IMG/VR virus record: IMGVR_UViG_3300036884_000118 | Coordinates: 1 to 26,254 of that record | Length of the DNA: 26,254 nucleotides | Source of the DNA: a virus | Strand: one strand, 5' to 3' | In this document: positions 1 to 26,254 of the stretch, piece by piece | Layout of the letters: every line of letters begins with the position of its first letter | Position numbering within the stretch: position 1 is the stretch's first letter | Notes under the pieces: generated by a model | What the model was told of the DNA's origin: nothing | What the model saw: only the letters and a program-made list of their open reading frames with translations | Databases searched by the model: none | Made by a program: the position numbers and the translations under genes

Positions 1-1828
1 ATACCCCTGCACCGTTGCTGTGCAGCCAACCCGTGGCATCGGCCAGAGCCGAGAACGTCCCGAGCTTGGCCGAGTGCGCCTGCGTGTTCGTTCCAATCAC
101 GAGACCGAGGGTGGTTGGCGTGACCAACAGATAGGCTCCTGCGGCGTCGTAGGCTGTGCTCGCAGTGTATGCGGCTGACCCAAGGCCAAGCAAGGTCTGG
201 ACATTCCCGACCGTCAACGCACTTGGCACCGCACTCGCCCCGGAGATGTTGCCGAGGACCGTGTTGTTGGGGATGGTCGCCAGACCCCCCAATGGGAGGC
301 CGCCGCAGTTTGTGAGCACCCCTCCTGACGGTGTTCCCAGTGCGCCATTGAACAGCACCGGAGCGCCCGCAGAGCCGACATTGACTCCGAGAGCGGTAAG
401 CACGCCTGTGCCGAACGTGATCGCCGCCTGCTTCCCGTTCCATGTCAAAGCTGACGAAATGTAGGCATCGGCAATCGCCGTCCCCTGCCACACCCCGGTG
501 GCGATCGTGGCAGCGTTGAGCGAACCGGTAAGCGTCACCGACTGATCCTGGTCGATCGTCAGTGCCAGCGTTTGCGTCGTGCTGCCGTTGGGGGTGGTAT
601 AGAAGAGAATCTGGCCGCCATGGGCCGAAGTCGTCCACGCCTGTGTCGTCTTAAATAACAGCAAGCCAGGCCCTCCCCAGCCGGTCCCGTCGTAGCCCAG
701 CATACCAACGACGAACACGGCTCCCGCTGGAGTTGCGGTCTTCGCTGCATAAGTGCCACCAGCTACACTCCCGTAAACCTGAGTGCCGCCTCCGTTGAGA
801 GAGAGCAAATAAAGGCCGGTGCTATACCCGTCGGCGCGCTGTGCGAAGATGCCCTGATTCTGCGTCCCAAATGCAGCCAACCCCTGCCAGCCGGGATAGG
901 AGGCATTGTCGGTCGAGATCACGTCGCTGTAGACGGAGCAGAACCCGGACGAGCTTCCAATCGTCCCGGTCGGATTGAGCACGACGTTCTTCGATCCGCT
1001 GCCTGCATTGAGCGTGAGATTGCTTGACGCTGGGGCGGTGTGGTCCGGGCTGACTACGTTACCCGCCGACCAAATATGTTGCCCCGTCCAGGTCGGCGTG
1101 ATTGCAACCCCCAGTGCCGGTGCGGCATCCGAACGCATGAACGTGGCCGCGCTCCCGTTGACCGCCGCGAGTCCGATGGTGGCCGTAGGGTTGGCTGGTG
1201 ATGCCCCGCCTGCTCCCCAAGTCAACCCTCCGCTGCCATCGTTGGTCAGAGATCCGGCGGAGTTGGCGAGTGCAGCGAACGCATCGAGCTTCGCGCTGTG
1301 CGCCTGCGTGTTCGTTCCAATCACGAGACCGAGGGTAGTGGGCGTTACGGCAGCGGCCGCTCCATACGCATCGAAGGCATCGGAGTTCACCGTGAGCACC
1401 CCGGAGACCGTGACCGTGACGTTGCTCCCCTGCTTGACCCCGCCCAGCACCATAGTGGAAGCCACGGGCAGTGAGTAGGTGATGGGCGTCGTGATCCAAC
1501 TCCTCACGCCGGCTGCCGTTGAGGAGAGCAGGAAGCCATCCGTCGATGGATTGCCCAGCACGGGCTCGAAGACTCCGGAGTTCACCGTGAGCACCCCAGC
1601 ACCATCAATGGTCACATTGGCCCCCTGCTTGACCCCGCCCAAGACAGAGGCCGAAGCCACGGGGAGCACATAGGCAGACCCACTCGGGCCGATAGGATTA
1701 TCACCCCAGTAGAGCACGCCGCCAACGTTGCTGATCTTGCCCATTGGTGATCCGGGCAAACCACCGAGGCTCGTCAGGATGACGTCCTGCTGAACGGTCA
1801 GCTCGCCGATGAGTTGTCCTGCACTCAT
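1..1828 (-). CDS. Tail fibre / appendage protein, C-terminus beyond window
   Basis: The minus-strand frame is open from the ATG at 1828 to base 1 (609 codons, no stop), so the protein is truncated by the window edge. The start overlaps the preceding stop as ATGA (1825-1828). Residues about 55-160 hold two copies of a fibre-type repeat (LPVASxxVLGGVKQGxNVT, then GVLTVNS). A second repeat, TPTTLGLVIGTNTQAHSAKL, occurs near residue 165 and again near the left edge. The middle is rich in Gly, Ser, Thr and Ala, and contains LNAATIATGVWQGTAI and LFNGALGTPSGGVLTNCGGL. Such segments are common in phage tail-fibre and other virion appendage proteins. The likely role is host-surface contact at the tail tip. 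The receptor-binding C-terminus is not visible, so no ligand can be named. Confidence 0.8.
   Translation of the reverse strand, partial: MSAGQLIGELTVQQDVILTSLGGLPGSPMGKISNVGGVLYWGDNPIGPSGSAYVLPVASASVLGGVKQGANVTIDGAGVLTVNSGVFEPVLGNPSTDGFLLSSTAAGVRSWITTPITYSLPVASTMVLGGVKQGSNVTVTVSGVLTVNSDAFDAYGAAAAVTPTTLGLVIGTNTQAHSAKLDAFAALANSAGSLTNDGSGGLTWGAGGASPANPTATIGLAAVNGSAATFMRSDAAPALGVAITPTWTGQHIWSAGNVVSPDHTAPASSNLTLNAGSGSKNVVLNPTGTIGSSSGFCSVYSDVISTDNASYPGWQGLAAFGTQNQGIFAQRADGYSTGLYLLSLNGGGTQVYGSVAGGTYAAKTATPAGAVFVVGMLGYDGTGWGGPGLLLFKTTQAWTTSAHGGQILFYTTPNGSTTQTLALTIDQDQSVTLTGSLNAATIATGVWQGTAIADAYISSALTWNGKQAAITFGTGVLTALGVNVGSAGAPVLFNGALGTPSGGVLTNCGGLPLGGLATIPNNTVLGNISGASAVPSALTVGNVQTLLGLGSAAYTASTAYDAAGAYLLVTPTTLGLVIGTNTQAHSAKLGTFSALADATGWLHSNGAGV
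74..112. repeat. 39-nt exact direct repeat, copy 1
   Basis: Bases 74-112 are identical to 1298-1336. Both copies lie inside the tail-fibre gene and encode the GLVIGTNTQAHS-type repeat. The protein similarity extends beyond the exact DNA match. Confidence 0.9.
1298..1336. repeat. 39-nt exact direct repeat, copy 2
   Basis: This is the second copy of the 39-nt repeat at 74-112, in the same orientation and the same reading frame of the fibre gene. Confidence 0.9.
1381..1472. repeat. Imperfect fibre repeat, copy A
   Basis: This segment is similar to 1577-1664 at DNA level (shared CGGAGTTCACCGTGAGCACC and CTGCTTGACCCCGCCCA). It encodes the LPVAS...VLGGVKQG...GVLTVNS unit of the tail fibre. Confidence 0.8.
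1577..1664. repeat. Imperfect fibre repeat, copy B
   Basis: This is the partner of copy A at 1381-1472 and encodes the first LPVASASVLGGVKQG unit of the fibre protein. The copies have diverged in the middle but match closely at both ends. Confidence 0.8.
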
Positions 1829-2487
1829 AGCACGGCGTCTCCTTCCAGGGTGTACCCGGTGGCCGGGATCGAGGCCCCAAATTGGAACGTCACCCCGGAG
1901 GCCGTCAACGTGGACCAGTCGGGCCAGCAGGTGATTCCGTATCCACCGGACGGTGACGCGATGTGCGCCGTCACGGCCGTGGGTGAGGTGCCGAACGGCG
2001 TCCCGAAGACCACGGCCTGCGAGGTCTGCCCGATGGTGAGACTGTAGGAGAAGTGTTTCACGATGTCAGAAGAATCCGGGATTGCGATGTCCTCCGTGTC
2101 CCATGCCCCGCCGCTGAACTTGTACTCGACCACCACGTCCACCCCCTGTGGAGTAAACACGGCCCCGTCGAATGTCGCATTCTGCAGGTTGAGCTGCTGC
2201 GTTCCGGGCACTGGGTCCCCGACCAGCCAGACGATATTGCCCTGCCCGGCCAGGGAATTGGCGTGCGTGGCCACGAACACGTCCGCCGACTTGATGTCGC
2301 CGAACTGCCGGTGCACCTTGAAGGCGAACTCGGAGCTCAGATTTCCCCGAGGGAAGAATGAATTGGCTGCGGATCGGAAGAAGTTCGCCACCTCCGTGAT
2401 CACCTTCTGGGGCAGGTGCAGGTCGAACGGCTCCCCTGTGATCCCTCCGGGTGCCAGCACCGTTCCATTGTAGAAGATTTGTGACAC
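1825..2487 (-). CDS. Phage structural protein, long paralogue of the upstream gene
   Basis: A 220-residue protein starting at a GTG codon (2487), three bases after the stop of the gene upstream (2491). Its first 120 or so residues align with that upstream protein: both have a GGxxGEP motif, then a helix ITExANFFRxAAxSxFxRxN, then an AGQGNIVWL/PGQGDLVFV strand and an FSGG turn. This copy adds about 95 C-terminal residues (SSDIVKHFSYSLTIGQ to the end) that look beta-rich and end in a GYTLEGDAVL-type strand. It lies between the tail-tube-like gene and the fibre and overlaps the fibre start by 4 nt, so a baseplate, tail-tip or adaptor role is inferred. I do not recognise the family. Confidence 0.75.
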   Translation of the reverse strand: MSQIFYNGTVLAPGGITGEPFDLHLPQKVITEVANFFRSAANSFFPRGNLSSEFAFKVHRQFGDIKSADVFVATHANSLAGQGNIVWLVGDPVPGTQQLNLQNATFDGAVFTPQGVDVVVEYKFSGGAWDTEDIAIPDSSDIVKHFSYSLTIGQTSQAVVFGTPFGTSPTAVTAHIASPSGGYGITCWPDWSTLTASGVTFQFGASIPATGYTLEGDAVL

Positions 2488-2490
2488 GGC

Positions 2491-2868
2491 TCACGAGGTG
2501 AAGATGCCGCCTGAGAAGGCGTACGTGGTGGTGATGGAGACTCCCATCATCACGGAGTTGACTCCGGTGAAGACGGCGGCTGGGAGCGTGAGGGTGGTCG
2601 CGTCCTGGACGAACACCAGGTCGCCCTGCCCCGGCAGCGTGTTGACCCCGGTGGCGAAGGCGACGGAGGCCGCCGCCAGGCTGCCGTAAGACCGCGTGAT
2701 GCTGAACCCCACTTCGGTGGAGACATTGGCCCGGCTGAACCAGGACATCGCCGCAGCGCGGAAGAAGTTCGCCGCCTCCGTGATCTGCTTGTTGTTCACG
2801 CGGAAGCCTCCCGGTTCACCCAGGAGGCCGCCTGCGCCCAACGTCACTCCGCCGTAGGTTGAAGTCAT
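2491..2868 (-). CDS. Phage structural protein, short paralogue
   Basis: A 125-residue protein with an ATG at 2868, three bases after the stop of the tail-tube-like gene (2872). It is a shorter homologue of the next gene downstream and shares GGLLGEPGG, ITEAANFFRAAAMSWFSRAN and PGQGDLVFV with it. It stops just after the shared FSGG turn and so lacks the extra beta-rich C-terminal part. The pair looks like a tandem duplication followed by gain or loss of a C-terminal domain. Its position after the tube gene and before the fibre suggests a tail or tail-tip component. No catalytic residues or known domain were recognised. Confidence 0.7.
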   Translation of the reverse strand: MTSTYGGVTLGAGGLLGEPGGFRVNNKQITEAANFFRAAAMSWFSRANVSTEVGFSITRSYGSLAAASVAFATGVNTLPGQGDLVFVQDATTLTLPAAVFTGVNSVMMGVSITTTYAFSGGIFTS

Positions 2869-2871
2869 GGA

Positions 2872-4074
2872 TCAGGAACTTGGGGCCTCTGCCGAGATGG
2901 CGAAGACCGGATGGATGCCTCCGGAGCCGTAGAAGTTGCGGCTCGTCTCCCATTCAAATGATCCGGCCCGCGGGTTGGTCGCGTCAAACTGCTGCGGGGC
3001 ATTCCGAAGCGCAGCTCCGTAGAACCGGGCATTCACGGAGTTGTTCACGGCCGCGATCACGAAGTCGTTGATTGTTCGCTCCACGCCGCGTCCAGCCCCG
3101 GCACCCTGCATGTCCAGGTATTTGCTCAGCTGGTCTTCGTTCATCCCGGCCGGCTGGCCGCTGATGGTGGCCGTGAGGCCCGTGATCTTGCGGGAGAGGA
3201 CGCCGAGTTGATCCGTCTCGAACGGGGCCAACCCCAGGTTGAACCGGGCCGTCACCGGACCCCGGCACTGGAAGCTGCTGAACGGAGCCGCCGAGCCCCA
3301 GCTCAGCACGTACTCGTTCGTGGGAATGATGGCCTTGTTCGCCCCGAGGTTGCTCCAGGATCCCGTGCCGATGGTGAAGAAGCTCCCGCTTGCGCTCCAC
3401 TCCACCCCGTTCTGCCGGAAGCACTCAAAGGTGAGGGAGCCGTACAGTGTCCCGATGGCACTGAACACCAGGTCGGGCATCCCGACGACGGCTGCCACGG
3501 GGAAGGTGATCGTGTTGCCCATCATGGTGGTGATGGTCAGCGGCTCCTGCTCCACGATCTGGCTGTTGCCCGTCCCCGCCGTGGTGAGGGCAACCGGGCC
3601 GGTGAGCGCCAGGGCGGCATTTAGCGTCGTATAGAAGCTGATCGTGTTCGCGTCGTTCACCCCAACATAGTAGATCGTCCCCAGCGCTAGGGATCCGGGC
3701 AGCGTGCCGAAGCTTCCCACGCTCACGGGAGTCCCGGGGCGCAGACCGTGGCCCGTCACCGTGATCGTGCTGGCCCCGGTGTTAACGTTGGCGCTGGCCC
3801 AGGCCGTGACCGGCGTGACGAGCTGGCCGAACTTCGGGTTGGTCCACGGATAGAGGATCGCCGCGAGCGCGTCCGTGAACTCGCCGACGGGCATCAGCGT
3901 GATGCGGGCCGTGGGCTGCTTGGCCCGGCGGTCGATTGGACCGTAGGCACTGGTCTCGATGGCAAAGTCGTCCTGCATAAAGGCGGCTCCGAGCGTGCGG
4001 GCAGAAAGGAAGGTCTGTCCCTTGTATTTGATCTCGGCCGGGCCTTCGATGAATTGGGCAAGATTGAAGCTCAT
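2872..4074 (-). CDS. Putative major tail (tube) protein with inserted beta domain
   Basis: A 400-residue protein starting MSFNLAQFIEGPAEIKYKG. The N-terminus (AEIKYKGQTFLSAR, then a TARITLMPVGEFTDAL segment) and the C-terminus (ARFNLGLAPFETDQLGVLSRKITG) resemble tail-tube-type proteins, which polymerise into the tube through which DNA passes. Residues about 98-172 look like a separate inserted domain with the pattern GHGLRPGTPVSVG...LPGSLALGTIYYVG, seen in many surface and phage beta domains. The gene lies directly after the tail-completion-like gene, as tube genes often do. The assignment rests on position and general features, not a diagnostic motif. Another virion protein is the main alternative. 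Confidence 0.55.
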   Translation of the reverse strand: MSFNLAQFIEGPAEIKYKGQTFLSARTLGAAFMQDDFAIETSAYGPIDRRAKQPTARITLMPVGEFTDALAAILYPWTNPKFGQLVTPVTAWASANVNTGASTITVTGHGLRPGTPVSVGSFGTLPGSLALGTIYYVGVNDANTISFYTTLNAALALTGPVALTTAGTGNSQIVEQEPLTITTMMGNTITFPVAAVVGMPDLVFSAIGTLYGSLTFECFRQNGVEWSASGSFFTIGTGSWSNLGANKAIIPTNEYVLSWGSAAPFSSFQCRGPVTARFNLGLAPFETDQLGVLSRKITGLTATISGQPAGMNEDQLSKYLDMQGAGAGRGVERTINDFVIAAVNNSVNARFYGAALRNAPQQFDATNPRAGSFEWETSRNFYGSGGIHPVFAISAEAPSS

Positions 4075-4115
4075 GATGTTTTAGATGCTGGGTTCAGCGG
4101 GTTGGAATTTTGGTT

Positions 4116-4886
4116 TCAAGAAGTGGCGATCGTGTCCGCCGGCGTGATGTCAGCGTTGGTAATGTTGCTGGGCTGGAAGCCAGCCGCGAGGTTGTCCCCG
4201 AGCACGCGCAGCGTGACGTTGCTGCTGGGAACGGGGACGAAGAAGGGGCCGGTATAGCGCAGGGCTGTGGAGCTCGACAGCTGCGTGGTGGGGGCAGGAT
4301 AGGTACCGTCCAGCGTGTACCAGAGGTCAGCCCCGGCCGTGGGACTGGCCAGCGTGATATTCAGACCGGGAGGGCTGATCTGCACGTCATAGGTGATCAC
4401 TGGCTGGGTCACCTTGGGCAGCTTGTTGAGCACGCCCAGCCTCCGGAAATAACAAATATAACTCACTCGGCCGGTTTTCACCGTCACCGGCTCCGCCCCA
4501 TCGAACACCAGCGTTCCACCCCGACCGAGTGAGAGATAGTGGTCCACGTCGATCAACGTCTCCGTGATCGCCTCTGCGGTCAGCCCTGCCCCGCTCGATC
4601 CGAGAGCGGCCGGTGGCCAGCAGATGACCTGCACGCCGTAGCGCGCAAAGTACCTAGGCCCCGGGGCATCCTTCATCTCCGGGAGCAGCTTGGGCATGAG
4701 CACGATGATCACGGCCCCGCTCTTCCCGTTGGCCGGGTTGAACTCCGCGAGGGCCGTCTCCACGTCGCTCTCGATGACTCCCCGGCGCTGCAGCAGAATC
4801 GCCACCTGCGGGAAACAGCACGCCAGCCGGGCAAAGATGTCCTCCTGGTCCAGTTCAACTTCTGATTTGGTTAGGTCAATGCTCAT
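4116..4886 (-). CDS. Tail completion/terminator-like protein with chitobiase C-terminal-like domain
   Basis: A 256-residue protein whose start overlaps the upstream gpG-like gene by ATGA (4883-4886). The N-terminal half (DIFARLACCFPQVAILLQRR, then SGAVIIVLMPKLLPE) has the size and position of tail terminator or completion proteins that cap the tail and join it to the head. Residues about 165-245 look like a beta-sandwich of the chitobiase/beta-hexosaminidase C-terminal type, with the pattern ITLASPTAGADLWYTLDGTYP, RYTGPF and a final VTLRVLGDN strand. Such domains decorate many secreted and phage proteins and are often linked to carbohydrate contact. The fusion of the two parts is unusual. The call for the N-terminal half is mostly positional. 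Confidence 0.6.
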   Translation of the reverse strand: MSIDLTKSEVELDQEDIFARLACCFPQVAILLQRRGVIESDVETALAEFNPANGKSGAVIIVLMPKLLPEMKDAPGPRYFARYGVQVICWPPAALGSSGAGLTAEAITETLIDVDHYLSLGRGGTLVFDGAEPVTVKTGRVSYICYFRRLGVLNKLPKVTQPVITYDVQISPPGLNITLASPTAGADLWYTLDGTYPAPTTQLSSSTALRYTGPFFVPVPSSNVTLRVLGDNLAAGFQPSNITNADITPADTIATS

Positions 4887-5602
4887 GGTACGAAAGTTTC
4901 AATCCATCCCCCTTGGCTCGCCAGCGCCTCCACGTATTGGTCAACGGCCGTCTGGAGGCCGTCATTCAACTCCTCGTCCGTCGGGAGCACGTTCTCATTG
5001 GCCCCGATCGTGGCGTGCTCCACCAGCCAGTACATGATCACCTGGCCACCGAAGACTCCGGCCACGGCAGCCTTCTCCCCGAGTGCCTTGTTGTACCGCT
5101 TGGAGGCTCCCTTGACGGCCGGGACGATCTCCTCCTTGATCACCAGAGCGTATGGCCCCTTGCGACCCCAGGCGATCTCCAGCTGCCCCGCGAAGTCACT
5201 GGCCGAGTGCCCGTAGGCTTCAGCGCAAGCCGGAATGGTGAGGTATTTCGTGGGCTGCCCGGTCGCGAAGCTGATTCCCTTCCCGGCTTCTACGGTCCCG
5301 CCAAAGTAGTGGAGCCCGATTCCCACCTGCGCGATGGAGATCGTGAACCCGTCCTGCTCCACGTGGAAGCTCGTCCCCTTAGCTGCGTTCCCATAATAGT
5401 TGCTCTTCGGCGCCCCATAGACGTTCTGGGTCGAGGCGTTCAGGTCCTGGAGGTTGTCCCGGAAGGTGTCCCGTGCTGCTCGGGCCAGGACGGGATTCAG
5501 GTGCCGCAGGCCCTCCTCCTCCGAGCGGCCGCCCAGCGCATAGAGCGCACCCTGGGCCTTCAGGAGCATGTCTTGGTCAATCTCCAGGTCGGCGCTGATC
5601 AT
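4883..5602 (-). CDS. Mu gpG-like virion morphogenesis protein
   Basis: A 239-residue protein whose ATG at 5602 overlaps the stop of the gpF-like gene by 4 nt. Family features of the gpG/tail-completion group are visible: a helical N-terminus (HLNPVLARAARDTFRDNLQ), a region starting NVYGAPKSNYYGNAA, and then LHYFGGTVEAGK followed by TKYLTIPA. The last two match the HGGT...KYLxIP pattern of this family. In Mu, gpG follows gpF in the operon, and the same order is kept here. The C-terminal 100 residues (LVIKEEIVPAVKG onward) extend beyond the core. The protein probably acts in joining tail to head. Confidence 0.75.
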   Translation of the reverse strand: MISADLEIDQDMLLKAQGALYALGGRSEEEGLRHLNPVLARAARDTFRDNLQDLNASTQNVYGAPKSNYYGNAAKGTSFHVEQDGFTISIAQVGIGLHYFGGTVEAGKGISFATGQPTKYLTIPACAEAYGHSASDFAGQLEIAWGRKGPYALVIKEEIVPAVKGASKRYNKALGEKAAVAGVFGGQVIMYWLVEHATIGANENVLPTDEELNDGLQTAVDQYVEALASQGGWIETFVP

Positions 5603-6393
5603 TCGGCTCCTTTCCCGGTGTACCGGAGCACCCCGGACTTGTCGAATCGGGCCAGGTTCCCGAGGAAGTCCAGCAGCGTGGACTTCAGGTTGGCATCCCG
5701 GAGGTCGAGATCCTGCTTCAGATCGTCGTTGATCCCCCGGTCCTCTGGTTCTATCCTCTGGCCCGGCTCGATCACGCCCAGGCGAACAGCATCACTCCTG
5801 GATACGTCCCTGACGTCCATCCCGGAGTTGAACGCGAACGGCGGGAAGGGATTCCCCAGGCCGTCCTCGAAGAGATCCGGGCTGCCGAGCTCGTCCCAGA
5901 TGTCATCATCCTTGGCCGCGACCATCCGGCCGTCCACCAGCTCCCCGCCGGCTTCCTCCCAGCGGTCCGGCCAGTCCCTGGGTTTCCGGGGGACGTTCAC
6001 CCGGACCAGCTCCTGCGCCGGCCAGGTGTCGAGGATCCCCTGATCCTGCCCCTGGGTGAAGCTCCCGTAGCCTTCCGCGAGCTGGACGTTGGTGTCCAGG
6101 ATCAGATTGAGCCGGGCATCAGAGAGGTTTCCGAACCCGAGCTCGTCCGCCACGCGCTTGAGCATGGACCGCTCCGCATCCCGCGTCGAGTTCCCGGCCA
6201 GGATCTCGTCTATGGAGTTTCCCATCCGGTCGAGGGCCTTCGCACTCTCCACAGTGCTCGACCAAAACATCCGCTCCTTCAACTCCGCGGGGAGCACGGA
6301 GAGCAGCTTGGTGCGCAGCTCCGTCGGGATCAGCATCCGGGCCAGCCGGCTGTTGACCGCATCCTCGAATGGAACTGGAGCCGGGAAGATCAT
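5599..6393 (-). CDS. Mu gpF-like minor head protein (phage head morphogenesis)
   Basis: The frame stays open upstream to 6510, but the ATG at 6393 overlaps the stop of the glycosyltransferase gene by ATGA, as at every neighbouring junction, so I choose that start (264 residues). The core SPDLFEDGLGNPFPPFAF followed by NSGMDVRDVSRSDAV (residues 171-202) resembles the conserved region of SPP1 gp7/Mu gpF minor head proteins, which sit at the portal vertex. The usual place for this gene is next to the portal. Here it lies about 10 kb downstream, after the capsid genes and the sugar cassette, but still just before a gpG-like gene. The N-terminal 90 residues are charged and helical. Confidence 0.65.
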   Translation of the reverse strand: MIFPAPVPFEDAVNSRLARMLIPTELRTKLLSVLPAELKERMFWSSTVESAKALDRMGNSIDEILAGNSTRDAERSMLKRVADELGFGNLSDARLNLILDTNVQLAEGYGSFTQGQDQGILDTWPAQELVRVNVPRKPRDWPDRWEEAGGELVDGRMVAAKDDDIWDELGSPDLFEDGLGNPFPPFAFNSGMDVRDVSRSDAVRLGVIEPGQRIEPEDRGINDDLKQDLDLRDANLKSTLLDFLGNLARFDKSGVLRYTGKGAE

Positions 6394-7916
6394 GGCGCTG
6401 CGGGGATGAGCTGTCCACCTCGAACGGTAAAAGTCCGAATCGCCTTCGGCTCCGGCGCTGGTGCTACCGAAACGGCTGTGGCCGCTGAAGGCACGGGCAC
6501 CCCGCTCCACTTGGCGAGGTAACGCTGGGCATTGACGTCGAGAAGCTGCTGGTATTCTGGCTGCTTGGCGAAGCTGCAGTTGGCCGCATCATGGTCCACC
6601 ACGCACTCCCCGCAGATCCCCAGCCGCCCGCCGGCCCGCTTGATCCGGTAGCAGTAGTCATTATCCTCCCACATGCCGCCCTCATACAGCTCGTCAAACG
6701 GCCCGATGGTCTCCAGCGTTCTCCGGGGCAGGTACACGCAGATGAACGGGAATCGCTCCGGCTCCTCCACGCAACCCCGGCGATCGAGCTTCTGCAGGGG
6801 CAGGCTACTGCGGCCATGGACGACAGCACTCACGGCTGCCCAGTCCCGGCTGGCCTGCTGCAGCGCGCCGAAGCCACCCCGACTGGAGAGGAAGGCATCA
6901 TCATTGCAGAGCAGAACATCGTTGCGGCCGGCAGCGCTGAGTGCCAGGTTGGCATTAACCGCGAACGTGAACGGCTCCGGACCGGTGATCCAGCGCACTC
7001 CCTGGACTCTGGCGCGGTCCGCCTCGGAGATCCGGTCGGCCAGCACCACGATGTCCAGCGTGGGCCCTTGCTGCCGCCGCATCGCGGCCACGCAACGCAC
7101 CACGTTCTCGATCTGCCGGCTCAGGATCGCCACGGTGTAAGGCCGGAGCGGAACGGCCAAGGCCGGGATCACCTCGCTCTGCTTGAATTGGAGTCTGGCC
7201 CGAGTGGTCCTGGCTTGCACCAGGGGATCCTCATAACTGCCCCAGTGGCGGCGAAGATTCTCCGCGGAGAGCCGGCGGCGGCGCAGCCGGAGCCGATTGG
7301 TGAGCAGCTCCACTGGTCCCAGCCACTTGTAGTGGAGCAGCAGGGTGCGAGGAGTCTGGGAGACCATACGAGTCATGTCCAGATGGCTGCCGTTTTTCAG
7401 CAGCGCGTTGGCCCGGTGCGCCCCGCCGTCAAAGTTCATCTCCTCCACCAGGGAGGGCTGGAAAAGCACCGGCTTGGAGTAGATGGGATGGTTGGGCATG
7501 CCCCGGCGCACCTGCTCGTAAATCTGCCCGTCCGTGGTGGGGAACGTCTCGCTGAACATGTCCCAGCCCTCCGCCAGGATCACGGGCTGCCGCTGGGCCG
7601 CGTAGGCTGCCAGAGTGGCCTCCACTCCGCAGGGGAAATAGGCCAGCTCGTCCGCATCCATCGTGAGCACCCAGTCGGCGTCCGTTCCCTTCCAGCAGGA
7701 GCCTTTGAGCTTCCTGGCCAGATCATCATTGAGCTCGTTCCCCGTGTCCCAATCGAGAACGTGCGCCCCTCCCCTCCGGGCCACGTCCCGAGTTCCGTCC
7801 GTGCTCCGGCCGTCATGCACATAAATGTTTCCCGAGGCGAACGTGTTGTAGTGCCGCAGCGCGTAGGCCAGGATGGCCTCCTCGTTATATGCCAGGATGT
7901 GGACCTCAATCTTCAT
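6390..7916 (-). CDS. Two-domain family 2-type glycosyltransferase
   Basis: A 508-residue protein carrying two glycosyltransferase-A folds in tandem. Domain 1 (about 1-240) starts KIEVHILAYNEEAIL, has VHDGRSTDGTRDVA and an acidic MDADE motif at 86-90 for metal and nucleotide-sugar binding. Domain 2 (about 258-470) starts YTVAILSRQIENVVRCV, has FAVNANLAL followed by LLCNDDAFL (Asp339-Asp340), then FDELYEGGMWEDNDYCYRIK and a late VVDHDAANCSF. That order is typical of GT2 enzymes. It probably transfers two sugars or builds a disaccharide. The last 30 residues are Ala/Pro-rich. Its start overlaps the GT8-like gene and its stop overlaps the gpF-like gene, both by ATGA. The acceptor is unknown: a virion protein or the host envelope are both possible. 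Confidence 0.85.
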   Translation of the reverse strand: MKIEVHILAYNEEAILAYALRHYNTFASGNIYVHDGRSTDGTRDVARRGGAHVLDWDTGNELNDDLARKLKGSCWKGTDADWVLTMDADELAYFPCGVEATLAAYAAQRQPVILAEGWDMFSETFPTTDGQIYEQVRRGMPNHPIYSKPVLFQPSLVEEMNFDGGAHRANALLKNGSHLDMTRMVSQTPRTLLLHYKWLGPVELLTNRLRLRRRRLSAENLRRHWGSYEDPLVQARTTRARLQFKQSEVIPALAVPLRPYTVAILSRQIENVVRCVAAMRRQQGPTLDIVVLADRISEADRARVQGVRWITGPEPFTFAVNANLALSAAGRNDVLLCNDDAFLSSRGGFGALQQASRDWAAVSAVVHGRSSLPLQKLDRRGCVEEPERFPFICVYLPRRTLETIGPFDELYEGGMWEDNDYCYRIKRAGGRLGICGECVVDHDAANCSFAKQPEYQQLLDVNAQRYLAKWSGVPVPSAATAVSVAPAPEPKAIRTFTVRGGQLIPAAP

Positions 7917-8434
7917 GAGATGGCCTGTTCCCTCTCCGGCCGCAAGCCGTTGACTTTCATGCAGCCCGCAAAGTCCGCCCTGGCCACCCGGTAGGCCATG
8001 GGATTCATCACGGCCGTTGAGAAGTGGTTATGATCCTTCCCGCCCCCGAGCATGCAGAGGCGGTGCCACTCCATCAGGAAGAGCCGGGCCGCATCCGTGT
8101 CCGCCAAAAAGAAGGCCCCGGCAGTGAGCCGGTTGACGTGCGTTTTGACCGGGTTGTCCGCCACGGCCACGTCCCAGGGCTGCTCCGGGATCCGGGGAAC
8201 ACGCAAGAGCAACGTGTCAATGTCGAGGTAAAGCAGGATGCCCTGAACTTTTTGGCGAAGCTGAAGCAGTGCCCCTGGCTTGAGCCGCGTGTTGGCCGTC
8301 CAATCCCACCGGCTCTCCATCCTCTCCACGACCACGGAAAGATTGAGATTCTCAGCCACGGAGACGAACTGCACCACGCAGTCCTCATACTCCGGGGTGT
8401 AGAAGCCAACGACGGTGAAGCGTTCGGAGTTCAT
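7913..8434 (-). CDS. GT8-like nucleotide-diphospho-sugar transferase
   Basis: A 173-residue protein. The ATG at 8434 overlaps the methyltransferase stop by ATGA and is preferred over an in-frame ATG at 8491, which would add 19 residues of low-complexity shadow sequence. Residues 65-80 read GILLYLDIDTLLLRVP, the strand and DxD motif of GT-A enzymes. They are followed by WDVAVADNP and TAGAFFLADTDAARLFL, where GT8/DUF-type nucleotide-diphospho-sugar transferases have their conserved acceptor-side segment. An HNHFST segment follows near residue 135. The protein is shorter than most GT8 enzymes but ends naturally. It is the third enzyme of the four-gene cassette. Confidence 0.7.
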   Translation of the reverse strand: MNSERFTVVGFYTPEYEDCVVQFVSVAENLNLSVVVERMESRWDWTANTRLKPGALLQLRQKVQGILLYLDIDTLLLRVPRIPEQPWDVAVADNPVKTHVNRLTAGAFFLADTDAARLFLMEWHRLCMLGGGKDHNHFSTAVMNPMAYRVARADFAGCMKVNGLRPEREQAIS

Positions 8435-8985
8435 CGATGGATGAGGACCAGCAGGCCGTTGTTGTTTTGCGCGTGGCTGAAGACCTTCCATTGGTCCCCC
8501 TCGGAACTGCCGAGAAACTGAAGGATGCCGACCAGGAGGCCCGGCCCTCCGTCCTGACCCAGCACGCCGAAGGACATCGTGTCGTGAAAGACCAGGTAGC
8601 GTCGCACCAGCGGGGCGAAACGCAGCTCAGAGAGCACCTGCGTGGCCGTGTGCAGCGTGTCGATGAAAAGCATGTCCGTGTGACCGATCATGGGAATCAA
8701 GTTGGTGTCCGCGAGGACGAATCCCCAACTGACGTTCTCCGGAAGATAGGGAACGGGGTTGAGCTCCGAGGGTGCGAAGTCATAGGACACCAGTGTTCCT
8801 TTCCTCCCGTCGCTCACCGCCTTCTGACTCAGCCCCTCCAGCAGCGCCACCGTGGAGTTTCCTCCCCGCACACCGAACTCCGTCACGGTCTCGCAGGAGG
8901 CCGCCAGTTTGGCCAGCGTCACCAGGTGCTGGTTGATGTCGCTCGTCGCGGCTCTCCGTTGCTCAAATGCGTCGTGGAGGGTCAT
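8431..8985 (-). CDS. Class I SAM-dependent methyltransferase (Methyltransf_24 / cephalosporin hydroxylase-like)
   Basis: A 184-residue protein starting at the ATG (8985) that overlaps the GT-B stop by ATGA. An upstream in-frame ATG at 9078 would add unconvincing sequence. Motif I, TEFGVRGGNSTVALLEGL (residues 35-52), is the SAM-binding glycine loop. LVSYDF (65-70) supplies the acidic residue after strand 2. DMLFIDTLHTATQVLSEL (104-121) and LVFHDT (131-136) match the strand 4/5 motifs of the small-molecule and sugar O-methyltransferases related to cephalosporin hydroxylases. Given its glycosyltransferase neighbours, methylation of a sugar, or of the glycan acceptor, is the most economical role. 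This is inferred from context. Confidence 0.75.
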   Translation of the reverse strand: MTLHDAFEQRRAATSDINQHLVTLAKLAASCETVTEFGVRGGNSTVALLEGLSQKAVSDGRKGTLVSYDFAPSELNPVPYLPENVSWGFVLADTNLIPMIGHTDMLFIDTLHTATQVLSELRFAPLVRRYLVFHDTMSFGVLGQDGGPGLLVGILQFLGSSEGDQWKVFSHAQNNNGLLVLIHR

Positions 8986-9977
8986 GGGTTGAGGTGGGGC
9001 TGGAGCTTGCTCATGGGCGGACTGTTCGCGGCCATCCAGCGCAGCGGGATCCCGGCCTCGATCTCCGGGAGCGTCCACTGCGCGTAGGCCACCCGGTTGA
9101 GGTGGGCTTGGACCATCGCCCGTGCCCTGGGGTCACTGGAGTTCCCACAACTCCCGATCTGGAAGTAGTGCGCCGCCGGGGCAGAGTCCACCGGGAGGCC
9201 GGCCAGGATCGCCTGGAGGCCGGCTGTGGAATTGTACGTCACCACCACCCCGGCCCCAGCAAGGGCTTGCTCCAGGGATTCCCGCTGCGGACTCCGGATC
9301 TCCAGGCCCTGGACGCAGGGTGCACTCTGACCGGGGAGTTGCGGGTGCGCCCGAAATCTCAGGGAATAGCCTTCCGCCTGCCAGAATCCGGCCCGATCCG
9401 TGAGCCAGTTCCGCAGCTGCTGCTCCGTGAGCTCATGCTGGCCGTCGTTGGGCACCTGGCCGAGGAGCAGGGCGACCCTGGGCCGCTCCACCCCCATTGG
9501 CCCCAACTTCACTCCCAGGGCCTGGAAACGGTCATCCGGGAGAGGCCCTTCAGGGATCTGGCAAGGCCCGCCCACCCCGATCTGCGTGTATCCCTCCCGA
9601 TCCATGCCGTCCCGTGCCCGATTGATGTACCCGAGGTCCATGCTCAGGAGCTGGATGCCGCGAGATCGGAGGATGCCCCGTGCCCAGGCTTCCGGGGAAT
9701 GATTCCCGGCTGTGAACGCGAAAAGGATGCCTGGCCGCTGGGTGAGGGAGAGCAGCGTGGGGCGGGTGCTATCCATCGCTGCCACCACCCCTCCACCCAG
9801 AGCCTTGATCCCGGTGACCATGGCCTGGATCCTGACCTTGCTCCCATAGTTCCCCAGCTGGATCGCGGTCCACGGGGCATCCGGGGATTTATCAGCCTGG
9901 ATGACCTCCATAGCCGACTGCTTGATCTCCGGGTCTCCGGGACCAAAGATCCTCTTGACTGAGAAAGACGAGCTCAT
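8982..9977 (-). CDS. GT-B-type glycosyltransferase, capsule-polysaccharide-transferase-like
   Basis: A 331-residue protein. The ATG at 9977 overlaps the DUF1320-like gene's stop by ATGA; the frame extends to 10094 but without support. The N-terminal half has Rossmann-like stretches (WTAIQLGNYGSKVRIQAMVTG, GGGVVAAMDS, GILFAFTAGN). The C-terminal half has VALLLGQVPNDGQ (168-180), LRFRAHPQ (206-213) and VVVTYNSTAGLQAILAGLPV (244-263). The last is the sugar-nucleotide loop typical of capsule/Kdo-type GT-B transferases. RVAYAQWTLPEIEAG (295-309) is also typical of phage members of this group. It is first in the cassette, so it may start or extend the glycan. The donor sugar cannot be told from the sequence. 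Confidence 0.7.
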   Translation of the reverse strand: MSSSFSVKRIFGPGDPEIKQSAMEVIQADKSPDAPWTAIQLGNYGSKVRIQAMVTGIKALGGGVVAAMDSTRPTLLSLTQRPGILFAFTAGNHSPEAWARGILRSRGIQLLSMDLGYINRARDGMDREGYTQIGVGGPCQIPEGPLPDDRFQALGVKLGPMGVERPRVALLLGQVPNDGQHELTEQQLRNWLTDRAGFWQAEGYSLRFRAHPQLPGQSAPCVQGLEIRSPQRESLEQALAGAGVVVTYNSTAGLQAILAGLPVDSAPAAHYFQIGSCGNSSDPRARAMVQAHLNRVAYAQWTLPEIEAGIPLRWMAANSPPMSKLQPHLNP

Positions 9978-10429
9978 AGGCCCCTCATTTGCTCCCGGCC
10001 CGCCCGGGCTTCGGATGACGTGACCAAGCTCGTGTAAGGGCCGCTGATCACCTGCTGGGTTACGGCCAGGGGCTGCTCGATCCTCATCTCGCATGAAGCG
10101 ATCTGGTCGAGGGTCCTCATCGCCCCGTCATACTCCTTCTTGCGGTCTGCATTCATCACCCCGGCCGGCACCCGGTCGCACCCATAGTAGGCTCCCAGGA
10201 TGAGCGTGACCCGGCGCAGCTCCTGCGGGATTTTGTAGCCGAGGGTCTGGTCCCCGAGGACGTTCTGGAGGCACCCGGCCACCTTGCCCCGCACGAACTG
10301 GATGGCATCATTCATCGCATTGGGCAACGGATCCGTCTGCCCGGCTTGCGTCGCGGCCGTCTGGATGGCCGTGATCTCCGGCCCCGTCAGGACTTCCCGG
10401 AAATCCGTTTCTGTTACGGTGATCCACAT
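9974..10429 (-). CDS. DUF1320 / Mu gp36-like head-tail connector protein
   Basis: A 151-residue protein starting MWITVTETDFREVLTGPE. The layout matches the gp36 family: an N-terminal helix, an acidic helical segment (LPNAMNDAIQFVRGKVAG), a Pro-led helix (IPQELRRVTLILGAYYGCDRVP) and a final helix RKKEYDGAMRTLDQIASCEM. These proteins act at the head-tail joint. The gene follows the major capsid gene after a hairpin-rich gap, as in Mu-like phages. Its stop begins the run of ATGA overlaps that ties the glycosyltransferases to the morphogenesis genes. Confidence 0.6.
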   Translation of the reverse strand: MWITVTETDFREVLTGPEITAIQTAATQAGQTDPLPNAMNDAIQFVRGKVAGCLQNVLGDQTLGYKIPQELRRVTLILGAYYGCDRVPAGVMNADRKKEYDGAMRTLDQIASCEMRIEQPLAVTQQVISGPYTSLVTSSEARAGREQMRGL

Positions 10430-10461
10430 GGTGTTCGATGGGTTGAGGTTTCCTCTTCTTG

Positions 10462-10517
10462 GAGCACCCCTGCCCTCCGGCCCTGCTGGTCCGGAGTTCC
10501 CATTGGCAAGGGTGCTC
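10462..10517 (-). promoter_or_regulatory. Nested stem-loop in leader of the gp36-like gene
   Basis: An outer 8-bp perfect inverted repeat (GAGCACCC at 10462-10469, GGGTGCTC at 10510-10517) encloses an inner 6-bp repeat (CTCCGG at 10475-10480, CCGGAG at 10491-10496). It ends 33 nt before the ATG at 10429 on the transcribed strand. It could control translation or RNA stability of the chain that starts with the gp36-like gene. Confidence 0.45.
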
Positions 10518-10520
10518 GGG

Positions 10521-10547
10521 GAAAAGGCCCAGGACAGTAGCCTGGGC
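10521..10547 (-). terminator. Possible terminator or attenuator after the major capsid gene
   Basis: A 7-bp GC-rich perfect stem (10527-10533 with 10541-10547, 7-nt loop) lies 15 nt after the major capsid stop. On the transcribed strand it is followed by CTTTTCCCC. The T-run is short, so partial termination or RNA processing is more likely than a full stop. Such an element would let capsid mRNA exceed downstream mRNA. Confidence 0.4.
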
Positions 10548-10562
10548 TCAAGAGTTCAGGGT

Positions 10563-11642
10563 TCAGCTCGTCGCGTCCGTCACCCGGTAATTCACGATGC
10601 CGAGGGATGACGTGAGGACGATGTTGGAATAATGCTCCACGGAGATTTCCACAACCTTAGCGGAGATCTGCCGCATGTACACGTTGAGGTCCAGTGCTCC
10701 GGACGGCCGGGAGGTCGTCGCGCCGTCAGTGCCCGTGAAGACTTGCGGAGGCGGGCTCACGAACCGCTTGATGTTCGACGGGTCCTCCACGTCCTGGCCC
10801 TGCATGGCCGTGAACATGAGGATGCCCTTGCCCAGCATCTGGCTCTTGGTGTTCTTCGTCACCTGGAATCGCTCCTTGCTGACGTACACCTCGTCCACTC
10901 CGAGCAGCGGGGCGAGTTGCAGCGGGGTCAGGTTGGAGGTGAGGAATCGGGAGGCGTTGGCCCCGGTGCGCATTGCCAGGAAGCGTTGCGCCCAGGCCGA
11001 GTGCCCGAAGGCCACGCGGTTGAACTGGAAGCCTTGGCTGTCCGCCGAGATGATCCCGGCGGAAACGATGTCGCCGTCCGGATCCGAGTTGCTGTCCCAC
11101 ACCTTGTCCACGACCGTCGCGGCCCCGGTGAGGAGCGTGATGGCACGGAAGAGTTCATTGCGGAGCAGGCGGCGGATGAGCTTCGCCACGAAGCGGTTCT
11201 CCCAGCCCGGCATCTGCACCGGTACCTGGTCCAGGTCGATCAGCATCATCAAGCCCTTGTTCAGGGTCTTGCCGGTCTGGTCGATCCCGGTGTACTCCAC
11301 GCGCTTGAAGTTCGCCCCGATGGCGCGAACGTCATCCGACTCCTGATAGAACTCTTCCGCGTTGCTCCACTTCTTCCATTCGAAGAGCCGGCCGGGGACG
11401 ATCACCTTGGGCGCGTAGAACTCCAGCGCCGCCTCGATGTTGTTCGGGTCCTGATAGCCCACGGCGTAGGTCGTCAGCGGCTCGCTAAAGAACGTCTCAC
11501 CGAAGCGAGAGTCATTCGCCAAGCCGTAGATTTCGCCCGGATGGATGTCCTGCTCACTGGCCGGGAGCGGCCGGGGAGCCTGAAATCCGAGTTGGTTGGC
11601 CAGGGACATAAGCTCCGAGGCCGAGATGTGATTTTGTTTCAT
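10563..11642 (-). CDS. Major capsid protein
   Basis: A 359-residue protein. I choose the ATG at 11642 (MKQNHISASELMSLANQLGF); the frame is open to 11735, but the added part is the decoration gene read in another frame. The length, the lack of signal or membrane segments, and the position directly after protease/scaffold and decoration-like genes all suit a HK97-fold shell protein. Visible features include a long middle helix region (ENRFVAKLIRRLLRNELFRAI), AFGHSAWAQRFLAM, and VDEVYVSKERFQVTKNTKSQ followed by GKGILMFTAMQ, as in Mu-like capsid proteins where a late strand carries the spine. The leader has no Shine-Dalgarno sequence but contains AACGAC, a motif also seen in the right arm. A hairpin follows the stop. 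Confidence 0.75.
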   Translation of the reverse strand: MKQNHISASELMSLANQLGFQAPRPLPASEQDIHPGEIYGLANDSRFGETFFSEPLTTYAVGYQDPNNIEAALEFYAPKVIVPGRLFEWKKWSNAEEFYQESDDVRAIGANFKRVEYTGIDQTGKTLNKGLMMLIDLDQVPVQMPGWENRFVAKLIRRLLRNELFRAITLLTGAATVVDKVWDSNSDPDGDIVSAGIISADSQGFQFNRVAFGHSAWAQRFLAMRTGANASRFLTSNLTPLQLAPLLGVDEVYVSKERFQVTKNTKSQMLGKGILMFTAMQGQDVEDPSNIKRFVSPPPQVFTGTDGATTSRPSGALDLNVYMRQISAKVVEISVEHYSNIVLTSSLGIVNYRVTDATS

Positions 11643-11701
11643 CTTAAAAGTCGTTAAGATTTTGGTTTGTGTTTCTGTAGTCTGGTGAGGGTGCTGGGCG
11701 A

Positions 11702-12244
11702 TCAAGAGGTGACCGTGACCTCGTAAGGCGCGCACGGGGCGAACTCAAAGTCGTCATACTGCGCCGTGTTGACCTGGTTGAGGGAGCGGCCGACCACCCA
11801 ATGAGAACCGGCAGTGGCCGGAATGGCGACGACGAAGCCGGCATTGACGGGAGACGGGACGAGGAGGCTGAGCGGAGGGATGACCCCGTCCGCCAGCGCG
11901 ATCGCAGTCCCGGCCCCGAGGCCGAGGATCCGAGCCGCAATGTAATCACCGGCAGCCATGGACTGATCCGTGAGGATGTACAGGGGCACGAGGCCCGCCG
12001 TGCATTGGCGAATGTAGCCAGGGCCACCCACGCCTTGCGCGGCGAGCATGAACCGGCCGTTGTAATTAGGATCCGTCGTGGGCTGCCCCACCGGAATCAC
12101 CCAGGGGAGATCAGCGCGGAGGGACAGGACGCCGTCGATGTGCGTGCCCGGCCCGTAATTCGCCAGGAGCACGGCGCTCGGCGAGAAGAGCTGTTCAAGG
12201 AAGTTGAACAGGCTGCTGAGATAGAACTTGAGAAGAGCTTTCAT
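11702..12244 (-). CDS. Possible capsid decoration or head accessory protein
   Basis: A 180-residue protein starting MKALLKFYLSSLFNF, between the protease/scaffold and the major capsid gene. That is the usual slot for a decoration or head-stabilising protein. The central sequence (PLYILTDQSMAAGDYIAARI, then TAIALADGVIPPLSLLV, ending HWVVGRSLN) follows the small beta-barrel pattern of decoration proteins such as DUF2190 members. No motif is decisive. The hydrophobic N-terminal 20 residues could be a helix packing on the capsid or, less likely, a membrane segment. The assignment rests on order and fold-like pattern only. Confidence 0.5.
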   Translation of the reverse strand: MKALLKFYLSSLFNFLEQLFSPSAVLLANYGPGTHIDGVLSLRADLPWVIPVGQPTTDPNYNGRFMLAAQGVGGPGYIRQCTAGLVPLYILTDQSMAAGDYIAARILGLGAGTAIALADGVIPPLSLLVPSPVNAGFVVAIPATAGSHWVVGRSLNQVNTAQYDDFEFAPCAPYEVTVTS

Positions 12245-12313
12245 TTGAGTCTCGATTTTGGATTGGTTAACTGACAGATTGGTTTCTTGCAGTTTGGGAA
12301 TCTGGGTGGGTGT

Positions 12314-13057
12314 CTAGCGGCGGCGGTCCGAGGTGTGGGTCTTGATCTCCGGGTGCTTCATGCCCTTGAACAGCTCCACGTTCTCCGGGTCGGCCTGGAA
12401 GTTGGCGAAGGCCACGTCGTAGGTCTCCTTCTTGGCTTCCATGCGGGCCTTGACGCCGTCCGAGATCTTGGTGAACTTGGTGGCCCCGACCTGGGACGCG
12501 GTGCGCTCCATGTTCGGCAGCCCCATCGTGGTGGAGGAGGTCTTCATCACGGGTTTCTTCTCCGTGATCTTCTTGGCTTCCGCCTCGAAGGCCGCGAGAT
12601 CCCCGTTGCAGAGGCTGACCACGAGGGCATCCTTCTCTCCGGGGAGGATCCGGCCGGTCACTACGGCCGCGTTGGCGAGCCGCGTGGCGGAGGCTTTGCG
12701 CTCCGCTGCCGCCTCTTCCTTGGCCGCCTTGACCTCGGCCTGCGCCTTGGTTTTTTCCGCGTCGGCCTGAATCTTTTCGTTCTTGGCGTCCAGGATCTTC
12801 TGGTCCGCTTCCTGCTTGGTGTTGGCCAGAGCCGCGCTATTGGCGATCACGGTCGTGACGGCCTCCGGCGTCGTGAGCTTGGCGTTCGTGAGCACGGTGA
12901 GGAGCGCGGCGTTGGCCGCTTCGCTCGTGCCCTTGGTCTTGATGCCGGCGATAGCCGTTTGCACGGAGTTCGCCAACTCGGCGTCCCCGACGTTCTGGGC
13001 CACGTTCTGACCGAGAGCCGCGAGGATCTGAATGAGCAGATCACGTTCTTTGTTCAT
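12314..13057 (-). other. Possible internally started scaffold (Mu Z-like)
   Basis: An in-frame ATG at 13057 (residue 874, MNKERDLLIQILAALG) would give a separate 247-residue product made only of the coiled-coil scaffold region. The bases before it, CAATCCAAACCCAAATCAG, are A/C-rich like the leaders of real starts in this phage, and they encode an Asn/Pro linker. In Mu the scaffold Z is made from an internal start of the protease gene I; the same arrangement is inferred here, not shown. Confidence 0.4.
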
Positions 13058-15676
13058 CTGATTTGGGTTTGGATTGTTGACTGGTTGTCCGTCGCCCGCC
13101 CAGTTCATGAGAGAGGGGCCGGGAATATTGGCCCGATTCACAAGACCGACGGACAACAGCTTGTACGGAGAAACGATTGGCCGGCCATCCTCGGCGGATT
13201 CCCCGGTGGGCCGGCAGTTCCAGTAGGGGCTGAGGCGGTCGTTGCCGGCCTCCACCACGGTCGCGCCGTTGGCGGTGAGGACGGGCCGGCCGTACAGGCC
13301 GTCATCCCGCGCCTGGAGGTCCGCGTAGGTGCCCTTGGATTCCTTGTCCTTGAAGATGTGCCGCAGGCTGGGCACGTCCGGGTGCCCGTTGTAGATGGGC
13401 AGGCCAGTGACGGCGCGCTTGATCCGGCCCCAGGTGGACTTGAAGTTGGCGACGATGGTGTCGGCTGCCTTGCGGTCGAACCGCTGGACCGTCGGCACCG
13501 GGTTGTCCGGCATCCCGGGGTGCGGATGGTCACCGTACTTGGAGATGATCGCCCAGCCGTCGAACGTGCCGGACTCCATGACGTTGGCGAGGGACTGGTC
13601 GTCGCTCATCGTCGTCCCGAGGACCAGCGCGATGTCCTCCGTCAGCGCCACGTTGGCCAGGCCGAGGATCAAAGCTTCATCGAGCGAGCAGTTGGGCCTG
13701 CCCGGTGCGCCGGTAGCGATTGCCTTATCCAGAAACCGTTTGGACATTGTGTCATGCCACTTCGCTTGGGCACTACGGGATTGATCACTCATATTGTGGA
13801 TCCCCCCGCCGTTCATAGGAGTTTTAAGAGCTGCATTGTGCGCATCCCGGGCATCTTCATGAGCCTTTGATGCTGCGATGTAAGCACCATAACTCTTATC
13901 TTTGTAGGTGGCTGCCCCGGCTTTGGAGGCCCGGGCTGTTGCTTCATCTGCATTGACGGCTGCCTTTATGCTCTCATCTTTCTCTGCTGCTGAGAACTGG
14001 TTTCCGTGAAAATCATGCCCGGCCACGTCCCCGTTCGCCACGATCAGTGCCTCGTCCATAGAACAGTTGGCAGCCTCCATAGCTGCAAGGGCCTTCCGGT
14101 CGATCTTCAGTCGTGCAATCCGACTCTTCACCAGCGCGATATTGCTGGGCTTATCTAATGACTTCAGGCCTTCTCGGTGGTCGGAAATAGCCCGATCTAC
14201 TTCCGCAACGCTTCCCGGAGACCTTGCACCGATGCTGGAATAGTATTTGTCCATCTCTTCCATGGCCGCCTTCCACTGATTCCCTCGGAACGGGTGGCCG
14301 ACCACGTCCCCGTTGCTCAGCTCGGCCGGCAGGACGCAGTTGGCCTCCCCGTTGACCGCGCCGCCCATGTTCTCGTAGATCGTCGTGACCACGGGCCAGT
14401 AGGCGTCGTCGTCTATGGAGTAGGACTTGTTCGCGGCCGTCTTGGCCCGGTCCCAGATATCCTCGTCGGCCACCCAGCTCGCGGGATTCTTCCCGTCCTT
14501 GAATTGCTTGTGCGCCAGCGCGCCGAGGTGGATGGCCCGGCCGGTGAGATGCTCTCCGTGCTTGCCCGGATCTGCGAGGACTGGTTTTTGAAACTGGCTC
14601 TCCGCCAGGCGGCTGGATTGGGTCTGGAGCGCGTCGCCCGCGCCAGGCGTGTTCGGGCTGGCTCCGAGATCCCCATTGGCCTTGTCGTCCTCGTCGTCCG
14701 GGGCCTCGGCTCCGCCCTCGCAGGGGCAGATCGTCCGGGCCTTCTTGACGTGCTCCTGCATCTTGGCGATCTCCGCGTCGTGCTCACCCGGCGTGGGAGC
14801 GTGGAGCGCGGCGTGCAGGTGGGCCTTGGCGGCCTTCGCGTTCAGCTTGAAGGCGTTCTCCCGGGCAGATGGGTGGACCTCCGGTAGCATCGCGTGGGAA
14901 GCCACGTTGGAGGCCGTGTCCGCCCGGCTCTTGGCCTTGGCGAAGCGGGATTCGGACGGGGTGGCCATCGGGGAGTTGGAAAGCAGCGCCTCATCCAGGG
15001 AGACGTTGGCCCAACCGTGCTTTACAAAATCTTTGTACCCACGGGCCTGGTCTCCACGAGCAACAGCAGCGCGGATGTCTCCATCCTTGTCTCCTACAGC
15101 ATCTGCTAGATGCCTTCCACGAGTGGAGTCCAAATATTCGCGGGCCTGAGCATGCGTTCCACCATGTTGTCCGACCAATTCATTCCGCGCAGTGTCATAC
15201 TCCTTGTCTAGCGTCGGATGACGCTCATTGGCATCAGTCGTAAGACGAGGATGCGCATTCGCCCGTGTACCGTAGAATCCCCATTGTGTGTTCTGCGTTG
15301 GGTGCTCTGCTCCAGCCCCGGCAGCCTTCAGGTTGCTTTGCTGGAGTGCCAATGCCCGGTATTGATGATCTTGCGCCATTGACTCATGTGCTGCCTGCTG
15401 CTGCAGGTGCATGCGCTCTCCATCTGTGTTCCCGGTCGCCTTGGCCAACTTCGCCACCTTACCATGCTCATCGGCAGCATCCTCATGAGCCTTGGCAGCA
15501 GCGAAGTGCGTACCAGCCGTATTCTCCTTTACTGCCTGGAATGTAGCCTCGTGCGCCTGGCTGCTCACCCTAAAGGCATGCCCGGCTCCGGAGCTGTACT
15601 GGTTTCCGTGGAACTCGTGGCCGGCGACATCGCCGTTGGCCGCGAGGAGTGATTCATCAAATGATTGTGGTTTCAT
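12314..15676 (-). CDS. Giant Mu gpI-like prohead protease/scaffold fused to GHxFxGNQ modules
   Basis: A 1120-residue protein from the ATG at 15676 (an in-frame ATG at 15745 would add 23 residues). Residues 1-700 are a chain of modules. GHEFHGNQY (19-27), GHPFRGNQW (460-468) and GHDFHGNQF (553-561) each follow an NGDV sequence. SLDEAL-like segments recur near 5-12, 225-232, 538-545 and 663-670. Ala/His/Lys helical stretches lie between. Residues about 399-440 hold PASWVADEDIWDRAK and VVTTIYENMGG, a segment known from phage head proteins. Residues about 703-855 look like the Mu gpI protease (WAIISKYGDHPHPG, LPIYNGHPDVPS, LSPYWNCRPT, LLSVGLVNRANIPG). Residues 874-1120 form a Lys/Ala/Glu coiled coil, as expected for scaffold. 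Capsid maturation is the likely role. Confidence 0.75.
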   Translation of the reverse strand: MKPQSFDESLLAANGDVAGHEFHGNQYSSGAGHAFRVSSQAHEATFQAVKENTAGTHFAAAKAHEDAADEHGKVAKLAKATGNTDGERMHLQQQAAHESMAQDHQYRALALQQSNLKAAGAGAEHPTQNTQWGFYGTRANAHPRLTTDANERHPTLDKEYDTARNELVGQHGGTHAQAREYLDSTRGRHLADAVGDKDGDIRAAVARGDQARGYKDFVKHGWANVSLDEALLSNSPMATPSESRFAKAKSRADTASNVASHAMLPEVHPSARENAFKLNAKAAKAHLHAALHAPTPGEHDAEIAKMQEHVKKARTICPCEGGAEAPDDEDDKANGDLGASPNTPGAGDALQTQSSRLAESQFQKPVLADPGKHGEHLTGRAIHLGALAHKQFKDGKNPASWVADEDIWDRAKTAANKSYSIDDDAYWPVVTTIYENMGGAVNGEANCVLPAELSNGDVVGHPFRGNQWKAAMEEMDKYYSSIGARSPGSVAEVDRAISDHREGLKSLDKPSNIALVKSRIARLKIDRKALAAMEAANCSMDEALIVANGDVAGHDFHGNQFSAAEKDESIKAAVNADEATARASKAGAATYKDKSYGAYIAASKAHEDARDAHNAALKTPMNGGGIHNMSDQSRSAQAKWHDTMSKRFLDKAIATGAPGRPNCSLDEALILGLANVALTEDIALVLGTTMSDDQSLANVMESGTFDGWAIISKYGDHPHPGMPDNPVPTVQRFDRKAADTIVANFKSTWGRIKRAVTGLPIYNGHPDVPSLRHIFKDKESKGTYADLQARDDGLYGRPVLTANGATVVEAGNDRLSPYWNCRPTGESAEDGRPIVSPYKLLSVGLVNRANIPGPSLMNWAGDGQPVNNPNPNQMNKERDLLIQILAALGQNVAQNVGDAELANSVQTAIAGIKTKGTSEAANAALLTVLTNAKLTTPEAVTTVIANSAALANTKQEADQKILDAKNEKIQADAEKTKAQAEVKAAKEEAAAERKASATRLANAAVVTGRILPGEKDALVVSLCNGDLAAFEAEAKKITEKKPVMKTSSTTMGLPNMERTASQVGATKFTKISDGVKARMEAKKETYDVAFANFQADPENVELFKGMKHPEIKTHTSDRRR
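13994..14020 (-). repeat. GHxFxGNQ motif, copy 3
   Basis: Encodes GHDFHGNQF (residues 553-561 of the protease/scaffold protein), preceded by VANGDVA. Confidence 0.85.
14273..14299 (-). repeat. GHxFxGNQ motif, copy 2
   Basis: Encodes GHPFRGNQW (residues 460-468), preceded by SNGDVV. Confidence 0.85.
15596..15622 (-). repeat. GHxFxGNQ motif, copy 1
   Basis: Encodes GHEFHGNQY (residues 19-27), preceded by AANGDVA. Confidence 0.85.
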
Positions 15677-15806
15677 GTTTGGAAATAAGCAGGCAGGTTC
15701 GGTTGTCCGGGCACTGGGCGCACGTGTGGAATCCGTCCCAGTCATCGCAGCCGGCCGGGGCCAGCCGGTCGATCAGGGAGCAGAGGAACTGGAGCAGATG
15801 GGTCAT
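15657..15806 (-). CDS. Small Cys-rich protein
   Basis: A 49-residue reading frame, MTHLLQFLCSLIDRL then APAGCDDWDGFHTCAQCPDN and RTCLLISKHETTII. It fills the gap between the 93-aa gene and the protease/scaffold and overlaps the latter's start by 20 nt. Cysteines 20, 29, 32 and 38 (the last three spaced CxxC and CxxxxxC) could bind a metal. A hydrophobic start is followed by a Cys-rich tail. No family is recognised and no Shine-Dalgarno sequence is visible, so the gene is supported mainly by its fit between neighbours and its composition. Confidence 0.45.
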   Translation of the reverse strand: MTHLLQFLCSLIDRLAPAGCDDWDGFHTCAQCPDNRTCLLISKHETTII

Positions 15807-15867
15807 TGTGGTTCAGTTGGCTGTTGGGATGGCATCAATCAGACACCGGCAACAGCGCATCTTCAGG

Positions 15868-16149
15868 TTAGGCTTCCTTCCGTCCGTAGTGCTGGACCGT
15901 CTCGGGCTTCACCTCGCCCGCGATGAACCAGTACCGGCCCGGAGCCGTGGTGCCGTCACGGTGCGAGCAGGAGCTCAGGTGCTCCGTCTGCCGCCCGTAC
16001 TGGTCCACCTTGCTCTCATCAGCGGAGAGGAACGCCACGTTGAGGCAGGAGCCGCCCCAACAGTTCGTCACCAGTCCGTGGTGGAGCACCCCGACTTCAT
16101 CAACGACCTTCACGGCCGTCCCGACCTTGTTGCATGTTTCTTGATCCAT
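15868..16149 (-). CDS. Small phage protein of unknown function
   Basis: A 93-residue protein, MDQETCNKVGTAVKVVDEVG onward, with an AAGGA Shine-Dalgarno-like site just before the ATG. The sequence alternates short strands (TAVKVVDEVGVLHHGLV, CLNVAFLSADES, GRYWFIAGEV) and looks like a compact beta-rich domain. KVGTAVKVVDEVGVLHHGLVT reads like a small SH3-type barrel. It lies between the 54-aa membrane protein and the Cys-rich peptide, within the portal-to-capsid part of the late operon. No function can be named. Confidence 0.7.
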   Translation of the reverse strand: MDQETCNKVGTAVKVVDEVGVLHHGLVTNCWGGSCLNVAFLSADESKVDQYGRQTEHLSSCSHRDGTTAPGRYWFIAGEVKPETVQHYGRKEA

Positions 16150-16191
16150 CTGGTTTCCTTGATTGCCCCGGCAGGATTGCCGGGAATCTGT

Positions 16192-16356
16192 TCAACGGTG
16201 GATGACAAATCCGAAGATCCCCCATCCAAGCAAAAAGATCAAAATGAAGTAGATGAACGCACCTCCAAACCAGCCCGGCCAGCCGGTGCGGCCGTGATAG
16301 CCTGAGAAGAGAACGGCGATGATGAACACGATCCAGAACAGGAGTCCGATTGACAT
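16192..16356 (-). CDS. Small two-helix membrane protein
   Basis: A 54-residue protein from the ATG at 16356, four bases after the portal stop; the frame continues upstream to 16545 only as a shadow of the portal gene. It consists of two hydrophobic helices (about 3-18, IGLLFWIVFIIAVLFS, and about 34-52, GAFIYFILIFLLGWGIFGF) joined by a Gly/Trp loop YHGRTGWPGWFGG. The very short charged tail ends VIHR. Small size and two helices would also fit a holin, but no endolysin gene is nearby. I therefore call it only a membrane protein. Confidence 0.7.
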   Translation of the reverse strand: MSIGLLFWIVFIIAVLFSGYHGRTGWPGWFGGAFIYFILIFLLGWGIFGFVIHR

Positions 16357-16360
16357 GGCT

Positions 16361-18169
16361 TCAGCTTTCTTTTGACTTTGGTGGAACTGCGCGCGCGGCC
16401 GCAGCCTCTGCGATGGCAGAGACGAGGGCCGTGGAATAGATTTCGTTGAGCGCGTTCGCCAGGGCCGGGTTGGCCGCGATGCGCTTGAAGAGGGCCGGCA
16501 TGTCGTGCCGGAGCTTGGCCAGTGCGGTGTGCCGCTGCACGTCATCGTTCATCGTCGCGGCATTCTGCAGCAGCGTGATCACCGGGGCCATCATGGTCCG
16601 TTGCGCATTGCTGAGCTTGGCCATGGCCGTGGCGCGGAAGACCGCCAGCTTGCCCGCCGCCTTCTGGTCCAGGTTGGCCAGAGCCGGCGTGAAGATCGCG
16701 TTGCCGTAGGAATCGTCACCCTTCGCGGCCGCCTTGTCTGAAGCGCCCACCGGGTCCTTGAGTTCCTTCCCGGCCGGACCGAGCAGATCATCCTCCTCCG
16801 AGGGTGCCCCGCCAGCAGTAGGTGCCGGAGGGGTGAGGCACTCCTCATCCTCTTCTGGCTCTGGGATGGCGAGCTCGTTGCGGGCCCAGGCCACGCTGAT
16901 CTTGACGCCCCAGGATAAGGCTCCCCCGATCCGGGCGATCGTGTCGGCGACGGTCTTGGTGTCCGGCACAGAAATCTTGGCATAGGCGAGCGGATCCTCG
17001 CCGGGGAACACGCGGGCGATGACCATCTCGTCGATCTGGTGCAGGGTCTCCGTGATCAACTCCGCGTCGTCCTGCTCCATCAGGTTTCCCTCCCCACCCT
17101 GCAGGGAGGATCCGTGCCCCTGGGACTGGTGGCCGGAGGAGATCGTGGAGAGGTCCGCGCCCCGGCAGATGGTGGCAATGGCCTTGTCCATGAGCTCCAC
17201 CAGCGGCGCGAACACGGTGTTGTTCCCGGTCGATCCCTGGGGGATGATCAACTCGATGCCGTTGTCCACGGCCGTGACGGCGGTCCAGTCCTGCGCGAAC
17301 TTCCGCAGCGCATCCTCCATCTCCTTCCACTGTTGACTGTTGAACGCAGCCTTGGTCTTGCCGAGGATTCCAGGCGTTCCAAACCGCTCTGAGAATGAAA
17401 CCCAGTCCTTGAGAGGCATGGTCTTGAACATGTAGCAGACCGCGATGGCCTCCGCGATCCCGTCCGCCACGGTGACCAGCCACTCTCCCTGCTCCATCTC
17501 ATCACCCATGATCGTGCCGAAGTATCGCTTGAGGAAGCGCAGGTGCGCCGTCTGGGTCTCGAAGAAATACAGTGGCACATAGTTGAAGTCCGCCGTCAGC
17601 CGCGCCGCGCCCGTGACGGGATCCACGCTGGGACGCCACACGATCTCGTGCACGGCATAGCGGTAGTACACGGCCTCCATCATCTGCTGGATGAGGAGCC
17701 GTTTCCCGCCCGCCTGATCCTGCTCCATCACATTCCGGGCGTGCAGGTTGTCATAAAAATACGTGAGCGCGCTGGCGTGCAGCTTGGCCTGGTCCTTGAG
17801 CTCCTTCTCGATGTGGTCGTTCGTGATGACGTCGATCCCGTGGCGACTGATCGCCTTCTCCCGCTTACGCGTGCTGGTCTGGACCATGTAATCCCGCCGC
17901 TTGATCGCCTCTGCCATGAGCGCGAAGTCCCGCAGATAGCCCATCTGGAAGTTGTCAATCTGCCGCGAGAGGAGGTCCGGGGTGAGCATCCGGATCGGAT
18001 TGAACCGGGACCGCTTGGCCCACGCGGCCACCCAGGCACTCATGTTGGGTGAGATCACGCCGCCGCTCGCCATGTTCGCGAGCATCTGGCGCTTGGTCAG
18101 CTTCGGCTCCGTTTCGATCTCCGGGAGGAGGCTGCGCGATCCGCTTGTGGCAGGGGTGGTCTTTTTCAT
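16361..18169 (-). CDS. Portal protein, DUF935 / Mu gp29 family
   Basis: A 602-residue protein, somewhat longer than typical DUF935 portals. The N-terminus has DLLSRQIDNFQMGYLRDFALMAEAIKRRDYMV, the usual entry helices. The middle has YRYAVHEIVWRP, DWVSFSERFGTPG and TAVDNGIELIIPQG. Then comes the stem region, from SSGHQSQGHGSSL to NLMEQDDAELITETLHQIDE, ending VIARVFPGEDPLAYAKIS, all as expected for this family. The portal forms the DNA channel at one capsid vertex and binds terminase. Residues after about 430 form a C-terminal extension with an acidic linker and a helical part (NAQRTMMAPVITLLQN). The start overlaps the 75-aa gene by ATGA. Confidence 0.85.
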   Translation of the reverse strand: MKKTTPATSGSRSLLPEIETEPKLTKRQMLANMASGGVISPNMSAWVAAWAKRSRFNPIRMLTPDLLSRQIDNFQMGYLRDFALMAEAIKRRDYMVQTSTRKREKAISRHGIDVITNDHIEKELKDQAKLHASALTYFYDNLHARNVMEQDQAGGKRLLIQQMMEAVYYRYAVHEIVWRPSVDPVTGAARLTADFNYVPLYFFETQTAHLRFLKRYFGTIMGDEMEQGEWLVTVADGIAEAIAVCYMFKTMPLKDWVSFSERFGTPGILGKTKAAFNSQQWKEMEDALRKFAQDWTAVTAVDNGIELIIPQGSTGNNTVFAPLVELMDKAIATICRGADLSTISSGHQSQGHGSSLQGGEGNLMEQDDAELITETLHQIDEMVIARVFPGEDPLAYAKISVPDTKTVADTIARIGGALSWGVKISVAWARNELAIPEPEEDEECLTPPAPTAGGAPSEEDDLLGPAGKELKDPVGASDKAAAKGDDSYGNAIFTPALANLDQKAAGKLAVFRATAMAKLSNAQRTMMAPVITLLQNAATMNDDVQRHTALAKLRHDMPALFKRIAANPALANALNEIYSTALVSAIAEAAAARAVPPKSKES

Positions 18170-18393
18170 GATGTTATTCTGTCCAGGTCCCAGCGGACCC
18201 AGGACGTGATGACCTTGAGATCGTGAAGCATGATCTGAGCGTGGACGTTATTGACGAACATCACGCGCATGGGCGGACCGAGCCGGGCCACGGAGTCATA
18301 GCGCCAGCGGTGCGGGTGGACGGAATCCATCCGGCGGATGCCGTCCCGGCACTCCCGGACGATGTCCCCGCTGCGTGGCAGTGCGGTGCTCAT
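18166..18393 (-). CDS. 75-aa protein coupled between large terminase and portal
   Basis: A 75-residue protein, MSTALPRSGDIVRECRDGIR onward. Its start overlaps the large terminase stop by ATGA (18390-18393) and its stop overlaps the portal start by ATGA (18166-18169), so it is almost certainly translated. It is basic with many Arg, and the part DIVRECRDGIRRMDSVHPHRW followed by RVMFVNNVHAQIMLHDLKVI suggests a small mixed alpha/beta fold. The spacing and coupling suggest a packaging or portal assembly role. No known family was recognised. Confidence 0.75.
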   Translation of the reverse strand: MSTALPRSGDIVRECRDGIRRMDSVHPHRWRYDSVARLGPPMRVMFVNNVHAQIMLHDLKVITSWVRWDLDRITS

Positions 18394-19763
18394 ATGAGTC
18401 CCATCCCTCTGCCTCGGAGGAAACGGCCGTGGCCCATCTCCCCGCGGTCTGCGGAGAGGAGTTCGTCCCGGTTCATCGCGGTGACTCCCAGTGCCACGTT
18501 GTTGCGCTGCCGCGCGCGGGCTAGGGCGAGGGAGCACACGCAGTCGTCGTTGAAACCCTCCGGCGCAGAATAGAGCACTTTCCTGCCCTTGAAGCTGTAG
18601 CTGTACTCGAATGATTCGAGCTCCAGGACGATGGCGCCGTCCGGGTACGAGCAGCGGCGGGCTTGGAGGTCTGCGGCCAGGCCCTCCATGAGCTGCTGCT
18701 TGGATGCGTTCGTGAAGACCCAGCCCTCGAAGTTGGCCCCGCCGGCCGGGTTCTGCTGGAGGTGCTCCAGGATCGGGTCGCCGGCCCCGGTGGAGTCCAC
18801 GAAGGCTTGGGCCCCGTTGGTCTGCCTGATGATCTTGGCCTCCGTCTCCGGCCACGGGCAATGCTGCCAGCGGTCCCAGGCGGCCACTGCCCCGGCCTCG
18901 TCCAGGCCGGTCCCCACCGTGAAGTCCACGGACTTGGCCAAGTCCCAACCAAAGGCGACTGCCGCCCGCGTGCTGAGGCCGTTCTTGTTGACGCAGGCCG
19001 CGATCGCCGCGAGCCCGAACGGATTCCCCTCGTCGTCACCGTCCACGCAGTCGTAGAGCTGCGCAAAGATCGCGGGAGGGAGCACGCGCTTCGCGTCGTC
19101 ATACTCCTCCTGAGGGAAGATCCCGGCCGCTATCGCCATCTGCGCCGTGAGCCGGTGGTATTTCATCTGCTTGTCCCCGCCGGCCTCCGCCTTCCGGGCG
19201 AGTTGGTAGGCCCAGTTGCGACGCCCGCGCTTGTTCCCGATGATCCGGATCGGCCCGAGCGTGGCCGTGAGCGTTGACCGGACTGCATGCCACGCCTCTG
19301 GCTTAGTCCGGCTCGCCTCGTCGATCACCGCGGCCCGCACATCCTCCCCATAAAGCGTGTCCGGCCGGTCCGCGCCCTTGAACACAATGGTCGAGCTTAT
19401 GTCTGCCAGCGTGATCGAGCACTCCGACTCGTTCGCCTTGAAGCTGTCCTGCGGGAGCGCGCGCTTCATCCGGCGGTAGGCGATCTTGGACACGCCGAGA
19501 GTCGGCGCGACCCACCAGAACTGGTGCCCGGGCTTCCCGAGATATGCCTTTTCCAGGAGCCAGCAGATGCAGCCGCTGGTCTTCCCAGTCTTCGTGCTCG
19601 CCTCGATGATCGAGATGCGCGCCGGGTCGTAGATCGCAGCTTCTTGCTCCCGGTAGAGTTTCGGGCGGTAGAACTTGACCTCACGCGGAGCCTGCGCCAG
19701 CTCGTTGGAGTCTTGCTCGGACTGCGGACCAGGAGCCTCAACGGTTGCGGGATCAGTTGCCAT
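18390..19763 (-). CDS. terL: Terminase large subunit
   Basis: A 457-residue protein from the ATG at 19763, which overlaps the end of the small terminase by 11 nt; an ATG at 19844 would only add a translated repeat. The ATPase part has a Walker A-type ASTKTGKT (55-62), Walker B AAVIDEA (144-150) and a coupling segment GPIRIIGNKRGRRNWAY. The nuclease part has acidic positions in FGWDLAKSVD (Asp274), FVDSTGAGD (Asp323) and GFNDDCVCSLALA (Asp406/407). Together they translocate DNA into the prohead and cut concatemers. The length is on the short side for the family but both domains are present. Confidence 0.9.
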   Translation of the reverse strand: MATDPATVEAPGPQSEQDSNELAQAPREVKFYRPKLYREQEAAIYDPARISIIEASTKTGKTSGCICWLLEKAYLGKPGHQFWWVAPTLGVSKIAYRRMKRALPQDSFKANESECSITLADISSTIVFKGADRPDTLYGEDVRAAVIDEASRTKPEAWHAVRSTLTATLGPIRIIGNKRGRRNWAYQLARKAEAGGDKQMKYHRLTAQMAIAAGIFPQEEYDDAKRVLPPAIFAQLYDCVDGDDEGNPFGLAAIAACVNKNGLSTRAAVAFGWDLAKSVDFTVGTGLDEAGAVAAWDRWQHCPWPETEAKIIRQTNGAQAFVDSTGAGDPILEHLQQNPAGGANFEGWVFTNASKQQLMEGLAADLQARRCSYPDGAIVLELESFEYSYSFKGRKVLYSAPEGFNDDCVCSLALARARQRNNVALGVTAMNRDELLSADRGEMGHGRFLRGRGMGLI

Positions 19764-20484
19764 TCGTGTCCGAGTTCCCGTTGCCGTTCCCGTTGCCGTT
19801 ATGAAAATGCCCGTTCCCGTTGCCGTTGCCATTCCCGTCCCCATTCGCTGGAGACAGATCCACGCCCACCCGCTCCGCCAACGTCAACGGAGTCTCCGCC
19901 AAAGCCTGCGTCACTTCCTTCGGCTCGAAGATGTTCACCGTCACGACTCGCGGCCCCGTGGACACCTTCCCGGAGTGGTCCACCGCGAACACGTCACGCT
20001 GCCCCAAGAGCTGCTTGCCGAGCCAGATGCACATCGTCGCGTTCCCCTTGATCGCGAGCAGGAGTTGCTGCCGCCGAAGAGAGCGCCGCGTTGCCTCAAG
20101 GCCCTTTTTATACGCTCGGCCTATCGGCGTGAGCGTCCCATCCTCGCCCACCTTGAGCGCGCGCTGAATCGCATTTAGGCTTACTCCCAAGGTGTTAGCC
20201 ATTTCCTGCTCGGTGCAGCCCAGGAGGCCAAGACGCCTGACCAGATTGAGATCGACCTGAACGAGCTGCGGGATGGGATGGGGCCCAAAGAATTTCTGAG
20301 GATCCTCGCCGGCTGCAACGGCGGCCTCGTACCTGGTTCTGTGGCGGATTGCATCCTCGTCGAAGTAGGCCACGATCGGGCCGGGGAGCGCGTTGAGCGG
20401 TCCGGGGTGTTTCTTGGCGGCGGCGGCGCAGGCTGCGGCGAGACCCTTCGGGGAGAACTTGGAATCTGTGGGTTTACCAGGCAT
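19753..20484 (-). CDS. terS: Terminase small subunit
   Basis: A 243-residue protein. A helix-turn-helix lies at about 78-112 (RRLGLLGCTEQEMANTLGVS then LNAIQRALK), the DNA-binding unit that recognises the packaging site. NATMCIWLGKQLLGQRD (148-164) is a segment typical of this group. The final 30 residues are a low-complexity Gly/Asn tail (GNGNGNGNGHFHNGNGNGNGN), encoded by a hexanucleotide-like repeat. The gene starts the left arm. The bases before its ATG, CTCCAACCACGAT, resemble the leader motif of the right arm. It overlaps terL by 11 nt. Confidence 0.8.
   Translation of the reverse strand: MPGKPTDSKFSPKGLAAACAAAAKKHPGPLNALPGPIVAYFDEDAIRHRTRYEAAVAAGEDPQKFFGPHPIPQLVQVDLNLVRRLGLLGCTEQEMANTLGVSLNAIQRALKVGEDGTLTPIGRAYKKGLEATRRSLRRQQLLLAIKGNATMCIWLGKQLLGQRDVFAVDHSGKVSTGPRVVTVNIFEPKEVTQALAETPLTLAERVGVDLSPANGDGNGNGNGNGHFHNGNGNGNGNSDTNGN
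19771..19848. repeat. Degenerate hexanucleotide repeat encoding Gly-Asn tail
   Basis: Plus-strand units CCGTTG and CCGTTC recur through this stretch, broken by ATGAAAATG. They encode the alternating Gly/Asn tail of the small terminase. Such arrays are prone to slippage. The other frames through the array give spurious upstream extensions of terL. Confidence 0.8.
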
Positions 20485-20986
20485 ATCGTGGTTGGAGTAG
20501 GACTGGAAGTGGCCGGGAATTGGCGGAGTAAAGCAAAAAGTTTTTCCGGGGTGCCGGCAGGGAAGTCGGGATGAAGAGGGATGGACGGGAGGTTTTCCGG
20601 GGCGGCGAAAAGTCTTCCGGGAGGCGGGAGGCGGCGGAAGGGGCGGGGCCGGCGGGGGTTTGGCGGGTGGAAACCGATTTTCTAGTGCGTGCTGGAGAAG
20701 GAGTTAGGAAACGGTGGGTCGGTTCCGTGTGGACAAATCCCCGTGGTGTGATGAAGTCTCTGGTACTCGACCCAAGGCCGACATCAAAAGCCCTCAAACT
20801 TCACCGGTTCTAAAACAACATGTTCGCCAACCAAGAACTTTGAACATCTAGCCTCTCTCCGGTCAGGCAGCTGGTCGCGCTCAAGACGGGGCTGACAGTG
20901 TTGGGAGCCGCGTTGAGGGACGTACGCTTCGGGTCGAGAACTTCGAGACGTTGACCGCGCCGGCCGGGGAGAGGTCCTTTCTCCAA
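20485..20986. other. Divergent intergenic region between left and right arms
   Basis: About 500 bases separate the small terminase (minus) from the first right-arm gene (plus). The left part is G-rich on the plus strand and holds TTTTTCCGGGG (20541-20551) and TTTTCCGGGG (20593-20602). It also has the palindrome TGCCGGCA (20552-20559) near an AGTAAAG (20527-20533). The right part has AACATGTT (20817-20824). No convincing -35/-10 pair could be picked. Short open frames here (20571-20813 plus; 20474-20797 and 20810-21190 minus) lack any protein-like pattern. The region probably holds the promoters and operators of both arms. Confidence 0.55.
20541..20602. repeat. TTTTTCCGGGG repeats
   Basis: TTTTTCCGGGG at 20541-20551 and TTTTCCGGGG at 20593-20602 lie in the divergent region. 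A further TTTTTCCGGGG occurs at 21277-21287 inside the 60-aa gene. They could be protein-binding sites. Confidence 0.4.
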
Positions 20987-21217
20987 ATGAAAGACACCCC
21001 CGAAGCCCGCCGCCTGATCACGCTCCTGGTCGAAGCTCATTTCTATGACCCGGATGCCGCCTGCGCCACGTTCGGCGATTCTGACATTACAAAATTCCTC
21101 GACGACCTCTTCATCCTGGAGGCGTTCAGTCAAGGGATAGAACTCCCGGTGAGCCGAGGGGAGCAGCCCATATGCAGCTGCGATACCCAACTTAAAACGG
21201 GAAAGGCCAGGCGATGA
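20987..21217 (+). CDS. Small early protein of unknown function
   Basis: A 76-residue protein from the ATG at 20987 (MKDTPEARRLITLLVEAHFY); a start at 20951 would add 12 residues. A GGGGAGAGG stretch lies upstream, so a Shine-Dalgarno sequence is possible. The sequence is acidic and helical (TPEARRLITLLVEAHFYDPD, TKFLDDLFILEAFSQ) and ends in a short tail with two cysteines (CSCDTQLKTGKARR). Its stop overlaps the next start by ATGA. It is the first gene of the right arm and lies directly before replication genes. No family was recognised. Confidence 0.65.
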   Translation: MKDTPEARRLITLLVEAHFYDPDAACATFGDSDITKFLDDLFILEAFSQGIELPVSRGEQPICSCDTQLKTGKARR

Positions 21218-21396
21218 AACCCCGGCGCGCCGTCAGTCCACCAAGCCCGGAGGAGGTCAAGCGAGCGATCACGGAGTTTTTCCGGGGATCGCGGATGGAG
21301 CCGGGAGGCCGGGTGGTTCTGAGGGATGGGCGAACGATCCCGACGGCGCGGGAGGAGTTTGCGAGGCGCGGGATCGGGGAAGGAGCCGGGTTATGA
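21214..21396 (+). CDS. Small basic early protein
   Basis: A 60-residue Arg-rich protein (MKPRRAVSPPSPEEVKRAIT onward) joined by ATGA overlaps to the genes on both sides (21214-21217 and 21393-21396), which is the best evidence that it is real. The charged helix PEEVKRAITEFFRGSRM is followed by GRVVLRDGRTIPTAREEFARR, which could bind nucleic acid. No motif was recognised. The bases before the next start contain GGGGAAGGAG, a strong Shine-Dalgarno site inside this gene. Confidence 0.6.
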   Translation: MKPRRAVSPPSPEEVKRAITEFFRGSRMEPGGRVVLRDGRTIPTAREEFARRGIGEGAGL

Positions 21397-22184
21397 TCGT
21401 CCAACCGGCTTTCTTCGAGCACTGGAAAACGATGCTGCTAATGGACCGGCTTGGGGACCGCTCGGCCCCGCTTTACGTCATATATCTCTGGGCCTACTGC
21501 CAGACCCAAAAGACCGCGAAGCTGCCTCATTTGACGCCGGTCTCTCTGAAGATCATTTGCCGGTTCACGGGCGATGAGAAACTTTTGTGGGATTCTCTGC
21601 TGGAATGCGCATTTATTGAGGAGAAAAAGGGGTTTATCATCGTTCATGACTGGGAAGAGTGGAACAGAGGTCTCTTAAACTCTTGGTCCAATGGAGGAAA
21701 GGGAGGTCGTCCTCAGAAACCCGTGGGTTCGATGCGGGTTAACCCGGAAGCCGTTCCGGGCGAACCCGCATCTTCTAAGACTAAGACTAAGACTAAGACC
21801 TCTTCTCCGGAAGAAGAGGGGAGTGGGGAGAGGACTCCGCCATTGCCGGCAGTAAAGTCGACAGGGATCCCAACGCACGAGGAGTGGACTGCAGGATGGG
21901 CCCGGCTGCACCCGGAGGTTCCAGAGCTGGAGGTCGAGAGATCATGGTGCCACTATGAATCGAACGGCTGGAAGGTCGGGCCGAACCCGGTCAAGAAGTG
22001 GATCGGCTGCATCGGGACCTGGTACGGGACTTGGAAGGAGCGGAAAGGCTCCGGGGAGTTTCGGTACACGGCGGTGAAGTCCCTTCCGCCGATCAACCCG
22101 AAGTTTTCCCTGGAGGCTGCGGCGGCCCGAACGCTCAAGGCCATGGAGGAAAAGGAAGCCAATGAACAAAACCCGGCTGGCTGA
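21393..22184 (+). CDS. DnaD-like phage replication protein
   Basis: A 263-residue protein whose ATG (21393) overlaps the previous stop by 4 nt, with GGGGAAGGAG upstream. The N-terminal part (AFFEHWKTMLLMDRLGDRSA then PLYVIYLWAYCQ, and LLWDSLLECAFIEE with FIIVHDWEEWN) matches the winged-helix start of phage replisome organisers. The linker NGGKGGRPQKPVG is typical of these proteins. The low-complexity stretch SKTKTKTKTSSPEEEG (128-143) separates it from a C-terminal helical domain (HEEWTAGWARLHPEVPELEVERSW, NGWKVGPNPVKKWIG). A helicase loader gene follows immediately, as expected for a DnaD/DnaC replication pair. The protein probably binds the origin and recruits the loader. Confidence 0.7.
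   Translation: MIVQPAFFEHWKTMLLMDRLGDRSAPLYVIYLWAYCQTQKTAKLPHLTPVSLKIICRFTGDEKLLWDSLLECAFIEEKKGFIIVHDWEEWNRGLLNSWSNGGKGGRPQKPVGSMRVNPEAVPGEPASSKTKTKTKTSSPEEEGSGERTPPLPAVKSTGIPTHEEWTAGWARLHPEVPELEVERSWCHYESNGWKVGPNPVKKWIGCIGTWYGTWKERKGSGEFRYTAVKSLPPINPKFSLEAAAARTLKAMEEKEANEQNPAG
21776..21799. repeat. Tandem hexamer TAAGAC, four copies
   Basis: Four perfect copies of TAAGAC encode the Lys-Thr run in the linker of the replication protein. Hexamer gain or loss would keep the frame and only change linker length. Confidence 0.9.
21844..21857 (-). repeat. CTTTACTGCCGGCA site, inverted copy
   Basis: The minus strand reads CTTTACTGCCGGCA, identical over 14 bases to 22844-22857 on the plus strand. 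It lies inside the replication gene. Confidence 0.45.
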
Positions 22185-22839
22185 ACTGCACCACCAATTC
22201 CTGCGCCGGAACGGCTGCGACCCGGCCAGCCCGGAGGATCCCTTGCGCGCCGGCCTCGACGCGAGCTTCGAGCGGAGCCTGGCGGACTGGACGCGGGATG
22301 CGGAGGCGAGCTGGAGGGCCTTCCTCCCGCCGCTTTTCAAGGGGAACGACCTGGGCTTCAAGGCGCTCTCCGGGAATCGGAGGGAGATCCGGACGGTGGT
22401 GGAGTGGAAGCCCGGGTCGCGCGGCCTCTTCCTCTCCGGGCCGTCCGGATCCGGGAAGACCCGGAGCCTGATCGCGCTGGCCGAGCGGCTCTCCGTCGGG
22501 GAGCTGCGGCCGTTCACGTGGCTCTGGCAGGCGGAGCTCAACCGGTCGATCAACGCGGATTCGGTCCCGGCGGAGTTCATGGAGCGGATGGACCGGGCCG
22601 CCAAGGCCCCGCTTCTCTTCCTGGACGACTTCGGGAAGTTCGCCACGCTCGGTTCCCGGACCGGGCTTTTGCTCGGGGAGATCGAGGCCCTGATCGACCG
22701 CCGGCACCGGGAGTGCCTTCCGCTCCTCCTGTCGACGAACCTGCGCGCGGAGGATTTCCAGAAGACGTTCGGGGCGATCAGCGCGGAGCCGGTCCTGCGG
22801 CGGCTGACGGAGATGTGCGACGTGGTGCAGTTCAAATGA
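22162..22839 (+). CDS. DnaC-like helicase loader ATPase
   Basis: A 225-residue AAA+ protein whose start overlaps the replication gene's end by 23 nt, with AAGGAAG before the ATG. Walker A is GPSGSGKT (93-100), Walker B LLFLDD (151-156), sensor I STN (191-193), and a late Arg pair lies in EPVLRRLTE (209-217). That order is typical of DnaC/IstB-type loaders, which deliver the replicative helicase. No transposase accompanies it, and a DnaD-like protein precedes it, so a replication role is favoured over IstB. The N-terminal 80 residues are the helicase-binding part expected for loaders. Confidence 0.8.
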   Translation: MNKTRLAELHHQFLRRNGCDPASPEDPLRAGLDASFERSLADWTRDAEASWRAFLPPLFKGNDLGFKALSGNRREIRTVVEWKPGSRGLFLSGPSGSGKTRSLIALAERLSVGELRPFTWLWQAELNRSINADSVPAEFMERMDRAAKAPLLFLDDFGKFATLGSRTGLLLGEIEALIDRRHRECLPLLLSTNLRAEDFQKTFGAISAEPVLRRLTEMCDVVQFK

Positions 22840-22843
22840 GGGA

Positions 22844-22858
22844 CTTTACTGCCGGCAG
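22844..22858 (+). repeat. CTTTAC(T)GCCGGCAG repeat, copy 1
   Basis: A 15-nt element that differs by one base from 22912-22926 and contains the palindrome TGCCGGCA. It starts five bases after the loader stop. Confidence 0.5.
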
Positions 22859-22911
22859 GGTTATTGATGGATAGAGGTTTACGGTTCTTACCATCCTTTT
22901 ACACCATTCAG

Positions 22912-22926
22912 CTTTACAGCCGGCAG
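22912..22926 (+). repeat. CTTTAC(A)GCCGGCAG repeat, copy 2
   Basis: The second direct copy, 68 bases from the first, upstream of the small-gene block. Confidence 0.5.
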
Positions 22927-22981
22927 ATTTGGTGGATTATGGGCACCCTCGACCCGTCCCGACCCCCGAAAGGGGAAACCT

Positions 22982-22990
22982 CCCAACGAC
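22982..22990 (+). promoter_or_regulatory. CCCAACGAC leader motif, site 1
   Basis: CCCAACGAC lies 4 nt before the ATG at 22995. No Shine-Dalgarno sequence is present. Confidence 0.55.
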
Positions 22991-22994
22991 CCAA

Positions 22995-23249
22995 ATGAAA
23001 ACCTCCGTCCAAGTCCCTGCTCACAGCTTCCGAATCGGCCAGCGCGTGGAAGTTTGCCACCGCGCTATCGGCTCTATGACCGGCCCGGCGCACGCCTGCT
23101 GGTCGACCGTCATCCACCTCACTAAAACGCAGGTCATTACCCGGAATGAGCACGGAAATGTCTCCCGGGAGAAGATCCTCCCGGACGGTCTCCGGGCCAG
23201 AGAGACTCAGAGCTCAAACTATTTCACGCGGGTGATCCCGGCCGTCTGA
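22995..23249 (+). CDS. Small protein of unknown function
   Basis: An 84-residue protein. I choose the ATG at 22995 because it sits behind the shared CCCAACGAC leader; the frame extends to 22929 without support. The sequence (HSFRIGQRVEVCHRAIGSMT, WSTVIHLTKTQVITRNEHG, REKILPDGLRARE) has the pattern of a small beta-barrel (KOW/SH3-like) that could bind nucleic acid. This is fold-level guesswork. It is the first gene of a block of small genes after the replication genes. Confidence 0.65.
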   Translation: MKTSVQVPAHSFRIGQRVEVCHRAIGSMTGPAHACWSTVIHLTKTQVITRNEHGNVSREKILPDGLRARETQSSNYFTRVIPAV

Positions 23250-23262
23250 GCAAACCCTTCCT

Positions 23263-23271
23263 CCCAACGAC
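23263..23271 (+). promoter_or_regulatory. CCCAACGAC leader motif, site 2
   Basis: CCCAACGAC lies 1 nt before the ATG at 23273, giving CCCAACGACAATGAAAAC. Confidence 0.55.
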
Positions 23272-23272
23272 A

Positions 23273-23473
23273 ATGAAAACCTCCTCCCGCTCCCTGATAA
23301 ATGACTCTGAGACCGCTCTCCGGATCTCCATCGCCCTGGAAAACAAGGCCGTTTTTGCCCGTGGCTCCCGGAAGGGCCGGCTATACCACGAGGCCGCAGA
23401 GATGCTCGAACTGTCCCACAAACTCCCGTCCCGGTATGAGCTCGGAATGACCGTCCCTGAGGGTGGCCACTGA
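23273..23473 (+). CDS. Small protein of unknown function
   Basis: A 66-residue protein starting MKTSSRSLINDSETALRISI behind the shared leader motif. The middle (LENKAVFARGSRKGRLYHEA and AEMLELSHKLPSRYELG) is basic and probably helical. It ends TVPEGGH. No family is recognised. It is followed by a C/T-rich spacer that leads into the zinc-ribbon-like gene. Confidence 0.6.
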   Translation: MKTSSRSLINDSETALRISIALENKAVFARGSRKGRLYHEAAEMLELSHKLPSRYELGMTVPEGGH

Positions 23474-23530
23474 ACCCTCTTTCCCCTCCCTCCGATGCCC
23501 TCTCTTCCTCTTCCTTCTCCCCTCCCGGTC

Positions 23531-23671
23531 ATGTACGTCGTCTGCGCCTGGTGCCAGCCGAAGCGCTGTTTCCGGGAGGTCCCGGTGAGCCCGCGCGACC
23601 CGTGCGCCGGGCAAGTCTCCCACTCGATCTGCCCGGAGTGCATCGCCAAGTTTTTCCCGACTGAGAACTGA
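23531..23671 (+). CDS. Small zinc-ribbon-like protein
   Basis: A 46-residue protein, MYVVCAWCQPKRCFREV onward, with CAWC near the start (Cys5, Cys8) and SHSICPEC near the end (Cys34, Cys37). The four cysteines are spaced as in a one-zinc ribbon, and the SHxICPEC ending is typical of such domains in phage and bacterial proteins. An in-frame ATG at 23495 would add 12 Pro/Leu residues. The leader is almost all C and T, with no Shine-Dalgarno sequence. It may bind nucleic acid or another protein. Confidence 0.6.
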   Translation: MYVVCAWCQPKRCFREVPVSPRDPCAGQVSHSICPECIAKFFPTEN

Positions 23672-23679
23672 ACAACCAA

Positions 23680-23688
23680 CCCAACGAC
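23680..23688 (+). promoter_or_regulatory. CCCAACGAC leader motif, site 3
   Basis: CCCAACGAC lies 4 nt before the ATG at 23693. Confidence 0.5.
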
Positions 23689-23692
23689 GCCA

Positions 23693-23989
23693 ATGAAATT
23701 AACCTCCGCCACGTATCGCTCGGCCACCGCTGAGCTCTCCATCCGCCGGCACGGCCGGCTCAACGAAGTGGTCGTTTACGTCAGCAACCTTGCAGACTGT
23801 AAGCTGCTTTTCCAGATCGACATCAAGCCACGTGACGCAGAGGTCCGGATGAGCACCGGAACATCCGCAGACAAGTGGCGCGGCATTGCAGTCTCCTTCT
23901 ACGGAGAGGCCACGGCTGGCTACAATCCCTGCTGCACCAACAGTGAGCTCGCCGAGCTCATCGACGTGATCTCCTCCCTCCTTGACTGA
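23693..23989 (+). CDS. Small protein of unknown function
   Basis: A 98-residue protein (MKLTSATYRSATAELSIRRH onward) behind the shared leader. It shows beta-strand alternation (NEVVVYVSNLADCKLLFQID, WRGIAVSFYGEATAG) and ends in a helix (SELAELIDVISSLLD). It contains a Cys pair (NPCCTNS). No family was recognised. The arrangement looks like a compact alpha/beta domain. Confidence 0.65.
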   Translation: MKLTSATYRSATAELSIRRHGRLNEVVVYVSNLADCKLLFQIDIKPRDAEVRMSTGTSADKWRGIAVSFYGEATAGYNPCCTNSELAELIDVISSLLD

Positions 23990-24014
23990 ACCTCTCTCCC
24001 TCCCAACATTTATT

Positions 24015-24023
24015 CCCAACGAC
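24015..24023 (+). promoter_or_regulatory. CCCAACGAC leader motif, site 4
   Basis: CCCAACGAC lies 1 nt before the ATG at 24025, and a partial CCCAAC occurs at 24002-24007. Confidence 0.55.
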
Positions 24024-24024
24024 A

Positions 24025-24663
24025 ATGAAAACTGAAATCACCTGCACGAAAATCACGACCAACCACGGCCCGGACTCCGACGACTGGAAGAAAAGCCCGA
24101 CCCGGTTCACGGTCTCCCGGGAGTCCAACGCCATCGCGCTGATCGAGTCCGAGTTTGCGGGCAAGCACGGGATCTATGACCTGCCCTACCACTCGACCTG
24201 CTGGGACGCCGTGGTGCGGGCCAGTACGGCGGCCGAGGCGGCCGCGATGGAGCCGGTCCTCTGCGCCGAGTTCGGCCTGGCTCCCGGAGACTTCACGCTC
24301 AAGTTCAGCGCTAAGGCCGGTTGCCCCTGCGGTTGCTCTCCCGGGTATATCGGGATGCTGACCCCGGCCGGCTACTCCCGGCCCAGTTCGGACAAGCTCT
24401 CCCGGCACCACCTCTGGATGGACGTTCTGGTCGGTGACGGTGACATCGCGAACATCCGGGCCGTCATGGCCAAGCAAGCCGCCCGTCTCCCGGCCGAACG
24501 GATCCGGGGAGAGGCCAAGGTGGCGGCGGAGAAGGCCGTGCGCGAGGCGCAGAAGGCCAAAGAGGTAGAGGAGCAGGCTGCCTGGGAGAAACGCCGGCTG
24601 GAGCGCGAGGAGGAGTACAAGCAGATGGATCTCCGTGCTTCCCTGAACTCCGCGTCCCTCTGA
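24025..24663 (+). CDS. Phage protein with CPCGCSPGYI motif and coiled-coil tail
   Basis: A 212-residue protein starting MKTEITCTKITTNHG behind the shared leader. The centre holds a tight Cys cluster, AGCPCGCSPGYIG (99-110), which I associate with uncharacterised phage proteins of similar layout. It is preceded by DFTLKFSAK. Residues about 155-205 are a highly charged helix (VAAEKAVREAQKAKEVEEQA and EKRRLEREEEYKQ) likely to form a coiled coil. The Cys cluster could bind metal. No reaction or partner can be named. Confidence 0.65.
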   Translation: MKTEITCTKITTNHGPDSDDWKKSPTRFTVSRESNAIALIESEFAGKHGIYDLPYHSTCWDAVVRASTAAEAAAMEPVLCAEFGLAPGDFTLKFSAKAGCPCGCSPGYIGMLTPAGYSRPSSDKLSRHHLWMDVLVGDGDIANIRAVMAKQAARLPAERIRGEAKVAAEKAVREAQKAKEVEEQAAWEKRRLEREEEYKQMDLRASLNSASL

Positions 24664-24683
24664 ACCCTCAGCCCTCCCTCCCC

Positions 24684-25064
24684 ATGAGTGACCAAGAACT
24701 CTTCCCCCGGCATAACGAGGTCCCGGCCCCGCACTTCTCGGCCCGGCACCTCCGTTGGTGGGCCTTCTTCCATGACCGGGTGGCCTCCACGTGCGAGGCT
24801 TCCTACATGGACGACCTGATGGACGGATCCGGGGAGGGCATTGCCTCCTCCTTCCACGCGGGCGACCCGGAGCGAAACGCGGCCCTCTTCGGGGCCAAAT
24901 TCGGGATGGACCCCGGGACGGCCGGCAAGCAGTTGCTCGACCGCTACGGCGTCCGGGCCGTGGCTTCGACGGCCTTCGCCGGGTACACGCAGGACCGCCG
25001 GATGAATGACTTCATCTACGGCCAGGCCGACAAGGGCAACTTCTCTTACCTCGAAACCTTCTGA
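24684..25064 (+). CDS. Protein of unknown function
   Basis: A 126-residue protein, MSDQELFPRHNEVPAPHFSA onward. The ATG follows a C/T-rich spacer (CCCTCCCTCCCC) without the CCCAACGAC motif or a Shine-Dalgarno sequence. It is acidic and aromatic-rich (RHLRWWAFFHDRVAS, MDDLMDGSGEG, FGAKFGMDPGTAGKQLLDRYG). The last part (AFAGYTQDRRMNDFIYGQADKG) is polar. No motif was recognised. Confidence 0.6.
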   Translation: MSDQELFPRHNEVPAPHFSARHLRWWAFFHDRVASTCEASYMDDLMDGSGEGIASSFHAGDPERNAALFGAKFGMDPGTAGKQLLDRYGVRAVASTAFAGYTQDRRMNDFIYGQADKGNFSYLETF

Positions 25065-25083
25065 ACCCCTCCCGTCGTTGGGA

Positions 25084-25108
25084 CGCCGGGGTGCTTGCGG
25101 CCCCGGCG
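25084..25108. terminator. Strong GC hairpin in the gap before the DUF932 gene
   Basis: An 8-bp perfect inverted repeat (CGCCGGGG at 25084-25091, CCCCGGCG at 25101-25108) with a 9-nt loop lies 20 nt after the stop of the upstream gene. No T-run follows, so a Rho-independent terminator is not certain. It may instead separate or stabilise transcripts. Confidence 0.4.
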
Positions 25109-25190
25109 ACAACGGCCGGACCAACCCTTTCAAAACACTTTCCCCTCGCCGGAGGACCGGCAGGGACAACCAAAAATACAGTACGATAGA

Positions 25191-25197
25191 AACGACA
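25191..25197 (+). promoter_or_regulatory. AACGACA leader motif, site 5 (partial)
   Basis: AACGACA lies directly before the ATG at 25198. The leading CCC is replaced by AG, but the AACGACAATGAAAAC part is intact. Confidence 0.5.
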
Positions 25198-26254
25198 ATG
25201 AAAACAGGACTCACACTAAACGATCTCGCTGTAACGGTCGCGGCCCAAAAGGCCCGGATCCAGGACTTCGAGGTCAACACGGAAGCGATGCAGATGGATC
25301 CGGCCACCAGCCGGTTCGGGTTCTCCACGGGAGGACTCACGGTGGACGGGAACGATCTCTTCCATGAGCAGATCGCCTCCCGGCTCCAGGTCCCGATCCA
25401 GTACTACCGCCGGATGCGCGCGACGCAGCCGGAGCTGCTGGCCCGGAACGTCAACACGTGGCTCCACGCGGAGCCGGAGAAGAGGCTGGTTCGGACTTAC
25501 GGCCCGGTGCCGGGCGCGGAGATCCGCACGAACGTCTCTCCGGCGGACCGCGCGGCGCTGACCGTTCCGAATCTCGGCCGCGCGTTCCTCTCGGACCGCT
25601 ACCGGCCGTTGGACAACTTCGACATGCTGAACGCGATGCTCCCGCCGCTGCTGGAGTCCGGCCTGGATGTGAAATCGTCGCAGGTGACGGATTCTCGCAT
25701 ATACCTCCAGTTGGTGACGGAGAAGATCACCTCGAACCTGCTCAAGCCCGGGACGCACGACAAGATCAACGACCCCGTGCAGATGGGGCTGGTGGTCTCC
25801 AACTCCGAGACCGGCTGCGGTGCCCTCTCCATCTCCGTGATGGTGTACCGGCTCGTTTGTTCCAATGGGCTCATCATCGGGTCAGACGACTCCGGGTTCC
25901 GGAAGGCCCACCTCGGCGGCCGGACGTTCTCGGACTCCGACATCTACCTGAGCAACGCCACGCGCCGGAAGAAGGATGAGGCCCTCTGGAGTGAGTGCCG
26001 GGACGTGATCCGCGCGGCCGTCAACCAGACCAACCTGGACCGGATCGTGGAGAAGATCGCCGGAGTCCAGATGATCAAGCTCGCGGACCCGGTGAAGGCC
26101 GTGGAGATCGTCTCCGACCGCTACGGTTTCAACCAGGACGAGCGCGGCTCGATCATGCAGCACCTGATCTCCGGAGGAGACGCGACGCAGTGGGGCCTGA
26201 TCAACGCGATCACCCGGACGGCCGAGGACGTGGGAAGCTACGACCGGGCCGTGG
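25198..26254 (+). CDS. DUF932 family protein, C-terminus beyond window
   Basis: The frame is open from the ATG at 25198 to the window end (352 codons). It matches the DUF932 family of phage and plasmid proteins: an early FSTGGLTVDGNDLFHEQ segment, then RTYGPVPGAEI, FLSDRYRPLDNFDML, SRIYLQLVTEKI and the well-conserved SISVMVYRLVCSNGLIIG. Members are common in phages and plasmids, but their molecular role is not settled. It sits behind the partial CCCAACGAC leader and after a hairpin. The start MKTGLTL fits the MKT pattern of neighbours with the same leader. Confidence 0.8.
   Translation, partial: MKTGLTLNDLAVTVAAQKARIQDFEVNTEAMQMDPATSRFGFSTGGLTVDGNDLFHEQIASRLQVPIQYYRRMRATQPELLARNVNTWLHAEPEKRLVRTYGPVPGAEIRTNVSPADRAALTVPNLGRAFLSDRYRPLDNFDMLNAMLPPLLESGLDVKSSQVTDSRIYLQLVTEKITSNLLKPGTHDKINDPVQMGLVVSNSETGCGALSISVMVYRLVCSNGLIIGSDDSGFRKAHLGGRTFSDSDIYLSNATRRKKDEALWSECRDVIRAAVNQTNLDRIVEKIAGVQMIKLADPVKAVEIVSDRYGFNQDERGSIMQHLISGGDATQWGLINAITRTAEDVGSYDRAV

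Follow-up and report, generated by a model that had tools for sequence, protein, structure and literature searches.

What do sugar-modifying enzymes encoded in the middle of a phage head operon act upon? Phage glycosyltransferases (GTs) often alter the host envelope, and the window analysed here, a 26,254-nucleotide stretch of viral DNA from a metagenomic contig, carries four predicted sugar-modifying enzymes at 9977-6390 on the minus strand, which also carries the flanking genes and candidate acceptor genes described below. The block consists of a GT-B glycosyltransferase (331 residues, 8982-9977), a SAM-dependent methyltransferase (MT; 184 residues, 8431-8985), a small GT-A-like glycosyltransferase (173 residues, 7913-8434) and a two-domain GT2 enzyme (508 residues, 6390-7916). 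It lies between a gp36-like head-tail connector and the next virion gene, as a preliminary description of the sequence had it, and all four open reading frames are intact; pseudogenisation, raised there as grounds for abandoning the idea of a virion glycan, is not found. PHROG matches and synteny give the upstream order as TerS-TerL-portal-protease-decoration-MCP-gp36, ending in the connector (9974-10429; PHROG 195, 1.6e-5; PF07030 weak). The downstream gene (5599-6393) had been labelled gpF-like, for which the PHROG 220 match is weak (E 0.006), but the gene itself is kept at this site in dozens of relatives (35 viral loci) and we describe it as minor-head-like. ATGA stop-start overlaps link gp36 to GT-B, GT-B to MT, MT to the small GT, the small GT to GT2 and GT2 to the minor-head gene, five junctions in all, and the following two head-operon junctions are likewise ATGA overlaps. 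None of the four enzymes has a membrane segment (maximum 19-residue hydropathy 1.41), and none matches gtr-type families (flippase, bactoprenol GT, multi-TM type-specific GT) above cut-off.

The same four-gene set is found at the same site in a relative, L006, with a 67% identical capsid protein, so the cassette is not absent from all related phages, the other outcome named beforehand as counting against a virion glycan. Protein identity between the two phages is 44% for GT-B, 50% for the small GT and 48% for the N-terminal domain of GT2; the L006 junctions differ in having one GTGA in place of ATGA. With the block at the same site and 44-50% identity for three enzymes, a chance association is excluded. 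MT and the C-terminal GT2 domain are replaced in L006, making GT2 an enzyme with a conserved N-terminal and a variable C-terminal GT2 domain. The window phage and L006 are sisters (support 1.0), and the divergence of the cassette (44-50%) resembles that of the neighbouring head and tail genes (43-65%), indicating that it has been kept over a long divergence. In other relatives, the comparison of which the preliminary description proposed, the site is empty or holds a DNA adenine methylase (a D12 methylase in L007, L011, L042, L095 and L107), leaving two sister phages as the only carriers. Searching with an alignment of portal proteins found 44 loci, mostly from Verrucomicrobiota; the phage is related to proviruses of that phylum, to which its group is tied. 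A scan of GTDB genomes with the major capsid protein (MCP) found no prophage, and a GT-B profile gave one weak match and no cassette-bearing prophage in 388 Verrucomicrobiota genomes. GTs inside the structural gene order are not without precedent: several environmental phages have GTs adjoining head genes, and mycobacteriophage Corndog has such a block within it (PMC4351075).

Enzyme assignments are of differing strength. The GT2 enzyme matches Pfam Glyco_tranf_2_4 (PF13704) at 3.8e-10, with 40.6 bits against a curated cut-off of 27.5, bearing out the earlier GT2 label. MT falls 0.9 bit short of the Pfam cut-off for Methyltransf_24 (2.7e-5), while its counterpart at the equivalent position in L006 passes it (1.5e-15); the SAM methyltransferase label stands, and the protein is probably a sugar O-methyltransferase. 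The small GT, previously called GT8-like, does show GT-A-like topology with a DxD motif (in YLDIDTLL), but its low-confidence model (pLDDT 54) best matches GT34, GT6 and other GT-A structures and not GT8, the best PDB match being 2p72, a capsid GT of PBCV-1. Its profile retrieved only L006 and one 23% homologue from viral contigs, and nothing from annotated phages or 8 host genomes. Searches of PDB sequences with the window and L006 pairs of GT-B and small GT returned nothing at E≤1, and those with MT and GT2 returned weak matches only.

GT-B has no HMM match above cut-off, and its assignment comes from an AlphaFold2 model (pLDDT 78), in which the GT-B-like architecture proposed earlier is evident. 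Its best 22 PDB matches by Foldseek are all WbbB, KpsC or KrkA, with E down to 2.4e-9 (for WbbB, probability 1.00 and E 2.4e-9; TMq 0.41-0.50). These are the retaining β-Kdo transferases of GT99, GT107 and GT140, respectively, in which QXXXD is the catalytic and (K/R)XHP the CMP-binding motif (PMC10148158, PMC12887879). Both occur in the window protein, as Q174VPND178 and R209AHP212, with nearly identical spacing from Q to H (37, compared to 38 in KrkA), and both are kept in L006, L015, L016 and MW202713. The position of the general base varies among the known families. GT-B is therefore predicted to be of the retaining Kdo (CMP-ulosonate) transferase type. It differs from GT99, GT107 and GT140 in its low identity to them (12-15%), and the known enzymes make LPS or capsule, so that a capsid acceptor would be new. 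Host supply of the donor seems plausible, with kdsB (CMP-Kdo synthetase) scoring over cut-off in 8/8 Verrucomicrobiota genomes with related prophages.

A possible acceptor is suggested by the C-termini of the virion proteins. The MCP (10563-11642; PHROG 1005) ends in RVTDATS, its Thr-Ser codons (10566-10571) lying in a C-terminal extension compared to relatives. The decoration-like protein (11702-12244), whose family matches PHROG 673 (labelled head scaffolding), 122 (head decoration) and 4366 (head fiber), ends in EVTVTS. Three tail proteins are also candidate acceptors: a tail-terminator-like protein, named by position (4116-4886), with an Ig-like CHB_HEX C-domain (PF13290) and additional C-terminal residues in the window and L006 only, ends in TIATS; the probable major tail (tube) protein (2872-4074), recognised by position and alignment with weak, off-target PHROG matches, ends in EAPSS and so shares its terminal Ser with the MCP; and a short tail protein (2491-2868), a paralogue of 1825-2487, ends in GGIFTS. 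In L006 the MCP ends in STS and the tail tube in PTS. Across aligned structural C-termini, Thr-Ser ends 7/20 in the two cassette phages against 3/393 in relatives lacking the cassette (Fisher 2e-8, a value that ignores relatedness, for a pattern noticed before counting and a contrast of one lineage with the rest). A DNA-level signal was considered and rejected, codons and stop codons being different. The terminal Ser of the small GT in both phages, and that of GT-B in L006, carries no weight, since the last codon is there constrained by a TCATGA overlap.

It is conceivable, though rather unlikely, that the virion is glycosylated while its Thr-Ser ends are unrelated, being a lineage quirk or assembly signal, with the glycan carried by the Ig-like tail domain, a fibre or internal Ser/Thr. 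Terminal Ser alone is common in the MCP family (29/51 relatives), so that only the Thr-Ser extension is distinctive; the pattern is known from two sister phages; and in L015, L018, L064 and MW202713, which have GTs within or next to the head operon, MCP and tail proteins share no Ser terminus. Against this, Thr-Ser ends otherwise unrelated proteins of capsid, decoration and tail, is encoded by differing codons drawn from both Ser families, and sits on short extensions in which the preceding residues differ between the window and L006 while Thr-Ser is kept. There is also a parallel in GT-bearing actinophages: in Che8, Dylan, Fryberger, Soul22 and phiGD23-1 both MCP and tail tube end in Ser (10/10), compared to 0/4 in AGM4 and phiSASD1, with Giles and Jace serving as loose controls only. 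Freeman 2023, the primary description of mycobacteriophage virion glycans, reportedly places them at C-termini.

Two further readings place the modification elsewhere. Envelope glycans are the usual acceptors of Kdo transferases and GT2 enzymes, and the cassette might alter host LPS or capsule, for instance blocking superinfection or freeing progeny from debris. We consider this improbable: the enzymes are soluble, with no flippase or membrane GT of gtr type beside them, late expression together with the head genes would miss the time for superinfection control, the head-operon position is kept in both sister phages, and the Thr-Ser pattern would be left unexplained. That the cassette glycosylates or hypermodifies phage DNA is more improbable still. 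Its slot does hold a DNA adenine methylase in the five relatives listed above, but MT is of the Methyltransf_24 type and not a DNA methylase, and no hydroxymethylase, AGT/BGT or base-hypermodification family was found among the window proteins scanned, on what is a partial contig.

The best-supported reading is that a methylated glycan is made together with the virion, as the preliminary description had proposed, on account of operon coupling, conservation in the sister phage, solubility of the enzymes, a Corndog-like layout and the shared C-terminal Thr-Ser. Of the targets suggested there, the capsid is likely, joined by decoration and tail proteins, and a fibre less so. We think it probable that the block is a virion O-glycosylation cassette, the glycan being attached most likely to the C-terminal Ser of the Thr-Ser tag. 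As transcription and translation are shared with the head genes, the enzymes would be present while capsid and tail proteins are made, and the GT-A, GT2 and GT-B enzymes would assemble a short glycan from host nucleotide sugars on proteins of the virion. GT-B would probably transfer an ulosonic acid, Kdo or a similar one, from its CMP-activated form, MT would methylate a sugar, and attachment would be through the Ser hydroxyl on capsid, decoration and several tail proteins. GT-B, the small GT and the GT2 N-domain, all conserved, may act as the inner enzymes; as MT and the GT2 C-domain are the parts replaced, the outer part of the glycan probably varies from phage to phage. A benefit might lie in shielding or altered adhesion. 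We put forward more tentatively, judging it somewhat short of probable, that this is tag-directed glycosylation of the whole virion outside phages of Actinobacteria, in which a single cassette embedded in the operon decorates five or more virion proteins with a methylated Kdo-type glycan at their C-terminal Ser, the Thr-Ser tails were acquired convergently, and the outer enzymes are swapped as in serotype variation.

Descriptions of virion glycosylation by phage-encoded enzymes come so far mostly from mycobacteriophages (Che8, Corndog, Myrna), whose particles it shields from antibodies. That phages linked to Verrucomicrobiota have a cassette of the same layout but of non-homologous enzymes, together with a C-terminal Ser pattern, suggests more than one origin, in phages that do not necessarily encounter animal immunity. 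The model predicts a Thr-Ser C-terminal tag bearing a Kdo-type sugar, which can be checked by mass spectrometry, and offers a sequence rule for finding glycosylated phages, namely a C-terminal Ser shared by capsid and tail proteins together with GTs. New here are the predicted Kdo-type fold and the motifs of GT-B, the Thr-Ser pattern with its parallel in actinophages, and a Corndog-like layout built from enzymes not recognisably homologous.

Compared to known systems, the window cassette is unlike phage gtr serotype-conversion modules in that its enzymes are soluble. The podophage MW202713 has a homologous GT-B (with QVPQD and RPHP) and, as in the window, MT and GT genes beside packaging genes; its cluster of tibC-like GT, methyltransferase, GT-B and PLP enzyme, however, lies next to TerL at the terminase edge, with other partners and no shared C-terminal Ser. 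PBCV-1 chlorovirus also encodes its own capsid GTs, to one of which (2p72) the low-confidence small GT model is closest, but it is a eukaryotic algal virus with N-glycans as the major capsid glycan. Che8 (cluster F1) genes 108-110 comprise GTs and a methyltransferase domain reported to glycosylate the capsid, and its MCP and tail tube end in TGS and DGS; unlike the window cassette they lie at the genome right end, outside the head operon, and the enzymes are non-homologous. The closest layout is that of Corndog, with an O-methyltransferase (gp35), two GTs (gp36 and gp37) and a GlcNAc-transferase (gp38) encoded within the virion operon, four proteins that infected cells produce and twice-banded virions lack (PMC4351075), and that of the cluster O phage Dylan (32-35), whose MCP and tail tube, like those of the window phage, end in Ser. 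Mycobacteriophage GTs glycosylate capsid and tail tube, and Corndog is named as one of the phages whose virion proteins are glycosylated (PMC12363180). Corndog differs in the position of its block, between portal and protease and not between connector and minor head, in having no recognised Kdo-type GT-B, and in phage and host lineage. BLAST and hhalign comparison with Che8 108-110 and Dylan 32-35 recovers only a 25-residue GT2 motif (E about 0.003-0.015), and because the enzymes are not recognisably homologous we regard the window cassette not as a member of the Corndog/Che8 type but as one that would work like it.

The window is a 26,254-base virus record from IMG/VR. Its late operon lies on the minus strand, the head part running TerS, TerL, portal, protease/scaffold-like, decoration-like, major capsid (MCP) and gp36-like connector genes. 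Four enzyme genes (9977-6390) come next, and a minor-head-like gene separates them from the tail genes. The enzymes are a GT-B glycosyltransferase (GT), a SAM methyltransferase (MT), a small GT and a two-domain GT2. All four genes are intact, none being pseudogenised, and each ATG start overlaps the preceding stop (ATGA); such overlaps extend to both sides of the cassette, from gp36 to the second gene past it, and cassette GC content does not depart from that of flanking DNA. Intact reading frames, overlaps and gene order thus bear out the preliminary description, which placed the enzymes inside the head/tail operon. Upstream, the protease/scaffold-like protein (12314-15745, minus strand) carries three copies of a motif resembling NGDVxGHxFHGNQ in an N-terminal extension of ∼690 residues, for which L006 alone has a partial match; internal cargo sent to the prohead and a signal for head targeting are possible roles.

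L006, a phage found by an MCP scan of IMG/VR (67% MCP identity), has the same gene order and cassette site, so the block is not peculiar to the window. Protein identities are 44% for GT-B, 50% for the small GT, 48% for the GT2 N-terminal domain and 23% for MT, which nevertheless shares its Pfam type with the window MT; at the C terminus of the GT2 protein, the window has a second GT2 domain and L006 a DUF7796-like one. A portal, MCP and protease tree makes the two phages sisters (support 1.0), with L009, whose slot between gp36-like and minor-head-like genes is empty, next to them. When slot content was scored in the wider group (35 loci via the minor-head gene, 44 via portal), the slot was also empty in L008, L033 and others, and occupied by a D12 DNA adenine methylase in L007 (11539-12366), L011 (8066-8890), L042 (8541-9329), L095 (15461-16291) and L107 (14929-15756). 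Insertions of accessory genes recur at this slot within the head operon and, given the L006 block, the cassette is an accessory block retained there across long divergence. Relatives with the D12 methylase include proviruses of Verrucomicrobiota genomes.

The top 22 PDB matches of an AlphaFold2 model of GT-B (ten aligned sequences, pLDDT 78) are all retaining β-Kdo transferases (WbbB, KpsC, KrkA; best E 2.4e-9). In these enzymes a QXXXD motif contains the nucleophilic Asp and (K/R)XHP is CMP-binding (PMC10148158, PMC12887879); the window has Q174VPND178 and R209AHP212, with equivalents in L006, L015, L016 and the podophage MW202713. Because of fold and motifs, GT-B is predicted to be a CMP-Kdo or related ulosonate transferase. 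GT2 matches PF13704 above cut-off, while MT scores 0.9 bit under the Methyltransf_24 cut-off, its L006 counterpart being well over. The small GT has a DxD motif and, in a low-confidence model (pLDDT 54), GT-A-like topology; its best PDB match (E 2.7e-3), the capsid glycosyltransferase 2p72 of PBCV-1, and its viral matches, which include GT34 proteins, are suggestive only.

Candidate acceptors are seen at the C termini of virion proteins. Thr-Ser (TS) is the terminal pair of the decoration protein, MCP and tail-terminator-like protein in both cassette phages. In the window the short tail protein also has TS and the probable tail tube SS; in L006 it is the tail tube that has TS, the short tail protein ending in FS. 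Of the C termini in ten aligned structural families, 7/20 from the cassette pair end in TS, against 3/393 from ∼50 relatives without the cassette (Fisher 2e-8, a statistic that ignores relatedness, for a contrast of two sister phages with the rest and a pattern noticed before testing). In MCP and the terminator-like protein TS lies on short extensions past the ends of cassette-lacking homologues, and in the tail tube the extension is one residue; terminal Ser by itself is common in this MCP family (29/51). A DNA signal is ruled out, since the codons differ (ACC TCT, ACG AGC, ACT TCT, ACC TCG, ACC AGC). The adjacent tail genes 2491-2868 and 1825-2487 (1825-2868, minus strand) are paralogues, a duplication shared by L006, and in the window only the shorter product (2491-2868) ends in TS.

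GTDB genomes with portal relatives are overwhelmingly Verrucomicrobiota, from which we infer the host at phylum level, and kdsB (CMP-Kdo synthetase) exceeds the NCBIfam cut-off in 8/8 such genomes tested. Through late coupled expression the soluble enzymes would be made alongside virion proteins, and they would use host nucleotide sugars to build a short methylated glycan that probably includes a Kdo-type sugar and is probably attached at the C-terminal Ser. The earlier proposal of a methylated glycan made with the virion is supported in part, with evidence added for specific acceptors and donor type. Conservation of the inner enzymes with swapping of the outer ones (MT, GT2 C-domain) suggests that the glycan varies between phages; any benefit, such as shielding, stability or a change in adhesion, is speculative.

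Freeman 2023 reportedly found mycobacteriophage glycans to be O-linked at the C terminus. In five GT-bearing actinophages (L024, L122, L123, L124, L128) MCP and major tail protein both end in Ser, with matching or similar preceding residues (GS/GS, GS/DS, GS/AS, ES/ES, GS/GS): Che8 TGS and DGS, Dylan VGS and GDS, Fryberger AGS and PAS, Soul22 DES and DES, phiGD23-1 AGS and AGS. Brevibacterium AGM4 (TAV/AGV), whose MCP is 52% identical to that of Che8, and Streptomyces phiSASD1 (LPA/FGA), from genera that are not listed as having Che8-type GT hits, lack Ser ends; a shared C-terminal Ser therefore accompanies phage GTs in this unrelated group. It is not universal, being absent from L015, L018, L064 and MW202713, which carry GTs beside head genes. 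GT and methyltransferase genes directly adjoin MCP, connector or terminase genes in several unrelated environmental phages (L002, 257-1015; L064, 7863-9178; L015, 9809-10615; L019, 5809-7327; L018, 3875-8634; also L067 and L068), which makes GTs within head operons seem commoner than reports on isolates imply. The L018 glycan cluster, located in the head operon, includes a 703-residue radical-SAM-like protein (5730-7841) interrupted by an intein-like stretch, read by eye.

Capsid and tail-tube proteins of Che8 and Corndog are reportedly glycosylated by the phages' own GTs (PMC12363180, PMC11256854). Corndog-group phages, including Dylan, have three GTs plus an O-methyltransferase between the portal and protease genes (PMC4351075 for Corndog). 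For Corndog, infected cells yielded all four enzymes and twice-banded virions none of them, and capsid peptides were unexpectedly few (PMC4351075). The window enzymes have no recognisable homology to this system and their cassette sits at another site, so we do not count it as a member, but it has the same make-up and logic and, by analogy, would work like the Corndog-group system.

Follow-up and report, generated by a model that had tools for sequence, protein, structure and literature searches.

A GHxFxGNQ peptide in phage head proteins may mark the start of modules released by the prohead protease

To our knowledge, the choice of head proteins by a phage and the release of effectors fused to them have been worked out for few phages. 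This question is raised by a viral IMG/VR record (IMGVR_UViG_3300036884_000118), of which we analysed a stretch of 26,254 nucleotides, here called the window. Between the genes for the portal and the major capsid protein lies the minus-strand ORF P0001 (stop codon at 12314–12316), in which about 690 residues with three GHxFxGNQ motifs precede a protease and a scaffold-like part (Table 1). The preliminary description had put this extension at about 700 residues, and this is confirmed; related proteases are far shorter, at 456 aa in L002 and 431 aa in L011. What does a repeated peptide do in such a protein? The answer that we favor, with some reservation, is that a putative cut site of the prohead protease immediately precedes the motif, which signals where each capsid-cargo module begins.

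Table 1. Features of P0001 and of neighboring head genes in the window.
Feature	Position	Strand	Basis
Module-protease-scaffold precursor P0001, 1120 aa	12314..15676	-	open frame, ATG at 15676
N-terminal leader MKPQSFDESLLAAN (residues 1-14), ends at putative cut site N14	15635..15676	-	sequence
Motif 1 GHEFHGNQ, residues 19-26, after N|GDVA	15599..15622	-	sequence
Module 1, residues 15-224, His/Ala-rich helical part	15005..15634	-	predicted borders
Spacer VSLDEALLSN (225-234), between N224 and N234	14975..15004	-	putative role
Module 2, residues 235-446	14339..14974	-	predicted borders
Spacer CVLPAELSN (447-455), between N446 and N455	14312..14338	-	putative role
Motif 2 GHPFRGNQ, residues 460-467, after LSN|GDVV	14276..14299	-	sequence
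Module 3, residues 456-537, helical	14066..14311	-	predicted borders
Spacer CSMDEALIVAN (538-548), between N537 and N548	14033..14065	-	putative role
Motif 3 GHDFHGNQ, residues 553-560, after VAN|GDVA	13997..14020	-	sequence
Module 4, residues 549-662, His/Ala-rich, helical	13691..14032	-	predicted borders
Spacer CSLDEALILGLAN (663-675), between N662 and N675	13652..13690	-	putative role
Protease domain, residues 699-858, between SLAN698 and SLMN858; His765, Ser842	13103..13582	-	homologue alignment, model
Scaffold-like helical part, residues 859-1120	12317..13102	-	putative role, from position and homologues
Mu-type portal, LAN at residues 30, 497, 570	16361..18169	-	PF06074 E 1.8e-44
Large terminase, without LAN-type site	18390..19844	-	phrog_2 E 1.1e-30
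Small head ORF after protease, LAN at residue 27	11702..12244	-	putatively decoration-like, from position
Major capsid protein, LAN at 45 and 72 of listed ORF	10563..11735	-	phrog_1005 E 3.3e-8

SLDEAL-like segments begin at residues 5, 226, 449, 539, and 664 of P0001. Codon usage differs among the three motif copies, so the peptide and not the DNA is conserved. There are GC steps between the modules. Residues 126–197 of module 1 resemble phrog_8020 (PHROG, E 1.6e-8), and an alignment gives module 2 a conserved domain at about 375–440 in common with L002. P0001 had no match in Pfam, in the PDB using phmmer, or among 50,697 cultured-phage records using tblastn; tblastn of one small motif ORF against the same records returned three records only, all at E of at least 1. 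At the motif, no Pfam model was seen among the best 20–25 families listed for P0001 and other motif ORFs. Phrog_8253 (88 positions, unknown function) weakly matched residues 537–564, most of motif 3 included (E 0.0051), and was absent from the matches of nine other motif ORFs. An AlphaFold2 model of full-length P0001 (mean pLDDT 49, pTM 0.26), read only for its helix and coil pattern and for motif placement, had helices alternating with coil and the motifs mostly in low-confidence coil; residues 491–530 of module 3 had pLDDT 76–81 within this poor overall model.

His765 and Ser842, which we take to be the catalytic pair of the Mu-like_Pro family, are conserved without exception in an alignment of 10 homologues, one of them from the window. 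The proteases of relatives match Mu-like_Pro (PF10123) or a PHROG head maturation protease; with respect to the PF10123 cut-off of 25.2 bits, L166 is over (27.7), L168 at (25.2), and L003 under it (23.1), and P0001 itself had no match. A model of the protease domain (about residues 699–858; pLDDT 73, pTM 0.71) found T4 gp21 and the HCMV protease as its best Foldseek matches. These were weak (E 0.012–0.016, probability 0.89–0.97, TM about 0.4), with none at E 0.001 or less, and the model weakly suggests a fold of the T4 gp21/assemblin type. Around the domain, xAN immediately precedes it in 7 of the 10 aligned proteins and Asn follows it directly in every one; xAN sites 744 and 803, which fall within the P0001 domain, speak against the cut-site reading. 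Asn sites of the LAN, AAN, LTN, or IAN kind are present in the scaffold-like part at 903, 922, 931, 946, 952, and 1002.

GHxFxGNQ was found in 213 deduplicated viral ORFs, with 1–24 copies per record, and the strict pattern had one match in 84,980 prokaryote genomes. The pattern occurred 400 times and its reverse 0 times in 51 records, 50 of which had been picked for having hits, the other being the window. Copies are located near N-termini or between domains. None of 76 copies in 24 ORFs was inside a Pfam domain, whereas circular shifts predict 12.9 with a minimum of 3 in 20,000; this test scanned 35 proteins, omitted 11 without a usable domain, and used hand-typed best stretches, with overlapping families merged or trimmed and some matches below the Pfam cut-off. 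The head proteins bearing the motif are portal, MuF, and maturation protease, and the effectors beside it are ADP-ribosyltransferases, PBECR3 nuclease, and kinases; one portal-motif-PBECR3 fusion was found. These data bear out the earlier suggestion that similar peptides occur at domain junctions of other phage head proteins.

Effectors on head proteins have been described before. The available text of Iyer et al. (2017, PMC5512222) presents polyvalent proteins as multi-domain and head-associated, with ART, PBECR, ParB, and RelA/SpoT domains, reports PBECR fusions to portal and MuF, and attributes processing to MPTase domains; it describes neither a shared junction peptide nor release by a prohead protease, and 'linker' and 'short motif' are absent from it. 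Polyvalent proteins carry effector domains, as do other motif proteins, whereas the window's modules match no effector family in Pfam or PHROG. Motif-bearing MuF proteins, seen in several records, are like MuF polymorphic toxins, which according to the available text of PMC5576092 join a head protein to a variable effector; no word in that text begins with 'motif', 'linker', or 'cleav'. Unlike in these toxins, one junction peptide recurs across MuF, portal, protease, and stand-alone ORFs; PF04233 (MuF) finds no match in the window.

The location between domains, the mosaic architectures, a Gly-rich tail that follows the motif, and the GC steps of the window would all suit a flexible linker or recombination junction, that is, a hinge that eases domain swaps between phage genes and has no partner. 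We regard this as improbable. A linker role would explain neither the conservation of H, F, N, and Q nor the placement of the motif some 30 residues into stand-alone proteins. In 102 of 163 complete ORFs (out of 189; those with a strict motif and uncut by the locus end), the first motif was within 60 aa of the first ATG, with a median of 30 aa. Motif codons were identical between copies in 553 of 1188 comparisons and hence differ too much for a DNA-level recombination site. A mobile element at the DNA level was ruled out on the same codon differences. Intein-like self-splicing was also rejected; two motif ORFs have intein matches, of which one exceeds the Pfam cut-off and the other falls short of it, and neither is located at the motif.

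Phages with other protease families (DUF2213, phrog_9427, phrog_80) carry the same GHxFxGNQ core, which is odd if the core is the recognition sequence of one protease. A shared core fits a loading tag that works without cleavage, in which GD..GHxFxGNQ binds a component of the prohead, be it scaffold, portal, or shell, and brings whatever domain it is attached to inside; the residue upstream would co-vary as part of the docking surface. The motif's position near the N-terminus of small stand-alone ORFs, like that of a targeting signal, and its genome-specific flanks fit a docking partner too. We consider docking, which the preliminary description had offered as an alternative to cleavage, a possible but rather unlikely role of the motif itself. 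A partner in the infected cell could likewise account for the constant core despite different head proteases: a host or injected protease or chaperone might release or refold delivered effectors, and effectors do bear the motif. This seems very improbable to us, as portal, MuF, and protease proteins bear it as well and the residue preceding it tracks the phage's own head proteins.

The motif might also have been equally common away from head genes, an outcome that the preliminary description had set against its own proposal. The results mostly speak against this: 66% of copies were within 10 kb of MuF vs 32% expected (15 of 23 records, P 0.00035; seven omitted for incompletely listed motif positions or a weak match, one near-duplicate dropped). 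Proximity to MuF is partly built in, since several records have the motif within the MuF ORF itself. The test with TerL was weaker (18 of 24 TerL records entered, P 0.019), and in 5 of the 18 the median distance from motif to TerL was 22–71 kb.

The residue just before GD differs by genome, being K, L, A, E, or N. At positions −7 to −5, agreement was 0.41–0.45 for non-homologous pairs within a genome vs 0.24 between genomes; control flanks gave 0.06–0.075 vs 0.057–0.061. Across eight variable positions agreement was 0.391, compared with a permutation mean of 0.313, and this value was reached in 0 of 1000 label permutations. At position −5, all 7 contexts from the window, L002, L003, and the L003 near-copy L004 have N, compared with 1 of 325 other contexts. 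The sole outside N belongs to L107 on record G042, a region then fetched for that N. Its motif context is SLAN|GDVTGHEF, its portal shares 43% and its major capsid protein 42% identity with the window's counterparts, and its protease/scaffold ORF has 9 [LTIV]AN vs 0.92 expected. By these sequence comparisons, G042 proved to be a LAN-rich member of the window's lineage.

Enrichment of this tripeptide was also observed in six other relatives, with 71 [LTIV]AN vs 15.6 expected in 24 head ORFs and 9 vs 12.7 in 43 other ORFs; the count used 6 of 13 loci, the rest being either contigs or apparent near-copies of loci already in use, or L011, which was counted separately. The protease parts and the L166 portal had been viewed before the pattern was chosen, and without them the count was 31 vs 9.5. 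Two related genomes, L011 and L175, have TAN instead of LAN across their head genes (29 TAN to 4 LAN vs 4 to 83 in nine genomes), a switch that is one event given proteases 78% identical. LAN or TAN is found at, or one residue from, a second, different junction motif. Against the cut-site reading, the L011 motif lacks a preceding N, and the N of L166 is shifted upstream by one residue (LAN|AGD). In L165, L167, L174, and L175 no motif was found in the plus-strand ORFs of the flanks, and L168 has only a degenerate copy; LAN or TAN is enriched there nonetheless, and LAN is thus independent of the motif. A loading tag without cleavage leaves unexplained both the near confinement of N before GD to this LAN/TAN-rich lineage and the LAN or TAN at or within one residue of the second junction motif.

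For the cut-site reading, we infer the following course of cleavage, packaging, and injection. P0001 would be a head polyprotein of four small cargo modules, a prohead protease (assemblin/T4 gp21-like), and a scaffold. Each motif unit would comprise a leader or spacer of 10–30 residues, a genome-specific residue, GD-xx-GHxFxGNQ, and Y or W. Once the precursor has entered the prohead, the head protease would cut directly before GD, in the window's lineage after Asn in L/T-A-N-like contexts. Each module would be freed with the GD..GHxFxGNQ tag as its new N-terminus, the SLDEAL spacers would be dropped, the protease would be freed at SLAN698 and SLMN858, and the scaffold would be chopped. Other phages may hang effector domains on portal, MuF, protease, or their own short leaders via the same junction, and effectors so attached would be retained in the head and injected alongside the DNA. 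The cleavage site proposed in the preliminary description is indirectly supported in that the residue before the motif matches the head-protein pattern of the lineage; the predicted bond is N|GD, upstream of the motif and not within it. Its internal capsid peptides are better replaced by whole domains and spacers of 9–13 residues.

Prohead cut sites have the pattern A-X-E in SPN3US and L/I-X-E in T4. The proposed sites share with these, and with the capsid targeting sequence of T4 internal proteins, a short N-terminal leader or propeptide; leaders are present before the motif, and their removal and packaging role are putative. Also alike are a head protease of the same fold, going by the weak structural match, and sites repeated across head proteins, of which SPN3US has 14 in 9 proteins according to the available text of PMC10052503. 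In T4 and SPN3US, it is a few residues before the cut that matter, whereas here a long conserved peptide common to different protease families follows the putative cut.

With a common peptide where head protein meets effector, proteins that are probably injected could be identified in uncultured phages from sequence, and the genome would also reveal the cut site. A cut-site tag would give simple recognition of the proteins that phages carry into bacteria, and would be a concrete candidate signal for loading phage heads with foreign cargo. It would also offer polyvalent effectors a way of being released that differs from the peptidase domains put forward in the available text of PMC5512222. A broader idea, about which we are doubtful, treats GD..GHxFxGNQ as a portable code for capsid cargo in general: whatever domain follows the tag would be packaged, cut loose, and injected, with whichever head protease the phage has doing the cutting and the residue before GD tuned to it. 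If true, the injected proteome of uncultured phages could be read directly from sequence, and the residue before GD would predict the specificity of each head protease. When ORF ends of L- and A-type (DUF2213) genomes were scanned by eye, no clear matching site was seen. For K-type genomes, a K pattern occurred 41 times vs 17.3 expected where first noticed (other ORFs, 4 vs 6.1), and 29 vs 17.3 times in held-out head ORFs (other ORFs, 33 vs 33.0). N-type head ORFs gave 24 vs 16.4, so the pattern is not specific and the parallel with the N/LAN link is suggestive only.

In the literature covered, from which subscription papers and preprints were largely absent, strings of the motif appeared in three papers, all unrelated by title and abstract, strings of the second junction motif did not appear, and topic searches gave no description of the motif. 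A known counterpart of P0001 in layout is the Mu-type protease/scaffold protein gpI (PF10123), with which it shares a gene position between Mu-type portal and shell protein, the catalytic residues, and a C-terminal scaffold fusion; unlike gpI, P0001 has the additional N-terminal residues of the putative cargo modules. L002, the closest relative identified, encodes the modules in an ORF of their own next to an ordinary protease of 456 aa, and P0001 therefore looks like a fusion of a module ORF with a protease. By eye, module 4 resembles the part after motif 1.

The window is a 26,254-base IMG/VR record and carries Mu-type head genes on its minus strand (table), including P0001, an ORF made up of modules, protease and scaffold. 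The preliminary description credited P0001 with a protease, three GHxFxGNQ motifs and SLDEAL-like segments, and these features were confirmed, with motif copies at residues 19-26, 460-467 and 553-560 and SLDEAL-like segments beginning at residues 5, 226, 449, 539 and 664. It is also correct that the usual proteases are shorter; the C-terminal 431 residues of P0001 can be aligned to normal-sized proteases, and the protease/scaffold ORF of L002, the nearest relative found, has 456 residues. His765 and Ser842 are kept in ten aligned homologues of P0001. A structure search with the modelled domain gave T4 gp21 and herpesvirus proteases as the closest likeness, with weak E-values, and PHROG head maturation protease families match the proteases of the related loci L002 (E = 0.0011), L003 (1.3e-5) and L177 (8.7e-11). 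P0001 is not a MuF toxin, since there is no MuF match within the window.

Features of the window and occurrences of a second junction peptide in other loci
Feature	Location	Evidence or details
Terminase	window, minus strand	phrog_2 match
Mu-type portal	window, minus strand	PF06074 match
P0001, protein in question	window, minus strand, after portal	ATG at 15676, 1120 residues
Small head ORF	window, minus strand, after P0001	
Major capsid protein	window, minus strand	phrog_1005 match
gp36-like gene	window, minus strand, after major capsid protein	
Second junction peptide	L003:5797-6990	
Second junction peptide	L166:5596-7149	
Second junction peptide	L011:3681-5921	
Second junction peptide	L002:5015-6727	
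Second junction peptide	L149, end of 10339-11376	
Second junction peptide	L020:1215-3896	

GC content in the window is about 0.54-0.57 at 13650-14250 and 15000-15450 (modules 3-4 and part of module 1 of P0001) and 0.65-0.69 at 14250-15000 and 13200-13650, steps that are consistent with modules of separate origin. The family phrog_8253 touches motif 3. A glycosyltransferase-like ORF (6390-7916, minus strand; PHROG beta-1,4-glycosyltransferase, E = 3.7e-8) and, beside it at 7913-10094, three further ORFs separate the gp36-like gene from the late genes that come next; of these three, both of those scanned had no PHROG match.

The position of the modules varies among relatives. In L002, a 570-residue ORF that has two motifs and shares some modules with the window directly precedes the protease/scaffold ORF and, judged against this, P0001 appears to be a fusion of the module part and the protease/scaffold. 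In L003, the motif module comes after the protease domain and the first scaffold residues, and a separate scaffold-like ORF is next, leaving the protease-scaffold gene split in two. The L003 protease ORF (5797-6990) ends with this scaffold-like start and motif module, and the full scaffold-like ORF is at 7028-7606. In L166, L011 and L177, the motif is within a C-terminal portal extension, the order in L166 being portal (80-427), motif (near 724) and PBECR3 nuclease (759-865, E = 3e-18). The module unit thus shifts from site to site in the neighborhood of portal and protease. The motif is also carried by a DUF2213 ORF (L027) and by ORFs with head-maturation-protease matches (L008 and L020), and the window's arrangement therefore recurs with different protease families. 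One family of unknown function, phrog_21715, covers the protease part and motif modules in L008:7458-10193 and L020:4846-7281; an existing, unnamed PHROG family may thus already hold this architecture.

Motif ORFs were gathered from 43 loci related to P0001 and from a scan for back-translated GHEFHGNQ (at least 120 stretches). This gave at least 213 deduplicated viral ORFs with at least 325 motif copies and the consensus [VLI]-x-K-G-D-[VL]-[PA]-G-H-[EP]-F-[HR]-G-N-Q-[YW]-[TS], followed by Gly-rich sequence, with slight conservation beyond about -7 to +15. The strict pattern has one match among 84,980 prokaryote genomes. The sole strict GHEFHGNQ match in the GTDB genomes scanned is L162, an Armatimonadota MAG contig; it may come from a phage that was binned together with its host, which would make it a host clue. 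A looser pattern occurs in 1-24 copies per record in 51 records, 50 of which were chosen for having the motif. Of the 41 records that hold more than one copy, 33 have every copy on the same strand, and the reversed pattern was found in none of the 51. The motif is real, non-random and belongs to a large pattern.

In 102 of 163 complete ORFs, no more than 60 residues separate the first motif from the first ATG (median 30), and the spacing of successive copies within an ORF is 73-808 residues (median 214). The suggestion that the motif occurs in other phage head proteins near domain junctions was borne out; it is found in portal, MuF and protease ORFs, and 0 of 76 copies are inside the Pfam domains used in the test. 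Portal, head morphogenesis, head maturation protease and minor head protein PHROGs matched 4-6 members each among 99 motif ORFs (best 25 of 100 families). Domains above the Pfam cut-off in at least one motif protein are ADP-ribosyltransferases, PI3K-like kinases, GNAT, 2H phosphoesterase and MuF; RelA/SpoT, ParB, HipA and Acb1-like matches are below the cut-off where one is shown. Seven loci (L005, L029, L044, L053, L109, L097 and L030) have runs of small motif ORFs, in each of which a short leader (for example FSTEALLKSxSNYPVxKGD) precedes the motif and a different sequence comes after it. Such runs resemble a rack of packaged proteins. Intein-splicing matches, that of L031 being below the Pfam cut-off, adjoin MuF domains in motif-bearing polyproteins at L031:6746-10510 and L113:679-9840.

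The residues just before GD are common to copies within a genome beyond homology. Most copies have K there and others L, A or E, while the window's lineage has N; S occurs mainly where the copy is a GGxGSG variant that lacks GD. L/T-A-N is found in the portal, protease, scaffold, small head ORF and capsid protein of the window's lineage. In six relatives, 24 head ORFs contain the pattern [LTIV]AN 71 times versus 15.6 expected, and 43 other ORFs contain it 9 times versus 12.7 expected. The pattern was picked after the protease parts of these relatives had been viewed; with those parts set aside, the remaining head rows sum to 31 versus 9.5. L107 is one locus beyond the original four with N before GD. 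The stretch of its record, G042, fetched for that N is of the same lineage, with the motif SLAN↓GDVTGHEF; its protease/scaffold ORF has 9 [LTIV]AN versus 0.92 expected, the counts are 2 in the portal ORF and 2 in the capsid ORF, versus about 0.7 for each (alone not significant), and the small head ORF has none. In L011 and L175, TAN replaces LAN throughout the head genes. Each of the window's four internal SLDEAL-like segments is between two Asn residues 9-13 apart, as would be expected of removable spacers. The proposal that the motifs mark cleavage sites is indirectly supported by the N before GD and the LAN/TAN-rich head proteins of this lineage, with the difference that the predicted cut precedes the motif.

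Several observations weigh against cleavage before GD. The GHxFxGNQ copy of L011 has no preceding Asn, and the Asn before the L166 motif is off by one residue. LAN or TAN persists in relatives whose fetched flanks lack the motif, and the motif is therefore not required for head processing. The head-protein enrichment test was weak and not specific in its version for K-type genomes (K before GD), and inspection of L- and A-type genomes gave no clear matching site. That the core stays the same in phages whose proteases differ would be easier to account for if it had a further function, such as docking. Because of these counterpoints, we infer from the sequence patterns a cut site before GD plus a retained tag that may have a role of its own.

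On this reading, the GD-motif junction would act as leaders and propeptides do in T4- and SPN3US-type heads (PMC10052503, where work on the T4 capsid targeting sequence is cited). The proteins served by the motif resemble the polyvalent proteins of Iyer et al. (PMC5512222). The literature searched held no account of the motif, and within that scope the large pattern is unreported.

A second junction peptide, (F/Y)DP..R...G.(W/F), stands right behind LAN/TAN, or a single residue further on, in L003, L166 and L011, and it may be functionally interchangeable with GHxFxGNQ. In a broader form, (F/Y)(D/N)P(D/N/G)..R...G.(W/F), it occurs before modules or an apparent effector domain, with LAN, TAN or LTK↓G ahead in several cases.
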